DNA from: an uncultured Alistipes sp.
GTDB lineage: Bacteria > Bacteroidota > Bacteroidia > Bacteroidales > Rikenellaceae
Reading direction: 5' to 3'
DNA: 64,000 bases
Assembly (NCBI GenBank): GCA_937880705.1
Contig: CALGRZ010000068.1
Span: 62,001 to 126,000, forward strand
Below are positions 1 to 64,000 of this stretch, piece by piece. Each line of letters begins with the position of its first letter. Within the stretch, counting starts at the first letter, position 1. The notes under the pieces are model-generated. The model was not told the origin of the DNA. It was given only the letters and a program-made list of their open reading frames with translations, and ran no database searches. A program made the position numbers and the translations under genes.

Positions 1-256
1 GTATTTGCTCTTGTGTAAGTATTGATCGGCGAAGGTTCTTTGCGGCCAGTTCTCTGTCGCATGAGTTATACTCGGCAAGAGCCCCGATCACCTCGTCGTA
101 ACTCACCACACCACGGTCATACTCCTCCCAAAACAGGGGCATCCGTGGCAGGGCGATATACGAGAAGAATTTGATAAATTCGGGTTCGAACTTGCGTGGG
201 TCGCGCGAAAATACAACACCGCCGAGGTCAAATACTACATTCTTAATCTTTTTCAT
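1..256 (-). CDS. HAD-superfamily hydrolase, C-terminus cut by window edge
   Basis: The first 85 residues of a minus-strand gene are present and the rest lies beyond the left edge. The N-terminus reads KKIKNVVFDLGGVVFSRD, which is HAD motif I with its aspartate nucleophile in the DLGGV context typical of YihX/HAD-IA phosphatases. The following cap-like helices (WEEYDRGVVSYDEVI) also fit that group. HAD-IA enzymes usually hydrolyse small phosphorylated metabolites; the substrate cannot be told from this fragment. A TATATTTG promoter element ends only 7 bases before the ATG, so the leader must be very short. The gene is divergent from gyrB. Confidence 0.8.
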   Translation of the reverse strand, partial: MKKIKNVVFDLGGVVFSRDPRKFEPEFIKFFSYIALPRMPLFWEEYDRGVVSYDEVIGALAEYNSCDRELAAKNLRRSILTQEQI

Positions 257-263
257 AATTGTA

Positions 264-293
264 CAAATATACGCTTTTAGATCGAAAAAGCAA
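264..293 (-). promoter_or_regulatory. Bacteroidota promoter for the HAD gene
   Basis: On the minus strand TATATTTG (264-271) is preceded by TTG (291-293) with 19 bases between, matching the Bacteroidota -33/-7 pattern. The ATG follows within 8 bases. Confidence 0.6.
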
Positions 294-423
294 AAAATAG
301 GGTTATGTTTTATGCCGAGTGGTAGTAATCGGCAGATGAAACAGCCGTGTGAATTGACGAAAAAGCACGTTGCAGAATAAGACACTATTCAGCACTCCGA
401 ATAAAACGTAACTATTGAATTAA

Positions 424-2469
<2,046 letters not shown>

Positions 2470-2521
2470 ACCATGTCGGGGTTGTGCCAATGGCGCAACC
2501 CCTTTTAATAGATCCACTACC

Positions 2522-3139
2522 ATGAAAGTTACCGTTATTGGCGTTGCCGGTGGTACAGGCTCTGGCAAGTCGACACTTGTGAAGAAGCTACAGGAGGCCT
2601 TCCAGGATGCTGATGTGGCTACGCTGTGCCACGACTACTACTATAAGGCACATCCCGAGCTAACCTACGAGGAGCGCACCAAGCTCAACTATGACCATCC
2701 GGCGGCATTCGACACCGACATGCTGGTTGAGCACATACGCACGTTGAAGAGCTGTGTACCCGTCGAGCACCCCGTATACTCGTTTGTCGACCACAACCGC
2801 ACTGACGAGAAGGTGCTGGTTAAGCCCTCACGAGTTATTATCGTAGATGGCATCCTGATATTCGAGAACAAGGAGTTGCGCGATTTGATGGATATCAAGG
2901 TCTTTGTCGACACCGATGCCGATGTTCGCTTGGCACGCCGCATCTTAAGAGATGTGTGCGAGCGTGGTCGCACCATGCAATCGGTTATAGATCAATATAC
3001 CACCACGGTAAAGCCCATGCACGAAGAGTTTGTGGAGCCCTCGAAGAAACATGCCGATGTAATCATCCCCGAGGGAGGATTTAACTCGGTAGCGGTGAGC
3101 ATGTTGATTGAAAACATAAAGTCACTGATACGCGAATAG
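2522..3139 (+). CDS. udk: uridine kinase
   Basis: Phosphorylates uridine and cytidine to UMP and CMP in pyrimidine salvage. The 205-residue product begins MKVTVIGVAGGTGSGKST, a perfect P-loop at residues 9-17, followed by DYYYK and the DHPAAFDTD block that binds the nucleoside, and VDGILIF as Walker B. Length matches bacterial Udk (about 205-215). The start is the ATG directly before MKVTVIG; an upstream in-frame extension overlaps the end of gyrB and is not plausible. It sits 52 bases after gyrB and is closed by a strong hairpin terminator, so gyrB and udk may share a transcript. Confidence 0.93.
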   Translation: MKVTVIGVAGGTGSGKSTLVKKLQEAFQDADVATLCHDYYYKAHPELTYEERTKLNYDHPAAFDTDMLVEHIRTLKSCVPVEHPVYSFVDHNRTDEKVLVKPSRVIIVDGILIFENKELRDLMDIKVFVDTDADVRLARRILRDVCERGRTMQSVIDQYTTTVKPMHEEFVEPSKKHADVIIPEGGFNSVAVSMLIENIKSLIRE

Positions 3140-3160
3140 CATATCTGAACGACCAAACTT

Positions 3161-3199
3161 AAATGGGCTGCCCAACAAAAAAGTTGCGACAGCCCATTT
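3161..3199. terminator. Terminator hairpin between convergent udk and dipeptidase genes (repeat copy A)
   Basis: AAATGGGCTG (3161-3170) pairs with CAGCCCATTT (3190-3199), and an inner CAAC/GTTG helix lies in the loop. T or A runs flank it, so it can act on both strands. Its core is nearly identical to the hairpin at 29438-29480. Confidence 0.8.
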
Positions 3200-3235
3200 T
3201 TGCATCATTACCTGTATAACAAGAGCACTATACCC

Positions 3236-3961
3236 CTAAAAGTCAAGCAGCGGATATCGCTGTCGTGTTTCGTTCATGGGAAGCAGCTCCTCGAAGTGCC
3301 ACCACTCTCGTCGGTAGGGGTATAGCTCCGCTTCGAGCATCACCTCTATAAGCAGAAGACGATTGTCTGCCTGCTGACGTGTTATCAACCCCTGGCTAAC
3401 CTGCCAATCGGCATAGGCGCGATAGACGCAAAGTGTGCGGGTTGAGCCATCCGAGCTGTCGGGCGTACCCTTGACGTATGCCCTTGTGGTGAGGTTATCA
3501 AACTCTGTACCCATATCAAGAGGCACGCCACTATCATCTACAATGGTAAGGTCCACCGCCACGCCATAGTTGTGTCTACCACCCTTGCTGCCATCGGCAA
3601 CAAAACCCTCGAGAGTGGTACCTTCAACCATGCGACGCATCGTGCGCTGCACGCTGATAGGTCGGGCAGCATCGTAGATGAGCAGGTTGTATCGGGGGTA
3701 TCTTGCGTGCAGTGCCCGTTGAGCCATCACCACCTTCTGCGCAAAGGCCGCCTCGAAGTAGGCATCATCCAAATCGCCATACATATCCCTACCCACGAAG
3801 TTATCCGACGTGGAGTACTTCAGTTCAACACGAATGGTCGTGTCCAGGTCGGCGATATTTACCAGGCCATAACGCTGCATAGCCCCATCCATGCCGCTCT
3901 GTTGGGCAGATGTGTGCGTAGCAACAAACAAAAACAGGGATATTAGCAGTATACGAAGCAC
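3236..3961 (-). CDS. secreted D-Ala-D-Ala dipeptidase (VanX/DdpX family, M15D)
   Basis: Zinc dipeptidase of the VanX/DdpX family, expected to cleave D-Ala-D-Ala in the periplasm. Residues 1-19 form a Sec signal peptide ending THTSAQ with no lipobox cysteine. The active-site set is complete: Arg100 in YDAARP, His130 and Asp137 in the SKGGRHNYGVAVDL zinc motif, and Glu219 with His222 in REWWHFE. At 241 residues it is slightly longer than VanX (202) because of the leader. It lies 15 bases downstream of the LuxR-type regulator and may be the last gene of that minus-strand group. Nothing suggests a vancomycin-resistance cluster, so a role in peptidoglycan turnover or D-Ala recycling is more likely. 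Confidence 0.88.
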   Translation of the reverse strand: MLRILLISLFLFVATHTSAQQSGMDGAMQRYGLVNIADLDTTIRVELKYSTSDNFVGRDMYGDLDDAYFEAAFAQKVVMAQRALHARYPRYNLLIYDAARPISVQRTMRRMVEGTTLEGFVADGSKGGRHNYGVAVDLTIVDDSGVPLDMGTEFDNLTTRAYVKGTPDSSDGSTRTLCVYRAYADWQVSQGLITRQQADNRLLLIEVMLEAELYPYRREWWHFEELLPMNETRQRYPLLDF

Positions 3962-3976
3962 TACTTTATATAGGGG

Positions 3977-4573
3977 TTATATATCGGTCAGTGACACGAT
4001 GTTATTCAACACGGCATATATCGTAAGACGACCTATTGATCGGGTCTTAAGCTTCTCCGATATGTTGTTACGGTGAAAGATTACCGTGGCGGGTGATATG
4101 TTGAGTTGTTCGGCAATCTCCTTGTTTATGTAACCCTTCACAACAAGAGCCAACACATCCCTCTCGCGTGACGAGAGTTGTGGCTGTCCATCACGATTAA
4201 CATCGCACGGATGATGACCATGCGCGTGGCCATGGCCATGGCCCTGCTGATGTATATGCAAGATCGTGCGCACAATCTCCTGCTCGGAGGCTGTGGCATC
4301 TATGGTGCGGAAGCCTGTCTGCTGAAATGGGGATGCCTCACCCTCAGTGATGATGATGGTGCGGCGCATTATAGGCTGAAAAATCTCGGGGTGCTGGAAG
4401 GCTATCGAGGCAGAGACAAAGTGGTGGGCAACCATCTTTGGCCCTGCACCCTCATACTCCTCTATCGAACGATAGCACACAACATCAATGCCGGGTGCCA
4501 TATCCGACAGCATACCACGCAGTGCCATAGAGCAGAGCGTATTCTCCGAGATTATAGCTATCTGTGGTGACAT
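3977..4573 (-). CDS. LuxR-type regulator with His-rich linker and degenerate receiver
   Basis: A 198-residue transcription factor. Residues 133-190 form a clear LuxR/GerE helix-turn-helix (LSSRERDVLALVVKGYINKE, then a second helix with SPATVIFHRNNI). Residues 1-105 look like a response-regulator receiver fold, but I find no phospho-acceptor aspartate at the end of the third strand, so phosphorylation is doubtful. Between the two is a run with histidines at 106, 108, 112, 114, 116, 118, 120 and 121 and a cysteine at 123, which looks like a metal-binding linker. It starts 5 bases after manA and is probably cotranscribed with manA and the cysteate-synthase-like gene. Target and signal are unknown; metal or redox sensing is inference. 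Confidence 0.8.
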   Translation of the reverse strand: MSPQIAIISENTLCSMALRGMLSDMAPGIDVVCYRSIEEYEGAGPKMVAHHFVSASIAFQHPEIFQPIMRRTIIITEGEASPFQQTGFRTIDATASEQEIVRTILHIHQQGHGHGHAHGHHPCDVNRDGQPQLSSRERDVLALVVKGYINKEIAEQLNISPATVIFHRNNISEKLKTRSIGRLTIYAVLNNIVSLTDI

Positions 4574-4578
4574 CCAAG

Positions 4579-5568
4579 CTACTCGTTAGCTACATACACC
4601 TCCATAAGTCGGCCATCGCCGTGAAGCTCCACGTCGCAGACCTGCGCAGGGACAAGCACCAGCTCGCCCTCTGCAAGGCTCTCCTCCTGACCATCGGCGA
4701 TGATACGCAGCGAGCCGTTAAGACATATATATATAATAAATGTATCGAGCATTGAGCGGTCTAAAGCCTTACTCTGGGCTACATCATGCAGCTTCATCGT
4801 AAAGTATGGCGAGCGTATCACCGTAGCCTCACCACCGCTATTGAGCATATATCGCTTATGCAACAGATCGGCATCGGCTTCAAAGTCGATGGCATCGACA
4901 GCAAGCGCAGTGTGCAACTCGCGGCTCTTACCCTCGCTATCTACGCGATCCCAATCGTATATTCTGTATGTAACGTCGGATGTCTGCTGCACCTCCACCA
5001 CCTCGATACCTGCGCCGAGGGCATGCACCGTGCCGGCAGGGATAAAGAAGACATCACCGGGGTGCACCTCTACCCTGTTGAGCAGCTCCTCGAGGCGCGA
5101 CTCGGCAACTGCGGCAATATACTCCTCGCGCGTAAGCTCCAAATTCTTAAAACCGAGATATATTGCTGCCCCGGGCTTACAATCTACCACATACCAAGCC
5201 TCTGTCTTGCCAAAGCTGTTGTGACGCTCCTCCGCGAGTGCATCATCGGGGTGCACCTGCACCGACAGACGATCGTTGCAGTCCAGATACTTGACAAGCA
5301 GCGGAAACTCCAGACCATATCGCTCGAAGTTCTCCTCACCAACCAAGTCACCCATGTACACCTCGATAAGCTCCTGAAGGTTGTTACCCTTGAGCATGCC
5401 GTTGGCAACCACCGATATGTCGCCCTTGACCGACGACAGATCCCAGCTCTCGCCATAGAGCCTATCTTTAGGTAGGCGCGACACCGCCTTACCCTTCTTC
5501 TTCAAAATGGCACTGCCACCCCATATACGCTCCTTGACACGGGGCTTGAACTTAAGCGGATAGAGCAT
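4579..5568 (-). CDS. manA: mannose-6-phosphate isomerase, class I
   Basis: Interconverts fructose-6-phosphate and mannose-6-phosphate, feeding GDP-mannose and surface glycans. The product is 329 residues, in the short class I group. The zinc-binding cupin motif QVHPDD (His106) and the later PAGTVHALG are present, as is RIWGG near the N-terminus and the YRIYDWDR segment. A second, C-terminal cupin-like half is present but less conserved. It lies 11 bases after the cysteate-synthase-like gene and 5 bases before the LuxR gene, so the three are probably one transcript. The substrate assignment is by family; related enzymes can also isomerise other sugar phosphates. Confidence 0.9.
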   Translation of the reverse strand: MLYPLKFKPRVKERIWGGSAILKKKGKAVSRLPKDRLYGESWDLSSVKGDISVVANGMLKGNNLQELIEVYMGDLVGEENFERYGLEFPLLVKYLDCNDRLSVQVHPDDALAEERHNSFGKTEAWYVVDCKPGAAIYLGFKNLELTREEYIAAVAESRLEELLNRVEVHPGDVFFIPAGTVHALGAGIEVVEVQQTSDVTYRIYDWDRVDSEGKSRELHTALAVDAIDFEADADLLHKRYMLNSGGEATVIRSPYFTMKLHDVAQSKALDRSMLDTFIIYICLNGSLRIIADGQEESLAEGELVLVPAQVCDVELHGDGRLMEVYVANE

Positions 5569-5579
5569 AGCTATATCGT

Positions 5580-6869
5580 TTAAAAGAGTGTTTCAACGAA
5601 ACTTACCACCTCGTCAACATCGGGCGTGAGCGAGAATACCTTTGAGGGCTTGAGATACCACATCTCACGACCCCTCTTCACAGCCTCTTCGCCGGCACCC
5701 GTGACATTGAGCATAATACATGCATCCTTATCGATATTTCCCGACTCGACCATCTTGATAAGAGAGGCAAGGGCGACGCCCGGTGCGGGATAGATATCTA
5801 TGCCCTCCAACTCCTTGAAGAGCTTGCAAGCACGACGCGACTGTGCGTTTGTAGCCACCATAATGTCGCCACCCGTAGCCTTAAGAGCATCGTACAGACC
5901 GCCCGCAATGCCGTAAGGGGGCTTGCGATTAGAGAGCACCTTGGCATCAATAAGCTCGGCATCGCGACGCGCCTTCTTGGTATCGTAGGGCAGCATCTCG
6001 CGCGAGTCGGCACGCCATGCATCGTACATAGGCACAAAGGGGGCGTTCTGCGACACGATCAGCTTTGCAATATTGCTACCAAAGCGACCATCCTCCACAA
6101 GGCGCATATTGGCCTCCCATGCAGCAATGGCACCGGTACCGCTACCGACAGCCTGGAAATAGTAGTCTGGGATACGGCCAATGGTGGTAGCAGCCGAGAG
6201 CATCGTGGTAGACATACCATCACGTCGAGCGATATTCTTGGCACCACCCTCGGCATAGAACTTCGACGACTTAAGCGCGATGTTCGAGAGGTTGATGGCA
6301 TCGAAGTAGTCGCCACCCTTGTCGCACGCGATGAGCTTCACGCAGTCGTTCAGAGGCTCTGTAAACCAGAGTGCCGAGAGGTTGTCGTGGGGTACGGCAA
6401 GCAACAACTTGATGTTGTTATCCGAGCAAACCTTGGCAAATGCACGAGCGGTATTACCGGCCGATGCTACTACAAGTACACGCTCCTCAACCTCTTCTAT
6501 ACGGGCACACACGCTGTATGCCTCGGTCTCCTTAAACGAGCAGGTCGTCATGCGCACGCCACGCTCGGGGCAGTAACCACTGATGGTAATCCAGAGATTA
6601 GACAGGCCGAGATGCTTGGCCAGAGCCTCGCTACGGTATGTCACAGGGGCTGACGACCCCTTCAGCATACGCTTGATGGGCAACCAATCACAATACTTAT
6701 ATAGGCCATAGTCATCGCTCTTAACCTCTATCTGTTTTGTCTGGTAGTCGGCACGCACCAGTGATGGGCTCTTGCACTCGGCATCGTCGAGGATCCAACC
6801 CTCATCGGCAAACTCGCGTGAGGTGGCAACACACTTTAATGTGTACTTGGTAGGTTTGAAGTTTTCCAT
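5580..6869 (-). CDS. cysteate synthase-like PLP enzyme (threonine synthase fold)
   Basis: Fold type II PLP enzyme of 429 residues. It does not resemble the usual Bacteroidota ThrC N-terminus. Instead it carries the features I associate with cysteate synthase: DWLPI near 61, SSAPVTYRSEALAKHLGL at 72-89, GYCPE, and TCSFKETEA with the likely PLP lysine at 113, then VASAGNTARAFA. Cysteate synthase converts O-phosphoserine and sulfite to cysteate. In Alistipes cysteate starts capnine-type sulfonolipids, which is a reasonable role here but is inference. It is the first gene of a group with manA and the LuxR regulator. The alternative is a divergent threonine synthase. Confidence 0.72.
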   Translation of the reverse strand: MENFKPTKYTLKCVATSREFADEGWILDDAECKSPSLVRADYQTKQIEVKSDDYGLYKYCDWLPIKRMLKGSSAPVTYRSEALAKHLGLSNLWITISGYCPERGVRMTTCSFKETEAYSVCARIEEVEERVLVVASAGNTARAFAKVCSDNNIKLLLAVPHDNLSALWFTEPLNDCVKLIACDKGGDYFDAINLSNIALKSSKFYAEGGAKNIARRDGMSTTMLSAATTIGRIPDYYFQAVGSGTGAIAAWEANMRLVEDGRFGSNIAKLIVSQNAPFVPMYDAWRADSREMLPYDTKKARRDAELIDAKVLSNRKPPYGIAGGLYDALKATGGDIMVATNAQSRRACKLFKELEGIDIYPAPGVALASLIKMVESGNIDKDACIMLNVTGAGEEAVKRGREMWYLKPSKVFSLTPDVDEVVSFVETLF

Positions 6870-6907
6870 ATATTTGGTTCGGATTTTTCCGTTTTATAAT
6901 TATTAGC

Positions 6908-6915
6908 GCAAATGT
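6908..6915 (-). promoter_or_regulatory. -7 box for the cysteate synthase-manA-luxR group
   Basis: TACATTTG on the minus strand, 38 bases before the ATG. No clear -33 TTG was found. The 188-base divergent gap otherwise holds only AT-rich sequence and the opposing promoter. Confidence 0.45.
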
Positions 6916-6985
6916 ACTCATTTTTTATCGATACCGAATAAGTATTCATACTTATTACTCTATAAAAAAGCGCGCATATCGAACA

Positions 6986-7010
6986 TTTTGTGAAAATATT
7001 TATATCTTTG
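6986..7010 (+). promoter_or_regulatory. Promoter of the DUF4836-ABC-uup operon
   Basis: TTTTG (6986-6990) and TATCTTTG (7003-7010). The -7 box is a perfect match; the spacing of 12 bases is shorter than usual, so the true -33 contact may differ. The first gene starts 47 bases later. Confidence 0.55.
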
Positions 7011-7057
7011 TATGTTGGATAGTTCTGATAATACAAAAATAAAAACATAGACTACTT

Positions 7058-8635
7058 ATGAAAAAGTTTATCTTTGCACTGCTCTCTATCGCAGTTATCT
7101 CCTTGGGAGCCTACCTCGTACTGGAGGGATGCAAAAGGCCCGACCGCGAACCCCTTAAGGCCGACTTCGTATTTATGTTGGATGGCAAGCAGCTTGCCGA
7201 CAAGAGTGGTATTTTGGCGCAGTTTGGCGAGCAGCAGCGCGCTATGATCGGCTCGATGGCCGCCGCCAAGGTGGAGGAGAGCGACGATGCCGAGTATCTG
7301 AAGAGTGCTATCGCAGATCTCAACAACACCGGTATCACCTTCGACAGCCCCTTCTATGGCTACATCAACTTCGACCCCCAAAGCGAGGAGGTGGAGTTTG
7401 TCGCTTTTGCCGAAATTCACGACATTAAGAGTGTCGACAAATTGGCAAAGATACTCTGCTCGATCAGCAACAAAGAGCAGGGCACAAACTATGAGCTGAC
7501 GACCAATGGCAACATTAGAACTATCGCCAACCTCGGAGAGAACGTCATGCTTGGTTACAACAACCAACACATTGTTTTAGCATCGGTTATGAACGGCGAT
7601 CTCAACGCTTCGTTTAACAGCGCAATGGCACTGCCCTACGCCGATCTTGATCAGTTTGCGGAGCGTGACTTTGCACTTGCCATCGACTGCAACAGCATGA
7701 TTGATTTAGCAATATTCAACGCCAAGGCCAGCGGTCTTACCGACCAGATAGCACAGCTCGAAAAGAGTCGCAACAGCCTCGGCGAGGAGGCCTCTGCTAC
7801 CCTCGGCATCACATTCGATAAAGGACGTGCCACGATGGACGTAGAGCTTGCGGATGTCAACATGGAGGAGTACACATGGATAAAGAGCTGCTCGAACAAC
7901 AACATCGACTATCTGCCGCAGGATGTCATTGCCGTGCTCAACACCAACCTCGATGGCGAGAAGTTCATGGCGTTGATCAACGACTACCTTAACACCATAG
8001 ACATCGAGGCGATGACGGGTGTCAACCGCAACGAGTTCAACACCTACATGGCTATTGCCGAGGGTGCCATCAGCTCAATCAATGGTGACGTCACCATCTC
8101 GCTCAACGAGATTAACGGCGTAGACCCCTACGCCACGCCCCATATCGAGGCTGTCGTGATGGCCGAGGTGAAGGACGACTACATTATATCTAATGTAGCG
8201 GCATTTGGTGCCGGCATGCTAACTTCGGTTGAGCCCAACAGCTACTATGTAAACATAGCTCCCGACATGGGCATATTCCTCGGTCAGCAGGCCGACATGT
8301 TCTACACGGGCCTTAACTTCACGCCCGGTGCGACCGAGCCCACGGCTGCCAAATCACGCTGGATGAGCGACGTAGAGGATAGCGCAGCATACATGGTAGT
8401 CGACATAGCCTCGGCACTGCACAGCAGCTATATTAGCATGTGGTACAAGATGTTGGCCACAGAGTTTACTCCCGAGGCAGCGGCATTGATCAACTCGATG
8501 AGCTATATCTATGCAATGAATAGCGACCTTTACCACGGTGAGTTGGCCATTGTATTTGATAGTGATAACACCAATGCCCTTAAGCACATTGTAGATACGT
8601 TGCTTCCCGGTGGCATCTTCAGCCTTTTGCAGTAG
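7058..8635 (+). CDS. DUF4836-like lipoprotein
   Basis: A 525-residue exported protein. The N-terminus is a signal sequence (KKFIFALLSIAVISLGAYLV) followed by LEGC, a weak lipobox, so it is probably a lipoprotein. The body resembles DUF4836 proteins of Bacteroidota, with repeated segments describing a parameter-like layout (VFMLDGKQL, YGYINFDP, YLPQDVIAVLN). Function of the family is unknown. It is the first gene of a five-gene operon: its TAG stop shares its last base with the GTG start of the ABC ATPase, so it is translationally coupled to an ABC exporter-like pair. That context suggests an envelope lipoprotein or transport accessory role. The family name is given with moderate confidence. 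Confidence 0.62.
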   Translation: MKKFIFALLSIAVISLGAYLVLEGCKRPDREPLKADFVFMLDGKQLADKSGILAQFGEQQRAMIGSMAAAKVEESDDAEYLKSAIADLNNTGITFDSPFYGYINFDPQSEEVEFVAFAEIHDIKSVDKLAKILCSISNKEQGTNYELTTNGNIRTIANLGENVMLGYNNQHIVLASVMNGDLNASFNSAMALPYADLDQFAERDFALAIDCNSMIDLAIFNAKASGLTDQIAQLEKSRNSLGEEASATLGITFDKGRATMDVELADVNMEEYTWIKSCSNNNIDYLPQDVIAVLNTNLDGEKFMALINDYLNTIDIEAMTGVNRNEFNTYMAIAEGAISSINGDVTISLNEINGVDPYATPHIEAVVMAEVKDDYIISNVAAFGAGMLTSVEPNSYYVNIAPDMGIFLGQQADMFYTGLNFTPGATEPTAAKSRWMSDVEDSAAYMVVDIASALHSSYISMWYKMLATEFTPEAAALINSMSYIYAMNSDLYHGELAIVFDSDNTNALKHIVDTLLPGGIFSLLQ

Positions 8636-9279
8636 TGAAGAGTATCAGACTAAAGGGCGTAGTGCCCAAGATTTTCGCCGAGCGAGGTGATCTGCACTCC
8701 GATGTGTGGCTCAATGACGTATGCTTCGAGCGAGGAGAGAGCTACCTCATCGAGGCCGAGTCGGGCACAGGAAAGTCATCGTTGTGCAGCTACCTTTACG
8801 GCATGCGAGGCGACTACCAGGGCTCGATATCGTTCGACGAGTGCGACATCTCCACGCTTACAACAAACGAGTGGAGCAAGGTGCGTCAGAGCTCGTTGAG
8901 CATCCTGTTTCAGGATCTGCGCCTCTTTAGCGAGCTAACAGCACTGGAGAATGTCGAGATTAAGAGTCGCATAGGCTCAATGCAGAGCCTCTCGACCATC
9001 AAGCGTTGGTTCGAGCAGATGGGTATCGCCGATAAGCTAAACTCGCGTATCGACAAGATGTCTTATGGCCAGCAGCAGCGCGTGGCACTAATTCGCGCAC
9101 TCTGCCAGCCCATCGACTTCCTGCTTCTCGACGAGCCAATATCACACCTCGACGACCGCAATAGCGACATCATGCGCGATATCATCCTTGAGGAGACACA
9201 TCGTCAGGGCGCGGCGATCATAGCTACGTCTATCGGCAAGCACATGGATATTAATTACGACAAGTGTCTGAAACTATGA
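8635..9279 (+). CDS. ABC transporter ATPase (LolD/MacB-like)
   Basis: A 214-residue stand-alone nucleotide-binding protein. It has a Walker A (ESGTGKSS, 42-49), a Q-loop (LFQDLRLF), a slightly unusual signature MSYGQQQRVALIRA in place of LSGGQ, Walker B (LLLDEP) and the D-loop SHLDD. The start is a GTG that overlaps the preceding stop by one base. It overlaps the permease gene in the ATGA arrangement, so the two form one transporter of the LolD/FtsX type, which uses ATP to move lipoproteins, peptides or small molecules out of the inner membrane by mechanotransmission. Substrate unknown; the linked lipoprotein upstream is a candidate partner. Confidence 0.88.
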   Translation: MKSIRLKGVVPKIFAERGDLHSDVWLNDVCFERGESYLIEAESGTGKSSLCSYLYGMRGDYQGSISFDECDISTLTTNEWSKVRQSSLSILFQDLRLFSELTALENVEIKSRIGSMQSLSTIKRWFEQMGIADKLNSRIDKMSYGQQQRVALIRALCQPIDFLLLDEPISHLDDRNSDIMRDIILEETHRQGAAIIATSIGKHMDINYDKCLKL

Positions 9280-10460
9280 AGCTAATCTGGAAACTACTAA
9301 AGCAAAATATAAGTATCACAGAGCTGGCTGTTTTCTTTGTAACCAACCTAATAGGCGTGGTTATCATCCTTTGTGGCGTTCAGGCCTACTCAGACGTAAA
9401 GCCGATGCTCAGTGGCGAGAAATCGCTGATAGGCAACGACTATATGATAATCAGCAAGCCCGTTAAGCGCGTTGGGATCAATGCCACGAAGTTTGATGCC
9501 GACGAGATCGAGGCCATTGCCAACACGGAGTTTGTGGAGAGTCTCGGCGAGTTCTCATCATCACAATACGAGGTATATGGAAGTGTGATGTTCAGTGGCC
9601 GCAAGCTCTCAACGATGATGTTCTTTGAGGCTGTGCCCGACGAGTTTATAGATGTTGAGACCGAAGCGTGGGCTTTCGACTCCGCCAAGCGAGAAATTCC
9701 TATAATTATCCCGCGCAACTACCTAAACCTCTATAACTTCGGCTTTAGCAACACACAGGGACTGCCACAGATCACCGAGTCGCTTATCAAGAGCGTTGAG
9801 CTTGGCGTGAGGCTTACCGGCAATGGTCATCGCGAGGAGTATAGTGGCCGCGTTGTCGGCTTCTCCGACAGACTCAATACGATACTTGTTCCGATGGACT
9901 TTATGCAGTGGGCCAACGAGAGGTTTGCCGGCACTACCGAGCGCGAGGTGTCGCGCCTGATATTGGAGGTTGCCAACCCGGGCGACCCCAAGGTGGTCGA
10001 GTATCTGACCGAAAACGGATATGTCAGCGAAGAGAGACCAGCAGAGAGTAGCAAGGCTCTGTTCCTACTTAAAGTCGCGGTTGCGGTAGTTGTTATAATC
10101 GGCCTTATATTCAGCGTATTGTCTATCGTTATTCTCACGTTGAGCATATATCTCATCATCCAGAAGAACATCGACAAGTTGGAGAATCTCAACCTTATTG
10201 GCTACACCCCACACCAGATAGCCCGCCCCTACAACATGATTGTTCTGGTGATGAATTTGGCGATATTGGCCCTTGGCATCATCGCAACAGCAGTAATTCA
10301 GAGTCTATACTCGGACTATCTCGCCTCGTTGGCTGATACAGAGCTACACACTACCCTATGGCCTGCCATAGTTAGCGGCACTACTATATGCGTAGCAGTG
10401 ACACTCTTCAACCTATACATCATTCAGCACAAAATCGCCTACATAGCTCGTAAACAATGA
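9276..10460 (+). CDS. FtsX-like ABC transporter permease
   Basis: About 394 residues. One membrane helix near residues 15-38 is followed by a large periplasmic domain of about 220 residues, then three C-terminal helices (roughly 270-305, 320-345 and 360-385). This is the four-helix MacB/LolC/FtsX topology. The ATG overlaps the ATPase stop as ATGA; an in-frame GTG four codons upstream is less likely. It overlaps the acetyltransferase start by four bases at the other end. The periplasmic domain is acidic and not recognisable as a specific subfamily. It forms an exporter or lipoprotein-release type complex with the preceding ATPase. Confidence 0.83.
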   Translation: MKLIWKLLKQNISITELAVFFVTNLIGVVIILCGVQAYSDVKPMLSGEKSLIGNDYMIISKPVKRVGINATKFDADEIEAIANTEFVESLGEFSSSQYEVYGSVMFSGRKLSTMMFFEAVPDEFIDVETEAWAFDSAKREIPIIIPRNYLNLYNFGFSNTQGLPQITESLIKSVELGVRLTGNGHREEYSGRVVGFSDRLNTILVPMDFMQWANERFAGTTEREVSRLILEVANPGDPKVVEYLTENGYVSEERPAESSKALFLLKVAVAVVVIIGLIFSVLSIVILTLSIYLIIQKNIDKLENLNLIGYTPHQIARPYNMIVLVMNLAILALGIIATAVIQSLYSDYLASLADTELHTTLWPAIVSGTTICVAVTLFNLYIIQHKIAYIARKQ

Positions 10461-10975
10461 TCCGCAAGGCACAACACAGCGATATCGACACCGTGATGAC
10501 CATCGTGGCAAGTGCCCAACGTGCACTGGCCGAGTTGGGTATTGATCAGTGGCAGGATGGCTACCCCTCGAGGGCAGCTATCGAGGCAGATGTTAATGCC
10601 GATGTGGGATATGTGGCTGTAGATGCGCATAACCGCCCCATCGGCTATGCCGCCATAGTGCTTACCGGCGAGGAGGCCTACAAACAGATTGCCGACGAGA
10701 GGTGGAACACGCCAAACGACTATGTCGTTGTGCATCGTCTGTGTGTCGATGGCACACAACGTCGCAGAGGCATTGCACTGGAGTTGATGCAATATGCGGC
10801 TGATACGGCTCGCAGAGCCAACCTCACAGCCTTTCGCATAGACACCCACAGGGGTAATGTGCGCATGCTCGGCATGATGCAACGCCTCGGCTTCAACTTC
10901 ACGGGTATCATCCGATATGAGAGTGGCGAGCGCATGGCCTACGACCTTGATTTGAATTTAAGTAACACTCTATAA
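10457..10975 (+). CDS. GNAT family N-acetyltransferase
   Basis: A 172-residue acetyltransferase with the GNAT fold. The acetyl-CoA binding motif A is VHRLCVDGTQRRRGIALEL (near 95-113), with the RRRGIA pyrophosphate loop, and the C-terminal strand NVRMLGMMQRLGFNFTG is typical of motif B. The start overlaps the permease stop (ATGA), so it is translated from the same operon. The acceptor substrate cannot be told; family members acetylate small amines, peptides or antibiotics. It lies 11 bases ahead of the ABC-F gene. Confidence 0.87.
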   Translation: MIRKAQHSDIDTVMTIVASAQRALAELGIDQWQDGYPSRAAIEADVNADVGYVAVDAHNRPIGYAAIVLTGEEAYKQIADERWNTPNDYVVVHRLCVDGTQRRRGIALELMQYAADTARRANLTAFRIDTHRGNVRMLGMMQRLGFNFTGIIRYESGERMAYDLDLNLSNTL

Positions 10976-10986
10976 TTTGCTCTGCA

Positions 10987-12852
10987 ATGGCAAGTTACCT
11001 TCAGGTAGAAAACATCTCTAAATCATACGGCGACCGCACGCTGTTCTCCGACATCAGCTTCAACATCAACGAGGGTGACAAGATAGCCCTTGTAGCCCCC
11101 AACGGCACCGGCAAGTCTTCACTATTGAAGATATTGGCCGGCATCGAGCACTCGGATCGTGGTGGCGAGATAAAGTTCATGAAGGATATCCGCGTTGCCT
11201 TCCTCGACCAGAGCACATCGTTCAACCCCGACAACACGGTCTTTGACGAGGTGTACAACCGCATGGGTGATCTCTCGCCCGCAATAAGGGAGTACGAAGA
11301 GGCACTGCTCTCGGGCGACAGCGCACGCCTGGAGCGAGCCATGGCCGGCATGGATGCCATGGATGGCTGGTCCGTAGAGCAGAATATCAAGCAGGTGCTC
11401 ACCTCGCTTAAGATCGAACGCCTCGATCAGCCGATGGGTGAGCTATCGGGTGGCGAGGCAAAGCGTGTAGCTCTGGCATGCATGATGCTCCAGAATGCCG
11501 AGTTTCTGATCATGGATGAGCCCACCAACCACCTCGACATCGACATCATAGAGTATCTGGAGGGGTATCTGCAACGCTCGCGATGCACGCTGCTGATGGT
11601 CACTCACGACCGCTACTTTCTGGATCGCGTGTGCAACACCATCATGGAGATTGACCGAGGCAAGCTATACACATATCGCGGCAACTATACACAGTATCTC
11701 GAGAAGCGCGAGGAGCGATACCTCAATATGCAGGCCGAGATCGACAAGTCGCGAAACCTCCTACGACGCGAGTTGGAGTGGATACGCAGCACACCGCAGG
11801 CGCGCACAGGCAAGGCGCGTTACCGCATAAATGCCTTCTACGACCTTAAGGACAGAGCGTCGGTGAGCCTTAAAACGGATAATGTCGAGATTGATGTCGC
11901 CACCTCGCGTCTCGGCAGGAAGATTATCGACTGCACGGATGTAGACCTACACTTCGGTGAGCGCAAGATGCTCGATAGGTTTTCGTATAAGTTTACGCGC
12001 GGTGAGCGCGTGGGCATCGTGGGGCGCAACGGCGTGGGTAAGACCACCTTCCTAAACCTCATGGCCGGCATACTGAAGCCCGACAGAGGCACCATCGAGC
12101 ATGGCGAGACACTGCGCATAGGCTACTATTCGCAGCGCGGTATCAGCTTCAAGGCCGGACAGACCGTGCTGGAGTGCGTGCAGGAGATAGCCGAGATATC
12201 GCGCACGTCGGATGGTCAGAGCATCTCGGCAACAACGATGCTCAACCGTTTCCTCTTCCCTCACGAGACGTTCAACAAACGTGTAGACATACTCAGTGGC
12301 GGTGAACAGCGCAGACTGTATCTGCTCACCGTACTGATGCGCAACCCCAATATGCTCATTCTCGACGAGCCGACCAACGACCTCGACATCATGACACTCA
12401 ACGTCTTGGAGGAGTACCTGCGAGAGTTCAAGGGATGCCTGCTTATAGTGTCACACGACCGCTACTTCCTCGACAAGACCGTCGACCACCTCTTTATCTT
12501 CGAGGGTGGCGGCGTTGTCAAGGACTTCGTAGGCATGTACAGCGAGTACCGCGAGTACTCGCGCGAGGTTGAGGCCGAGGAGCGCAGCCGACAGCGCACA
12601 TCATCGCCCAAGCCGCAGCCCCAGCGCACACACGACACCTCGAAGCGTAAACTATCATTCAAGGAGCAGCGCGAGCTGGAGCAGATCGAGGCCGAGCTCA
12701 AGGATCTTGGTCAGGATCGAGCAGCACTCGAGGCGGAGCTGTCGGGTGGCAACCTCGGCTTTGAGCGTCTTACCGAACTCTCGAAGCGCATCGAGGAGGT
12801 CATTGCCGCCATTGACCAAAGAGAGCTACGTTGGTTGGAACTCAACGAGTAA
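10987..12852 (+). CDS. uup: ABC-F family ATPase, Uup type
   Basis: A soluble 621-residue protein with two ABC domains in one chain and no membrane segment. Domain 1 has PNGTGKSS and LSGGEAKR, domain 2 has GRNGVGKTT and LSGGEQRR, and both have DEPTNxLD Walker B motifs. The linker between them carries the charged interdomain helices of translation-acting ABC-F proteins. The C-terminal 65 residues are a charged coiled coil (SFKEQRELEQIEAEL), the mark of Uup, which acts on stalled ribosomes and affects transposon excision in E. coli. It is last in the operon and ends directly against the convergent hydrolase gene with no gap. Confidence 0.9.
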   Translation: MASYLQVENISKSYGDRTLFSDISFNINEGDKIALVAPNGTGKSSLLKILAGIEHSDRGGEIKFMKDIRVAFLDQSTSFNPDNTVFDEVYNRMGDLSPAIREYEEALLSGDSARLERAMAGMDAMDGWSVEQNIKQVLTSLKIERLDQPMGELSGGEAKRVALACMMLQNAEFLIMDEPTNHLDIDIIEYLEGYLQRSRCTLLMVTHDRYFLDRVCNTIMEIDRGKLYTYRGNYTQYLEKREERYLNMQAEIDKSRNLLRRELEWIRSTPQARTGKARYRINAFYDLKDRASVSLKTDNVEIDVATSRLGRKIIDCTDVDLHFGERKMLDRFSYKFTRGERVGIVGRNGVGKTTFLNLMAGILKPDRGTIEHGETLRIGYYSQRGISFKAGQTVLECVQEIAEISRTSDGQSISATTMLNRFLFPHETFNKRVDILSGGEQRRLYLLTVLMRNPNMLILDEPTNDLDIMTLNVLEEYLREFKGCLLIVSHDRYFLDKTVDHLFIFEGGGVVKDFVGMYSEYREYSREVEAEERSRQRTSSPKPQPQRTHDTSKRKLSFKEQRELEQIEAELKDLGQDRAALEAELSGGNLGFERLTELSKRIEEVIAAIDQRELRWLELNE

Positions 12853-13923
12853 CTACCCTATCGTGATATACTCTATGGGCTGCACAGGTTCGCTGTCGAG
12901 CAGATGAGCCTGGTAGGCGACCCTCTCAAAATCAATCGCCCCGAGGTCTATGCAACGTATCGAGTTGTTGGCCTGTGTCTTGTAGTAGACCTTCAGCGAC
13001 TTAAGGTCTATGGCCGACGTCCACTGCGTAGCACTACACAGAGCGGTATTTTGGGGATTTTCCACAGCCATAGGCACATCAAAGTTATTGAGTATATGGA
13101 AACATTGCAGAACGGTGGAGTATCCATCGGCCTGCTGGTGCGCCGTATTACGGAAGAATGCCGCGCGTACAAAGCGTGAGGGCGAGGTGAAGTCACCTGG
13201 CAGACCATGCATGGCCGAGCCACCGCCAAGAGGCTTCAGCGTAACATCGCCCAGCTGATAGCTATCGGCACTGCCAGGGCGTAGGCTCACATAGTTATTC
13301 AGGTTTGTAACATGCCACTCGAAGCCCGGGGCATTGGTCAACACTCCCACCCTATTCTCATAGAAGCGAGGCTTGCCATCCACAATCTCCATCACCACCT
13401 GACGTCCCGACTGCTCACCAATACGCCAATGCAGCACGGCACTATCTACCAAGGCGACGATACGCACGCCATCGATTGATGCTATGAGCTCATCGATCGA
13501 AGCAAACTGCGTCAACATCCACTGCACAACCTGCATATCGGCAAGCGTGATATCGCTCCGTGTGGCATCGAATGGCTCATAGCCTCCGTAGCCCGGAAAA
13601 AAGAACAGACCCGCAGACAGACCCGCTTCGTTGATACCCTCGGCGATAAACTCCTTAACCTCGACCGATAGCCCCACGACACCATACTTGGCACTAAATT
13701 GCAGTCCATCATCTCCCGAAGGGGTGTACGACCGCAACCTCTCGCCACGCGGAATTACCACATACTCACTCTTCAGCACTGCGCCATAGGCCCACTCGAT
13801 AGTTCTAGCTTGGACATAGCTACCATCCTTGGCCGTGAGCGATATGCCTGTGCAGGCCAGCGACATCGTAGAGCTGCCTATCAGCGCAGCACCACACAAA
13901 ATACTCTTCATAAACACATTCAT
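12853..13923 (-). CDS. exported linear amide C-N hydrolase (choloylglycine hydrolase/penicillin acylase family)
   Basis: N-terminal nucleophile hydrolase of 356 residues. A signal peptide is followed by ACTGIS, so processing can expose Cys24 as the catalytic N-terminal nucleophile. Arg40, Asn98 (GINEAGLSAG), Asn197 (LTNAPGFEW) and Arg250 (SPSRFVRA) match the catalytic set of bile salt hydrolases. The usual Asp19 residues after the cysteine is replaced by Glu43 (RTIEW), a change that occurs in parts of this family. Substrates of the family include conjugated bile acids, penicillin V and N-acyl homoserine lactones; which applies is open. The second Met (MKSILCG) is an alternative start. It is convergent with the uup gene. 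Confidence 0.87.
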   Translation of the reverse strand: MNVFMKSILCGAALIGSSTMSLACTGISLTAKDGSYVQARTIEWAYGAVLKSEYVVIPRGERLRSYTPSGDDGLQFSAKYGVVGLSVEVKEFIAEGINEAGLSAGLFFFPGYGGYEPFDATRSDITLADMQVVQWMLTQFASIDELIASIDGVRIVALVDSAVLHWRIGEQSGRQVVMEIVDGKPRFYENRVGVLTNAPGFEWHVTNLNNYVSLRPGSADSYQLGDVTLKPLGGGSAMHGLPGDFTSPSRFVRAAFFRNTAHQQADGYSTVLQCFHILNNFDVPMAVENPQNTALCSATQWTSAIDLKSLKVYYKTQANNSIRCIDLGAIDFERVAYQAHLLDSEPVQPIEYITIG

Positions 13924-13966
13924 AGTTTAATAGATTTTAGTTTAGCCGCTCATGTGCACAAACCGT

Positions 13967-14005
13967 ACAAAAAGGGGATGACTAAAAAGTAAATTAGCCA
14001 TCCCC
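13967..14005 (-). terminator. Terminator after the PCMD lipoprotein gene
   Basis: GGGGATGACTAA (13974-13985) pairs with TTAGCCATCCCC (13994-14005) with one mismatch; on the minus strand TTTTT follows. It lies 24 bases past the stop. Confidence 0.85.
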
Positions 14006-14029
14006 GTTTGAGGTTGAATAAAAATACTG

Positions 14030-15775
14030 TTAATAGACCCACTCAAAGTTCTCAACCAGGAGTACCGTATTGGTGCTTCCGGTGAGATAATCACCACGTT
14101 TAGATGCTGCGCACGATATCACAAGCGTATAATCTCCCGACGGCTTTGTCACGGTATCATACCAGCATGCGGGGATCACAAGGTCTACCCAACCATCGGT
14201 ACTTTGGGTAATATCCGCTACGCCATAGCCTATCACCTTACCCTCCGAGGGGTCGGCATCGAGTGGCGACCAGAATGTCGAGGCATCAATAGATGTTCCC
14301 GACTGTATGGTGTGGCGAGCGTTCCAGCTCACCAAGGCAAACATAATGCGCGACTCATCCATCGTTGTACCAACGGTGATCGACGACTCATCAGGGTCAT
14401 TATTGCCCACATGGGTGATCGTAGAGATGGTTGCATTAAGGCGTAGTTTAAGCGCAGAGGGGCGAGCATTATATGTGTAAGGCTGACCAAAACGAGCATA
14501 ACCTTTACCCATATTAGAAAAATTACCGAACTCCATAATACCTGCAAATAGGTTACCAGCAGCAAAAACACTAAATGCAGAATCACCCTTCAGCTGTGCA
14601 CAATATGTACCCTCCTCGCCAACGTCACTAACGGCCGAGCACAATGAGCTTGTCGATTTGTTGTTACCACTACTCCAGAAGGCATTACTATCATCAGCAT
14701 TGGGAAGATTTATAGTTCCTCCAACTAGAGCACCCGATACCGTATGGCTCGACCAATTATCCATTGATGCATCCTGCAACACATCGGCCGTACCACCGGC
14801 ATCAAACACTGTTGTTGCAACGCTTACACCATCTACCTCAAGCGATACTTCATACGAATTACCAAGATATACACCCGTGCCATCCGTGTATGCATAGAAG
14901 TCACGACCGCCCGCATTGGTTGCAGCAGTGTACTGCGGAGCGATGGTTATAACACCACCGTTAAGCATCGCTGCATGCCACAACTCCTCGCCCACCTTGC
15001 GATACTTTGCCACGGCACCATCAAGCTCCGCATTCTCCACCTCGACACTTACGGTCGCAGTGTTAGCCCAAAGATCAGCATCGTTATTATAGGTAAGCGT
15101 GTAGCTCGCAGGCTTTGACAGAGTAATAACACCGAGGTTGTAGACCCTGTTATTCACAAAATCGAGTGTCGCCGACTTGACCTCCTCGCCACCAACAAGA
15201 GCCGTCAGACGTACATTCTCTGATGCACATATCGCAACAAAGATATTTTCACCCGCCTCAATATTCACCTCTGTGAGTGTAGTGACACCATCACCAAAGA
15301 TCGCCTTGTCAGCCGTGAGTGTGACATCGCTCTCGGCGGTAAGTTTCAAAAAGGCGTTCTCGGCTACAAGGTTGATTGACGACTCCTCGCTGAAGTTATC
15401 AGTCACGCCCGTAAGCATCATGCCTGCGGCACCGGCATAACTATCTATCACACTATTATACACAACATTAACGCTCTTACCGATAAGCGAGCGAACACCA
15501 TCGGCCTCGGCCACGAAGAGGCCCTTATCTGTCGTTGAGTTCTTAAATTCGAACTCCCTCTCGCCATCCGACACCACGAGGGTCTCATCACCAACCCATA
15601 CAGTCCTCCACTCTTTGTCGGTAAGTTCAAGCGCAGTGCGTGTTGTTACCACATCGGCTCGAAACGAGAGGGCGTTATCTTTCACACCGACAGCATCAAT
15701 CTCAAATTCGGTATTACACCCTACCATAGCCAACATCATCACGGCCACGGCAAAAAATCCTAATAATCTCTTCAT
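14030..15775 (-). CDS. PCMD-domain surface lipoprotein
   Basis: A 581-residue lipoprotein when started at MKRLLGFF; an upstream Met six codons earlier overlaps the preceding small gene. The lipobox is LAMVGC. The N-terminal half (to about 230) has a fimbrillin-like pattern of beta strands (FRADVVTTRTALELTD), the middle resembles an Ig-like insert, and the C-terminal 250 residues look like the PCMD domain, a predicted carbohydrate-binding beta-jellyroll in Bacteroidota (DNWSSHTVSGALVGGTINLP, then FWSSGNN, and LVLLVENFEWVY-like end VLLVENFEWVY). Role is inferred as a surface glycan or host-ligand binding protein. It appears to be cotranscribed with the 52-residue peptide gene upstream. Confidence 0.75.
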   Translation of the reverse strand: MKRLLGFFAVAVMMLAMVGCNTEFEIDAVGVKDNALSFRADVVTTRTALELTDKEWRTVWVGDETLVVSDGEREFEFKNSTTDKGLFVAEADGVRSLIGKSVNVVYNSVIDSYAGAAGMMLTGVTDNFSEESSINLVAENAFLKLTAESDVTLTADKAIFGDGVTTLTEVNIEAGENIFVAICASENVRLTALVGGEEVKSATLDFVNNRVYNLGVITLSKPASYTLTYNNDADLWANTATVSVEVENAELDGAVAKYRKVGEELWHAAMLNGGVITIAPQYTAATNAGGRDFYAYTDGTGVYLGNSYEVSLEVDGVSVATTVFDAGGTADVLQDASMDNWSSHTVSGALVGGTINLPNADDSNAFWSSGNNKSTSSLCSAVSDVGEEGTYCAQLKGDSAFSVFAAGNLFAGIMEFGNFSNMGKGYARFGQPYTYNARPSALKLRLNATISTITHVGNNDPDESSITVGTTMDESRIMFALVSWNARHTIQSGTSIDASTFWSPLDADPSEGKVIGYGVADITQSTDGWVDLVIPACWYDTVTKPSGDYTLVISCAASKRGDYLTGSTNTVLLVENFEWVY

Positions 15776-15786
15776 AGCTCCTCGGT

Positions 15787-15945
15787 TTACCATATTACAT
15801 CCTCCTCACCAAAGGCCGTATCATCGCCCAGCACGAAGCCATCATTCTCGACTAACGACATACTAAATCCATGTTCAAAACAGATCTCCTCCACGGAGAT
15901 TTCGGGAGCGTTGTACACCCCATTACCAATTCTTTTTTTATCCAT
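15787..15945 (-). CDS. 52-residue peptide of the short APEISVEE...GFSMS type
   Basis: A short gene reading MDKKRIGNGVYNAPEISVEE at the N-terminus, then ICFEHGFSMSLVENDGF and an acidic C-terminus ending EEDVIW. It has no signal peptide or membrane segment. The layout (basic start, Y-x-APEIxVEE core, GF-x-S centre, acidic tail ending in Trp) is like small unannotated Bacteroidota proteins that I recall preceding fimbrillin-like or PCMD lipoprotein genes, but that recollection needs a search. It stops 12 bases before the lipoprotein ATG and has its own promoter, so the two are probably one transcript. Function unknown. Confidence 0.65.
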   Translation of the reverse strand: MDKKRIGNGVYNAPEISVEEICFEHGFSMSLVENDGFVLGDDTAFGEEDVIW

Positions 15946-15976
15946 TTTACACAGTATTAATTAGAACAATAATGCG

Positions 15977-15984
15977 CAAAAATA
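15977..15984 (-). promoter_or_regulatory. -7 box before the small peptide gene
   Basis: TATTTTTG on the minus strand, 31 bases before the ATG. No good -33 box was found. The rest of the 250-base gap to the next gene is AT-rich and shows only a terminator hairpin. Confidence 0.45.
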
Positions 15985-16145
15985 GGGGTTGAGCAGATTA
16001 GTTAAAAATAAATTCAACAAACCGCCTAATTCTCTAAATACTAAATGAATTTTTATAAACGAACGGTTTGTAATGGCAGCAGCAAGATTGTTCTATAAGA
16101 GAAATTATTAGTCGATACGACCCCGCATTGGGGTATATAAACAAC

Positions 16146-16173
16146 GACCCCGAAAGCATCCGCTTTCGGGGTC
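16146..16173 (-). terminator. Terminator after the acidic protein gene
   Basis: A perfect 12-base-pair stem, GACCCCGAAAGC with GCTTTCGGGGTC, around an ATCC loop, 22 bases past the stop of the acidic protein gene. A T-rich stretch follows on the minus strand. Confidence 0.8.
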
Positions 16174-16195
16174 TATATCTTATGGTCGTTACCTA

Positions 16196-18751
<2,556 letters not shown>

Positions 18752-18779
18752 CAGTAACAAACCACAAACTATTCAAGAT

Positions 18780-19667
18780 ATGAGCAACAGATCTCTTCGT
18801 GGTGTGGGTGTAGCACTTATCACCCCATTCAACAACTATAAGGTTGACTATGAGGCCTTGGGTCGCATGGTCGACTATGTAATCGAGGGCGGCGTGGACT
18901 ATATCGTCGCCGAGGGCTCGACAGCCGAGACCGCAACACTGAGCATCGAGGAGCGACACGACGTGCTACGCTTTATCGTTGAGCGCACCGCCCAGCGCGT
19001 ACCTATCGTAGTGGGCATGGGTAGCAACAACACCCAGAACCTTGTCGAGCAGTTACGCACATTCGACATGTCGGGCACGGTGGCCATATTGAGCGTTGTA
19101 CCCTACTACAACAAGCCCTCACAGGAGGGCATCTACCGCCACTTCATGGCCGTAGCCGAGGTATCACCCGTGCCGGTCATCGTCTACAACGTGCCGGGTC
19201 GTACCGGCGTAAATATGAGTGCCGAGACCACCCTGCGCCTGGCGCACGCCTCATCAAACATCGTGGCTATCAAGGAGGCCTCAGGCGACATCGAGCAGAT
19301 GCAGCGCATCATAGATGGCCGTCCCGAGGGTTTTCTGGTAATCTCGGGCGATGATGGTCTTACCGTAGAGCTTATCAAGCGTGGTGGTGATGGCGTCATC
19401 TCGGTAGCTGCCAACACATTCCCCAAACTGCTGTGTGGCTGTGTGCACAACGCCATGCGTGGCAATATCGAGCTGGCAGAGACGGAGATGGCTGCAATGG
19501 ACGAGCCTATCAAGCTGCTCTTCGCGGAGGGTAATCCCACGGGCGTAAAGGCTATGGCCTCGGTCATGGGACTCTGCTCCGACGAGGTGCGCCTACCCCT
19601 GGTTGAGGGTAGCGAGAAGCTGCGCGAGGCGATCAAAAGTGCTATCACCGAATACGAACTAAAGTAG
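18780..19667 (+). CDS. dapA: 4-hydroxy-tetrahydrodipicolinate synthase
   Basis: Condenses pyruvate with aspartate semialdehyde in lysine and diaminopimelate synthesis. The 295-residue TIM barrel has GSTAET (47-51, replacing the common GTTGE; Ser47 and Thr48 fill the two hydroxyl positions), Tyr110/Tyr136 and Arg141 in YNVPGRTG, and the Schiff-base lysine 165 in AIKEASGD. The start is the ATG before MSNRSLRG; it is 28 bases after the ligA stop, so the genes may be cotranscribed. The DUF4919 gene follows 37 bases later. Confidence 0.94.
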   Translation: MSNRSLRGVGVALITPFNNYKVDYEALGRMVDYVIEGGVDYIVAEGSTAETATLSIEERHDVLRFIVERTAQRVPIVVGMGSNNTQNLVEQLRTFDMSGTVAILSVVPYYNKPSQEGIYRHFMAVAEVSPVPVIVYNVPGRTGVNMSAETTLRLAHASSNIVAIKEASGDIEQMQRIIDGRPEGFLVISGDDGLTVELIKRGGDGVISVAANTFPKLLCGCVHNAMRGNIELAETEMAAMDEPIKLLFAEGNPTGVKAMASVMGLCSDEVRLPLVEGSEKLREAIKSAITEYELK

Positions 19668-19704
19668 TTGTTGCGTTGGCATTGTACACCAATAAACACC
19701 GCGT

Positions 19705-20460
19705 ATGAGACTACTTAAAAGTATAGTTGTTTTTGCATTGTTGCTGCTGCCACATAGTCTATGGGCAGCATCCCCCGAGTTGCGCATCCCCGACGAAGAG
19801 GATATACTGCACCAGACGCTATCGACGACGTCGCCCTACTACTACACAAATCTGATGCTCAAGTATCGCAACGGTACCGAGCCGATGACCTCGGAGGAGT
19901 ACTTCTACCTCTACTACGGCTACGTCTATCAGGAGAGCTACCGCCCCTTTGTCGATAACAAGGCACTCGACAGGATGCTCTCCACATTTGCCACGACCAA
20001 CCCCGAAAACCCCTCGGTGAGTGCACTGGAGTCCATCATTGAGCATGGCTACGAGGCGATGGAGTTGGATCCGTTTAATCCCAAGGTACTCAACCTCATG
20101 GCATTTGCCTATGGAGCATTGGGCGACAAGCAACGCGAGCAGCTCTATTTCGACCATCTGAACGGCATACTGCACACCATCGAGTCCTCGGGCACGGGAC
20201 TTAAGGAGGAGTCCCCGTGGCACATACTGATGTTCTCGCACGCCTACGATGTGGTGGCGGCCAAGGGCTATGCCTACAACGAGAGCCGCATCATCAGCCG
20301 CACGGTGGAGTATGTACCCCTGATGCGCAAGAGCCCCGAGAAGGTCAAGGGCTACTACTTCGACTACAGCCGTGTCTACCGCAACAAGCCCGACGACGTG
20401 GTGCTGAAGCGTGAACGCACATGGCAATTTAATAACCTTAAACCCCGCGAATACAAATAG
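19705..20460 (+). CDS. DUF4919 family exported protein
   Basis: A 251-residue protein with a Sec signal peptide (RLLKSIVVFALLLLPHSLWA, cleavage after WAA). The body has helical repeats rich in Tyr (EEYFYLYYGYVYQESY) and a segment LDPFNPKVLNLMAFAYGALG that looks TPR-like, matching the DUF4919 family of Bacteroidota. Function unknown; a periplasmic location is expected. It precedes the C11 protease lipoprotein by 7 bases, so the two are probably cotranslated and may work together. Confidence 0.75.
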   Translation: MRLLKSIVVFALLLLPHSLWAASPELRIPDEEDILHQTLSTTSPYYYTNLMLKYRNGTEPMTSEEYFYLYYGYVYQESYRPFVDNKALDRMLSTFATTNPENPSVSALESIIEHGYEAMELDPFNPKVLNLMAFAYGALGDKQREQLYFDHLNGILHTIESSGTGLKEESPWHILMFSHAYDVVAAKGYAYNESRIISRTVEYVPLMRKSPEKVKGYYFDYSRVYRNKPDDVVLKRERTWQFNNLKPREYK

Positions 20461-20467
20461 ATAAGTC

Positions 20468-21964
20468 ATGAGAGTGCAGAAAGTAACAGGCACACTTGTT
20501 ATAGTGATGCTCATAGCCTTAACAACAGCGTGCGACATTGTTCACACGCGCAACAAGCGCAGCATAGATATCGACAAAGATATATGTTGCACGTTTGATG
20601 CGCAGAGCATCGATGTTCCATACACCACGACCATCTTCGAGAGCGACCAGAGCACCAGCCCCGCAGCCCTCGTTGCCACGACCGATGCCGAGTGGATATC
20701 GGAGATCAGCACACCCACGCGCGGCACACTGCGCATTGTCGTTGACGAGAATGTTGGTGACATGCGCACGGCAACCATCAACCTCTCGGGTGAGGAGACC
20801 CTCTCGACATCTATAAGCATCAGCCAGATCGCTGCACCCAAAGAGCGTGTCGAGCACACACTGCTATTCTACTTCTTCGGCACCAGTCTCAACCGCTTCT
20901 TCGACAACAACATCAGAGATGCCTCCAAGGCTGTGGGCGAGGGCATCTTGGGCGAGGAGGGTCGCATACTCTTTGCAAGACAGACCTCGCAATCCGAGGG
21001 CTACATCGGTGAGCTATGCTACGACCCCATACACCACAGTGCCATAGAGCGATACATCGAGCCGTTTACGCTGGACTATACCGAGGTAAGCAACACCGCC
21101 ATAGCATCTATCATGGCGCAGATGACCACCGAGGCCCCTGCCGAGCGTTACGGCATGATCATAGCCGGCCATGGTCAGGGTTGGGTAACACGAGAGGCTA
21201 TCAATGGCGACGACAGTGGCGAGCTGTTGCACTACAGACCCACCAACTGGACACCTGTGCCGGGTGCCGACATCACACGAGCCCTCGGCGAGCGCAACAT
21301 ACAGAAGGATATCACCGACCTTGCCGAGATCGTGACCCTCTCGGACATAGAGCTGGAGTACATACTCTTCGACATGTGTTTCATGGCGAGCATCGAGGCC
21401 CTCTACGACCTGCGCGACGTGGCCGACTACATCATCGCCTCACCGTGCGAGATCATGGGTAATGGCTTCCCGTATCACCGCACGCTACCCCACCTCTTTG
21501 TCGATTATGGCAAGTCGAGCGACCTGGTGGCGGCGGCCGAGAGCTACTACACCTTCTACCGCGACGAGTACCAGGGCAACAAGTGCGGCTCGGTAGTGGT
21601 TGTCGACTGCTCGGAGCTCGAGCCGCTTGCCGAGGCTACACGCACACTGATGTCGACCGCCTCGACCGAGTACGACATCGATGCCTTGCAGTACTATGAG
21701 GGTCAGCAGGTACACACCTTCTACGACTTCGGGCAGTACTGCCGCGTGGTAGCTACCGACCAGGCAGCCCTTGCTGCGTTTGACACACAAATGGAGTGTG
21801 CCGTGGTAGGAAAATTCACCCTTCCCACCTTCTACTCGGCATACGGATATGGCAACCATAATATAGATCTGGAGGCGTACAGTGGCCTTACCACCTCGGC
21901 ACCCAGCAAGGCCTATCCCGAGGAGTGGAGGACCACTTCGTGGTATAAGCGAGTTATGGAGTAG
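20468..21964 (+). CDS. BACON-domain clostripain-family (C11) protease lipoprotein
   Basis: A 498-residue lipoprotein with a signal peptide and Cys22 (LTTAC). Residues about 60-120 look like a BACON domain (TTDAEWISEISTPTRG, then RTATINLSGEETLSTSI). The rest is a C11 cysteine peptidase with His235 in IAGHGQGW and Cys304 in FDMCFMASIEALYDL, followed by IIASPCEIMGNGFPY. C11 enzymes such as clostripain and PmC11 cleave after basic residues and often self-activate. As a surface-anchored protease it could act on host or bacterial proteins; specificity is not visible. It sits 7 bases after the DUF4919 gene. Its stop is close to the ffh promoter. Confidence 0.85.
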   Translation: MRVQKVTGTLVIVMLIALTTACDIVHTRNKRSIDIDKDICCTFDAQSIDVPYTTTIFESDQSTSPAALVATTDAEWISEISTPTRGTLRIVVDENVGDMRTATINLSGEETLSTSISISQIAAPKERVEHTLLFYFFGTSLNRFFDNNIRDASKAVGEGILGEEGRILFARQTSQSEGYIGELCYDPIHHSAIERYIEPFTLDYTEVSNTAIASIMAQMTTEAPAERYGMIIAGHGQGWVTREAINGDDSGELLHYRPTNWTPVPGADITRALGERNIQKDITDLAEIVTLSDIELEYILFDMCFMASIEALYDLRDVADYIIASPCEIMGNGFPYHRTLPHLFVDYGKSSDLVAAAESYYTFYRDEYQGNKCGSVVVVDCSELEPLAEATRTLMSTASTEYDIDALQYYEGQQVHTFYDFGQYCRVVATDQAALAAFDTQMECAVVGKFTLPTFYSAYGYGNHNIDLEAYSGLTTSAPSKAYPEEWRTTSWYKRVME

Positions 21965-21984
21965 GAAAATTGAGATTTATTTCT

Positions 21985-21992
21985 TACCTTTG
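21985..21992 (+). promoter_or_regulatory. ffh -7 box
   Basis: TACCTTTG 41 bases before the ffh ATG. No convincing -33 at normal spacing. Confidence 0.5.
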
Positions 21993-22033
21993 CGCGCCAA
22001 AGTGTAAACAAGGAAATTAAAAATAGCAGATAT

Positions 22034-23374
22034 ATGTTTGAAAATCTAACCGAGAAACTCGAACGATCGTTTAGGCTTCTTAAGGGCGAAGGCCGCATCA
22101 CGGAGATTAACGTCGCCGAGACACTGAAGGAGATTCGCCGCGCACTTATCGATGCCGACGTCAACTACAAAGTTGCCAAGTCGTTCACCGATGATGTTAA
22201 GCAGAAGGCTCTGGGTCAGGATGTACTCAAGTCGGTAAAGCCCGGACAGATGATCACGAAGATTGTTCGTGATGAGTTGGCACAGCTTATGGGTGGCACG
22301 GCCACCGACATCAAGCTCGAGGGCAACCCCGCCATTGTGCTTATTGCAGGTTTGCAGGGTTCGGGTAAAACAACCTTTTCTGGTAAGCTCGCCTCGTTCA
22401 TTAAGAGCAAGAAGGGCCGTCAGGTACTGCTTGTTGCCGGCGACGTATACCGCCCCGCAGCTATCGACCAGCTCAAGATTTTGGGTGAGCAGGTAGGCGT
22501 TGAGGTCTACACCGAGCCCGGCAACAACAACCCCGTCGAGATCGCCGAGAACGCCATCAAGTATGCTCGTCAGAAGTCGTACAACACCGTCATCATAGAT
22601 ACGGCAGGTCGTCTTGCCGTTGACGAGGCGATGATGCAGGAGATCACCGCTATCAAGGCCGCCACCAACCCCTCGGAGACACTCTTCGTAGTGGACTCGA
22701 TGACGGGTCAGGATGCAGTAAACACCGCCAAGGAGTTCAACGACCGTCTCGATTTCGACGGCGTAGTGCTCACCAAGCTCGATGGTGATACGCGAGGTGG
22801 TGCTGCCATATCTATCCGCTCGGTTGTCGACAAGCCTCTGAAGTTTATCTCTTCGGGCGAGAAGATGGATGCCCTTCAGGTCTTCCACCCCGAGCGTATG
22901 GCCGACCGTATCCTCGGCATGGGTGATGTTGTATCGCTCGTGGAGCGCGCACAGGAGCAGTTCGACGAGGAGCAGGCACGCAAGCTGAAGAAGAAGCTGA
23001 TCAAGAACCAGTTTAACTTCAACGACTTCCGCGACCAGATCAACCAGATCAAGAAGATGGGTAACCTGAAGGATATCGCCTCGATGATCCCCGGCATGGG
23101 CAAGATGCTCAAGAATGTGGACATTCCCGACGATGCCTTCAAGCAGACCGAGGCTATCATCGACTCTATGACCCCGGCCGAGCGAGAGAACCCCGAGATC
23201 ATCAACGCTCGTCGCAGAGAGCGTATCGCCAAGGGTTCAGGTACGACAATGGCCGATGTCAACCGACTGCTCAAGCAGTTCGAGGATACCCGCAAGATGA
23301 TGCGCACCGTGGCAGGCGGTGGCCTTCAGCAGCAGATGCAACGCATGCAGCGCGGAGGTATGCGCCGTAGATAG
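22034..23374 (+). CDS. ffh: signal recognition particle protein (SRP54)
   Basis: GTPase that with 4.5S RNA delivers nascent membrane proteins to the receptor FtsY. The 446-residue product has the N domain (MFENLTEKLERSFRLLKGE), the G domain with P-loop GLQGSGKTT, DTAGRL, TKLDGDTRGG, and the methionine-rich M domain (IPGMGKMLKNVD, and a C-terminal run RTVAGGGLQQQMQRMQR rich in Gln and Met) that binds the RNA. The 4.5S RNA gene is also in this window, 38 kb away. It is monocistronic, closed by a strong terminator. Confidence 0.95.
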   Translation: MFENLTEKLERSFRLLKGEGRITEINVAETLKEIRRALIDADVNYKVAKSFTDDVKQKALGQDVLKSVKPGQMITKIVRDELAQLMGGTATDIKLEGNPAIVLIAGLQGSGKTTFSGKLASFIKSKKGRQVLLVAGDVYRPAAIDQLKILGEQVGVEVYTEPGNNNPVEIAENAIKYARQKSYNTVIIDTAGRLAVDEAMMQEITAIKAATNPSETLFVVDSMTGQDAVNTAKEFNDRLDFDGVVLTKLDGDTRGGAAISIRSVVDKPLKFISSGEKMDALQVFHPERMADRILGMGDVVSLVERAQEQFDEEQARKLKKKLIKNQFNFNDFRDQINQIKKMGNLKDIASMIPGMGKMLKNVDIPDDAFKQTEAIIDSMTPAERENPEIINARRRERIAKGSGTTMADVNRLLKQFEDTRKMMRTVAGGGLQQQMQRMQRGGMRRR

Positions 23375-23395
23375 CAGATGCGATACTATACAGAT

Positions 23396-23429
23396 AGAGC
23401 CCACTTTCACGGTGGGCTCTACTATTTTT
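23396..23429 (+). terminator. ffh terminator
   Basis: AGAGCCCAC (23396-23404) pairs with GTGGGCTCT (23412-23420), then ACTATTTTTC. It begins 21 bases after the ffh stop. Confidence 0.85.
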
Positions 23430-23446
23430 CTTGGGAGGTGTGGGTA

Positions 23447-24250
23447 TCAACCCTTAAGCCATGTGTGGCGTGCCACGCTATAGATCGGCACAAAGGGGAT
23501 GATGAGCGGAGTGCGTTTGATATAGGCCTGGAACTCGGGGTCGCTACCGTAGTTCTCCGCCTGACGCAGCTCCAGACGTCGCGCACCACTGAACATCACA
23601 TAGACGATACCTATGTAGCCGAGCGAGGCGATGATCCACTGCCACGGTGTGCAGCATGCACCAAAGCAGATCACAAAGCTACCCGTCCACATCAAGACCT
23701 CGCCAAAGTAGTTGGGGCAACGCACAATACGATATAGGCCCGTGTCGACAAATCGGTTTGCATTAACCCTCTTGGCCGCACTCTTCTGCTGGTCGGCAAC
23801 CATCTCGATGGCAACACCCAATGCTGCAACCACAGCACCTATCCATGCCCATGTTGGGTTAACATCGGCTCCGAGCGACAGGTTGTAGAGGTAGAATGTC
23901 GCAGGACTTATCTGGCCTATATAGAGCAGTGCACACGATATCCAAATCATAAACATTGCAAAGAGAGGCTTACGCTTGGTGTTATCGGGCTGATAGAGTA
24001 TCTTCTTGTACGATGCCGACCTGCGCTCGCGTATCAGCAGATACATAGCCAGACGCACACCATAGATAAACAACACGCCACAAAGTATGGCTATGGGCAG
24101 AGTGATGCTATCACGGAAGATCACAGCCGTTGCGAGCGACAGTGCCGAGATAGCAAAGCCGTAGCCGATACTGAAGAAGTAGATGAAGTAGAACCAGCCT
24201 ACGGCCGATACGGCAAACGATATTGCCAAGAGTATCCACAAGTAAGTCAT
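23447..24250 (-). CDS. DUF1295 membrane protein (steroid 5-alpha reductase-like)
   Basis: A 267-residue polytopic membrane protein with about six helices. The C-terminal motif ADQQKSAAKRVNANRFVDTG, then YRIVRCPNYFGEVLMWTG, is the DUF1295 hallmark shared with isoprenylcysteine carboxyl methyltransferases and steroid reductases; the common RHPNYFGE has Cys in place of His here. Members act on lipids, but no substrate is known for the Bacteroidota group. It lies 34 bases after the phosphotransferase gene on the same strand and may be its partner in envelope modification. Confidence 0.85.
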   Translation of the reverse strand: MTYLWILLAISFAVSAVGWFYFIYFFSIGYGFAISALSLATAVIFRDSITLPIAILCGVLFIYGVRLAMYLLIRERRSASYKKILYQPDNTKRKPLFAMFMIWISCALLYIGQISPATFYLYNLSLGADVNPTWAWIGAVVAALGVAIEMVADQQKSAAKRVNANRFVDTGLYRIVRCPNYFGEVLMWTGSFVICFGACCTPWQWIIASLGYIGIVYVMFSGARRLELRQAENYGSDPEFQAYIKRTPLIIPFVPIYSVARHTWLKG

Positions 24251-24283
24251 AATATTGCTTTTTAGTTGTTAGTTGAGGTTATC

Positions 24284-25477
24284 CTACTCTATCATCTTCG
24301 AGCGCATCCACCCTGCCAACGCCTCCGCCGCGTGTCCATCCTCCACAAAGCCCACGCGCTCCTCAAAGAAGCTGTCAAGACGCTGCTCGTAGAGCTCATT
24401 GTCGAACTCCGCGACGATGCTCTCCAACTCCTGCATATTACGAGCCAACGGGAATGGCATCTCCGCGAAATCGAAGTAGTAGCCACGATCATACTGATCA
24501 ACATCGGTCGCATAGAGCAGGCACGGGCGATGCAGCATGGCAAAGTCGAACATTGAGCTTGAATAGTCGGTTATAAGCATATCGCTGATACACAGCAACT
24601 CCTGCATATCGTGATAGAGCGTCATATCTATTACGGCACTATGGGTACATAGCTCCGATGTGTCGACCTTATTGATAAGGTTGGGGTGTAGGCGCAGCAA
24701 TACTGCAACACCACAGCCGAGGCTGCGCTCAAGCAGTGGCACTATACGCTGCCAGTCGATACGGTAGGGCTCGATGCTCTGGTTGCGACGGAATGTCGGG
24801 GCATAGAGCACAATGCGACTGCCAGCATCAATGCCATACTGCCCGCATATACGCTCACGCAGCTGCGCGCGGTGGGCCGCATCAAAGAAGATGTCGTTGC
24901 GCGGAATACCTCGCTCGAGTATCTCGCCCGAGTACCAGAAGCTGTTGCGCAGCAACTCTGTCTGCATCCTGCAACCCGAGATCATGAGGTCGGCGACCTT
25001 CGAGTCGCGTTTTGCCTTCTGTATGTAGCTGAAGCCAAGCATCTGCTCGGCATCGCGCTCTATTCTCTTCAGGGCAACACCTCCGTGCCAGAGCATCAGA
25101 TACTTCTGCTCGGGACGTTTATGCCAATAGATATGCCACGGGTCGGTACGCGCATTGGTAACCAAAAACTCTGCGCTGTTGATCACCTTAAGATACTCCC
25201 ATGTGCGAAACCTCACACAGCGTATTCGGCTATCAACCGAGGATGTATCCACACCTCTACGGAAGATCCATATAATCTCCATATCGGGGTAGTTTTCAAG
25301 CAGATATTCACTCAAATAGCGCGGGTTACAGCTATACTGCTTGAAGTTGTAGGCCCAGCATACCACTCGGCCTCGTTGCACCGACGTGAAACACCGCACA
25401 ACAGCCGAGGCGGCGTTTCCGAATGACTTGACGGCACGGTTCAGCAACCATGCTATGGCGGGGCCAATACTCTTCAT
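24284..25477 (-). CDS. CDP-glycerol glycerophosphotransferase-like (TagF/TagB family)
   Basis: Predicted to transfer a polyol phosphate from a CDP carrier onto a growing polymer, as in teichoic acid synthesis. The product is about 397 residues from MKSIGPAIAW. Recognisable segments are the MLWHGGVALKRI acceptor motif, RGIPRNDIFF, VLYAPTFR, LRLHPNL and ITDYSSSMFDFAMLHRP. An upstream Met seven codons earlier is also possible, since the -7 box lies only 10 bases before it, but that leader would be very short. It diverges from the LicD operon. Its substrate may be the CDP-polyol made by the fused cytidylyltransferase next door; that link is inference. Confidence 0.8.
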   Translation of the reverse strand: MKSIGPAIAWLLNRAVKSFGNAASAVVRCFTSVQRGRVVCWAYNFKQYSCNPRYLSEYLLENYPDMEIIWIFRRGVDTSSVDSRIRCVRFRTWEYLKVINSAEFLVTNARTDPWHIYWHKRPEQKYLMLWHGGVALKRIERDAEQMLGFSYIQKAKRDSKVADLMISGCRMQTELLRNSFWYSGEILERGIPRNDIFFDAAHRAQLRERICGQYGIDAGSRIVLYAPTFRRNQSIEPYRIDWQRIVPLLERSLGCGVAVLLRLHPNLINKVDTSELCTHSAVIDMTLYHDMQELLCISDMLITDYSSSMFDFAMLHRPCLLYATDVDQYDRGYYFDFAEMPFPLARNMQELESIVAEFDNELYEQRLDSFFEERVGFVEDGHAAEALAGWMRSKMIE

Positions 25478-25507
25478 ACCATTAGTAGTTTTCACCATTA
25501 TACTACA

Positions 25508-25515
25508 CAAAGATA
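25508..25515 (-). promoter_or_regulatory. -7 box for the phosphotransferase gene
   Basis: TATCTTTG on the minus strand, very close to the start codon. It faces away from the LicD promoter 33 bases further along. Confidence 0.55.
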
Positions 25516-25547
25516 CAAAATCTTTCCATAGAATGGAAAAATTTTTA

Positions 25548-25555
25548 TAAATTTG
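25548..25555 (+). promoter_or_regulatory. -7 box for the LicD operon
   Basis: TAAATTTG, 23 bases before the LicD ATG, in the compact divergent gap with the phosphotransferase gene. Confidence 0.5.
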
Positions 25556-25578
25556 CATAACTAACCAACACGTCTATT

Positions 25579-26421
25579 ATGTATAGCGAGATGACGTTTG
25601 ATGCAAAGAGCCTGAAGCAACGCTACAACCCCGAAGGATCGGCACTGCGCCGCGACCAGCTGGCACTCCTCGAGATGCTCAAGTCGCTGGCCGAGATCTG
25701 CCGTGAGCACAATATACGTTGGTGGTTAAGCTCCGGCACGCTGCTTGGTGCTGCCCGCCACAAGGGCTTTATACCGTGGGACGACGATATGGACATTGTG
25801 ATGTTGCGCAGCGACTACCGTCGACTGGAGCGCATACTGCGCAAGAGCAACAACAAGGAGTTTGTGCTGCACTCGATGCGCAGTGATGTAGAGTACACCA
25901 ACTGCTTTGGCAAATTCCGCAAGCGCGAGGGAGAGGTTAAGGGTAAGAGCCGTCGTTACGACTACTACAAGTGGCGCGGCATAGGCCTCGACATATTTAC
26001 CATCGAGCGCACCAACTTTTTCGCAGCCAAGTGCGCAAGTACGATATATGGCAACCTGCAACACCTAACCTCGTACATCACCATAGGATGGTTGCGCCGT
26101 TGGCTCATACGCCTTATCGAGGCTCTGTGTCTGGGCATAATATTCCCTCTGCTGCGCCTTATAGGCCTCATCAACCCGCGTGGCGAGTATCACTACTCGC
26201 TGGGTACCGGGTGGGCACGCCACACCTTCTTTATGGAGGATACCCTGCCTCTGACCACCGCAACATTTGAGGGTGAACAGATGCCCGTACCAAAGGATAT
26301 GGATGCCTATCTTACAAGGGTATATGGTGACTGGCGCAAGCTGCCATCGGAAGAGGCTATTAGGGGATGTATTCACTGCCAAGAGTATCTTGACGAGATA
26401 TTTCCAAACGAGAAACAATGA
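25579..26421 (+). CDS. LicD/fukutin-like phosphotransferase
   Basis: LicD proteins move phosphocholine or polyol phosphates from CDP donors onto glycans; the eukaryotic relatives fukutin and FKRP transfer ribitol phosphate. The 280-residue product has the nucleotidyltransferase-like core LSSGTLLGAARHKGFIPWDD with the acidic metal site WDDDMDI (67-73), and a hydrophobic patch near 175-200 that may anchor it to the membrane. The gene overlaps the fused cytidylyltransferase by four bases (ATGA). Which CDP donor it uses is open; the adjacent cytidylyltransferase is the natural candidate. Confidence 0.88.
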   Translation: MYSEMTFDAKSLKQRYNPEGSALRRDQLALLEMLKSLAEICREHNIRWWLSSGTLLGAARHKGFIPWDDDMDIVMLRSDYRRLERILRKSNNKEFVLHSMRSDVEYTNCFGKFRKREGEVKGKSRRYDYYKWRGIGLDIFTIERTNFFAAKCASTIYGNLQHLTSYITIGWLRRWLIRLIEALCLGIIFPLLRLIGLINPRGEYHYSLGTGWARHTFFMEDTLPLTTATFEGEQMPVPKDMDAYLTRVYGDWRKLPSEEAIRGCIHCQEYLDEIFPNEKQ

Positions 26422-27770
26422 AAAAAGTTATTACATACGGAACATACGATCTGCTACACCAGGGTCACATCAACCTCCTGAAGCGTGCCAAGGCCTTGGG
26501 CGACTGGCTTATTGTGGGTATAACCAACGATAGCTTCGATCGTGAACGAGGCAAGCTCAACGTAAGGAACAATGTCTTGGAGCGTGTCGAGGCGGTAAAG
26601 GCTACGGGCCTCGCCGACCAGATCATCATCGAGGACTACGTTGGCCAAAAGATAGATGACATCCAGCGTTACGATGTCGACACGTTTGCCATCGGCTCGG
26701 ACTGGGAGGGTAAGTTTGACTACCTGCGAGAGTTCTGCGAAGTGGTCTACCTGCCCCGCACCGAGGGTGTGTCGTCGACAATGCTGCGCGCCGAGAGCGA
26801 GGTGGTGGTAAACATCGGTGTTGTGGGCTGTGGCCGTATTGCACATCGCTTTGTTCCCGAGGCGGCACGAGTTGATGCCGCCCACATCACTGCCCTCTTC
26901 GACATTGACCACAACGCAGCCCAAGAGCTTGCACACAAGGAGGGTGTGGGCACCGTGTGCGAGAGTTTCGAGGAGTTGGTCGAGCTGTCGGATGCAGTAT
27001 ACATCGCCACGCCTCACCTATGCCACTATGAGCAGTCGCGCTATGCACTGGAGCATGGTCGCCACGTTCTATGCGAGACACCGCTGGTGCTCAACGCCGC
27101 ACAGGCCGAGGAGCTCTACACGCTGGCCGAGAGCCGGGGTGTAGTGCTTTTGGAGGCCAACAAGACCGCCTACTGCCCGGCATTCAACCACCTCATCACT
27201 TTGGTTAAGAGCGGACTTATTGGCGACGTCGTGGGCATCGACGCCTCGGAGTCGAAACTCTGGGATAGGAGCGATCTGAAGCGAGAGCTCGACCCCAAGC
27301 AGGCGGGTGGATCGCTCTACGAGATGGGCTCATACCCGCTGCTGCCCATCGTCAAACTATTGGGCACGCAGCAGCGTGATGTCATGCTGTACAGCCGCCT
27401 AAATAGCGATGGCGTGGATATATACACTCGCGGCATGATGCTGTGTGAACGTGGCGTAGGCTCCTTCCAGCTCGGCCTTGGTGTAAAGACCGAGGGTAAT
27501 CTGGTTATCTCGGGCACTCGCGGCTACGCCTATGTGCCATCGCCGTGGTGGAAAACCGACTACTTCGAACTACGCTACGAAGATCAGAACCAGAATAAGA
27601 AGTACTTCTATAAGTGGGACGAGCCGGGCTTAAGATACGAAATTCAGGAGTTTGTATCGTGCATAGTCAATGGCCGCAGCCGCTCCGCGCGCCTCACACC
27701 CAAAGAGAGCATCGCCATGGCGCGTGTGATGGAGCAGTTCACCAACCGCAAAAACTTCTTTGAGCTATGA
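26418..27770 (+). CDS. fused TagD-like cytidylyltransferase and Gfo/Idh/MocA oxidoreductase
   Basis: A 450-residue two-domain protein. Residues 1-126 match glycerol-3-phosphate cytidylyltransferase (TagD): GTYDLLHQGH with the HxGH site at 14-17, GITNDSF, and RTEGVSST at 114-121. Residues 130-450 are a Gfo/Idh/MocA NAD(P)-dependent dehydrogenase with a Rossmann fold GVVGCGRIA at 134-142 and the EKP-like position CETPLVLN. The predicted role is to make a CDP-activated polyol, with the second domain perhaps producing or modifying the polyol precursor. It overlaps LicD upstream and the SDR downstream, both by ATGA. TagD and reductase domains are more often separate. The CDP-glycerol assignment is by family only. 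Confidence 0.88.
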   Translation: MKKVITYGTYDLLHQGHINLLKRAKALGDWLIVGITNDSFDRERGKLNVRNNVLERVEAVKATGLADQIIIEDYVGQKIDDIQRYDVDTFAIGSDWEGKFDYLREFCEVVYLPRTEGVSSTMLRAESEVVVNIGVVGCGRIAHRFVPEAARVDAAHITALFDIDHNAAQELAHKEGVGTVCESFEELVELSDAVYIATPHLCHYEQSRYALEHGRHVLCETPLVLNAAQAEELYTLAESRGVVLLEANKTAYCPAFNHLITLVKSGLIGDVVGIDASESKLWDRSDLKRELDPKQAGGSLYEMGSYPLLPIVKLLGTQQRDVMLYSRLNSDGVDIYTRGMMLCERGVGSFQLGLGVKTEGNLVISGTRGYAYVPSPWWKTDYFELRYEDQNQNKKYFYKWDEPGLRYEIQEFVSCIVNGRSRSARLTPKESIAMARVMEQFTNRKNFFEL

Positions 27771-28489
27771 AAAATGCAATAGTAACGGGGGCTACCAAGG
27801 GTATCGGCTTGGCCATCGCCCGCATGCTCCTAAACAGAGGCTACCACGTCACCATCACCTACTCGCACGACGAGGCTTCGGCCGAAGCGTGCCGCGAGGA
27901 GCTGCTCAAAATTGCACCCCACTTCGAGATTGTCCGCGCCGACCAATCCGACAAGGAGGCAATGCGCGAGTTCAGCCTTAAGATGATTAGCGAGCGCGAA
28001 ACCATAGATTGCATCGTCTGCAATACGGGCACCACGCTGCGCTGCTCACTCGACGAGATCACCGACGAGGCGTGGGAGCGCACCATGCAAGTCAACGTCA
28101 ACAGCAGCCTATATCTGGTACGCGACCTCTTTCAGAAGATACCCGCCAACAGCCGCATAATCTTTATCGGCTCGCTGATGGGCATACACCCTCACGGCAC
28201 GTCGCTGGCCTATGGTGTCAGCAAGGCTGCCGTACACGCCCTGGCACTAAACCTCGTTAAGTGTTTCGAGGCTACGGGCACAACGGTAAATGCTATCGCC
28301 CCGGGCTTTGTCGAGACAGAGTGGCAGGCCTCAAAGCCACAGCACATACGCGATAATATCTACGCCAAGAGTGCCATTAAGCGTTTTGCCACTACCGATG
28401 AGGTTGCCGAGGCCGTGCGCTTCTGTATCGACAACGCCTTTGTCAACGGCTCCATCATAGAGGTCAGCGGAGGTTATAGTTTTAAATAG
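27767..28489 (+). CDS. SDR family oxidoreductase
   Basis: A 240-residue short-chain dehydrogenase. The NAD(P)-binding motif is TGATKGIG (7-14), followed by NTGT, the catalytic serine in IGSLMG, and YGVSK with Tyr148 and Lys152. It has the general FabG-like length. It overlaps the fused gene by ATGA and is followed 8 bases later by a glycosyltransferase, so its substrate is likely a sugar or polyol intermediate of the same pathway rather than a fatty acyl chain. That is a context inference; the sequence alone does not settle it. Confidence 0.88.
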   Translation: MKNAIVTGATKGIGLAIARMLLNRGYHVTITYSHDEASAEACREELLKIAPHFEIVRADQSDKEAMREFSLKMISERETIDCIVCNTGTTLRCSLDEITDEAWERTMQVNVNSSLYLVRDLFQKIPANSRIIFIGSLMGIHPHGTSLAYGVSKAAVHALALNLVKCFEATGTTVNAIAPGFVETEWQASKPQHIRDNIYAKSAIKRFATTDEVAEAVRFCIDNAFVNGSIIEVSGGYSFK

Positions 28490-28497
28490 TTAGAAGT

Positions 28498-29436
28498 ATG
28501 TGTCCAAGGCCATTGCTTGTTTCAGTCATCGCACCCATCTATGGTGTTGAGCGTTACATCGAGAAGTTTGCCGACTCGGTGCTGTCGCAGTCATATCCTC
28601 ACATAGAGTTTATCTTTGTCAACGACGGCACAAAGGATCGCTCGATAGAGATACTCAACGACCTTATCGAACGTAAATACAGCCACCTGAAGTCGTGCAT
28701 CAATATTGTCAATAAGCCCAACGGCGGTCTTCCCGCTGCGCGTCGCACAGGTCTGGAGCACGCCACGGGCGACTACATCTACCATGTTGACTCCGACGAC
28801 TGGCTATCACCCGATGCCATCGAAAAGATTGTAGATACGATATATCGCACAGGCGCAGACATCGTATACTTCAACTTCGTTAAGGAGTACCCCAACCGCC
28901 CAAAGAGTAAGCGCGAAAGGGTGTACACATCCGAGAACAAGGTGCAATACATACGCGACATGTACAACCATCGTGCATATGCCGCCGTCTGGAATAAGTG
29001 TGTGAACAGCATAATATACACCGACAACGACCTCTACACACCACCCTACGGCTATGCCGAAGATTGCTGCGTAACCACACAGCTCGTGGGTTATGCCAAG
29101 CGCATAGCCTACCTTGACGAGGAGCTGTATCACTACCGCAAGGGCAACCCGGGTGCATTGACGGGTCAACAGCGCAAAAAGCGCAAGAGGGAGTATGCGT
29201 TGAACTTCCTCGGTCTGTATGAGAGGTATATGAACGTGGAGGCGAAGGAGAACCCCGTAGCATGCATCTTTGACGACATAGCAATTCAGGCGGGATGGTA
29301 CTCGATGATCTATGGCTTCGGCCTATTCAAAGAGTACAAGTGGCTGAAGGGGGCTATACGCAAGGCAAAGATACACACCGACTCGGATCTGTTCATCCTC
29401 GCACAGCTACTCGTTAAACTCCGAGCATGGCTATAA
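28498..29436 (+). CDS. family 2 glycosyltransferase
   Basis: A 312-residue GT-A fold enzyme. The N-terminus has VSVIAPIYGVERYIEKFADS, FIFVNDGTKDRS, NKPNGGLPAARRTGLEHATG and HVDSDDW, which holds the metal-binding DxD-type site. The C-terminal 100 residues are basic and Tyr-rich without predicted membrane helices. Start is the ATG 8 bases after the SDR stop. It is last in the LicD operon and ends in a perfect hairpin. It probably adds a sugar to the surface polymer made by this locus; donor and acceptor are not visible. Confidence 0.9.
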   Translation: MCPRPLLVSVIAPIYGVERYIEKFADSVLSQSYPHIEFIFVNDGTKDRSIEILNDLIERKYSHLKSCINIVNKPNGGLPAARRTGLEHATGDYIYHVDSDDWLSPDAIEKIVDTIYRTGADIVYFNFVKEYPNRPKSKRERVYTSENKVQYIRDMYNHRAYAAVWNKCVNSIIYTDNDLYTPPYGYAEDCCVTTQLVGYAKRIAYLDEELYHYRKGNPGALTGQQRKKRKREYALNFLGLYERYMNVEAKENPVACIFDDIAIQAGWYSMIYGFGLFKEYKWLKGAIRKAKIHTDSDLFILAQLLVKLRAWL

Positions 29437-29437
29437 T

Positions 29438-29480
29438 GATATTGGGCTGTCCAACAAAGATGTTGTGACAGCCCAATATC
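29438..29480. terminator. Terminator hairpin between convergent glycosyltransferase and Stealth genes (repeat copy B)
   Basis: GATATTGGGCTGTC (29438-29451) pairs perfectly with GACAGCCCAATATC (29467-29480), plus an inner CAAC/GTTG helix. The core of 31 bases matches the hairpin at 3161-3199 at 27 positions, and the flanking differences keep the stem paired. Confidence 0.85.
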
Positions 29481-29500
29481 TTAAAGTTGTATAACATGTT

Positions 29501-30379
29501 CTACTTTTCGTATTTCGACCTATTGGGTAGCTTGCGCTCGAAGGCATCAATTAAGGCCTGACGTAACTCCGTGTAACGCTCCTCACTGAGCTGCACATCA
29601 TTGACACAGGTCAGCTTATGTGTCGGGCTCTCGATAAATTGGCGGAGCTTCTTGGCCGACACCACACCCACCGAGAAGTGTTTCTTGGAGAGTCGCTCGT
29701 TGATGATCTTACCCTTAAGATACATATAGTCGAGGTAGAGATACTGGTTGAGGTTCTTTGCCGAGCGCGTGGTGGTCATCGACTGCAATATTCGATGCTT
29801 CATCGCAGTGTACACCGCCCGAACCTCGCTCTTAAGCATCGGCGTGCAGACATGCTGCGGTCGCAGGAAGAGGCGCGACGGCTTAATGCAGAGAGCCTCA
29901 CGAGCCACACTGTCCGAGTTACGACATATCTGCTTGAACATATCGAAAGCGAAGAGGTGGTGGCTCATACCCAGAACACCGCGACCGTCACGGAAGAAGT
30001 CGGTTGGCTGGCACGGCTTAAGCGGGAAGATATCGTCGTTGAAGTAGAGATACTCCTCATCCAAATCTGCGATATTATGAAGGTGCATCTCTATGGGGTT
30101 GCAGTTAAACGTGGGCAGGAGGTCGGCAGGGATAATATCCTTGTGCAGAACAACATCCACCTCATCACAATTAAGCCACTCGGGGACCTGACTCGGCTGT
30201 GACACCACAAGGTGCACCTTGCGAATGAATGGCATATTCCGAGCAATACCGCGGAAGAGGTACTTCAGCGTACCCCAGTCCCTAAATCGCTTCTCCACGA
30301 TAGGCGTATTGGTATGCTTGGCATACTCCTGCTGCCACTCCGGGTCAAGACCATTGACGTATGTGATAACTATATCCAT
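29501..30379 (-). CDS. Stealth-family sugar phosphotransferase
   Basis: Stealth proteins transfer sugar-1-phosphates from UDP donors, building phosphodiester-linked capsule polymers. The 292-residue product shows the conserved regions in order: DIVITYVNGLDPEW at the start; RFRDWGTLKYLFRGI near 31-45 with HLVVSQPSQVPEWL; and YLYFNDDIFPLKPC near 112. It is convergent with the LicD operon and separated only by a terminator. Its presence supports a phosphodiester-type surface polymer from this region. Its own promoter lies 16 bases upstream of the ATG. Confidence 0.88.
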   Translation of the reverse strand: MDIVITYVNGLDPEWQQEYAKHTNTPIVEKRFRDWGTLKYLFRGIARNMPFIRKVHLVVSQPSQVPEWLNCDEVDVVLHKDIIPADLLPTFNCNPIEMHLHNIADLDEEYLYFNDDIFPLKPCQPTDFFRDGRGVLGMSHHLFAFDMFKQICRNSDSVAREALCIKPSRLFLRPQHVCTPMLKSEVRAVYTAMKHRILQSMTTTRSAKNLNQYLYLDYMYLKGKIINERLSKKHFSVGVVSAKKLRQFIESPTHKLTCVNDVQLSEERYTELRQALIDAFERKLPNRSKYEK

Positions 30380-30394
30380 AGCTTAAACTTTTCG

Positions 30395-30402
30395 CAAAAA
30401 TA
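30395..30402 (-). promoter_or_regulatory. -7 box of the Stealth gene
   Basis: TATTTTTG on the minus strand, 15 bases before the ATG. Confidence 0.45.
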
Positions 30403-30426
30403 GCACTAATAATCTATTAACGCACA

Positions 30427-31425
30427 CTATTCGCGATTTATTTTACCATATTTCTTAGCCTGCTTTTCGGGTGTATGTCGCCAACGGCGATGTGTCCACA
30501 CCCACAGCTCGGGACGCTCCGACACCATACGCTCCAAAGCACGCACATATCTCTCGGTGATCTGGTTGGGCTCGACTGCCTCCACGCCATCATATATCTG
30601 GTCGAAACGCAACGAGTATCTGCCCGGTGCACGACGTGTGATATATGTGAAGTAGACCGGCAGATGGAACTTAAGAGCGATCTTCTCGGCTCCGTCGTGG
30701 AAGAGCGTGGGTTGGTTTAGGAACTCAAACCAGTGGCTATCGGCCCTCATATTGGGGCTCTGATCCGAGATTAGACCCATGGCTATGCCGTTACACTTAT
30801 CTCTTGTCGAGACATAGTGACGTATAGTGTTTTGCATTGGCACCTGATGCACGTTTGATGCGAAGTGACGCATACGGTGGTAGAAGCAGTCGAATATGGG
30901 ACTGCGAAGCGGATGGTAGACACCCGATAAAGTGGCCTCCGGTGCAAACCAACTCCACAGCAAGAAGTACTCCCAGCAACCATAGTGTGTCGCCATGGCA
31001 ATCCAATCTCGCCCGTGCATCTTCTCGCGGTGCTCCACACCATTCTGCCACTCGATAACATCACCGAAGCGTTTGGGCGTAGCACCTGCAAGGTTAAGCG
31101 TATTGATGACCATCTCGGCCAAGAACGAGTAGTTTCGACGTATGATACGGCGCAACTCACCCTTCGACCTCTCGGGGAACGACCTGCGCAGGTTGTCGAG
31201 CATCACCCGACGACGGTAACGCGACAGGATAAAGAGCCCTGCTATAAGCGGTTGCAGCATGTAATATTTGAAGATACGCGGAGAGAGCGACAACGCTCGA
31301 CTAAAGCCCCACAACACCTCAAGGGCTACCCTCTGCCACCACTTCAACTCCGCCTCCAAGGCCTCCTTGGCGGCATTATACCTATCGTCCATCTTTTCTA
31401 CCTTTTTAATGGCCATTGCGACCAT
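30427..31425 (-). CDS. LpxL/HtrB-like lysophospholipid acyltransferase (copy 1)
   Basis: Late acyltransferase of the lipid A type, 332 residues. The H-x4-E active site is ATHYGCWEYF near residue 140. Other conserved pieces are SRYRRRVMLDNL, GISDQSP-like GLISDQSP, and RPELWVWTHRRWR, the C-terminal hallmark of LpxL. A hydrophobic N-terminal stretch anchors it to the inner membrane. The true start may be the first Met or one of those at codons 4, 5 or 12; the -7 box lies 15 bases before the first. It is a close relative of the next gene upstream, so the pair arose by tandem duplication. Confidence 0.87.
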   Translation of the reverse strand: MVAMAIKKVEKMDDRYNAAKEALEAELKWWQRVALEVLWGFSRALSLSPRIFKYYMLQPLIAGLFILSRYRRRVMLDNLRRSFPERSKGELRRIIRRNYSFLAEMVINTLNLAGATPKRFGDVIEWQNGVEHREKMHGRDWIAMATHYGCWEYFLLWSWFAPEATLSGVYHPLRSPIFDCFYHRMRHFASNVHQVPMQNTIRHYVSTRDKCNGIAMGLISDQSPNMRADSHWFEFLNQPTLFHDGAEKIALKFHLPVYFTYITRRAPGRYSLRFDQIYDGVEAVEPNQITERYVRALERMVSERPELWVWTHRRWRHTPEKQAKKYGKINRE

Positions 31426-31439
31426 CTTCTATTTAGACA

Positions 31440-31447
31440 CAAAGGTA
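31440..31447 (-). promoter_or_regulatory. -7 box of acyltransferase copy 1
   Basis: TACCTTTG on the minus strand, 14 bases before the first Met. The two acyltransferase genes thus have separate promoters. Confidence 0.5.
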
Positions 31448-31487
31448 GTAAAAAATCCCAATTATACCAATAATGTAGCTATTTTGC

Positions 31488-32432
31488 TCACTTTATAGTG
31501 TGCTCAAGGGTGGTGCTACCGAAACGCGAAAGCTGGCTCTGTGGTGTATGTCGCCAACGATTGTGCGACCACATCCACAACTCGGGACGACGACGTATCA
31601 TCTGCTCCAACGCCCTCGCATAACGCTCGGTAATTTGGTGTGGCTCAACAGCCTCATGGCCATCATAGAGCTCCACAAAGCGCAACGAATAACGCCCCGC
31701 CTTGATACGCTCGATATATGTAAAGAATATAGGTATGTTAAACTTCAGAGCGAGCCTCTCGGCACCATCATGAAACGCAGTTGGTCGACCGAAAAACTCA
31801 TACCAGTGGCTGTCGATGCGCAGATTGGGGCTCTGGTCGGCAACCAAGCCGATGACAACACTACGACCCGTAGCGCGATTGAGCATATAGCGGCGCACAG
31901 CACTATTCATAGGCACCTGCTCGATTGAAGGGGTAAAGCGTCGTAGACGCCGGTAGTAACACTCAAAGATATCGCTGCGCAGAGGGTGGTATACACTCAT
32001 AAACACGGCATCGGGCTGCTCGAAGCTCCACAGCGGAAAGTACTCCCAGCAGCCATAGTGGGCTGCTATGGCTATCCAGTCACCACCGGCGGTGCGCTGC
32101 AATAGCCGATCGCCATTCTCCCAACGCATAATCTTACGCAGGCGACGCTCACCGGCTCCGGCAAGCGCAATGGTATCGACCATAACCTCGGCAAGTATCC
32201 AGTAGTTACGGCGCATGATGGCACGCACCTCGCCTCGGCTCTTCTCGGGAAAGGCCTCCGTAAGATTACCCAATATCACTCGTCGACGATAGCGCGTCGC
32301 CACAAGCAGCAGGGCTACGAAGGGCTGTATAATATAGTAGTGTACAAAACGCGGCATTACCCCGATAACAAGGCTCGTGCCCCATGCCAATTCGAGCGCA
32401 ATGCGCTTGTACCATTTCAGTTGCTTCTCCAT
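31488..32432 (-). CDS. LpxL/HtrB-like lysophospholipid acyltransferase (copy 2)
   Basis: A 314-residue paralogue of the preceding entry, about half identical by eye, with the same IAAHYGCWEYF active site, ATRYRRRVILGNL, GLVADQSPN and RPELWMWSHNRWRHTP. The preferred start is MEKQLKWYKR; the frame is open about 34 codons further but a -7 box lies inside that stretch. Two or more such enzymes are expected for the acylation of lipid A, with each copy using a different acyl chain or position. Chain specificity is not readable from the sequence. Confidence 0.88.
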   Translation of the reverse strand: MEKQLKWYKRIALELAWGTSLVIGVMPRFVHYYIIQPFVALLLVATRYRRRVILGNLTEAFPEKSRGEVRAIMRRNYWILAEVMVDTIALAGAGERRLRKIMRWENGDRLLQRTAGGDWIAIAAHYGCWEYFPLWSFEQPDAVFMSVYHPLRSDIFECYYRRLRRFTPSIEQVPMNSAVRRYMLNRATGRSVVIGLVADQSPNLRIDSHWYEFFGRPTAFHDGAERLALKFNIPIFFTYIERIKAGRYSLRFVELYDGHEAVEPHQITERYARALEQMIRRRPELWMWSHNRWRHTPQSQLSRFGSTTLEHTIK

Positions 32433-32453
32433 TACGATATTTTTCGGTCGTGA

Positions 32454-32461
32454 CAAAGGTA
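32454..32461 (-). promoter_or_regulatory. -7 box of acyltransferase copy 2
   Basis: TACCTTTG on the minus strand, 21 bases before the preferred ATG, which supports that start. Confidence 0.5.
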
Positions 32462-32544
32462 TGCTTTTAGTCGTTAGACACCATTCACACACCTGCATAT
32501 TCGGCCGTTTCGACCAAAAATCGTACCAAAGCAACCAGCAGGTC

Positions 32545-33402
32545 TTACCTATGGAGAAAGGCTATCTGCTCGGCCAGGGCATAGCCCTCATTATAAAGAT
32601 CAAGGAGCTTGGCGGTATCGCGCTCCATACGTCCCACCTCGATGGGCCTCTCGGGGCGTATAACCACAATCGCGCCCATGGCCTCCAGCTGCTCAACCAT
32701 CTCAATCTGCGCGTTATACATCTTGTTACGATGGCGTATAGCCTCCCTCAACGCGGGGTACTTTCTGTAGAACGGCCACGGCACCGAAGTGGCTTTGTCG
32801 CTCTTGCGATAGCCCTTGTTGCGTGTGAGCACCACCACAGCCTTGCCATAACCCTCACTACGGGCGCGGGTAATGGGTATGGAGTCGGCCACACCGCCAT
32901 CGACCATCGGACGTCCGTCGACATAGCTTATGGGCGACACAAAGGGCAGGCTGCTCGAGGCCTTAACAATAGCTATAACACGTTGCGGGTCATTGCGCTC
33001 CTCCAAGTAGCAGGCCTGGCCAGTAATGCAATCCGTAGTCACCATCTCGAAGCGCGTGACACCTCTCTTCATCGCATCGTAGTCGTAGGGAATGATGCGG
33101 TTGGGAAATTCATCGAAGAGCAGGTCGAAGTCCATGATATTGCCCTGCAACAGCAGATGTTTTATGCTGATGTAGTTATACTTTGCCATAAGGTCGATAT
33201 TGCTATACTTGGCTCGACCTCGCTGCTCGGACACATACGACAGACCATTGCATGCACCTGCGCTCACACCAATGGCATAGGGGAACCTTACCCCGCGATC
33301 CATCAGGCTATCCAAGACACCGCAGGTGAAAACACCACGCATACCGCCACCCTCGAGCACCAGTCCCGAGCGATCATCCATTACAAACTCTTGTTGTGCC
33401 AT
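32545..33402 (-). CDS. patatin-like phospholipase
   Basis: Predicted lipid acyl hydrolase of 285 residues using a Ser-Asp dyad. The oxyanion loop GGGMRG is at 18-23, the nucleophile Ser47 is in GVSAG, and the catalytic aspartate is in the DGG of MVDGGVADS. No signal peptide was seen, so it acts in the cytoplasm or on the inner leaflet; it resembles the bacterial RssA/YlbK group more than secreted ExoU-type toxins. It sits upstream of the acyltransferase pair on the same strand, which suggests membrane lipid remodelling, although it has its own promoter. Confidence 0.88.
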   Translation of the reverse strand: MAQQEFVMDDRSGLVLEGGGMRGVFTCGVLDSLMDRGVRFPYAIGVSAGACNGLSYVSEQRGRAKYSNIDLMAKYNYISIKHLLLQGNIMDFDLLFDEFPNRIIPYDYDAMKRGVTRFEMVTTDCITGQACYLEERNDPQRVIAIVKASSSLPFVSPISYVDGRPMVDGGVADSIPITRARSEGYGKAVVVLTRNKGYRKSDKATSVPWPFYRKYPALREAIRHRNKMYNAQIEMVEQLEAMGAIVVIRPERPIEVGRMERDTAKLLDLYNEGYALAEQIAFLHR

Positions 33403-33419
33403 AAGCTACTATATTTACA

Positions 33420-33427
33420 CAAAGGTA
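33420..33427 (-). promoter_or_regulatory. -7 box of the patatin gene
   Basis: TACCTTTG on the minus strand, 17 bases before the ATG. Confidence 0.5.
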
Positions 33428-33482
33428 CTCATTTTTTTGCAAAACATGGTCCAACAGCTATCCATATTAGCGAAATAATTAG

Positions 33483-33490
33483 TACATTTG
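33483..33490 (+). promoter_or_regulatory. -7 box of the CAT-like gene
   Basis: TACATTTG, 23 bases before the ATG. It marks where this gene really begins, although the frame stays open far upstream through the antisense of the patatin gene. Confidence 0.5.
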
Positions 33491-33513
33491 TGGTTAATAA
33501 TTACAGTGATGAT

Positions 33514-34131
33514 ATGCAAGAGATAGACCCCAAGCAGACAAATCGCGCCAAGGCCTTCGAACTATGGATGAAGGCCCCTATGCCGATGGTAACAATGCAT
33601 AAGAGCTACAACATAACGCACTTACGGAGCGTTGCTCGCAAGCGCGGCCTGAAGCTCAACATGTTGATGTGCTACTGTATACTGCGTGCCGCCGACCGCA
33701 TCAAGGAGTTCTACATACTTCCGGTTGGAGATAAGCTGATGCAGTTCGATAGGCTTGCCATCAACACCATTGTGATGACACCCTCGGGTGGCATAAACAC
33801 ATGCGACATACCCTATATCAAAGATATCGAGGAGTTTAACCGCGAGTATCTGCGCCTCACCGAGCAGGTGAGCAGCACCGACACGGCACATGAGCTCGGC
33901 GATGACTTTATGGTTATTGGCACCTCTGCACTCACGAAATGTGATCTCGACGGCGTGGTCAACCTCTATGCCGGCTTCTGCAATAACCCCTTTGTGGTGT
34001 GGGGCAAGTACCGCAAAGGTCTGTTCAGGACTACCCTGCCGCTATCGTTCCAATTCCACCACACGCAGATGGATGGCCCGCAGTCAACAGCATTTCTCAA
34101 CATCCTGCAAGAGGAGTTTAACAACATATAG
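33514..34131 (+). CDS. chloramphenicol acetyltransferase-like enzyme
   Basis: A 205-residue CAT-fold acetyltransferase. The catalytic motif is FQFHHTQMDGPQ with the general-base histidine near 185, and the N-terminus has the expected FELWMKAP and MHKSYNITHL pieces. The frame continues over 1,100 bases upstream, but that part lies over the patatin and acyltransferase genes on the other strand and has no signal of being coding; the start at MQEIDPK follows a promoter. CAT-fold proteins in Bacteroidota are often not resistance enzymes. msrA begins two bases after the stop, so the genes are cotranscribed. Confidence 0.82.
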   Translation: MQEIDPKQTNRAKAFELWMKAPMPMVTMHKSYNITHLRSVARKRGLKLNMLMCYCILRAADRIKEFYILPVGDKLMQFDRLAINTIVMTPSGGINTCDIPYIKDIEEFNREYLRLTEQVSSTDTAHELGDDFMVIGTSALTKCDLDGVVNLYAGFCNNPFVVWGKYRKGLFRTTLPLSFQFHHTQMDGPQSTAFLNILQEEFNNI

Positions 34132-34133
34132 CT

Positions 34134-34637
34134 ATGCGCGAGATCTACTTTGCAGGAGGATGCTTCTGGGGTACGGAGCACTACTTTAAGCAGATACGCG
34201 GTGTTAAATCAACCACCGCTGGATATGCCAACGGCAATGGCGAAGACCCAACTTACGAGGAGGTATATACCGACCTTACGGGCTTTGTCGAGTGTGTAAA
34301 GGTGGTCTACGACCCTGCGATTTTATCGCTCGATAGGCTCACCGAGCTATACTTTCACTCCATCGACCCACTCTCGCTCAACCGCCAGGGCAACGACATC
34401 GGCACACGCTATCGCACAGGCATCTACTATCGCGATGAGGGCGACCGAGCCACCCTCGAGCGCATCTATCACGCGGTAGAGGCAAGGGTTGGCTCACCTA
34501 TCGCGGTCGAGCTTGAGCCCCTACACAACTTCTACCCCGCGGAGGATTACCACCAGGACTACCTCGACAAAAACCCAACGGGGTACTGTCACCTCCCCCT
34601 ATCGCTATTTAGGTTTGCCCGCGAAGCAAATAGATAA
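34134..34637 (+). CDS. msrA: peptide methionine (S)-S-oxide reductase
   Basis: Reduces methionine-S-sulfoxide in proteins, repairing oxidative damage. The 167-residue product has the active site GGCFWGTE with Cys10, and the conserved GYANG, YDP and EDYHQDYLDKNP segments. No C-terminal resolving cysteine pair is obvious, and there is no fused MsrB domain. It starts two bases after the CAT-like stop and ends in a perfect 13-base-pair terminator. Confidence 0.93.
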   Translation: MREIYFAGGCFWGTEHYFKQIRGVKSTTAGYANGNGEDPTYEEVYTDLTGFVECVKVVYDPAILSLDRLTELYFHSIDPLSLNRQGNDIGTRYRTGIYYRDEGDRATLERIYHAVEARVGSPIAVELEPLHNFYPAEDYHQDYLDKNPTGYCHLPLSLFRFAREANR

Positions 34638-34638
34638 A

Positions 34639-34676
34639 AATTAGGCGTATGCAGAACACTCTACATACGCCTAATT
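34639..34676. terminator. msrA terminator
   Basis: AATTAGGCGTATG (34639-34651) pairs perfectly with CATACGCCTAATT (34664-34676). Flanking A and T runs allow action on both strands. Confidence 0.85.
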
Positions 34677-34693
34677 ATTAAAGGATAAGGCCA

Positions 34694-34891
34694 TTAGAAG
34701 TCGTAGCCCACGATTTTATCAGCATAATTACTCCAGCCTGAAGCTGCCTTATATTCATCAACTGAGTCCGCTGGAACATAAATTTTCAACTCATCAGAGC
34801 ATGGTGCAAACGAGTGGCTATCAACCCCTGCAGGAGGATTAATTGCCTTGCAATAAATAAGAGATGACTCCACACATAGCCACTGCCACAC
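34694..34891 (-). pseudogene. C-terminal remnant of a BspA-like leucine-rich-repeat surface protein
   Basis: About 55 codons read IYCKAINPPAGVDSHSFAPC, then LKIYVPADSVDEYKAASGWS and YADKIVGYDF before the stop. This is the typical end of BspA-like LRR_5 proteins, in which the final repeat carries YVPADSVxxYKAAxGW. Nothing upstream on the minus strand continues the repeats: the sialidase terminator and gene come immediately. It therefore looks like the tail left behind after a deletion or rearrangement. There is no start signal or promoter of its own. Confidence 0.65.
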
Positions 34892-34894
34892 AAC

Positions 34895-34928
34895 AAAAGA
34901 GCCGACCCCATGGTGATGAGGTCGGCTC
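34895..34928 (-). terminator. Sialidase terminator
   Basis: GAGCCGACC (34899-34907) pairs with GGTCGGCTC (34920-34928), followed on the minus strand by TTTTG. It lies 22 bases beyond the sialidase stop. Confidence 0.8.
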
Positions 34929-34950
34929 CTATACGCTTTATGTTCGATGG

Positions 34951-36522
34951 TTACTCTCTAAAAGAGTACTTACCGCCGGTGATCTTCTCCAGCGAGAAGC
35001 TGTCGTAGACGATGGTATAGCCGCCACTCTTATCAGAGCAATAAGTGGCCTCCTCCCACAGGAAGGCGAGGCGACCATCATGCTGCCACGCCATAGTCGA
35101 GTATGCCGAGCCAAGCGTGGTAACCTGACAGACACCCTCCCAGCCACGCGATATCACCGAGGCTGCGCTATAGTCCGATGCCGACTCCAGGGCCTTATAG
35201 TATATACCCACATTCGTGCGACCCGGGCCCAGAGGCACCGACTGCAACAGCAGATCAACCTCCGCACCATCAGCCTTACGCAGGGCCTTGACGAGCATCA
35301 CCTCGCCATTTGTCGAGTTGTCCACAGCCGACACGCCATCATTGCTGCGACTTGAGAAGGATGCCGAGCCCCATCTACCCTCTGCCGTTGCTACATTCGC
35401 AAAGCTATATATATTAAAGTATCGGCCACCCATCCAGCGCGAGCTCAACAGCACCGAGCCATCGGGCAACTCCTCCACCTTCGGCTCGTCGCAATTACCA
35501 CCAAGAGGAGCCTTGGCAACACCTCCGAGCACCTCCCAGCTATCGCCAAAGTTATCAGAGTAGAGGACAAAGTTCTTGGGGCTGTTATACTTGTCGCGCA
35601 CCAGCACGGCACAATAGAGGCGGTAGTAGTCATCGACCTTCACCTGACGGCTCTGCATAATGCGACCCGATGCCACAAACATAGCATTCACGGGGCCAAA
35701 CGAGCACTCATCGAACTTCGAGTAGATGCTCTCGGCAATGTCGGTGGGTGCACTCCACGACAGGCCACCATCCTCGCTATAGAAGCGCGCCATGTTCTGG
35801 TGACGATCGCGTGTTCCGGCCTGATACGAGACATTGCCTGCACAGCTCATCAGCAGCACTCGCTGACTCTCACAATCGGCCACGATGCAGGGATCGCCAT
35901 AGCCCACATTCATAAAGTCCTCTGAGGCCGAGCCCTTGCCCTCGATAATAACCTCGATAGGGCCCCACGTTACACCATTATCGGTACTGCGGCGCATGTG
36001 CAGATCGATGCGGCCAAAGTCGGCAACACCAATATCGTAGCGGCTGTGGCGATAGTCGGCAACGGCGACCAGAGAGCCATCCATCGTAACCGTCACGGCA
36101 GGTATGCGGTAGGGAATATCGGCCTCTTCGTGCATCGGGAAGAGCTCGAAGCGGCGTGTATACTCGTTCTGCACCACTCGAAGCTCCACATCCTTACACT
36201 TGGGATAACTCAACAGGATGGCAGCCTCGCGAGGCAGTCGTGCCTCATTCTTCGTAACTGCGACACGCACCTTCGCAGCATCAACATCGACGGTGAGCCA
36301 CTCGGCATTGCACTCCGCGCTCAACACTGCATCGGCAACGGGGTTAAGCACATTGTAGTTCAGCGCATGCTCGCCCTCATCGCCCTCCACGACAAGCTCC
36401 AGAGCCTCGAGGCTCACAATCGGAGAGATAGGTTCGGGCTCGGGAGCAGGCTCCTTACCGCAAGCAACAGCCATGATGGTGGCACTAAAGATCAGACTTA
36501 ACATAACAAGTATTCTTCTCAT
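34951..36522 (-). CDS. BACON-domain sialidase lipoprotein (GH33-like)
   Basis: Exo-alpha-sialidase-like protein of 523 residues, expected to release terminal sialic acid. A signal peptide ends at a probable lipobox cysteine (MAVACGKEP, Cys21). Residues about 40-122 form a BACON-type domain (EHALNYNVLNPVADAV, CNAEWLTVD). The catalytic six-blade propeller begins with YRIPA (the FRIP motif) and has Asp boxes STDNGVTWG, SEDGGLSWS and SDNFGDSWE. It probably lies on the outer surface and acts on host mucin or bacterial glycans. It is monocistronic with its own promoter and terminator. Other uses of the propeller fold cannot be ruled out without the catalytic Tyr/Glu alignment. Confidence 0.82.
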   Translation of the reverse strand: MRRILVMLSLIFSATIMAVACGKEPAPEPEPISPIVSLEALELVVEGDEGEHALNYNVLNPVADAVLSAECNAEWLTVDVDAAKVRVAVTKNEARLPREAAILLSYPKCKDVELRVVQNEYTRRFELFPMHEEADIPYRIPAVTVTMDGSLVAVADYRHSRYDIGVADFGRIDLHMRRSTDNGVTWGPIEVIIEGKGSASEDFMNVGYGDPCIVADCESQRVLLMSCAGNVSYQAGTRDRHQNMARFYSEDGGLSWSAPTDIAESIYSKFDECSFGPVNAMFVASGRIMQSRQVKVDDYYRLYCAVLVRDKYNSPKNFVLYSDNFGDSWEVLGGVAKAPLGGNCDEPKVEELPDGSVLLSSRWMGGRYFNIYSFANVATAEGRWGSASFSSRSNDGVSAVDNSTNGEVMLVKALRKADGAEVDLLLQSVPLGPGRTNVGIYYKALESASDYSAASVISRGWEGVCQVTTLGSAYSTMAWQHDGRLAFLWEEATYCSDKSGGYTIVYDSFSLEKITGGKYSFRE

Positions 36523-36550
36523 ATTTTCGTAGTTATTACTTTTATAAAGA

Positions 36551-36558
36551 CAAAGATA
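36551..36558 (-). promoter_or_regulatory. -7 box of the sialidase gene
   Basis: TATCTTTG on the minus strand, 28 bases before the ATG. Confidence 0.55.
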
Positions 36559-36608
36559 GATAAATTATCAATATCTTCCTTCGCGTGACATAATATATTT
36601 TATACGAG

Positions 36609-36640
36609 TTGCTGTTTTTCCATATTTTTTGCTACCTTTA
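36609..36640 (+). promoter_or_regulatory. Promoter of the YbdG-like channel gene
   Basis: TTG (36609-36611) and TACCTTTA (36633-36640) with 21 bases between. The last base departs from the consensus G, as at ligA. The ATG is 20 bases later. Confidence 0.5.
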
Positions 36641-36660
36641 TGCCGTAACACAACAGCAAT

Positions 36661-37902
36661 ATGAACAACGATAGTCATTTCCTGCACGAATGGGTCGATA
36701 GACTGCTATTACATTACGGCTGCTCGGAGGCTGTGGCCGATGCCATAAACCGCTGGGTATGCCTGCTTATAATCATCCTCTTCGCCCTGTTTGTGGACTT
36801 TGTGATCCACCGTGGCGTAATACGTCTGGTACGCAAGATTGTCACACACACCAAATACGACTGGGATGACATGCTCTTCAACCAGAATGTGGTGCGCCGA
36901 CTGTGTAAGATCGTAACACCCATAACCATATATCTGTTGTTGCCTATCGGCTTTGGCACCTGGGAGGGCGACCACGACTGGATATATGAGCTTATCACGC
37001 GCGGCGTAGAGATATACATCGTCGTAACATGTATGCGCCTGTTCAATGCCCTGCTGAAGGCCGGCTTCGACATCGCCGAGCATAGGCCCGCATGGCACGG
37101 CAAGCCCATCAAAGGTCTGATGCAGACGGGTCAGGTGGCATTGGTTTGCATTGCTGCGATACTCGTCTTGGCCATCCTCATAGATAAATCGCCCATAATG
37201 CTACTCACGGGTCTTGGAGCCTCGGCCGCAGTGCTCATGTTGATATTCAAGGACAGCATCCTCGGTCTGGTTGCCGGTGTTCAGCTCTCGGCCAACAACA
37301 TGCTCAAGGTTGGCGACTGGATCACGATGAGCCAACATGGTGTAGATGGCGTAGTGGAGGAGGTTGCCCTGACAACCATTAAGGTCAGAGGGTGGGATAA
37401 CACCCTGCAAACACTGCCTCCCTACCTGCTTATAAGCGAGCCTTTCGGCAACTGGCAGGCCATGCGCGACTCGGGAGGTAGACGCATCAAGCGTTCGATA
37501 AACATCGACATGACCAGCGTGACATTTGCCCACAAGGAGTTTATCGAGCGACTGAGCCACCGCGAGGCTACTGCCCCGCTTATGTCGGCCATCGATGCAA
37601 CAAATATCGAGGGCAGCACGTTGACCAACCTCGACCTATATATGCGTTCGATGAACCACTACCTTAACCAACATCCGCGCGTAAATCACAACATGCTGGT
37701 ACTTGTCAGACAGCTGCAGCCCAACCAATGGGGTCTACCCGTGGAGTTCTACTGCTTCTCGGCCGATGTCAACTGGGTGCCATACGAGCAACTCCAGGCC
37801 GAGGTGATATCCTACTTCGTAGCCATGGCACCACTCTACGGCCTCCGCATACATCAGGCACCTACCGACCTCGGTGCAAGGACGTCCGAAGCAGAGTTAT
37901 AA
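36661..37902 (+). CDS. YbdG-like mechanosensitive channel (MscS family)
   Basis: A 413-residue inner-membrane channel. About five hydrophobic segments lie in the first 215 residues, followed by the MscS pore and beta domain: LIFKDSILGLVAGVQLSANN, then VGDWITMSQHGVDGVVEEV and the WDNTLQTLPPYLLIS stretch. The length and topology match E. coli YbdG (415 residues), which responds to osmotic shock. It is monocistronic, convergent with an SDR gene and closed by a hairpin. Confidence 0.88.
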   Translation: MNNDSHFLHEWVDRLLLHYGCSEAVADAINRWVCLLIIILFALFVDFVIHRGVIRLVRKIVTHTKYDWDDMLFNQNVVRRLCKIVTPITIYLLLPIGFGTWEGDHDWIYELITRGVEIYIVVTCMRLFNALLKAGFDIAEHRPAWHGKPIKGLMQTGQVALVCIAAILVLAILIDKSPIMLLTGLGASAAVLMLIFKDSILGLVAGVQLSANNMLKVGDWITMSQHGVDGVVEEVALTTIKVRGWDNTLQTLPPYLLISEPFGNWQAMRDSGGRRIKRSINIDMTSVTFAHKEFIERLSHREATAPLMSAIDATNIEGSTLTNLDLYMRSMNHYLNQHPRVNHNMLVLVRQLQPNQWGLPVEFYCFSADVNWVPYEQLQAEVISYFVAMAPLYGLRIHQAPTDLGARTSEAEL

Positions 37903-37908
37903 AGAGAA

Positions 37909-37937
37909 TGAGCAGCCCCACCGCGGAGGCTGCTCAT
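37909..37937. terminator. Terminator between the YbdG-like and SDR genes
   Basis: ATGAGCAGCC (37909-37918) pairs with GGCTGCTCAT (37928-37937). It lies in a 58-base convergent gap and may serve both genes. Confidence 0.75.
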
Positions 37938-37960
37938 CGCTTTCTATATCGCTACACCGA

Positions 37961-38707
37961 CTACTTTCTATAGGTGTAGTATGCGCCTGCCTGACAAGTG
38001 GGCATCAGCACAATATCGTTTACGTTCATGTGAGCGGGCAGCGACAGCATCCAGTGAATAGCCTCGGCGATATCCTCGCCCTTGAGAGCCTCCACACCAC
38101 GATATACGCCCGCCGCGCGCTCCTTATCGCCATGGAAACGCACCTCCGAGAACTCGGTTTCGACCATACCCGGACGCACCTCACCAACCTTGATGCCCGC
38201 GCTCAACAGATCGGCACGCATAGCCTGCGAGATGGCGTGTACGGCATGCTTCGAGGCACAGTACACCGCGCCATTTTCGTATGGCTCGGTGCCTGCGATA
38301 GAGCCTATGTTGATGATGTGTCCACCCTGTCCGGCCTCGACCATGGCGTGAGAGATGATCTTGGTGACATAGAGCAGGCCCTTGACATTGGTATCGATCA
38401 TAGCATCCCAATCGGCCGAGTCGCCACAGTCGATATGCTCCAGACCGGCAGCCAGACCGGCATTGTTGATCAGCACATCGACACGACCCAGCGGCTTGAG
38501 GTTATCGATACACTCCTGCTCGGAGCGCACATCAAAGTGCAACACACGGCACTCGGCACCCAGAGCCTCGATCTCTGCGCGAAGCTCCTCGAGACGTTCA
38601 CGACGACGACCCGTGATGATAATCTCACTCTCGGGTGTGGCAAGACGCAACGCCGTTGCTCGTCCAATACCCGACGTTGCACCTGTTACAAGAATACGTT
38701 TTTTCAT
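37961..38707 (-). CDS. SDR family oxidoreductase (YdfG-like)
   Basis: A 248-residue short-chain dehydrogenase starting at MKKRILVTGATSGIG; the first Met of the open frame lies upstream at the promoter and is unlikely. The cofactor motif TGATSGIG, NNAG, catalytic Ser (IGSIAG), Tyr and Lys (YCASKHAVH) are all present, and the C-terminal VRPGMVETEFSEVRFHGD is typical of YdfG, which acts on serine, 3-hydroxy acids and malonic semialdehyde. The substrate here is unknown. It has its own promoter. Confidence 0.9.
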   Translation of the reverse strand: MKKRILVTGATSGIGRATALRLATPESEIIITGRRRERLEELRAEIEALGAECRVLHFDVRSEQECIDNLKPLGRVDVLINNAGLAAGLEHIDCGDSADWDAMIDTNVKGLLYVTKIISHAMVEAGQGGHIINIGSIAGTEPYENGAVYCASKHAVHAISQAMRADLLSAGIKVGEVRPGMVETEFSEVRFHGDKERAAGVYRGVEALKGEDIAEAIHWMLSLPAHMNVNDIVLMPTCQAGAYYTYRK

Positions 38708-38749
38708 AGACTTATCTGATTTTATAGTTTGCTCAATGTAAATCGACAC

Positions 38750-38778
38750 CAAAGATAGAAAAAATTATCTACCTAACA
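38750..38778 (-). promoter_or_regulatory. SDR gene promoter
   Basis: On the minus strand TTG (38776-38778) and TATCTTTG (38750-38757) with 18 bases between, ending 42 bases before the ATG. Confidence 0.6.
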
Positions 38779-38800
38779 ACCATAATCGCCTAATAGATTT

Positions 38801-38829
38801 TTGTATTTAATCAAAATATAGTATATTTG
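38801..38829 (+). promoter_or_regulatory. Promoter of the first BACON lipoprotein gene
   Basis: TTG (38801-38803) and TATATTTG (38822-38829), 18 bases apart. It sits back to back with the SDR promoter. A 75-base leader follows. Confidence 0.6.
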
Positions 38830-38904
38830 CGCTGGGTATTACCCTATTATTTATATGATGTAGGATAATAGAGAATAAATTAATATTAAAACCAAATGTA
38901 CCTT

Positions 38905-39756
38905 ATGAAAAAACTATTTGTTTTGCTGACGCTGCTTGCAGTGGGTTTGACTGCATGCGAGAAGCCCGCACCCGAGCCCTCTACTTCGGAAGTTGTGCTC
39001 ACACTCACCTCGGAGGGTGCCATGGTCTTTGACAACAATGGCGGAATGGGCACCATCACCTACACACTCGAGAACCCCGTGGAGGGCGAGAAGCTGGAGG
39101 TTAGCGCAGACTGCGACTGGATCATCAACATCAATGACAGCGTGGACGGTGAGATTAGCTTTACCGTGAAGCGCAATCAGGCCGGTCTGGGTCGCTCGGG
39201 CAACATCACTGCAAAGTATGCCGACAAGGAGTTTACGGTGATCATCAACCAGAAGTCGAACCTCGATATCGACGTTACGGTGGAGGCTCCCAACCTTAAG
39301 GGTATCTACTATGGTCGACGCGATGGCGGTAGCGACAACTACTACATCATGTTCACCAACGGTGACTTGATTTTCGACAGCACACAGTACGATGAGTATG
39401 GTCGCCCCTACTCACTCTACCTGAAGAATACGCCCAATGCTTACTACTACATCGTAGACCTCTTTGTTGATGCAGAGGATGATGGTAGCAGAAAGGTACC
39501 CGATGGTGTTTACACGCTCGACCTCTACAACACCGGCGGTGGCAACCAGTTTATGTTGGGCTTCAGCATGTACTCTTTAAACGATGCTTCAGGCTGGGCA
39601 ACCGAGGAGTGGAACTACTCAACCGGCTCACTGGTTGTCGAGGGCAACAAGATGGAGCTTACCGTAACCCTCTACGACTACGAGAACAGCATCGAGTTGG
39701 ATCGCCACTTCGTGACCTTCGAGGGCGAGTATGAGCTCTATGACGACTCGATTTAA
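38905..39756 (+). CDS. BACON lipoprotein, single-repeat form
   Basis: A 283-residue lipoprotein with lipobox LTAC (Cys18). Residues about 35-125 form a BACON-type domain (GMGTITYTLENPVEGEKLEV, CDWIININD, EFTVIINQ). The C-terminal 150 residues are a beta-rich unit with GIYYGRRDGGSDNYYIMF, VPDGVYTLD and HFVTFEGEYEL. No enzyme motif was seen. The next gene encodes the same BACON domain and two copies of a related C-terminal unit. BACON domains are thought to bind mucin or glycans; a surface-binding role is inference. A hairpin separates the two genes. Confidence 0.78.
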   Translation: MKKLFVLLTLLAVGLTACEKPAPEPSTSEVVLTLTSEGAMVFDNNGGMGTITYTLENPVEGEKLEVSADCDWIININDSVDGEISFTVKRNQAGLGRSGNITAKYADKEFTVIINQKSNLDIDVTVEAPNLKGIYYGRRDGGSDNYYIMFTNGDLIFDSTQYDEYGRPYSLYLKNTPNAYYYIVDLFVDAEDDGSRKVPDGVYTLDLYNTGGGNQFMLGFSMYSLNDASGWATEEWNYSTGSLVVEGNKMELTVTLYDYENSIELDRHFVTFEGEYELYDDSI

Positions 39757-39798
39757 CGATATGTAAGCTATCGTTAATAACCAACACTAAAACACCGG

Positions 39799-39828
39799 AG
39801 GCTACTCGTAGAACTCTGCGAGTAGCCT
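39799..39828 (+). terminator. Hairpin between the two BACON lipoprotein genes
   Basis: AGGCTACTCG pairs with CGAGTAGCCT around GAACTCTG-type loop; only a short T stretch follows (TTCCCC), so it may only partly stop transcription. Confidence 0.6.
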
Positions 39829-39850
39829 TCCCCTATAATAGATATTCAAT

Positions 39851-41131
39851 ATGAGACGATTTTTATCAATCATTGCCGCCACGTTGCTTATAGCCGTATC
39901 ATGCGAGAAAGAGGCGGCAGGCAACATCAACGACTCGATACTCACCTGCACCTCTTCTACCGAGCTGTCATTCTCGGCTGAGGGTGGCCAAGGCGAGGTG
40001 ACATTCTCGATCGAGAACCCCGCAAAGGGCTATAAGGTAGAGGCTACAAGCTCTGCCGAGTGGGTAAGCAACATAGTCGCTAACGACACCGTAACCTTTA
40101 CGGTTGAGCCTAACGAGAGCGACGAGCGCCGCACTGCGGTACTCTTGGTCAGCTACGGCATCCACAACTTTGCCGTGATGATCAACCAGGGCACGCCCAT
40201 GGTATTCAACGGCTCGTACAATGGCCGTGATACCGTCGAGGGCACAATGTTCAACTATACGGTATTCTTCTCGGATAACGGCGTTGAGTCGGCCGACAAC
40301 ATCTCGAACAGCACATACTACTACTGTCTGAACATCTATTCAACCACGATACACGGCTTCAACGAGAACCGTCTGCCCGAGGGTGTCTACACCTTCGACA
40401 AGCGCAGCAAGGGTCAGAGCAACTCATTCTCATTCGAGGGCAGTAAGTATGTCATTGTCGGCAACGAGGATACCCCGGGCGAGGAGTTTAAGTTTATGGA
40501 CGGTGTGCTGACCGTAACGGCCGATGGCATCACCGCCGACCTTAAAACGGCCGAGGGCGAGGCTCACAAGTTCGCATACAAGGGTTCGCTGGAGCTCAAG
40601 TACAAGAACCAGAGCGAGCCTTCACCCATGAGCTTGTTGACCGAGGACTATACCTTCAATGTAGAGAATGGCTATATACGTTGCTACTATTATGGTGATT
40701 TCTATGGCATTGGCTACGATCTGTGGAGTATCAGCATGATTGAGGATCACGACTCATTCTCGGGCGACTACCTCAAGTTTGACGTCTTGGTTGATACCGC
40801 CAAGGGCTATGTTCCCGATGCTTTCCTCGGCACATACAACGCATATAAGCCGGAGATGGGCGAGCAGTACACCAACATCTTCCTGCCTGGCCGTTGGTTT
40901 GCCTTCGCCACATACTCGTGGTATGTAACATGCGAGCAGGGCTTTATCACCAATACCGTATGCCCCATTTCGGACGGTGTCATCACATTCGAGAAGGTCG
41001 ATGGTGTGTACTGTGTACGCTTTGACTGCGAGGATGACAAGGGGCACCGCTTTGCCGGCACGTTCAGCAACCACAGCATTGGCGAGGTATGGGATGTGCG
41101 TGACGCCTCAAACCCCACCCAGGGCTATTAG
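39851..41131 (+). CDS. BACON lipoprotein, duplicated-repeat form
   Basis: A 426-residue lipoprotein with lipobox AVSC (Cys18). The BACON-type domain (GQGEVTFSIENPAKGYKVEA, AEWVSNIVANDTVTF, FAVMINQ) is followed by two beta-rich units: the first (FNGSYNGRDTVEG, LPEGVYTFDKRS, FKFMDGVLTV) is like the C-terminus of the previous protein, and the second (FNVENGYIRCYYYGDFYGIG, FLGTYNAYKPEMG, HRFAGTFSNHS) looks like a diverged copy. No catalytic motif is visible. The pair probably arose by gene duplication followed by internal duplication. Surface ligand binding is inference. Confidence 0.78.
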   Translation: MRRFLSIIAATLLIAVSCEKEAAGNINDSILTCTSSTELSFSAEGGQGEVTFSIENPAKGYKVEATSSAEWVSNIVANDTVTFTVEPNESDERRTAVLLVSYGIHNFAVMINQGTPMVFNGSYNGRDTVEGTMFNYTVFFSDNGVESADNISNSTYYYCLNIYSTTIHGFNENRLPEGVYTFDKRSKGQSNSFSFEGSKYVIVGNEDTPGEEFKFMDGVLTVTADGITADLKTAEGEAHKFAYKGSLELKYKNQSEPSPMSLLTEDYTFNVENGYIRCYYYGDFYGIGYDLWSISMIEDHDSFSGDYLKFDVLVDTAKGYVPDAFLGTYNAYKPEMGEQYTNIFLPGRWFAFATYSWYVTCEQGFITNTVCPISDGVITFEKVDGVYCVRFDCEDDKGHRFAGTFSNHSIGEVWDVRDASNPTQGY

Positions 41132-41186
41132 CAGAGATCGCATAAACCGATGACAGCGTTGTAGATCTACCCTATCTCCACCCATA

Positions 41187-42191
41187 ATGGTTGACATTAC
41201 GTCAATAAGAAATACCCTCAGTGCCAGTGTCATTCAACTGCGCACGCTGGATTGGATGAAGGTAGACATCGACTCTATGTCGTATGGCAACAACGCTGTC
41301 ACGGCACGATGCAAGTTACCCGACCGCGAGGGTTGGTATCTTGTAAAGTGCTATTTTCGCCCCAAGCACCACCTTGCCGCCATATATGGCGATAGCTACT
41401 TACCCAAAGAGCTGGGCGTATACACCATTCAAGGCAACATCGAATATATCGACATTGTACTTCTGCCGTGGGTCGAAGGCCACCCCTTGGATAGCATCAT
41501 AGGCTCCGACAATGCCGATTACGCCTCATTGAGCCGATCCTTCGACAGGCTTGCCCGCACGCTGCTCGACAGCGACGGAGCACACGGCGACATCAAACCC
41601 GAAAATATTATCGTCACGGCCGATGGACAGATGGTAACCATCGACCACGACGCATCATGGAGTTCCAAACTCAACGGCACCACAACCGAAGAGATTGGCA
41701 CGCCAATATACTGCCACCCGCGCAACTACGACATCGGTCGACATAGGAGCGCAGACGACTTTCCCATAGCACTTATCTCGATTGCTCTGGCAGCACTATC
41801 CATCGACCGCGAGGCTATGCAGGGCTACATCAAGGAGGATAAGAGCCTCTTCGACCCCGCCGCAGTGGTTAGTGGCACGGATGTCGCCATGAACAGAGCC
41901 ATAGAGATATTCTCACAGTCGGGCGATGCTGCCCACTACCGCATAGCCTCGGCTCTTAAGGGGTGCTACCCCACCATCTATGGATTGGGCGACTGGCTAC
42001 GCTTCGTGGAGTGTTCGCCCGTCACCGAGATACCTCTCGCAGCCGAGATAGAGACACTACACACCTATTGGGGCTACCGCATGGATGACCGATGGGTTGT
42101 GCCACCACTCTACGACGACTGCATCTCCCAAGGCGACAATAAGGTAATGCTGATCCTCGGCGACCAGAGCCGAATAGTTCCTCGTCGCTAA
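41187..42191 (+). CDS. Ser/Thr protein kinase-like protein with WG-repeat-like tail
   Basis: A 334-residue cytoplasmic protein with a eukaryote-like kinase core. The VKCY lysine is Lys54, the catalytic loop is HGDIKPENII (His133, Asp135, Lys137, Asn140), and the magnesium motif is IDHD in place of DFG (Asp153); a PIYCHPRN segment stands where the activation-loop APE would be. No clear glycine-rich loop is visible. The last 40 residues (YWGYRMDDRWVVPPLYDDC) look like one WG-type beta repeat. It overlaps the convergent zinc-ribbon gene by four bases. Signalling role likely; target unknown. Confidence 0.8.
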   Translation: MVDITSIRNTLSASVIQLRTLDWMKVDIDSMSYGNNAVTARCKLPDREGWYLVKCYFRPKHHLAAIYGDSYLPKELGVYTIQGNIEYIDIVLLPWVEGHPLDSIIGSDNADYASLSRSFDRLARTLLDSDGAHGDIKPENIIVTADGQMVTIDHDASWSSKLNGTTTEEIGTPIYCHPRNYDIGRHRSADDFPIALISIALAALSIDREAMQGYIKEDKSLFDPAAVVSGTDVAMNRAIEIFSQSGDAAHYRIASALKGCYPTIYGLGDWLRFVECSPVTEIPLAAEIETLHTYWGYRMDDRWVVPPLYDDCISQGDNKVMLILGDQSRIVPRR

Positions 42192-42394
42192 TCCCAGAGT
42201 ATCACCTCGCGCAACGAGTCGTTAAACTCATCACTATCGGGCTGGTAACGCTTATTGCAGACGGGGCAGAAGAAGGGCGCAGACTCATCGTTCTGCTCAC
42301 CACAATCACGACATGTGCAGCATAGACCTATGCCGGCCTGATGCTCAAAAGCAGTGTTGCAACGCTCACACTGCATCTTATAAATCACTCCCAT
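42188..42394 (-). CDS. small zinc-ribbon protein
   Basis: A 68-residue protein with eight cysteines at 9, 12, 25, 26, 28, 31, 43 and 46, arranged as CxxC, CCxCxxC and CxxC. This can form one or two zinc ribbons. The last 20 residues are acidic (DSDEFNDSLREVILWD). It overlaps the end of the kinase-like gene on the other strand by four bases and has its own promoter. Function unknown; nucleic acid or protein binding is usual for such ribbons. Confidence 0.75.
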   Translation of the reverse strand: MGVIYKMQCERCNTAFEHQAGIGLCCTCRDCGEQNDESAPFFCPVCNKRYQPDSDEFNDSLREVILWD

Positions 42395-42423
42395 AAATCA
42401 ACGGTTTTAGTTTAATCATGGGA

Positions 42424-42431
42424 CAAAGTTA
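42424..42431 (-). promoter_or_regulatory. -7 box of the zinc-ribbon gene
   Basis: TAACTTTG on the minus strand, 29 bases before the ATG, directly next to the hairpin that follows the WYL regulator. Confidence 0.45.
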
Positions 42432-42467
42432 GAGGGGTGATTTGACAACTTGTGTCAATCACCCCTC
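42432..42467 (-). terminator. Hairpin terminator after the WYL regulator
   Basis: GAGGGGTGATTTGACA (42432-42447) pairs with TGTCAATCACCCCTC (42453-42467) with a one-base bulge. It abuts the -7 box of the next gene, so it may also affect that promoter. Confidence 0.65.
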
Positions 42468-42532
42468 CAAGAGATATAATTTTTCAATATCCGCTGTTTT
42501 GTGAGATTTTCGATGGTCATATACCAGCCATT

Positions 42533-43438
42533 TTACCCTATCTTTTTGATTAATTGTTGTGATTGCTGACTCATATAGCTTGCGAAGTCGGGCGAATCGA
42601 CAATCTCTATATCATCGTACAACCCCATCACAAAGCGACCTACACCCAGATAGTTGCACACCTCCGTGTCGAGTAGCCAATGTGAGGTATCGACCCTCTT
42701 CAGGTCACGCTCTGCCAGAGGATACTCCTCCAAGATAAGGTTGTGGGAGAGTATGCCCAAGCGCAGCTTCACCCTGTGTAGCTCAAAGCCCGTGGTGCGA
42801 AACACGTCGATATGCCCCTTGCGATGGTCTGCCTCATGGCTCCACGCCTCATCAAGCAGCTCGACCTCCTCGACACGCGCCGTATTGAATAGCTTATTGG
42901 TGCCGCTCTCGGTGTCGTAGCACCACATCTGCACATAGTTTGTCGTGAAGCCAAAGGGCTCTACCCTACGGTCACGCGAGCCGGTATGAGCCGAGGCGTA
43001 GCCTCGTAGCACGACACAGCGTCTATTCTCGATAGCCTCGATAATGCGATTTACATTCTCGGCATGCTTACCCTTAACGATACTGCCGGCCATCGAGGTG
43101 CAGTTATACACCGAGGTGAGCTTACGGCGCAAATTCTGCTTCAGCATATTGCTATCATCAAGACCCGCAATAAGCTGATTTACAATATGCGCCTCCTCGT
43201 CGGTGAAGTGTACCAGCTGCGAGATATCTCTAAAATAGCGGCTCTCCTTGCCCAACTTGTAGACACCACCTTCGAGCTTATGCACCACAAAGCCGGCATC
43301 CTTAAATGTCTCGATATAGCGGTATATCGAGCGATACGACGTATCAAGTCGCTCGGCAAGATCCTCGACGGTATAGTTCACATTGCCCGTCATGAGCTTC
43401 ATCAGGCGCAGCAGACGTTCAATCTTTGGTTGATCCAT
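42533..43438 (-). CDS. WYL-domain transcriptional regulator
   Basis: A 301-residue regulator starting at MDQPKIERLL. Residues about 1-65 form a DeoR-type helix-turn-helix (YTVEDLAERLDTSYRSIYRY). The middle and C-terminal parts are a WYL domain (NRRCVVLRGYASAHTGS, FTTNYVQMWCYD) and a WCX extension (ILEEYPLAERDLKRVD). WYL proteins sense small ligands or single-stranded nucleic acid and control DNA-damage, defence or metabolism genes. The first Met of the open frame lies 27 codons upstream and is unlikely. The target is unknown; no defence genes are nearby. Confidence 0.87.
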   Translation of the reverse strand: MDQPKIERLLRLMKLMTGNVNYTVEDLAERLDTSYRSIYRYIETFKDAGFVVHKLEGGVYKLGKESRYFRDISQLVHFTDEEAHIVNQLIAGLDDSNMLKQNLRRKLTSVYNCTSMAGSIVKGKHAENVNRIIEAIENRRCVVLRGYASAHTGSRDRRVEPFGFTTNYVQMWCYDTESGTNKLFNTARVEEVELLDEAWSHEADHRKGHIDVFRTTGFELHRVKLRLGILSHNLILEEYPLAERDLKRVDTSHWLLDTEVCNYLGVGRFVMGLYDDIEIVDSPDFASYMSQQSQQLIKKIG

Positions 43439-43499
43439 AACAGAGTGTTTTGTAATGCGAAGATAGGAATAATTTTCTGATCGACAACCCATAATAGAC

Positions 43500-43533
43500 A
43501 AAAAGAGGAATAACCCCACAGGATTATTCCTCT
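43500..43533 (-). terminator. mscL terminator
   Basis: AGAGGAATAA (43504-43513) pairs with TTATTCCTCT (43524-43533), then TTTT on the minus strand, 22 bases beyond the mscL stop. Confidence 0.8.
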
Positions 43534-43555
43534 ACGCATCTGTTTCGAGTTGCGA

Positions 43556-44011
43556 CTACTTCTTCTCCTTGAGCAGGTCACGAATCTCGGTCAGGAGCAC
43601 CTCCTCCTTTGTAGGTTCGGGCTCGGTAGCGGGTGCGGGCTCGGGCTCGGCCGCAGCCTCCTCCTCCTTCTTACGGAGATTAGAGAGCTTGTTGACAGCC
43701 TTAATCATCACAAAGATACTCAAGGCGATGATCAAGAAGTCGATGCAGGTCTGCAGGAAGGCACCATACTTCCACAGCACCTCGGGGTCTACAACCTCAC
43801 CTGTCTCGGGGTTGAGCACTGCCGCCTTGAGCACCACGCCCAGGTCAGAGAAGTTCTTACCACCAAGCAATACACCGATAGGAGGCATCAACACATCGTT
43901 CACCAACGAGGTCACGATCTTACCGAACGCACCACCGATGATAACACCGACAGCCATATCCACCACATTACCCTTCAGGGCGAAGGCCTTAAATTCCTGT
44001 AAAAATCCCAT
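43556..44011 (-). CDS. mscL: large-conductance mechanosensitive channel
   Basis: Opens under membrane tension to release solutes during osmotic downshock. The 151-residue product has the N-terminal helix [20 protein letters not shown] with the pore-lining [18 protein letters not shown], a periplasmic loop, a second membrane helix ([16 protein letters not shown]) and a charged, Pro/Glu-rich cytoplasmic helix longer than in E. coli MscL (136). It is monocistronic with its own promoter and terminator. Confidence 0.93.
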
Positions 44012-44054
44012 AGTTAATTCTGTCTTTGGTTAATGTATTTGTGTTTATATAATG

Positions 44055-44062
44055 CAAATATA
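44055..44062 (-). promoter_or_regulatory. mscL -7 box
   Basis: TATATTTG on the minus strand, 43 bases before the ATG. Confidence 0.5.
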
Positions 44063-44108
44063 CAAAAATATTTTAAATTATGCACTTTTGACCATAAATA
44101 GCACAACA

Positions 44109-44134
44109 CGGGGCAGCTCCGAAGAGCCACCCCG
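44109..44134 (-). terminator. Hairpin after the lipoprotein gene
   Basis: CGGGG-CA-GCTC pairs with GAGC-CA-CCCCG around CGAA, with a symmetric internal loop. No T run follows directly, so its strength as a terminator is uncertain. Confidence 0.5.
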
Positions 44135-44174
44135 CCACCAAAACTTTATAACTTAACTATGCAATGGGTATCCG

Positions 44175-44747
44175 TCAGTTGAAGAAGATAGTCTCCTCGA
44201 CCACCACATCCCAATCAAAGAGGTCGGCAGCACACTGCGTCTGGAAGTCGGTGAGCTTCGATGTCGAGGGTGCATCGTTCAGAACAGCATTGTAGAAGGC
44301 CGCCGTAGAGGGGTAATAGCTCTTCACCTTGCGAGCAAAGCAGTCATAGAAGGCACGCTGCGCCTGATGGTCGAGGCCATCGGGCAGAATACCCTCGGCA
44401 ACAAGCCACGGATAGGGATATATGTTGCGCATATTGTGGGCATCGGCATTGAGCCTCTCCACCACCGTCGATACCACATAGACCTCGACCGTATCTCCCT
44501 TGCCGGGCAGCTCCACAAATGTGGTATAAACCGGATAGTCTATCTCGATAGCCTCGACCACATCGTCCGAGAAGTTCTGAAACTCCGCCTCGGCAAGGTT
44601 CTCCAAATAGACCATATCGCGGTATGCGCGAAGCTCATCGCGCACCTGACGACGATCCTTATCACTCCATCTCTTGCTCTGCGAGCAACCACCGGCCACA
44701 GCAGCTACTGCCACCAAGGCCATCATCAAAAGTAAAAATCTTTTCAT
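44175..44747 (-). CDS. hypothetical lipoprotein
   Basis: A 190-residue lipoprotein from MKRFLLLMMALV, with lipobox VAGGC. The frame is open 13 codons further upstream, but that stretch is not signal-peptide-like. The mature part is acidic and helical (DKDRRQVRDELRAYRDMVYL), ending VVEETIFFN, without recognisable motifs. It lies 66 bases after the ion-channel gene on the same strand and may be cotranscribed with it. Function unknown. Confidence 0.7.
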   Translation of the reverse strand: MKRFLLLMMALVAVAAVAGGCSQSKRWSDKDRRQVRDELRAYRDMVYLENLAEAEFQNFSDDVVEAIEIDYPVYTTFVELPGKGDTVEVYVVSTVVERLNADAHNMRNIYPYPWLVAEGILPDGLDHQAQRAFYDCFARKVKSYYPSTAAFYNAVLNDAPSTSKLTDFQTQCAADLFDWDVVVEETIFFN

Positions 44748-44812
44748 CTTGTAGAAAGTTTGTTGGTTTGTCTGCCTCAAGTGCAACTCTTATGCCAGAG
44801 AGGGTCGACCGA

Positions 44813-45460
44813 CTACTTATCGCGAGGCGAAAAGAGCGAGGTGATATAGACGGTGAAGACCGGAAACATGGCCATGCCGAGCACCGGCAACAGCACACAT
44901 ATCACCTTGCCTGCGACGGTCACGGGGAATATCTCCGCACCCACGGTGACCATATTCATCCACGCCCACCACAGCGCATCACCAAAGCCTCCGACGGCCT
45001 TATTTACGGGTGCCTCGAACTCGTAGAAGACCAATGCCCCGAAGTATGTAGCAACGGCAACCGTGGCGATATACACCCACAGCAGACGTGTGGCGCGCTT
45101 GGTGATAAGCCAGCGCATGGTAATATATAGTGCGAGAATAGAGCGCAGTATTACAACTCCGCCCATAACCATCTGGGCAGTATGTCCGAACTCGATACCC
45201 GACCACCGAGCCAGACTATTGTAGGGCACAGAGAGCAGCAGGACTATAAAGTTGCGCATGAGAAAGTGCCACGGCCGACGACTATAGGCCATGAGCACAA
45301 AGAAGTCTACACAGAAGATCAGACAGGCGACCAGCGTGGCGCGAGAGAAGAGCTCGCCGAAGGCGGCAAGACGTGTGGAGTAGATGATCTCTACCGAGAA
45401 GGCAATAAGCAGGATGATGCTTGCCAGCAGTGTCAGGATGTTGGTTATGCGCAAAAACAT
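44813..45460 (-). CDS. potassium channel-like membrane protein with atypical filter
   Basis: About 215 residues from MFLRITNILTL, with six hydrophobic segments, the layout of voltage-gated-type potassium channels: four in the first 125 residues, then two around a pore loop. The pore reads WAWMNMVTVGAEIFPVT, so the usual TVGYG filter is TVGAE (172-176), which may change selectivity. The fourth segment (RSILALYITMRWLITKR) has few basic charges, so voltage sensing is doubtful. The open frame has another Met nine codons earlier. It may be cotranscribed with the lipoprotein gene that follows. Confidence 0.78.
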   Translation of the reverse strand: MFLRITNILTLLASIILLIAFSVEIIYSTRLAAFGELFSRATLVACLIFCVDFFVLMAYSRRPWHFLMRNFIVLLLSVPYNSLARWSGIEFGHTAQMVMGGVVILRSILALYITMRWLITKRATRLLWVYIATVAVATYFGALVFYEFEAPVNKAVGGFGDALWWAWMNMVTVGAEIFPVTVAGKVICVLLPVLGMAMFPVFTVYITSLFSPRDK

Positions 45461-45577
45461 TGCTAAAGTTTTGGCATACAAGACCAAAATCTATGCCTCG
45501 GCACACATCTAACGACATTTAACGACAACGACGAGTCGAGCAATATTGAAAAAAAGTGAAAAAAGTGACAAAATATT

Positions 45578-45607
45578 TTGGAGGTTAAAAAAAATGCTAT
45601 ATCTTTG
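45578..45607 (+). promoter_or_regulatory. tRNA-Met promoter
   Basis: TTG (45578-45580) and TATCTTTG (45600-45607) are 19 bases apart, a near-ideal Bacteroidota promoter, 19 bases ahead of the mature tRNA. Confidence 0.75.
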
Positions 45608-45626
45608 CACTCGCTTTAAGAGCAAT

Positions 45627-45703
45627 GGCGAGATAGCTCAGCTGGTTAGAGCGCATGATTCATAATCATGAGGTCGAGAGTTCAAGTCTCTCTCTCGCTA
45701 CCA
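45627..45703 (+). tRNA. tRNA-Met (CAT anticodon), CCA encoded
   Basis: A full cloverleaf: acceptor GGCGAGA/TCTCGCT with a G-U first pair, D arm GCTC/GAGC, anticodon stem CATGA/TCATG around TTCATAA with CAT at 45661-45663, and T arm GAGAG/CTCTC with TTCAAGT. CCA is encoded at 45701-45703. It does not have the initiator features, so it is elongator Met, or tRNA-Ile2 if the C34 is lysidine-modified. Confidence 0.9.
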
Positions 45704-45705
45704 AG

Positions 45706-45734
45706 GCACTTCGGAATACCGAGGTGCTTTTTTT
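45706..45734 (+). terminator. tRNA-Met terminator
   Basis: GCACTTCGG pairs with CCGAGGTGC (one wobble) around AATA, then seven T residues, three bases past the tRNA CCA. Confidence 0.9.
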
Positions 45735-45763
45735 ATTGCTCCACCTAAATTTACGACCGGCCT

Positions 45764-46312
45764 CTACAACTCCATACCACGTCGTGTACGGGCCATGACC
45801 TCACCGCCAACAAGTCGCGCAGCTACGGCAAGTGCAAACTCCACCGACACACCGGCACCGGCACCCGTTATCAGGTTGCCATCTTCGACAACAGCACCAC
45901 CGACATAGCTATACGCGGCCATCTCCTCTACCACCGAACTATGGCAGGTCACCCTGCTACCATGCGCAACACCCGCAGCAGCAAGCACCGTAGGAGCACC
46001 ACATATAGCAGCCACAACACGACCTTGGGCCATGTAGTCGCGTACCACCGAGCACACCGACTCACTCTGGCGCAGGTTGATATATCCGGGGTTGCCACCC
46101 GGCAGGATGAGCGCATCGCCATCATCGAGCGACAAGCTCTCGATGAGCGCATCGCAATGCACAACGACATGCCCGTGCGAGGAGCCTACATCCAGGCTAC
46201 CACCCACAGCGACCTTTACAATATCGACAGCTGCACGGTGCAGAACATCAACCGACGCCAACGCCTCGATAACCTCGAAGCCCTCGGCAAAAAGTATATA
46301 CGCCTTACTCAT
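45764..46312 (-). CDS. DJ-1/PfpI family protein
   Basis: A 182-residue protein of the DJ-1/YajL group. The reactive cysteine is Cys104 in VAAICGAPTVLA, supported by Glu16 (GFEVIEA, equivalent to Glu18 of DJ-1) and the ILPGGNPG loop. Such proteins act in oxidative stress, protein deglycation claims or as glyoxalases. It begins two bases after the aroB stop, so they are one operon. The specific activity is not readable from the sequence. Confidence 0.9.
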   Translation of the reverse strand: MSKAYILFAEGFEVIEALASVDVLHRAAVDIVKVAVGGSLDVGSSHGHVVVHCDALIESLSLDDGDALILPGGNPGYINLRQSESVCSVVRDYMAQGRVVAAICGAPTVLAAAGVAHGSRVTCHSSVVEEMAAYSYVGGAVVEDGNLITGAGAGVSVEFALAVAARLVGGEVMARTRRGMEL

Positions 46313-46314
46313 AG

Positions 46315-47328
46315 CTAAAACAATTTTTCAAACTCATCGAAGGTCATCTCCACTATCTTACAGCTACCTATCGATTCGGGGACTACCACTCGTATGCTGT
46401 TATCACTCTTCTTTTTATCATATCTTATCTCACGCATCACATCAGCCATCGGCACGGGCAGTTCACGCTCAAAGCCAAAGGCATCAATTAGAGCCTCTAT
46501 ACGTCGAGCCTCCGACGAGGGCAACATGCCCACCCGCTCGGCCATGCGCGCTATCAACGACATACCTATGGCAACGGCCTCGCCATGGTTGAACTCGCGC
46601 GTACACTTCTCAATGGCGTGACCTATGGTGTGCCCGAGGTTTAGCAGACGGCGCAAGCCCCTCTCGCACTCATCGCGCTCGACGATATCGGCCTTTATGC
46701 GCACCGAGCGCAGCACAACCTCGCGCATAACCTCCGCATCCCCATATATGTCGCCCGAGGCGTGCTCTTCGAGGTAGTGGAACAGATTGGCATCGCCCAC
46801 CACGGCGACCTTGATAACCTCGGCCATACCGGCTCGCAGCTCTCGCTGTGGCAAGGTCTTGAGCAACTCGACATCCGACACCACAAAGCGTGGCTGACGG
46901 AAGGTGCCTATCATATTTTTATATCCTGCGAGGTTCACGCCATTCTTACCTCCTACCGATGCATCCACCTGTCCGAGGAGCGTCGTGGAGATAAAACCAA
47001 AATCAATGCCACGCATATATGTTGCTGCCACATAGCCTGTTATATCCGTGACTATACCACCTCCTATACCCAACAGAAATGTATGACGGTCAGCCCCCAA
47101 CTCCATAAGTCGGGTGTAGACATTCTGCACGGTGACGAGATTTTTGTTAGCCTCGCCATGGCCAACGATGATATAGTCGTATCGATGCACCAGCTCACCA
47201 TAGAGGCGGTCGATATTGGCATCGGTAATAACGATTACGCGCTGTCGGGGCACCACTCTTTCAAGTGCTTCGGCCACGCTTGTGACATATATCTGCGAGA
47301 ACTCTTTAACGGTTATCCTATCACCCAT
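46315..47328 (-). CDS. aroB: 3-dehydroquinate synthase
   Basis: Second step of the shikimate pathway, converting DAHP to 3-dehydroquinate with NAD and zinc. The preferred start MGDRITVKEF gives 337 residues, close to the usual 340-370. Motifs include GIGGGIVTDITGYVAATYMRG for NAD and substrate, GKNGVNLAGYKNMIG, and the zinc ligands in LGHTIGHAIEK and NHGEAVAIG. The open frame extends 17 codons upstream through an AT-rich stretch that is unlikely to be coding. It is followed directly by the DJ-1 family gene. Confidence 0.93.
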   Translation of the reverse strand: MGDRITVKEFSQIYVTSVAEALERVVPRQRVIVITDANIDRLYGELVHRYDYIIVGHGEANKNLVTVQNVYTRLMELGADRHTFLLGIGGGIVTDITGYVAATYMRGIDFGFISTTLLGQVDASVGGKNGVNLAGYKNMIGTFRQPRFVVSDVELLKTLPQRELRAGMAEVIKVAVVGDANLFHYLEEHASGDIYGDAEVMREVVLRSVRIKADIVERDECERGLRRLLNLGHTIGHAIEKCTREFNHGEAVAIGMSLIARMAERVGMLPSSEARRIEALIDAFGFERELPVPMADVMREIRYDKKKSDNSIRVVVPESIGSCKIVEMTFDEFEKLF

Positions 47329-47400
47329 GTTGCGTTGTATTGAGTATAGAGAGATAATATAAATAGTGTACCACGGCACACTGCCACGGCTTACAATCTA

Positions 47401-47408
47401 CAAAGATA
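47401..47408 (-). promoter_or_regulatory. aroB -7 box
   Basis: TATCTTTG on the minus strand, 72 bases before the preferred aroB ATG. Confidence 0.5.
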
Positions 47409-47493
47409 GAAATATTTTTTACAAACAACGAAAAGTCGACAAGCAAAAGATGTATCGTCGCACACCAGAGGGTTGACCTATAATAAATGGGGG

Positions 47494-47524
47494 TTGTAAA
47501 ATCGCACGCTAAACTCTATCTTTG
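47494..47524 (+). promoter_or_regulatory. TonB receptor promoter abutting the start codon
   Basis: TTG (47494-47496) and TATCTTTG (47517-47524), 20 bases apart. The -7 box ends four bases before the GTG that begins the signal peptide. Confidence 0.65.
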
Positions 47525-47528
47525 TGGC

Positions 47529-49787
47529 GTGAAAGCACTCATTGCAACATTGGCCCTGCTCGCAGCCGAACCCACACAGCCCATTGAGCCCGTAGACACC
47601 CTCCTGCATATTGAGAGGGTGGAGATCACCGCATCGCTCAAGCACGACGACCTGCGCCAAGCACCCATAAGTGCCACCATCATGCCGATGCACGCAATCG
47701 AGGAGCGCGGCGTAACCTCGCTGAAGGATATCTCGCTCATCGCCCCCAACTACTACCAACCGGACTACGGCTCGTCGATAACCTCGTCGATATATGTCCG
47801 AGGCTTCGGCTCGCGCATAGATCAGCCCGTGGTGGGTGTCACCGTTGACGACATACCGCTAATGAACAAGAATGGCTACGACTTCGACTTCTACGACATT
47901 CGCCGTGTGGAGATGTTGCGTGGCCCACAGGGTACACTCTATGGCCGTAACACATCGGGCGGAGTGATCGAGATTGCAACCCTCTCGCCCCTCGACTGGC
48001 AGGGTCTGCGCCTTATGGCCGAGTATGCCACCGTAAGCTCTGCCCGCGCCTCGTTAGGATACTATGCGGCACCGCGCAAGGGGCTCGGAGTATCGCTCAC
48101 GGCGGGCTACAACCACAACGGAGGCTATTGGCGCAACACCTACACCGACCGAATGGCCGACCGTGGCGACAGCGGCTCGGCACGTCTGCGCGTGCAGTGG
48201 TCAGGTCGCGGAGGCTGGAGCCTCGACAACAGCCTTACGGCAAGCTACACCAACGAGGGTGGCTACGCCTACCACCACTACAATCCCGCAACCAACGAGT
48301 ACGCACCTGTGGCCTACAACGACCCATCGGGCTATGAGCGACTGCTCGTCCAGGAGGGCCTCGTGGCCAAGTGGCGAGGCGACAAGGTGCAGCTATCCAT
48401 GGCTACGGGCTACAACTACCTCGACGACAAGATGACTCTCGATCAGGACTTCACGCCACGCTCGATGTTTACCCTTAAGCAGATGCAGCGCGAGCACTCA
48501 CTGACCGAAGAGATAGTCATACGCAACACCGATCGCGATGCACGCTGGCAGTGGCTAACAGGAGCCTTCCTCTTTGCCAAGTGGCTTGATATGTCATCAC
48601 CAGTAACATTCAAGCGCGACGGCATTGACGACCTAATACTTAAAAATGCCAACCACGGCATCACCTCGAGCGGCATCTTCCCCGAGGGCACAGCCATAGA
48701 GATAGACACGGACGAGTTCCTCATTGCGAGCGACTTTAACATCCCTACCTACGGCATCGCTTTATATCATCAGTCGACCGTAGAGCTGGGTCGCTGGCTG
48801 CTCACGGCAGGCCTGCGCCTCGACTTCGAGCACACGGCAATGCACTACAACTCGCACGGCACAATACCCTACCGCTTCAACTACACGATGACGGAGTTCA
48901 AGCCTCTGTACACGGAGTTTCGCGGTCACGACAAGCAGAGTTTCTTCGAGTTGCTGCCCAAGCTTGCAGCCGAATACCGCACCGCGTGTGGCACCATCTA
49001 TGCTACCATCACACGGGGTTACAAGGCGGGAGGCTTCAACACACAGATATTTTCGGATATCCTCCAGGTGAAGATGATGAACGGCATGATGGATGACCTC
49101 GGCCTAAAGCTCGACAGCTCGGGAACAACGACGAGCTACGACACCGCCTCGGCCACGCGATACAAGCCCGAGAAGAGCTGGAACTTCGAGATAGGCACAC
49201 ACCTTGCACCTGTGCAGGGCCTCACGCTCGATGGTGCGATATACCTTATCGAATGCTACGACCAGCAGGTGACCATACTTCCGCAGGGCAACAGCACAGG
49301 GCGCATGATGAGCAATGCCGCGCGTGCTCGCAGCTATGGCGCGGAGCTTACGGCAGAGTACCGCTACAAGGGTCTTATGGTGCGTGGCGACTATGGCTAC
49401 ACCAATGCCCGCTTTAGAGAGTACAACGACGGGCAAGCAGAGTATGCCGGCAACTACCTGCCCTACGCCCCACAGCATACCGCCTCGGTGGTCGCTGCAT
49501 ACTCATGGTCGCTCAACAACAAGAAGCTGCACAGCATCTCGATCATGGCCGATTGGCGTGGCGTAGGCCCCATATATTGGAACGAGGCCAACACACTCCG
49601 TCAGGGCTTCTACTCGCTGGTTGGTCTGCAACTGATGCTGCGCATGAGCCACTGCACCCTCACATTGTGGGGTCGCAACCTTACCAACACCGACTACGAC
49701 ACCTTCTACTTCAAGTCCGTAGGCGAGGAGTTCTTCTCAAAGGGAACACCACTGCACTGCGGCATACGTCTAAACGTAAATATATAA
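47529..49787 (+). CDS. TonB-dependent outer-membrane receptor
   Basis: A 752-residue receptor when started at the GTG whose product begins VKALIATLALLAAEPTQP, a good signal peptide; the frame is open 14 codons further but crosses the promoter. Residues about 30-150 form the plug (VEITASLKHDDL, RGFGSRIDQPVVGVTVDDIP, VEMLRGPQGTLYGRNTSGG) and the rest is a 22-strand barrel ending in GTPLHCGIRLNVNI. It lacks the SusC N-terminal carboxypeptidase-like domain, so it resembles siderophore or vitamin receptors rather than glycan importers. The calycin-like lipoprotein gene follows 13 bases later. Substrate unknown. Confidence 0.85.
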   Translation: MKALIATLALLAAEPTQPIEPVDTLLHIERVEITASLKHDDLRQAPISATIMPMHAIEERGVTSLKDISLIAPNYYQPDYGSSITSSIYVRGFGSRIDQPVVGVTVDDIPLMNKNGYDFDFYDIRRVEMLRGPQGTLYGRNTSGGVIEIATLSPLDWQGLRLMAEYATVSSARASLGYYAAPRKGLGVSLTAGYNHNGGYWRNTYTDRMADRGDSGSARLRVQWSGRGGWSLDNSLTASYTNEGGYAYHHYNPATNEYAPVAYNDPSGYERLLVQEGLVAKWRGDKVQLSMATGYNYLDDKMTLDQDFTPRSMFTLKQMQREHSLTEEIVIRNTDRDARWQWLTGAFLFAKWLDMSSPVTFKRDGIDDLILKNANHGITSSGIFPEGTAIEIDTDEFLIASDFNIPTYGIALYHQSTVELGRWLLTAGLRLDFEHTAMHYNSHGTIPYRFNYTMTEFKPLYTEFRGHDKQSFFELLPKLAAEYRTACGTIYATITRGYKAGGFNTQIFSDILQVKMMNGMMDDLGLKLDSSGTTTSYDTASATRYKPEKSWNFEIGTHLAPVQGLTLDGAIYLIECYDQQVTILPQGNSTGRMMSNAARARSYGAELTAEYRYKGLMVRGDYGYTNARFREYNDGQAEYAGNYLPYAPQHTASVVAAYSWSLNNKKLHSISIMADWRGVGPIYWNEANTLRQGFYSLVGLQLMLRMSHCTLTLWGRNLTNTDYDTFYFKSVGEEFFSKGTPLHCGIRLNVNI

Positions 49788-49800
49788 CACATAATAAATT

Positions 49801-50253
49801 ATGAAGATAAGAAACATCATCTACGCCCTACTATGCGGCGTGCTATTGATCTCATGTGAGAATGGCGAGAATAACGAGCTTCCGCCAAAGCCCATCGAAA
49901 AGCAGTGCTACAACGGCACGATGACGGTGGATCAGAACGACGGCTCATTCTACACACGCGAAGATGTCGAGGTCGATTACGAGATTAAGGATGGAGTGCT
50001 CAACTTCGTCATGTACAAGGTTAAGTTTGCTCAAGGCATGCCTCTGACACTCGACATGGTTGTCGAGGGGGTAACCTATAGCGAGAGCCCCGAGGGCTAC
50101 ACCCTCACAGGTGACGGCATCGTACCCTACGCCATGGGCGGGCCCTTCGAGAAGTACACAATAACCTCGCTCCAGGGCAGCATCACCGAGAGCCGCTTCA
50201 GCCTCTCGTTCAACTGCGGAGAGTACCCCGTAACCTACGAGGGCAGCCGATAG
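49801..50253 (+). CDS. calycin-like lipoprotein
   Basis: A 150-residue lipoprotein with lipobox LISC (Cys19). The mature part is a beta-rich lipocalin/calycin-type fold: YNGTMTVDQNDGSFYTREDV, VLNFVMYKVKFAQG and YTITSLQGSITESRFSLSFN. Such domains in Bacteroidota are paired with transport receptors and may bind a small hydrophobic ligand. It starts 13 bases after the TonB receptor and is cotranscribed with it, so it is probably a ligand-binding partner. The ligand is unknown. Confidence 0.75.
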   Translation: MKIRNIIYALLCGVLLISCENGENNELPPKPIEKQCYNGTMTVDQNDGSFYTREDVEVDYEIKDGVLNFVMYKVKFAQGMPLTLDMVVEGVTYSESPEGYTLTGDGIVPYAMGGPFEKYTITSLQGSITESRFSLSFNCGEYPVTYEGSR

Positions 50254-50273
50254 GTCACGGCAAGCACAACGAA

Positions 50274-50350
50274 ATAGGGCTGAATAGGGAGGCCGCTGAT
50301 GTCTATTCACAGACAACCGACTCTCCCTATTCAGCCCTATCTTTTTTTTT
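50274..50350. terminator. Long hairpin terminator with 10-base repeat units
   Basis: An 18-base stem, ATAGGGCTGAATAGGGAG (50274-50291) with CTCCCTATTCAGCCCTAT (50323-50340), followed by nine or more T. It lies between convergent genes and can act both ways. The arm contains two 10-base units (AAATAGGGCT, GAATAGGGAG), and the 10-mer GGGCTGAATA recurs in the repeat region near 57480. Confidence 0.85.
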
Positions 50351-50363
50351 CGATCCCTATCGC

Positions 50364-51524
50364 CTACTTAAGCACGGCCTCCACCAGAGCCTCAAGAGCA
50401 GGCTTATCCGAAGGCTTCATGCGAGAGAGGATGGTCACCATAGGCTCTACAACCTCCACGTCGCGACACTTGTCGATTATGGCGCGCATAGCCTTACCTG
50501 CCGAGGGTGCCCACGAACCATTCTCGATGATGGCCACACGTCGCTTTGTATAGTTCTTAATGGCCAGGTGGTACAAGAAATCATGCATGGGCGGGAAGAC
50601 ATCGGCATCGTATGAGGCCGCAGCCACCACCAAGCGACCATAGCGGAAGGCATCCTCGACAGCCTCGGCCATATCCTCGCGTGCCAAGTCGGTCACGGTC
50701 ACCTTTGCGCCACGCTCACGCAACATCTCGGCCACGGTGAGTGCCACCTCGCGAGTATTGCCATGTATCGAGGCATAGGCTACCAGCACACCCTCCTCCT
50801 CGGGTTCATACTTGCTCCATGTGTCATAAAGGCCGATGTAGTAGCCCAAGTTCTCGGTGAGGACAGGGCCATGCAAAGGACAGATAATGGCGATGTCGAG
50901 CGTAGCAGCCTTCTTTAGGAGTGCCTGCACGGGCGCACCATACTTACCACAGATATTGAAGTAGTATCGACGTGCCTCACTCGCCCACTCCTCGTCAACC
51001 GACAGAGCACCAAACTTACCGAAGCCGTCAGCCGAGAAGAGCACGCGCTCCTTGTCGTCGTAGCTAACCATAACCTCGGGCCAGTGCACCATAGGAGCCA
51101 TCACAAAGTGCAGCTTGTGGCTACCCAGGTCGAGGCTATCGCCCTCCTTCACAGCAATAGTGCGACCCTCGAGCTCAACATCAAAGAAGAACTGGGGCAA
51201 CATCTTCACCGCCTTATCCGATGCCACAACGCGCATCTCGGGATAACGCACCAAGGCGCGACCGATGGTACCTGCATGGTCGGGCTCAAGGTGTTGCACA
51301 ACGAGGTAGTCGGGTTTGCGACCGGCCAGAGCCTTATCAAGGTTATCAAGCCACTCGTCACCCTTACGACTATCTACCGTGTCCATCACCGCGATACGCT
51401 CATCGACAACGAGGTAAGAGTTATACGAAACACCATTGGGGACAACATACTGGCTCTCGAAGAGGTCGATATCCAGATCATCGACACCAATGTATATAAT
51501 ACTATCAGTTACATTCTTAATCAT
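50364..51524 (-). CDS. FprA-family flavodiiron protein
   Basis: Reduces oxygen to water or nitric oxide to nitrous oxide, protecting anaerobes. The 386-residue product has an N-terminal metallo-beta-lactamase domain with the di-iron ligands HLEPDH (His78, Glu80, Asp82, His83), MVHWPEVM, SADGFGKFG and PLHGPV, and a C-terminal flavodoxin domain with the FMN loop YASIHGNTRE. No rubredoxin tail is fused. The preferred start is MIKNVTDSIIYIG; the frame is open 20 codons upstream. It is convergent with the receptor operon. Confidence 0.9.
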   Translation of the reverse strand: MIKNVTDSIIYIGVDDLDIDLFESQYVVPNGVSYNSYLVVDERIAVMDTVDSRKGDEWLDNLDKALAGRKPDYLVVQHLEPDHAGTIGRALVRYPEMRVVASDKAVKMLPQFFFDVELEGRTIAVKEGDSLDLGSHKLHFVMAPMVHWPEVMVSYDDKERVLFSADGFGKFGALSVDEEWASEARRYYFNICGKYGAPVQALLKKAATLDIAIICPLHGPVLTENLGYYIGLYDTWSKYEPEEEGVLVAYASIHGNTREVALTVAEMLRERGAKVTVTDLAREDMAEAVEDAFRYGRLVVAAASYDADVFPPMHDFLYHLAIKNYTKRRVAIIENGSWAPSAGKAMRAIIDKCRDVEVVEPMVTILSRMKPSDKPALEALVEAVLK

Positions 51525-51690
51525 ACGTTTATCAGAAGTTTTAGGTTTATTCTGCAAATATCTAAAAAAACAACGTATTATCAAAATTTTTGAACACTTT
51601 TTTGTATCTTTGGCACCATAATATCACCTATTATAAGGCAACCGCACGTAATAAAGTGATTGCCAAGAAGCAGAAACAAAAACTTTTTTA

Positions 51691-51698
51691 TACTTTTG
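51691..51698 (+). promoter_or_regulatory. -7 box of the zinc-binding lipoprotein gene
   Basis: TACTTTTG, 26 bases before the ATG. A second TATCTTTG at 51605-51612 could give a longer leader. No Zur operator could be identified by eye. Confidence 0.4.
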
Positions 51699-51724
51699 TC
51701 AACCAAAAAAAGAGACATACAACG

Positions 51725-52576
51725 ATGTTAAAGAGAACAAGAACTATACTTATCCTCGCCGCAACCATCCTCGCAGTCGGCTGCAGCCGCAGCACCGCCC
51801 CTACGGAGCCTACAATATGGGTGACCATCACACCCCTTAAGGCTCTTGCCGAGGAGCTAACGATGGGAGACTTTAGGGTGGAGTGTCTCGTGCCGGCAGG
51901 TGCCAGCCCCGAGAGCTTCGAGCCGACAGCCCGCCAGATAGCCTCGCTCAACGATGCAGAGTTGCTCTTTAGCGTAGGTCTTATAGAGTTCGAGCACGGC
52001 CTGACGGCGAACATCTCCGACGACCGTCTTATCAACCTCTCGGAGGGCATAACCACCCTTGAGGGCAGCTGCTCGCACCACCACGGCCACCACAGCCATG
52101 GTGTAGACCCGCACATCTGGACTGCACCCCGCACCCTGGGGCAGATGGTTGACAACATGCACCGTGCGCTGAAGCAACGCTACCCCGACTCTGTGAAGTA
52201 CGACACCGCAGCCAACAGACTCCTTGAGCGCATCGACAGCCTCGACAGCTACTGCCGAACATGCATCGACAGCTCCAAGCTGCGTGCCATGATGATATAC
52301 CACCCCGCCTACACCTACTACGCCCACGACTACCATATCGACCAGATAGCCATCGAGCACGACGGCAAGGAGCCCACGCCAAAACGTCTTAAATCGCTCA
52401 TTGCCACAGCACAACGCCTCGGCATTGGCCACATCCTGCTTCAGGCGCAATATAGCGAGGACAAGGTACGTTCGTTGGCTCGCGAGTGCAACGCCGAGAT
52501 TATCGTCGTTGACCCTCTGGCCGAGGATATCATAGCCGAGATCGAGCGTGTAACCAACATAATATGCGGCAAGTAA
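51725..52576 (+). CDS. zinc ABC transporter substrate-binding lipoprotein (ZnuA-like)
   Basis: Captures zinc or manganese for an ABC importer. The 283-residue product starts MLKRTRTILILAATILAVGC with a lipobox (Cys20). The signature cluster-A9 fold is seen in VTITPLKALAEELT and PAGASPESFEPTARQ, and a His-rich loop CSHHHGHHSHGVDPHIW sits where ZnuA proteins have theirs, before the conserved DPHIW. The ATP-binding gene overlaps its stop by one base. The open frame extends 45 codons upstream across a promoter and is not used. No permease gene is adjacent. Confidence 0.88.
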   Translation: MLKRTRTILILAATILAVGCSRSTAPTEPTIWVTITPLKALAEELTMGDFRVECLVPAGASPESFEPTARQIASLNDAELLFSVGLIEFEHGLTANISDDRLINLSEGITTLEGSCSHHHGHHSHGVDPHIWTAPRTLGQMVDNMHRALKQRYPDSVKYDTAANRLLERIDSLDSYCRTCIDSSKLRAMMIYHPAYTYYAHDYHIDQIAIEHDGKEPTPKRLKSLIATAQRLGIGHILLQAQYSEDKVRSLARECNAEIIVVDPLAEDIIAEIERVTNIICGK

Positions 52577-53346
52577 TGAGACAGACCATACTCACCATCC
52601 GCGACCTTGGCGTACGTTACGACAACCTCACCGCCCTCGAGCATGTCGACCTCGAGGTCTATGCCGATGACTTCATCGGTGTCATAGGCCCCAACGGAGG
52701 TGGCAAGAGTTCGCTTGTCAAGGCCATCATGGGCATCGTACCACATAGTGGCAGTGTCATCCTCTCCGAGGAGCTCATGCGCAACGGCCGCCCCCACATA
52801 GGCTACCTACCACAACTATCGACCTTCGACCGATCGTTTCCGATCTCCGTAGGCGAGGTTGTGATGTCGGGCTTGCAAGGCGAGAGGGGGCTCTTTGGTC
52901 GCTACGGCAGAAGAGATAGAGAGCGTGTCGATGAGCTGCTGCGCCTCGCCTCACTCTCGGAGCTTGCATCACGCCCCATAGGCGAGCTGTCGGGTGGTCA
53001 GCTACAGAGGGTCATGCTCTGCCGTGCCATCATCAGCGAGCCACGTCTGTTAATACTTGACGAGCCTACCAACTTCGTAGACAACCGCTTCGAGAATGAG
53101 CTTTACAACCTCCTGCACCACCTCTCGGAGCGCATGGCCATCATCATGGTGTCGCACGACATAGGCACCATCTCGAGTGTCGTTCGCAGCATCGTCTGTG
53201 TCAACGGCCATGTACACCGCCACGACTCCAACATAATCACCGAGGAGCAGTTGCGCAACTACGACTGCCCTATACAGCTGATCTCGCATGGCGAGGTGCC
53301 CCACACCGTACTTGGCGAGCATCACCACTGCCCACACTGCAAGTAG
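52576..53346 (+). CDS. zinc ABC transporter ATPase (ZnuC-like) with His/Cys tail
   Basis: A 256-residue nucleotide-binding subunit. The Walker A motif is IGPNGGGKSS, the signature is LSGGQLQRVMLCRA, and LLILDEPTNFVD is Walker B; there is a conserved His switch in MVSHDIG. The C-terminus is extended and ends EHHHCPHCK, a probable metal-binding tail. The start ATG overlaps the previous stop (TAATG). No ZnuB permease follows: the next element is a terminator, so the permease must lie elsewhere or another is shared. Confidence 0.88.
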   Translation: MRQTILTIRDLGVRYDNLTALEHVDLEVYADDFIGVIGPNGGGKSSLVKAIMGIVPHSGSVILSEELMRNGRPHIGYLPQLSTFDRSFPISVGEVVMSGLQGERGLFGRYGRRDRERVDELLRLASLSELASRPIGELSGGQLQRVMLCRAIISEPRLLILDEPTNFVDNRFENELYNLLHHLSERMAIIMVSHDIGTISSVVRSIVCVNGHVHRHDSNIITEEQLRNYDCPIQLISHGEVPHTVLGEHHHCPHCK

Positions 53347-53370
53347 ATCATCGATTATTCACATCAATAG

Positions 53371-53405
53371 CAAAGGGTCGGCTACTCTAAGTAACCGACC
53401 CTTTG
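53371..53405. terminator. Terminator between the zinc ATPase and M23 genes
   Basis: CAAAGGGTCGG (53371-53381) pairs with CCGACCCTTTG (53395-53405), with a further short TACT/AGTA extension. It lies in a convergent gap of 78 bases. Confidence 0.8.
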
Positions 53406-53424
53406 CCGTTTCCAATCGCATCAT

Positions 53425-54459
53425 CTATCGCACTCGCAGACGTCGACCGATACGCAGTATCGTTGTCGACTTAATGCCGTTGAGCTGGCAGATGCGTGTC
53501 ACCGTAGTGCCATACTTACGCGCTATGGCACCCAGCGTATCACCCGAACGTATGGTGTGATACTTGATAGCCTCGGCAGCCTTACGCTCGGCCTCCTCCT
53601 GCTTCTCGGCCTCGATCTCATCGTCGAAGTTCTGCTCAAACTTCGAGTATATGCTGTAATAACGACGCTTCAGCAGCAGCTCGCTACGTCGCAGATCACC
53701 CGTCGAGAAGTCCACAATGCGCTCGGGATCAAACGATTGTCCCTTATATCGTGTCTCAAAGTGGAGGTGAGGGCCTGTGCTTCGGCCGGTACTGCCTCCC
53801 TGACCTATCTGTTGACCTGCCACCACCCAGTCACCAACCTCGACATCACGTCGCGAGAGGTGGGCATAGTAGGTCTCCAGACCATTGTTGTGACGTATGA
53901 TGACCAAGTTACCATAGTTGCCCGAAGCCTTCGAGAAGCGCACCTTACCATCGAATACGGCATATATGGGATCGCCCGTCTTAAGCGCGATATCTATACC
54001 CTGATGGGGGCGGCCACGTCGCGGGCCATAGCGCGATGTTATCTTACCACCGATATAGGGGTAGTGGTAGCTGCCCAGCGAGTCCACAAGCTGGATAACC
54101 AGAGCCTCTGGCAGATCTTCGGTCTTAACATCGTTGTAGACTATCGTAGCATCTGTCTTCCAATACTCTTCAAAGACTTTGTCGTCATTTTTGTAGTCTT
54201 CAGCCAGCACATAACGCCAGGTATTGTTGTTGAACAGCACAACCTTCAGTGCGGGATTCTCAGTGGCAAGGGTATCTATGACCGTCTCCTTACCCAACGT
54301 AGGCACCGGGCGCACAGGCACAGCAGGTGGCAGTGTTATCTTGGCCACCGTGTCACGCTTCACCGTATCGGCAGCCTGCACAGCCGTAGTATCTGCTTGG
54401 GCCACAGCCACAACAGCCGACATGGCAACCAAGCACAGAGTTAAAACAAATCTCTTCAT
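53425..54459 (-). CDS. M23 peptidase with LysM domain
   Basis: Peptidoglycan hydrolase of 344 residues, exported by a signal peptide (RFVLTLCLVAMSAVVAVAQA). The zinc site is RPHQGIDIA (HxxxD) and GPHLHFET (HxH), both complete, so it is an active M23 enzyme rather than a degenerate one. A C-terminal LysM domain (YHTIRSGDTLGAIARKYGTT) binds the wall, and a charged helix lies between. It is the last of five genes (yicC, gmk, nadD, DUF3109, this), with 3 bases between it and the previous gene. It probably shapes or recycles peptidoglycan. Confidence 0.92.
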   Translation of the reverse strand: MKRFVLTLCLVAMSAVVAVAQADTTAVQAADTVKRDTVAKITLPPAVPVRPVPTLGKETVIDTLATENPALKVVLFNNNTWRYVLAEDYKNDDKVFEEYWKTDATIVYNDVKTEDLPEALVIQLVDSLGSYHYPYIGGKITSRYGPRRGRPHQGIDIALKTGDPIYAVFDGKVRFSKASGNYGNLVIIRHNNGLETYYAHLSRRDVEVGDWVVAGQQIGQGGSTGRSTGPHLHFETRYKGQSFDPERIVDFSTGDLRRSELLLKRRYYSIYSKFEQNFDDEIEAEKQEEAERKAAEAIKYHTIRSGDTLGAIARKYGTTVTRICQLNGIKSTTILRIGRRLRVR

Positions 54460-54462
54460 ATC

Positions 54463-55044
54463 TTATCTTTCAATTTCACTCTTTAGCATCTCCTCGGCCA
54501 GCTCCATCTGTCGATAGAACTCCTCGCCAAAGGCTCTTATAATGGGCTCCTTCAAGCCACGGTATACCGGCAGACCGAGCCTCTTGCCACACTCGCGCGC
54601 CGAGCTGCACACAGCCCAACGATGGTAGTTCAAGCCTGCCGAGCCATTCCTGAAACGAGTCACACGAATGGGATAGAGGTGGCACGACAACGGCTTGATA
54701 AACGAGCACTTACCCTCGCGATAGGCCCTCTCGATGGCACAGAAGGTGATACCATCCTCCTCGAAGGCGTATGCACACGCAGCGTTGTCCACCAGAGGTG
54801 TTGTATAGTCACCATCGGTATCCACAACCATAAAGCCCTGCTCCTCGACAGCTCGACGACCCTCCTCGGTCATGTAGGGCGAGTAGTTATCCCACTCCTC
54901 CTCGAGGATATCCACCTCCTCAATATCGAGGGGTGCTCCCGAGTCACCCTCTACACAGCAGATGCCCTTGCACTGCTTCAGATCACAGGCAAAGCCCTCT
55001 CGCAGCAGGTCGAGGCTCACAATCTTATCATCAATCTCAATCAT
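54463..55044 (-). CDS. DUF3109 cysteine-cluster protein
   Basis: A 193-residue protein with a cysteine cluster near the N-terminus (FACDLKQCKGICCVEGDSGA; Cys20, 26, 30, 31) and further cysteines in AACAYAFE, FCAIER, CSFIKPLSCHLYPIR and CSSAREC. This resembles the YkgJ/DUF3109 group, thought to hold an iron-sulfur cluster or zinc. No enzymatic role is known. It lies 12 bases after nadD and 3 bases before the M23 gene. Confidence 0.85.
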   Translation of the reverse strand: MIEIDDKIVSLDLLREGFACDLKQCKGICCVEGDSGAPLDIEEVDILEEEWDNYSPYMTEEGRRAVEEQGFMVVDTDGDYTTPLVDNAACAYAFEEDGITFCAIERAYREGKCSFIKPLSCHLYPIRVTRFRNGSAGLNYHRWAVCSSARECGKRLGLPVYRGLKEPIIRAFGEEFYRQMELAEEMLKSEIER

Positions 55045-55056
55045 CGATGGTGCTGT

Positions 55057-55881
55057 TTAGGGGTTGTAAATATCCTTATAGCGGAAGGCGAGAATCTCAT
55101 AAACCATATCGTGGAACTGCTCCGCCTCGGTATTTTCGGGGTCGAGCTTGCGAGCACGGTTGAAGTCGTTGATGGCACTACCCCACTCGTTACGGCGGAA
55201 GAAGCACTTACCACGCTCCACATAGAGCTGCGCACGGTCGGGAGCCGCCTCGATCATGGCATTTAGCCTTACGATACTACCCTCGAGTGTCCACAGCTGA
55301 TTATCAACGATATACTTGGCCACCGACGGCGACACCATCTTCGATATATCCTCCTTGCGCTCTGCACGACCACGCACCTCGGTTGACGAGAACTCATGGT
55401 AGGGAGCATCCTCCAGCAATGTCACACGCTCGGCAAACTTCTCCACGGCATATCCCTTGCGCGGATATACATATATCTTATACTCGTTGAGTATCCTCTC
55501 ATAGTCGCGCCACTCGTCGAAGCGCGCCCAGATATCACTGCCCGTGATTATCGAGAACTCCATCTCGTGACCATGGTTCTCCTGGAGGTAGTCCAACGTA
55601 TTGATGGTGTACGAGGGCTTCTCCAGCACAAACTCAACCACCGAAGGCTTAATCTTCTCGGGATACTTTGACTCGCGACACGCCATCTCCGTCATCTCGT
55701 AACGGGCGTACTCGGGAGTCTGCAACACGTCGGTCTTGAAGGGGTTTTGTGGCGATATCACCAACGCCACCTCATCGGCCAGGTCGCGCTCGATGGCATA
55801 TTCGGCCAGTGCGATATGGCCATTATGCACAGGATCGAACGAACCGAAATATAACAACATACGTTTCTTCATATCGACCAT
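55057..55881 (-). CDS. nadD: nicotinate-nucleotide adenylyltransferase with C-terminal TPR
   Basis: Makes nicotinate adenine dinucleotide in NAD synthesis. Residues 1-200 are a NadD domain with GSFDPVHNGH (13-22), SPQNPFK, and SSTEVRGRAE, which ends the nucleotidyltransferase fold. The remaining 70 residues are an added helical pair that looks like one TPR motif (VERGKCFFRRNEWGSAINDF, NRARKLDPENTEA). NadD is usually 190-215 residues, so the 274-residue fusion is longer than normal. The ATG overlaps the gmk stop as TAATG. Confidence 0.88.
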   Translation of the reverse strand: MVDMKKRMLLYFGSFDPVHNGHIALAEYAIERDLADEVALVISPQNPFKTDVLQTPEYARYEMTEMACRESKYPEKIKPSVVEFVLEKPSYTINTLDYLQENHGHEMEFSIITGSDIWARFDEWRDYERILNEYKIYVYPRKGYAVEKFAERVTLLEDAPYHEFSSTEVRGRAERKEDISKMVSPSVAKYIVDNQLWTLEGSIVRLNAMIEAAPDRAQLYVERGKCFFRRNEWGSAINDFNRARKLDPENTEAEQFHDMVYEILAFRYKDIYNP

Positions 55882-56441
55882 TACTTTATGAAGTTATTAA
55901 TAATTGCCGCAGCCTCCTCGATGGCTACGTCGAGCTTGTCGTTGATGACCGTATGGTCAAACTCCTCGGACTTCGACAACTCAAACTCGGCCTTGCCTAT
56001 GCGCTTTACGATGACCTCTTCGCTATCGGTGCCACGGCCACGCAGTCTGCGCTCCAGCTCCTCGATCGAGGGCGGCATGATAAATATCGAGCATGCGTCA
56101 TCACCAAACAGTCGCTTGAGGTTGATGCCACCCATCACATCCACATCGAAGAGTATCACGTTACCTTTCGCCCAGATGCGCTCCATCTCGCTCTTCAGCG
56201 TTCCGTAGCACGTTCCCTGGTATACCTCCTCCCACTCGACGAACTCGCCACGCTCCACACGCGCCATAAACTCATCGTGCGACAGATAGTAGTAGTCAAT
56301 GCCATCACGCTCCTCGCCACGCGGCTTGCGCGAGGTGGCCGAAATAGAGAACTCGAAGCACGAGAAACGCTTCAACAACTCCCTTACTATGGTTGTCTTG
56401 CCCGAACCACTCGGCGCAGAGAATATCACCAACTTTCCCAT
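55881..56441 (-). CDS. gmk: guanylate kinase
   Basis: Phosphorylates GMP to GDP. The 186-residue product has APSGSGKTT (9-17) as P-loop, FSISATSRKPRGEE and DYYYLSHDEF for GMP binding, and the IFIMPPSIEELERRLRGRGT lid region. Length matches the family. It lies 9 bases after yicC and overlaps nadD by one base, within the five-gene operon. yicC next to gmk is a known conserved arrangement in several phyla. Confidence 0.94.
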   Translation of the reverse strand: MGKLVIFSAPSGSGKTTIVRELLKRFSCFEFSISATSRKPRGEERDGIDYYYLSHDEFMARVERGEFVEWEEVYQGTCYGTLKSEMERIWAKGNVILFDVDVMGGINLKRLFGDDACSIFIMPPSIEELERRLRGRGTDSEEVIVKRIGKAEFELSKSEEFDHTVINDKLDVAIEEAAAIINNFIK

Positions 56442-56450
56442 AGCTGCAAT

Positions 56451-57323
56451 TTATAATATATTGAGCACCTGCTCCTTAATCTTCTCCAACTCATCCTTCA
56501 TCTTAACCACCAGACGCTGCATATTGGCCTCATTCGACTTCGAGCCCATGGTGTTGATCTCGCGACCCAACTCCTGTGCTATAAAGCCCAACTTTCGACC
56601 CGGAGCATCCTCCTCGGCAGCTACCTCACGGAAGTAGCGGCAGTGGTTGTCGAGGCGCACCTTCTCCTCAGTGATATCGAGCTTCTCGATGTAGAATATC
56701 ATCTCCTGCTCCAGACGGTTGTGGTCTACCTCAATCTGCATCTTCTCGATATGCTCGCGTATGCGACTCTTGATCACCTCCACGCGGGCAGACTCGTAGG
56801 GCTCCACCTCATGGCGATACTGCTCGATAAGGTAGATGCGCTTGAGTAGGTCGGCGATGAGTATCGCGCCCTCCTGACGACGGAAATCATCGAGCTGTTG
56901 TGCTGCAATCTTCGTAGCCTCGACAATAGCCTTCAGCTCCGCATCGGAGACCTCCTGCTCCTCGGTAGTCACCACATCGGGCATACGCAACACAGCCTGC
57001 ATCAGTGCATCATCACCCGCCACTACTGCCGACTCGCCACACACCCTGCGCAGCTCCTCGGCATAGGCCTTGAAAGCCTCGGCATTGATATGTGCCGATG
57101 TCTCGGCCACAGCAGCCTCAAACGATATGAAGCAGTCCACCTTACCACGTTGTAGCTCACGGGTAACAATGTTGCGCACCTCTGCCTCGGCAGCACGATA
57201 TCTGCCGGGCAGCTTTATAGATAGATCCAACTGCTTCGAGTTCAGCGAGCGCAGCTCGACGCGAAACTTCTTATCGCCGGCCAGTGCCTCACCCTTACCG
57301 AAGCCTGTCATTGATTTTATCAT
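56451..57323 (-). CDS. yicC: YicC family endoribonuclease
   Basis: A 290-residue protein of the YicC/YloC family, which acts on RNA as an endonuclease in recently studied members. The N-terminus is IKSMTGFGKGEALAGDKKF, the middle has ELRSLNSKQLDLSIKLPGRY, and the C-terminus FYIEKLDITEEKVRLDNH and GRKLGFIAQELGREINTMGS; all are hallmark blocks. It is the first gene of the operon with gmk, nadD, DUF3109 and M23. A TACATTTG -7 box lies 41 bases before the ATG. Confidence 0.92.
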   Translation of the reverse strand: MIKSMTGFGKGEALAGDKKFRVELRSLNSKQLDLSIKLPGRYRAAEAEVRNIVTRELQRGKVDCFISFEAAVAETSAHINAEAFKAYAEELRRVCGESAVVAGDDALMQAVLRMPDVVTTEEQEVSDAELKAIVEATKIAAQQLDDFRRQEGAILIADLLKRIYLIEQYRHEVEPYESARVEVIKSRIREHIEKMQIEVDHNRLEQEMIFYIEKLDITEEKVRLDNHCRYFREVAAEEDAPGRKLGFIAQELGREINTMGSKSNEANMQRLVVKMKDELEKIKEQVLNIL

Positions 57324-57364
57324 AGATAAACTCTTTTAAGTTCGGATACAAGTACAATATCTCG

Positions 57365-57372
57365 CAAATGTA
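57365..57372 (-). promoter_or_regulatory. yicC operon -7 box
   Basis: TACATTTG on the minus strand, 41 bases before the yicC ATG. It borders the repeat region described next. Confidence 0.5.
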
Positions 57373-57440
57373 CAAATTTTATTTGAAAAAACTGCTATAC
57401 CACGACCAAATAATTTAGTCACAGCGCGCTGTTGCGCAGT

Positions 57441-57620
57441 AGATGGGAGGTGATGGGGATTGACGGAAGTTGATTGGGCTGAATACGATTTGATAGGAAT
57501 TAATAGGAGTTGATGGGACTTGATAGGAAATATGGGGTATTGCGCGACTGCGAGTACATTCTCCCTATTTAGTCCTATCCAGTCCTATTTAGTCCTATTT
57601 CTCCCCTTTTACACCCAGCA
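57441..57620. repeat. 10-base periodic repeat forming a long imperfect inverted repeat
   Basis: From 57441 to 57540 the sequence reads as ten consecutive 10-base units close to TGATRGGANT (for example TGATAGGAAT, TAATAGGAGT, TGATGGGACT). From 57561 to 57610 four or five units of the reverse complement type follow (AGTCCTATTT, AGTCCTATCC). The two arms can pair across a 20-base centre. It lies in the 570-base gene-free gap between yicC and tRNA-Leu. Open frames over it are low-complexity and not credible. Its role is unknown. Confidence 0.75.
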
Positions 57621-57651
57621 ACCCCCACGCCGACCGGATCTTGATTGTTCA

Positions 57652-57792
57652 ATCTGCCGTGGGTCGAACGTTCGCTGCAGCCGAGTGCAAACCAAGAAGG
57701 AGCAGTCAATCGAAGATTGTTGCCATTGGCTGACATTGACTGAAAAGTATTTTCAAAGACAATGTCAGCCAATGGCAAAAGTTGCGTAGCAA
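57652..57792. repeat. Cluster of hairpins beside the periodic repeat
   Basis: Several inverted repeats follow one another: GATTGTTCAATC near 57642-57653, CGAACGTTCG at 57666-57675, CAATCGAAGATTG near 57707-57719, a perfect 19-base pair TTGCCATTGGCTGACATTG (57720-57738) with CAATGTCAGCCAATGGCAA (57760-57778), and GTTGCGTAGCAAC near 57780. No gene or promoter was found. It could be a structured RNA or a remnant of a small mobile element. Confidence 0.6.
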
Positions 57793-57854
57793 CACTGCTC
57801 CACGCAGATAAGTCTGCCGAGGCGCCACCGAAGCGTCTGACCCCGGCTCCGAGT

Positions 57855-57890
57855 ACAAAAAAAGAGAGAGAAACTCTCGTTCCTCTCTCT
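57855..57890 (-). terminator. tRNA-Leu terminator
   Basis: On the minus strand AGAGAGAGG pairs with TCTCTCTC around GAACGAGAGTTT-type loop, then seven T residues, right after the tRNA. Confidence 0.75.
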
Positions 57891-57894
57891 TCAG

Positions 57895-57978
57895 TACCCG
57901 GAGCCGGGGTCGAACCGGCACAGGGGTGAACCTACTGGTGTTTGAGACCAGCGCGTCTACCGATTCCGCCATCCGGGC
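57895..57978 (-). tRNA. tRNA-Leu (CAA anticodon)
   Basis: An 84-base class II tRNA on the minus strand: acceptor GCCCGGA with TCCGGGT, a D arm, the anticodon stem CTGGT/ACCAG around CTCAAAC giving anticodon CAA, a variable arm of the Leu type, and the T arm CCGGC/GACCCCGG region ending in discriminator A. CCA is not encoded, unlike the tRNA-Met gene in this window. The promoter lies 24 bases upstream. Confidence 0.9.
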
Positions 57979-58002
57979 ATCAGATTGCTCTGATTTGGTG
58001 CG

Positions 58003-58032
58003 CAAATATACGCACTTTTTTCGTATCTCCAA
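58003..58032 (-). promoter_or_regulatory. tRNA-Leu promoter
   Basis: On the minus strand TTG (58030-58032) and TATATTTG (58003-58010), 19 bases apart, 24 bases before the mature tRNA. Confidence 0.7.
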
Positions 58033-58062
58033 AATTTTTGGTCACTTTTTTCTTCCGACGGC

Positions 58063-58524
58063 CTATCGTATCCTATCCAGCGAGCGCACCAGCAGCTCAT
58101 CCTTGAAGATAGCACGACCTGCGAGGTATGTCAGCACAAGCGACACCAAGGGCATCAGCGCAGCCCAGCCCAGCTGCTTATGGTCAATCTCGACACCCTC
58201 CAGAGCATTGTGCACCGAGAGCCAATAGTATATCGCAATGAAGGCCACAGCACCCAACAGCAGCACCATCTCGGCACCACAGAGGCGCACCTGCAGCTGA
58301 CGACGCTTAAAGAGAAAGATGGTTACAAAGGGCAGCAACGTAGCCACAGTAAGCACTATACCCATCCATACGGTTGTGAGGCTCTCACCGCCACCTGCAA
58401 GCTCAAAGGCCGTGAGTGTGAAGCAGGTGTCACCAGCTTGAAATGTTGCAATAGGGAGAAATAGGGTCATGGCCATAAGTGCCGTTACTGCCAACAGATA
58501 GAGGGTTTGAATACGCTGTATCAT
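58063..58524 (-). CDS. DUF4293 family membrane protein
   Basis: A 153-residue protein with four membrane helices, starting MIQRIQTLYLLAVTALMAMT, the invariant opening of the DUF4293 family, and continuing with LFLPIATF and RRRQLQVRL-type FKRRQLQVRLCGAEMVLL. The family is restricted to Bacteroidota and has no known function. It is followed upstream by the GT2 and DUF4199 genes on the same strand, 14 bases from the GT2 stop, so it is probably in their operon. Confidence 0.88.
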   Translation of the reverse strand: MIQRIQTLYLLAVTALMAMTLFLPIATFQAGDTCFTLTAFELAGGGESLTTVWMGIVLTVATLLPFVTIFLFKRRQLQVRLCGAEMVLLLGAVAFIAIYYWLSVHNALEGVEIDHKQLGWAALMPLVSLVLTYLAGRAIFKDELLVRSLDRIR

Positions 58525-58538
58525 AGTTATTTAAGTTT

Positions 58539-59504
58539 TTATTTATCAATAGTTTCATCAATAAGATAGCTGTTGCGGTCTGTCGAGCGGCGGTTGATCA
58601 ACTCACCGATGAAACCCGCCAGGAAGAGCTGCACGCCGAGCACTATGGCCAACAGCGCAAGGTAGAACAGAGGCTGCTCCGTGACACCGCGCCACACCAG
58701 ACCATGCGCCTGTGAGTATAGCTTCTCGGCAATGACCCAGACAGTGGTTATGCCACCCACCAGGAACATCAACGTGCCGAGGCCTCCGAAGAGGTACATC
58801 GGTGAACGGCCAAAGTGCGACATGAACGATACGGTGATAAGGTCGAGATAGCCCTTCACCATGCGCTCCAGACCGAACTTCGACTTACCATACTTACGTT
58901 CGTGGTGCTCCACCACCTTCTCGCCAATACGTCTAAAGCCCGCATGTTTAGCCAAGATGGGTATATAGCGGTGCATCTCGCCATAAACCTCTATTGACTT
59001 AACCACCTTACGGCGATAGGCCTTAAGTCCGCAGTTGAAGTCGTGGAGTTTAATGCCCGACATCAGGCGTGCCGTGAGGTTAAAAAACTTGCTCGGCCAA
59101 CGCTTGCCAATAGGATCATGGCGACGGCGTTTCCAGCCCGACACAATGTCGTAACCCTCCTCGAGTATCATGCGACGCATCTGCGGAATCTCATCGGGCG
59201 AGTCCTGAAGGTCGGCATCCATAGTGAAGACCACCTCGCCCTCGGCCATGTCGAAGCCGCAGTAGAGTGCTGCCGACTTGCCATAGTTGCGGGCAAAGCT
59301 GATGGCGCGTATCGCCGTATAGCGCACCGAGAGCTCCTTAACCACCTCCCACGATCGGTCCGTAGAGCCGTCATCGACCATTATAATCTCGTAGTTCAGG
59401 CCATTGGCCACAGCCACGCGGTCTATCCACGCCACAAGTTCGGGCAGCGACTCCTCCTCATTATAGAGGGGTACAACGACAGATATATCCAATTTATGCT
59501 CCAT
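58539..59504 (-). CDS. polyprenyl-phosphate glycosyltransferase, GT2 (DPM1/GtrB-like)
   Basis: About 321 residues from MEHKLDISVVVPLYNEEESL; the frame is open 12 codons upstream with no good signal. The GT-A domain holds MVDDGSTDRSW, MDADLQDSPDEIP with the DxD metal site, VSGWKRRRHDPIGKRWPSK and LHDFNCGLKAYRR. Two C-terminal membrane helices (LFGGLGTLMFLVGGITTVWV, LALLAIVLGVQLFLAGFIGE) are typical of enzymes that charge undecaprenyl phosphate with a sugar for transfer outside the membrane. The start overlaps the DUF4199 gene by 11 bases. The sugar is unknown. Confidence 0.9.
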   Translation of the reverse strand: MEHKLDISVVVPLYNEEESLPELVAWIDRVAVANGLNYEIIMVDDGSTDRSWEVVKELSVRYTAIRAISFARNYGKSAALYCGFDMAEGEVVFTMDADLQDSPDEIPQMRRMILEEGYDIVSGWKRRRHDPIGKRWPSKFFNLTARLMSGIKLHDFNCGLKAYRRKVVKSIEVYGEMHRYIPILAKHAGFRRIGEKVVEHHERKYGKSKFGLERMVKGYLDLITVSFMSHFGRSPMYLFGGLGTLMFLVGGITTVWVIAEKLYSQAHGLVWRGVTEQPLFYLALLAIVLGVQLFLAGFIGELINRRSTDRNSYLIDETIDK

Positions 59505-60090
59505 AGCTATCATCTTCATTGGGTGTATACTTCGGCTCACGACGTACCGTGGCAGCTACGGCCAACGACAGCACCGCCCCGAGTGTCAGGTAATTATATA
59601 CCGAGCTAACGATATTGTCGAACATCGTAGGTGCCGTGCTGTTGCGCATAGCCTCGCGCATATCGTCAAACAGTCGTCCGTATGTCGAAGGCATGCCCAT
59701 GCCCTGAATCATCGCCTCGTACTTATCCATCAGCGACATATATCCCGCAACAAAGCTGTCGTAGCCCACAATGGTGATGTAGATGTGGTACATAACTCCC
59801 ACGATGATGGCGGCAAGTATTATGAGCATCATCGAAAAGCTCCATGCTCGACCAAACGTAAAGCCCTCCTTGGGGTCGCAGTGCGAGGCACGCAGACGGC
59901 TAAACCTGAAGAGCATCCACACATAGGCCACCACCGAGAGTATCCACTCTGCGACGAATACGAAGCCGATGCCCACATCCTCGCCCGTGAACATGGCCCA
60001 CGTCTCGTAGATACGCGACAGACCCATCACAAGGCCAACTATTGCACCATATTTCAGTGCATCATTCCAAAAACTGTTTACCTGTACCAT
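59494..60090 (-). CDS. DUF4199 family membrane protein
   Basis: A 198-residue protein with four membrane helices, beginning MVQVNSFWNDALKYGAIVGL and containing KEGFTFGRAWSFSMMLIILA and the long loop YMSLMDKYEAMIQGMGMPST before the last helix. This is the DUF4199 pattern of Bacteroidota; function unknown. It overlaps the GT2 gene by 11 bases and lies 2 bases after mltG, so the four genes may be transcribed together. A role beside the glycosyltransferase is inference. Confidence 0.87.
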   Translation of the reverse strand: MVQVNSFWNDALKYGAIVGLVMGLSRIYETWAMFTGEDVGIGFVFVAEWILSVVAYVWMLFRFSRLRASHCDPKEGFTFGRAWSFSMMLIILAAIIVGVMYHIYITIVGYDSFVAGYMSLMDKYEAMIQGMGMPSTYGRLFDDMREAMRNSTAPTMFDNIVSSVYNYLTLGAVLSLAVAATVRREPKYTPNEDDSYGA

Positions 60091-60092
60091 AG

Positions 60093-61109
60093 TTATCTGA
60101 TGTTCATTCTCTCCAGTGCACGGTGGTAGGCCGCAGCGTTACGCTCATGCTCGGCGTGTGTGCGTGCGAAGTTATGCCTGCCATCCATCTCGGGACGTGC
60201 GCAGAAGTAGTAGTAGTCATGTCTTTCATAGTTCAACACCGCCTCAATGGCCGCCATATCGGGCATGGCAATGGGCGTAGGCGGTAGACCCAAGTGCTTG
60301 TAGGTGTTGTAGGGCGACTCCACCTCCAGATGGCGGAAGAGGATGCGCTTCAACGTAGGATCACCCACAGCATACTTCACCGTGGGGTCTGCCTGCAAGG
60401 GCATATCTCGCTTCAGACGATTCATATAGACACCCGCCACGCGCGCCATCTCATCTTGAGCGTTGGTCTCTTCATGAACTATTGATGCCAACGTCATAAC
60501 CTCAAACGAGTTAAGACCAATATCCTCGAGCTTTGCTTTACGCGAGGCATCACCCCAAAACCTATCCGACTCGCCCTTCATCTTACGCACCAGCTCGGCA
60601 GGTTCGATGTCGGGATAGACCTCGTATGTATTGGGTATAAATATCGAAAACATAGCCTCGGCACTGTCAAAGCCCATCTCGCGCATAAGGCTCTCACTAC
60701 GCAACGCCTCGAGCATCTCACCCTGCGATGCATCGATCTGTCGTGCTATCTTCTCGGCCAAAGCCTCGGGTGTGCGCGCATTATTTATCGTAAGACGCAC
60801 AGCACGGCTATTGCCAATCTTAAGCATACGGGCCACCACAATAACGCTCATACCCGGCTCAAGGATATACTCTCCCGGCTTAAGGGTCTCGCGCAGGTTG
60901 ATATGGTTGGCATAGAAGTCGAAGGCGAGGTCGTGATCCACTACCTCGTGCACCTTGGCTATATTTGAGGTATAATCCTCATCGGCCATAATGCGCACCG
61001 TACACCTCTCATCCACAGCCGAGCCATAGAAGAGCGAGTATGCCGCCAAGCCCATAACAGCCACAGCAGCAGCCACAAAGAGCAGTATGCCAAGAATTTT
61101 CTTAATCAT
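60093..61109 (-). CDS. mltG: endolytic transglycosylase MltG
   Basis: Cuts growing glycan strands and is thought to end peptidoglycan polymerisation. The 338-residue product has one N-terminal membrane helix (KKILGILLFVAAAVAVMGLA), a LysM-like region, and the YceG domain with ASIVHEETNAQDEMARVAGV holding the catalytic glutamate near 215, YMNRLKRDMPLQADPTVKYA and LGLPPTPI. Length matches the family (about 340). It diverges from the 4.5S RNA gene; the two promoters overlap. Confidence 0.92.
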   Translation of the reverse strand: MIKKILGILLFVAAAVAVMGLAAYSLFYGSAVDERCTVRIMADEDYTSNIAKVHEVVDHDLAFDFYANHINLRETLKPGEYILEPGMSVIVVARMLKIGNSRAVRLTINNARTPEALAEKIARQIDASQGEMLEALRSESLMREMGFDSAEAMFSIFIPNTYEVYPDIEPAELVRKMKGESDRFWGDASRKAKLEDIGLNSFEVMTLASIVHEETNAQDEMARVAGVYMNRLKRDMPLQADPTVKYAVGDPTLKRILFRHLEVESPYNTYKHLGLPPTPIAMPDMAAIEAVLNYERHDYYYFCARPEMDGRHNFARTHAEHERNAAAYHRALERMNIR

Positions 61110-61123
61110 TATTCAAAAAATTT

Positions 61124-61153
61124 TTGCAAAGATACATTTTTTTTGTACTTTTG
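61124..61153 (+). promoter_or_regulatory. 4.5S RNA promoter
   Basis: TTG (61124-61126) and TACTTTTG (61146-61153), 19 bases apart, immediately before the RNA. It shares bases with the mltG -7 box, so the two promoters may compete. Confidence 0.65.
61127..61134 (-). promoter_or_regulatory. mltG -7 box
   Basis: TATCTTTG on the minus strand, 17 bases before the ATG. It lies inside the -33 region of the opposing 4.5S RNA promoter. Confidence 0.55.
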
Positions 61154-61154
61154 T

Positions 61155-61256
61155 GCCCGGGTAAGTCTTATACGACCAGCTCCTACAGAACTCCCCCAGG
61201 CGAGGAATCGAGCAAGGGTATGTGGTTGTAGCGGTGCGATATAAGTAGCTTACCCT
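61155..61256 (+). ncRNA. ffs: 4.5S signal recognition particle RNA
   Basis: A rod-shaped RNA of about 100 bases. The ends pair (GGGTAAG at 61159-61165 with CTTACCC at 61249-61255). The SRP core is visible: CTCCCCCAGG, then the tetraloop hairpin CGA-GGAA-TCG, then AGCAAGGGTA, which is the conserved Ffh-binding site. A T-rich terminator (CTCTTTTTGTTTT) follows. The RNA forms the SRP with the Ffh protein encoded at 22.0 kb. Bounds are set by the terminal stem and promoter. Confidence 0.85.
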
Positions 61257-61268
61257 CTTTTTGTTTTA
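61249..61268 (+). terminator. 4.5S RNA end and terminator
   Basis: The terminal stem of the RNA is followed by CTCTTTTTGTTTT, so the RNA's own end serves as the terminator. Confidence 0.65.
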
Positions 61269-61273
61269 TGGGG

Positions 61274-61879
61274 CTACCCCACCACAACACCGCTCATCGC
61301 GGCCATCACCACGTCGGTAAGCATCCACACCACAACCATCACAACGAGATAGAGCAGCACACTCACCACACCGCTGCGCTTACAAGCCGCACTGAAGGCC
61401 ACATAGCACCAGTAGAGGTACCACATCACAACTACGCCACACAGCACCGCCATAAGCCATCCGTAGAGTGGATCGCCGGCAATGGCCTGCGCAGGGTCTG
61501 CCATGAACGAGGCGTAGGCTACGCGCTGTCCCTTGAAGAGTGCCGGCACCATCAAGAGGTTTACGGGCCAATGGGCATAGAGCACACGGCCAAAGAGCTC
61601 CTCGACACCCGTCTTACGGTTGCGTATAACGGCCACGGTGAAGAGTGGCACTGCCGAGACAATCCATATCACAAGGTTGAAGAGCACAACCCATATCAGG
61701 GGCACATAGCCCGAAACATTATACCCCACAAGTGAGGTGGGTACAAGGCGGAAGTACCACCCCACCATCGAGCCCACAATAAGCCACGCCACGCCCCACA
61801 GCAGAGCATTGCGCGCACCAATATTTGCGGGGTGGTCTATGAGGCGCACCAGCCACGATCTTTCTCTCTTTACGGCCAT
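61274..61879 (-). CDS. Yip1-domain-like membrane protein
   Basis: A 201-residue protein with five membrane helices, roughly at 25-45, 60-80, 95-115, 140-160 and 170-195. The N-terminus RSWLVRLIDHPANIGARNAL and the middle EELFGRVLYAHWPVNLLMVP fit the Yip1/DUF1282 group of bacterial membrane proteins. No function is known. It lies 5 bases after the barrel gene on the same strand, so it is probably the last gene of that transcript. It is convergent with the 4.5S RNA gene. Confidence 0.65.
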   Translation of the reverse strand: MAVKRERSWLVRLIDHPANIGARNALLWGVAWLIVGSMVGWYFRLVPTSLVGYNVSGYVPLIWVVLFNLVIWIVSAVPLFTVAVIRNRKTGVEELFGRVLYAHWPVNLLMVPALFKGQRVAYASFMADPAQAIAGDPLYGWLMAVLCGVVVMWYLYWCYVAFSAACKRSGVVSVLLYLVVMVVVWMLTDVVMAAMSGVVVG

Positions 61880-61884
61880 CGTCG

Positions 61885-63564
61885 TTAGAAGTTAAGTTTC
61901 ACACCGGCATTGAAGCCGGCTCCCATACGGTAGTAGTATGCCCAATCAAAAATCTTGCTATTAAGCAGGTTAAAGCCATCTGCATATACCTCGATGAGGT
62001 GCGACACACGGAAGCTCACACCGGCACGCAGATCCACCTTCACAGACTCATCAAAGGCGATGGTCACCTCACCCGCCGCATCCTTGGCAGATGACCAGCG
62101 ACGACGACCTATAAGCTCGGCACCTGCATAGAACTTCCAACGCTTCAGCGTATACTCCGCACGCAGGTCGGCCGTCATACGCGGATCCGACGAGCAGTAG
62201 GCCGAGCGTGTGTTGTTGGCATGTGCATGAAAGCCCAGATCGATGATCAGACCTCCCACGGGCTGTATCTCCGCCTCGACACCAAAGAAGAGGCGGTTGT
62301 TGGCTGCAGTAGTAAAGCCGAAGAGCCCCGTATCGTAGAGATACCAGAAGAGCTGATCACGCATAAAGTTACCACCCACATAGGCTCTATAGGCAAACCT
62401 GTTGGCCAGAGCAGTACCGCTGAAGCCCACCGAGAGGTTGTAGCTGCGGGTATTGGGCAGGGGCGACGTGTGATAGAACAACTCGTTGTAGATGTATGGA
62501 TTCTCCCTATACAGCGACATCATGCTGTTCTGCTCGACCGTCGTCGAGAGCTCGGCATAGGGTGCAAAGGCCGCTCGTTGCAGGTCTACCACAACCTTGG
62601 CACTCGGCATCACAAAGTGCGAGGCCTTATCTCGGTTGCGGACATTGTCGTACATATACTTCAATCCCGCCTCGATATCCACAATACCGAAGCTGCGCTT
62701 GTAGCTGCCACCCAGCCAGAAGCGCATATCGCGATAGCCACCACTATGAGGCTCTGCCCACATGTCGTAGCCGGCATCCACGCCCACCACATTCTCGCTA
62801 AACATACGCGCCAAGCGCACCGAGCCTCCGGCACGATACATCATATCCATGTGCTGTATATCGGTGATCATAGGCGGCTTATGCTGCCAGAACTCACCAT
62901 GTGCCTCGACCGAGAAGTTAAGGTGTGTAAGGTCAACAAAGTCGTCGCCATAGCGCACATTCAGCCCCACATCGTGGAAGCCAAGACGCGAAGCGTACTC
63001 ACCAACCTCCGCATAGCGGTTATAGATGTCGTAGTCATAGTCGATACATGCCTCAAAAAGGCGTTGTGCAAGATAGACACCACCCCTCACATCAAAGCTA
63101 TTGTTCAGCGCGAAGCTCTGCTGCATGGGACGCAGCACACCATCGCCACCAACACGGCGCATCATATCGCCTACATGGTCAACGCCTACGCCAATATAGC
63201 CAACATCGGTATTCTGCGAGGCATAGCGCACCGTAGCCATCGTATTGAAGGGGTAGCCGCCGCCCACACGCACAAACATACGCTTGGCGCGCGTGAAGTC
63301 CCAATATGTCGCCGTCGCGGGGCGGAACTTATGGGCATCCAACTCTATCTGCCACGTCTCGGGCTGCACCGAGTAGCGTATCTCGGGCTCGATGACCGGC
63401 TCATCCGATATGGTTGTCGGCACCATGAGCTTCGTGGCCTCTGAGACCTCGGGAACGTAGATCGTAGTGACCTCCACACGCTTGCTCTGCTGTGCCATCG
63501 CGGCTACCGAGCAGAGGCATAATGCAATCACCACAAGGGGTGTTCTATATCTTCTGTTTCGCAT
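61885..63564 (-). CDS. outer-membrane beta-barrel protein, TonB-receptor-like without plug
   Basis: A 559-residue exported protein with a Sec signal peptide (RTPLVVIALCLCSVAAMAQQ). The mature protein is a series of amphipathic strands of alternating polar and hydrophobic residues (VRVGGGYPFNTMATVRYASQ, GVDAGYDMWAEPHS) and ends YYYRMGAGFNAGVKLNF, with a C-terminal Phe as in outer-membrane barrels. There is no recognisable plug or TonB box. The gene follows the TPR gene by 8 bases, a pairing seen often in Bacteroidota, and may form a transport or assembly pair. The exact role is unknown. Confidence 0.7.
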   Translation of the reverse strand: MRNRRYRTPLVVIALCLCSVAAMAQQSKRVEVTTIYVPEVSEATKLMVPTTISDEPVIEPEIRYSVQPETWQIELDAHKFRPATATYWDFTRAKRMFVRVGGGYPFNTMATVRYASQNTDVGYIGVGVDHVGDMMRRVGGDGVLRPMQQSFALNNSFDVRGGVYLAQRLFEACIDYDYDIYNRYAEVGEYASRLGFHDVGLNVRYGDDFVDLTHLNFSVEAHGEFWQHKPPMITDIQHMDMMYRAGGSVRLARMFSENVVGVDAGYDMWAEPHSGGYRDMRFWLGGSYKRSFGIVDIEAGLKYMYDNVRNRDKASHFVMPSAKVVVDLQRAAFAPYAELSTTVEQNSMMSLYRENPYIYNELFYHTSPLPNTRSYNLSVGFSGTALANRFAYRAYVGGNFMRDQLFWYLYDTGLFGFTTAANNRLFFGVEAEIQPVGGLIIDLGFHAHANNTRSAYCSSDPRMTADLRAEYTLKRWKFYAGAELIGRRRWSSAKDAAGEVTIAFDESVKVDLRAGVSFRVSHLIEVYADGFNLLNSKIFDWAYYYRMGAGFNAGVKLNF

Positions 63565-63572
63565 AATTCAAT

Positions 63573-64000
63573 CTATTTAAGTGCCTTAATACGCGCCTTG
63601 GCCTCTGCAACGATGCCATCATCCTTGGGCGAGTAGCCATCGACAATACTCTGATAGGTAGCCCTCGCCTGGAAGCTATTGTCCATCTTGACCAGCACAT
63701 CGCCCAACACCAGGAAGGCCTTTGCCTGCCAATACATCGAGCCTGACGTACCAAAGTCGTAGACCATCTGCTCGGTAGCAGCATAGTCACCCGACGAGAA
63801 TTTATCGAGGATGAGGTAGTAGTAGGCCTCGGCACCCTCGACCGAAGCACGATCCTCGGCCAGAGCACCATAGAGCTTGTTGGCCTCCGCGCTCTTGCCC
63901 TCCCTGCGCAGAACGTGCGCCTTGGCAAGCGACGACTGGCGCAGTGCCCACTGCGTAGCATCATCCATCGCGAGCAGATCATCAGCCATACGCTTCACCG
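63573..64000 (-). CDS. TPR-repeat protein, N-terminus beyond window
   Basis: The last 142 or more codons of a minus-strand gene; it continues past the right edge. The visible part consists of TPR-type helix pairs (SSLAKAHVLRREGKSAEANK, YYYLILDKFSSGDYAATEQM, KAFLVLGDVLVKMDNSFQAR) and ends VAEAKARIKALK. TPR proteins scaffold complexes. It lies 8 bases before the barrel gene, so the two are an operon. Whether it carries a signal peptide cannot be seen. Confidence 0.85.
   Translation of the reverse strand, partial: VKRMADDLLAMDDATQWALRQSSLAKAHVLRREGKSAEANKLYGALAEDRASVEGAEAYYYLILDKFSSGDYAATEQMVYDFGTSGSMYWQAKAFLVLGDVLVKMDNSFQARATYQSIVDGYSPKDDGIVAEAKARIKALK

Follow-up and report, generated by a model that had tools for sequence, protein, structure and literature searches.

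Genes of the locus

The window, a stretch of 64,000 nucleotides from an uncultured Alistipes sp., contains a locus of six genes (Table 1), all present as open reading frames at the coordinates where the preliminary description had placed them. The family names given there are borne out by Pfam matches above the cut-offs. The fusion matches CTP_transf_like (PF01467, 57.7 bits) and GFO_IDH_MocA (PF01408, 85.9 bits), and no IspD-type domain was found among its Pfam matches. The other assignments are SDR (PF00106, 136.2 bits), GT2 (PF00535, 109 bits), LicD (PF04991, 126.7 bits, cut-off 22.6), TagF-like (PF04464, 253.9 bits) and Stealth, the last through Stealth_CR2 (PF11380, 109.6 bits), as Stealth_CR1 scored under its own cut-off (22.6 versus 27.2). 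YxxxK in the SDR, FNDD in the Stealth protein, DDDxD at residue 68 of LicD, and HGG and TDYSS in the TagF-like protein are present; we take these to be the catalytic motifs of the families. The gap between the SDR and GT2 genes is 8 bases. A patatin gene and two LpxL-like acyltransferase genes flank the locus.

Table 1. Features of the locus, in window coordinates
Feature	Position	Strand	Remarks
Single-domain TagF-like polyol-phosphate transferase	24284..25558	-	Divergent from LicD
LicD-family phosphotransferase	25579..26421	+	4-base overlap with fusion; probably uses the CDP donor
Fused TagD-type cytidylyltransferase and Gfo/Idh/MocA oxidoreductase	26418..27770	+	Core of the module; TagD residues ~1-126, Gfo ~129-450
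SDR-A partner	27767..28489	+	4-base overlap with fusion; one of three interchangeable partners
GT2 glycosyltransferase	28498..29436	+	Member of the clade-specific locus
Stealth-family (CR1/CR2) sugar-phosphate transferase	29501..30379	-	Member of the clade-specific locus
LpxL-like lipid A acyltransferase	30427..31425	-	Flanking; relative in 1/12 close loci
Second LpxL-like lipid A acyltransferase	31488..32534	-	Flanking; relative in 1/12 close loci

The TagF match covers residues 57-413 of 424 and is the only domain of the protein. The first ATG of its gene lies only 20 bp from that of the divergent LicD gene. Of the eight strong relatives, the seven that appear in the gene-order table are 399-409 amino acids long, against 424 in the window. 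This spacing and the shorter relatives indicate that the true start is probably some 15-25 codons further in.

Orthologues of the TagF, LicD, GT2 and Stealth genes accompany the fusion almost solely in the window's clade. In the fetched loci of the 12 closest relatives they were found 8, 8, 9 and 8 times, respectively, in shuffled order, and in the 68 loci outside the clade 0, 1, 0 and 1 times. What persists outside the clade is the fusion with its partner. The preliminary description had named separate occurrence in relatives, with no conserved linkage, as one result that would speak against it. Such separation is false for the window's clade, where the linkage is conserved; outside the clade it does hold for the orthologues of TagF, GT2 and Stealth.

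In 40 genomes, 28 of 41 fusions have a LicD gene no more than 10 kb away, compared with 9 of 84 initiating sugar transferases (Fisher p 9e-11, which is no true probability because the genomes are related). The low count for the initiating sugar transferases led us to reject a mere polysaccharide-locus effect. LicD, TagF or Stealth matches occur within 5 kb in 8/21 SDR-A, 17/23 SDR-B and 17/23 AT-V loci (partner classes defined below).

The fused enzyme and its exchangeable partners

The fusion is a single open frame in the best 80 loci from public genomes, thus it is no gene-calling artefact. Its distribution is patchy across Bacteroidales, Fibrobacter and Lachnospiraceae, and loci L001 and L004 hold Alistipes orthologues of the window fusion. 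The nearest solved structures of the N-terminal domain are 2b7l and 1coz; 1n1d, a CDP-glycerol complex, stands next to 1coz among the matches. In this domain His14, His17, Arg114, Thr115, Ser119 and Ser120 are invariant in all 81 fusions (80 loci and the window), and the nucleotidyltransferase motifs HxGH and RTxGxSS/ST are kept. Compared with TIGR01518, the glycerol-3-phosphate equivalog, the domain reaches 117.7 bits, under the cut-off of 165.4. Trp74 is lost in 81/81 fusions, with no Trp anywhere within residues 66-80; its equivalent is kept by the standalone TagDs of loci L020, L083, L084 and, read with TGA as Trp, L081. Judged by this score and the loss of Trp74, the domain is no ordinary glycerol-3-phosphate enzyme, and a plain CDP-glycerol donor is not supported. 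In L020, a Fibrobacter locus, the TagD with the usual Trp adjoins the fusion, which suggests that the two proteins make different donors. Two further candidates were set aside: carriage of the fusion by phages, as four viral contigs matched at the TagD part only, and CpgD as a TagD relative, a homology that the authors of CpgD deny in the accessible part of their text.

The Gfo part combines the family's C-terminal domain with its Rossmann NAD domain. All 81 fusions share, without variation, the NAD-site residues Gly137 and Gly139 as well as Lys249-Thr250-Ala251, Glu302, Lys357, Trp377 and Trp378. The lysine of the EKP motif, which we take to be the catalytic residue of Gfo enzymes, is kept in 5 of the 81 and replaced in the other 76 (by T in 60, I in 11, V in 2, L in 2 and S in 1), the window fusion reading ETP, and Tyr306 is lost in 30. 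Our guess is that Lys249 substitutes for the lost lysine. At residue 162, where the second Rossmann strand ends, 49 of the 81 fusions have D and 31 have N, which we take as a leaning to NAD over NADPH. A fold search with residues 128-450 of the fusion returned GenD2 and WlbA among its matches.

Three types of partner gene were found within 1.2 kb of the fusion: SDR-A, the type of the window (22 of 81), SDR-B (23) and a class V aminotransferase, AT-V (23, counting L058, whose truncated ORF was classified manually); the remaining 13 have none. This count takes in all 80 loci; the gene-order table omits L014, L024, L030, L054 and L068, where longer overlapping ORFs apparently displaced the fusion. 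All three types belong to families of carbonyl chemistry, and the AT-V partner matches 6pd1 at 72 bits. Partner and fusion overlap by 1-4 bases in 41 of 66 measured cases, and in 9 of the 80 loci no partner of at least 250 bits lies within 5 kb.

The linkage was also seen genome-wide, in the genomes of 40 of the 80 loci (the window's own genome is not among them). All 34 matches above threshold (AT-V 9, SDR-B 13, SDR-A 12) adjoin a fusion, 32 of them within 91 bp and two farther off, at distances of 849 and 1109 bp. The search recovered 13/13 of the SDR-B, 12/12 of the SDR-A and 9/13 of the AT-V genes expected from the loci, missing those of G029, G031, G034 and G037.

On the tree 15 label changes are needed for SDR-A, 14 for SDR-B and 8 for AT-V, and the fusions of L002 and the window are 81% identical while their coupled SDRs share 26%. 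By these measures partners have been exchanged repeatedly among fusions. TagD identity between the SDR-A and SDR-B classes (0.86) equals that inside them (0.86 and 0.87). The fused enzyme therefore most likely has one function, whichever of the two SDRs it is paired with. The SDR and AT classes are further apart (TagD 0.80, Gfo 0.53).

A first scan for partner-specific sites found none past the cut-offs when SDR-A was compared with SDR-B, and only two, both conservative, when SDR was compared with AT. A second, column-wise scan identified Lys280, the sole column of 200 SDR-conserved ones that is lost in both main AT-V clades. Of the 45 SDR-partnered fusions, 44 carry K at residue 280; the residue is Q in 8/8 members of one main AT-V clade and T or S in 18/19 of the other (one gap); AT-V locus L076 is an exception in retaining Lys280. 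In these alignments residue 280 tracks the partner type, and for the AT class we dropped the idea that the fused enzyme is blind to its partner. The tracking would mean that the Gfo and partner steps meet the same molecule.

A putative CDP-donor pathway and the alternatives

On-site making of a CDP donor, as the preliminary description had proposed, is likely. The substrate, the order of the steps, the direction of the Gfo reaction and the acceptor in the following scheme are those we infer. Tentatively, the two genes may form a module for a tailored donor, a small polyol or amino-polyol phosphate activated with CDP, with Gfo oxidation before the partner step. The TagD domain would couple CTP to a small phosphorylated alcohol. 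On the resulting CDP-linked compound the Gfo domain would oxidise one hydroxyl group, which would give a carbonyl. SDR-A or SDR-B would then reduce the carbonyl with differing stereo- or regio-outcome; in other genomes the class V aminotransferase would convert it to an amine. LicD, with the TagF-like protein in this clade, would move the finished phospho-polyol to a surface glycan, the acceptor, which GT2 and Stealth may build or extend. Gfo oxidation followed by transamination has precedents in GenD2/GenS2 (PMC4340712) and in a 3-dehydrogenase/3-aminotransferase pair (PMC10622841), as far as the accessible parts of these sources go. In favour of the scheme stand the tight linkage and repeated exchange of partners, the carbonyl chemistry common to the three partner families, the tracking of the partner by residue 280 and the association with LicD. 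Counted against it are the losses of the EKP lysine and Tyr306, the Lys280 retained in L076, the reduction-first order of Bcs1, the nine loci without a partner of at least 250 bits within 5 kb, the low frequency of LicD, TagF or Stealth near SDR-A loci, the window's own class, and the divergence of the SDR and AT classes. A more specific form of the scheme is somewhat doubtful: the CDP-linked open-chain polyol would serve as a combinatorial branch point, where one conserved fused enzyme would give a CDP-keto (or CDP-aldehydo) intermediate and the next enzyme would be swapped with a matching switch at Lys280, so that the phospho-polyol brought to the cell surface by LicD/TagF would differ in charge or stereochemistry.

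A reversed order, with activation last as in Bcs1/TarIJ, is a serious if tentative possibility. The partner and/or the Gfo domain would turn a phosphorylated carbonyl sugar into an (amino-)polyol-phosphate, which TagD would then activate to the CDP donor. The fused CDP-ribitol synthase Bcs1 is a precedent, reduction preceding cytidylyl transfer according to the part of PMC10299916 available. A neutral residue 280 in the two main AT-V clades is expected if the Gfo substrate already bears the new amine; this counts against Gfo oxidation first, and the Lys280 pattern, being compatible with both orders, shifts weight from that order to the reversed one. No recurrent precursor-making kinase or aldolase was found among 109 of the 194 non-core neighbours (best 25 of 68 families), which would allow the pathway to start from a central sugar phosphate. 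A kinase-looking ORF is present in L014, outside the scanned set. Against the reversed order, one TagD pocket would have to take different partner products, yet TagD identity does not separate SDR-A from SDR-B, and residue 162 leans away from NADPH. It is very improbable that the Gfo domain is redox-dead, a scaffold or regulatory element beside a TagD that alone makes a CDP-polyol while the partner works elsewhere. The substitutions of the EKP lysine and Tyr306 would fit such a domain, but the invariant NAD-site glycines and the other invariant Gfo residues, the repeated recruitment of carbonyl enzymes beside the fusion and the tracking of the partner by Lys280 favour an active one.

The remaining alternatives concern the product. 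The preliminary description had read the locus as a candidate pathway for a teichoic-acid-like phosphodiester polymer of CDP-glycerol or another polyol; wall teichoic acid in the strict sense is a polymer of polyol phosphates attached to peptidoglycan. The TagF-like, LicD and Stealth transferases alongside the TagD domain agree with this, and such polymers are already known in other Gram-negatives according to the accessible part of PMC5974469, so the polymer would not be the novelty. We consider this reading unlikely: the TagD domain falls short of the equivalog and lacks Trp74, the TagF-like protein is not a two-domain polymerase, no flippase or polymerase was found among 25 of the 52 window families, three ABC ATPases aside, and the L020 arrangement suggests separate donors. 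Decoration of a lipid head group (phospholipid or sphingolipid) instead of a glycan is improbable. The window LicD has a single NCBIfam match, to a diacylglycerol cholinephosphotransferase of mycoplasmas, far under the cut-off (73.9 of 225 bits), and the flanking acyltransferases and patatin point the same way; on the other side, GT2 and Stealth accompany the locus in the clade, glycosyltransferases are the commonest families among the 109 scanned neighbours (top family 8/109), and only 2 of the 12 close loci contain LpxL-like genes.

What is new here is the core pair, the fusion tied to one of three carbonyl enzymes. Neither a TagD-Gfo fusion nor a swappable partner is described in the titles and abstract beginnings among the literature matches listed, in a search with most subscription journals outside its range. 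If the Gfo-first scheme is true, gut commensals have an additional nucleotide-donor pathway and surface decoration could change between related strains by replacement of a single gene. In the more specific, branch-point form, gut Bacteroidota would possess a donor cassette resembling antigen variation, and CDP-amino-polyols would be a new donor class. The scheme predicts three CDP products from one fused enzyme with three partners, residue 280 fitting the fusion to its partner.

Comparison with known systems

In Bcs1 and TarIJ, which make CDP-ribitol from ribulose-5-phosphate, the cytidylyltransferase is of the IspD type and the reductase of the SDR or MDR type. The window protein has a TagD-type domain and a Gfo/Idh/MocA domain instead, plus a second, exchangeable carbonyl enzyme. 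The likeness lies in the joining of a cytidylyltransferase to an oxidoreductase to make a CDP-polyol for a surface phosphodiester (for Bcs1, the accessible text of PMC10299916). HS5.18/HS5.17 (CDP-6-D-glucitol) and Mnp1/Mnp2 (CDP-mannitol) resemble the proposed pathway in that nucleotide activation is followed by redox on the CDP-linked chain, whereas they consist of a separate sugar nucleotidyltransferase and an SDR, and the part of PMC10918830 at hand describes no Gfo domain or aminotransferase alternative. TagF-like capsule polymerases share with the locus a TagF-like domain in a Gram-negative, but carry a second GT-A or GT-B domain (PMC5974469, accessible part), which the window protein lacks.

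TagD and TarD have HxGH and RTxGxSS in common with the window domain, which differs from them in its sub-equivalog score, the absence of Trp74 and the fusion. GenD2/GenS2 and the WlbA-type pairs act on sugar-ring substrates and are not known to have a cytidylyltransferase domain. They share with the proposed module a Gfo-fold oxidation followed by transamination of the ketone, as stated in the available portions of PMC4340712 and PMC10622841. Tde-PntC/AEPT (6pd1), which serves to tailor the surface, links a cytidylyltransferase with an AEP aminotransferase, according to the accessible part of PMC6697681. It differs from the TagD-Gfo module in its LicC-like nucleotidyltransferase, its direct fusion to the aminotransferase and its phosphonate substrate.

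The six-gene locus in the window

The preliminary description proposed a six-gene locus, and all six ORFs exist and belong to the families it named, as judged by an ORF and family check. From their 4-base overlaps, LicD, the fusion of a TagD-type cytidylyltransferase with a Gfo/Idh/MocA oxidoreductase, and the SDR read as one coupled unit; the GT2 gene starts 8 bases past the SDR. Beyond the locus come genes for two LpxL-like acyltransferases and for a patatin, as would suit an organism with an outer membrane.

Positions of the locus genes and of other features in the window
Feature	Position	Remark
Choloylglycine hydrolase family protein	12853-13923	CBAH, 199 bits; possible bile-salt hydrolase or N-acyl amidase
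Clostripain-family (C11) protein	20468-21964	near the locus
TagF-like	24284-25558	divergent
LicD	25579-26421	4-base overlap with fusion
TagD-Gfo fusion	26418-27770	overlapped by 4 bases by LicD and by SDR
SDR (SDR-A)	27767-28489	4-base overlap with fusion
Stealth	29501-30379	convergent
Protein with weak BNR (sialidase-like) and BACON matches	34951-36522

Partner genes and distribution of the fusion

In a first neighbour table of 75 loci three gene families recurred beside the fusion: SDR-A, represented in the window; SDR-B, a different short-chain dehydrogenase (where they match, the window SDR-A and the SDR-B of locus L002 share 26% identity); and AT-V, a class V aminotransferase for which the closest solved structure is 3f0h (504 bits), serine-pyruvate and AEP transaminases being more distant. 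Among the 80 best public loci and the window, the partner within 1.2 kb of the fusion was SDR-A in 22, SDR-B in 23 and AT-V in 23 (the truncated AT-V of L058 was labelled by hand); 13 had none. Fusion and partner overlap by 1-4 bases for 41 of the 66 partners measured. A partner scoring at least 250 bits lay within 5 kb in 71 of the 80 loci; the nine others include L058, and L035, in which a HisC-like aminotransferase under the family cut-off stands directly downstream of the fusion. Two partner kinds within 6 kb were seen in L047 (AT-V, with SDR-B 5.5 kb off) and L045, where SDR-B and SDR-A follow one fusion in tandem (10001-12900), possibly as a swap intermediate or a two-product locus. In partnerless L014 (11422-13349) the ORFs after the fusion resemble, by eye, a sugar kinase and a nucleotidyltransferase.

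As a genome-wide control, one member of each partner family was searched through the whole genomes of 40 of the 80 loci, once each, with thresholds fixed beforehand (AT-V 1e-60, SDR-B 1e-30, SDR-A 1e-50). All 34 matches over threshold (AT-V 9, SDR-B 13, SDR-A 12) adjoin a fusion, at 91 bp or less in 32 cases and at 849 and 1109 bp in the other two; none was found away from a fusion in these genomes. Every SDR known from the loci was recovered, as were 9 of 13 AT-V genes, so the control says less about AT-V.

On the tree of 81 fusions the partner labels change less often than shuffled labels, yet many times: SDR-A needs 15 changes, SDR-B 14 and AT-V 8, against shuffled means of 19.4, 20.2 and 20.3 (counts this low were reached in 6, 0 and 0 of 500 shuffles). 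AT-V occupies three separate parts of the tree: L076, a single row from Lachnospiraceae; a clade of 19 rows; and a clade of eight, in which the Fibrobacter loci lie. Partners differ between sister rows in, among others, L045/L049 and L012/L015, the fusions being 83% identical in each pair. Between the SDR-A and SDR-B classes identity is 0.86 in TagD (0.86 and 0.87 within classes) and 0.60 in Gfo (0.60 and 0.62 within); the AT class is further removed (0.80 in TagD, 0.53 in Gfo).

Scanning public genomes for the pattern yielded at least 592 stretches, of which 586 were confirmed and the best 80 retained. These come from Bacteroidales families, Fibrobacter, Lachnospiraceae and Anoxynatronum; among these 80, those closest to the window fusion (about 80% identity) are from Alistipes and other Bacteroidales MAGs. 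Of 393 genomes sampled from the order, 7 had a full-length fusion (including the central genome, G001, and G021), as did one of 296 sampled from the phylum, G001 itself; a second match in the phylum sample, G222, has the Gfo part only. The fusion is thus patchy and has probably been passed around. The Lachnospiraceae genome of L076 (G038) carries two fusions (C9:17188-18516 and C13:258814-260139), each with LicD within 10 kb.

Proposed chemistry and Lys280

The three kinds of partner, two from SDR families and one an aminotransferase unrelated to them, all have carbonyl chemistry and substitute for each other next to a single enzyme. Most simply read, the fusion would supply a carbonyl compound whose fate the partner sets. 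Since the fusion holds both a cytidylyltransferase and an oxidoreductase, this compound is most likely CDP-linked: activation by the cytidylyltransferase would be followed by oxidation of the CDP-linked compound, then by reduction or transamination by the partner. A Gfo-fold dehydrogenase feeding an aminotransferase has precedent in GenD2/GenS2, reconstituted in vitro with GenN (PMC4340712), and a WlbA-type 3-dehydrogenase is described with an accompanying 3-aminotransferase (PMC10622841); the fold list of the Gfo domain includes GenD2, KanD2, GnnA and WlbA. Redox after activation is reported for the open-chain CDP-sugar of C. jejuni HS:5 (PMC10918830). The opposite order, indicated for Bcs1 by the title of a reference in PMC10299916, is nearly as likely once the behaviour of Lys280 (fusion numbering) is taken into account.

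In the 45 fusions with an SDR partner, 200 columns are conserved in 90% or more of the rows. We scanned these for loss from 75% or more of the rows of each main AT-V clade, and Lys280 was the sole column lost in both. Residue 280 is Lys in 44 of 45 SDR rows (Arg in L033), Gln in all eight rows of the smaller AT-V clade, and Thr (17), Ser (1) or a gap (1) in the 19-row clade; L076 keeps Lys. With only two clades behind it, this tracking of partner type is a lead, not a proof, that would tie the Gfo domain to the chemistry of the partner. On one reading, the intermediate that the Gfo domain passes on to the aminotransferase would be slightly different; on the other, the substrate that reaches the Gfo domain would already carry an amine.

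Transferases and the likely product

Of 87 LicD genes in the 40 genomes, 43 lay within 10 kb of a fusion (in 27 genomes), with 0.73 expected if evenly spread. A fairer control is PF02397 initiating sugar transferases: 9 of 84 had a LicD gene within 10 kb, as against 28 of 41 fusions in the same genomes. LicD, TagF or Stealth matches within 5 kb accompanied 17 of 23 SDR-B, 17 of 23 AT-V, 8 of 21 SDR-A and 8 of 13 unpartnered loci, so the association with transferases is at its weakest in the class to which the window belongs. Among the 12 relatives of the window clade, orthologues of TagF (8), LicD (8), GT2 (9) and Stealth (8) recur in shuffled order and orientation; the other 68 loci have nearly none (0, 1, 0 and 1). 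On these counts the six-gene locus is a clade-specific assembly round a wider two-gene module.

In locus L020, from a Fibrobacter MAG (about 10001-15400), the fusion and a class V aminotransferase are accompanied by three LicD genes and by a separate TagD that has the usual Trp; this one locus apparently serves two distinct CDP donors. L069 (8231-9985) encodes a 584-aa protein in which two phosphotransferases, Stealth CR1/CR2 and a LicD domain, are fused. Two IMG/VR viral contigs carry a standalone TagD gene (L081:8120-8509, L082:1244-1633); both Trp codons of the L081 gene are TGA and it reads through under genetic code table 4, so its genome is probably recoded (TGA=Trp).

The preliminary description's reading of a polyol-phosphate pathway with a CDP donor made on site was right in kind, its product being putative. 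What is new is a module that has the TagD-Gfo fusion at its core and three exchangeable partners, a system that did not turn up among the open-access papers listed. Compared with Gram-negative TagF-like polymerases, the window protein is without their second transferase domain, and no flippase or polymerase was found among the 25 of 52 window families inspected, which also include three ABC ATPases. Both observations incline us towards a product that would decorate an LPS or glycan already present rather than form a teichoic-acid-like polymer.
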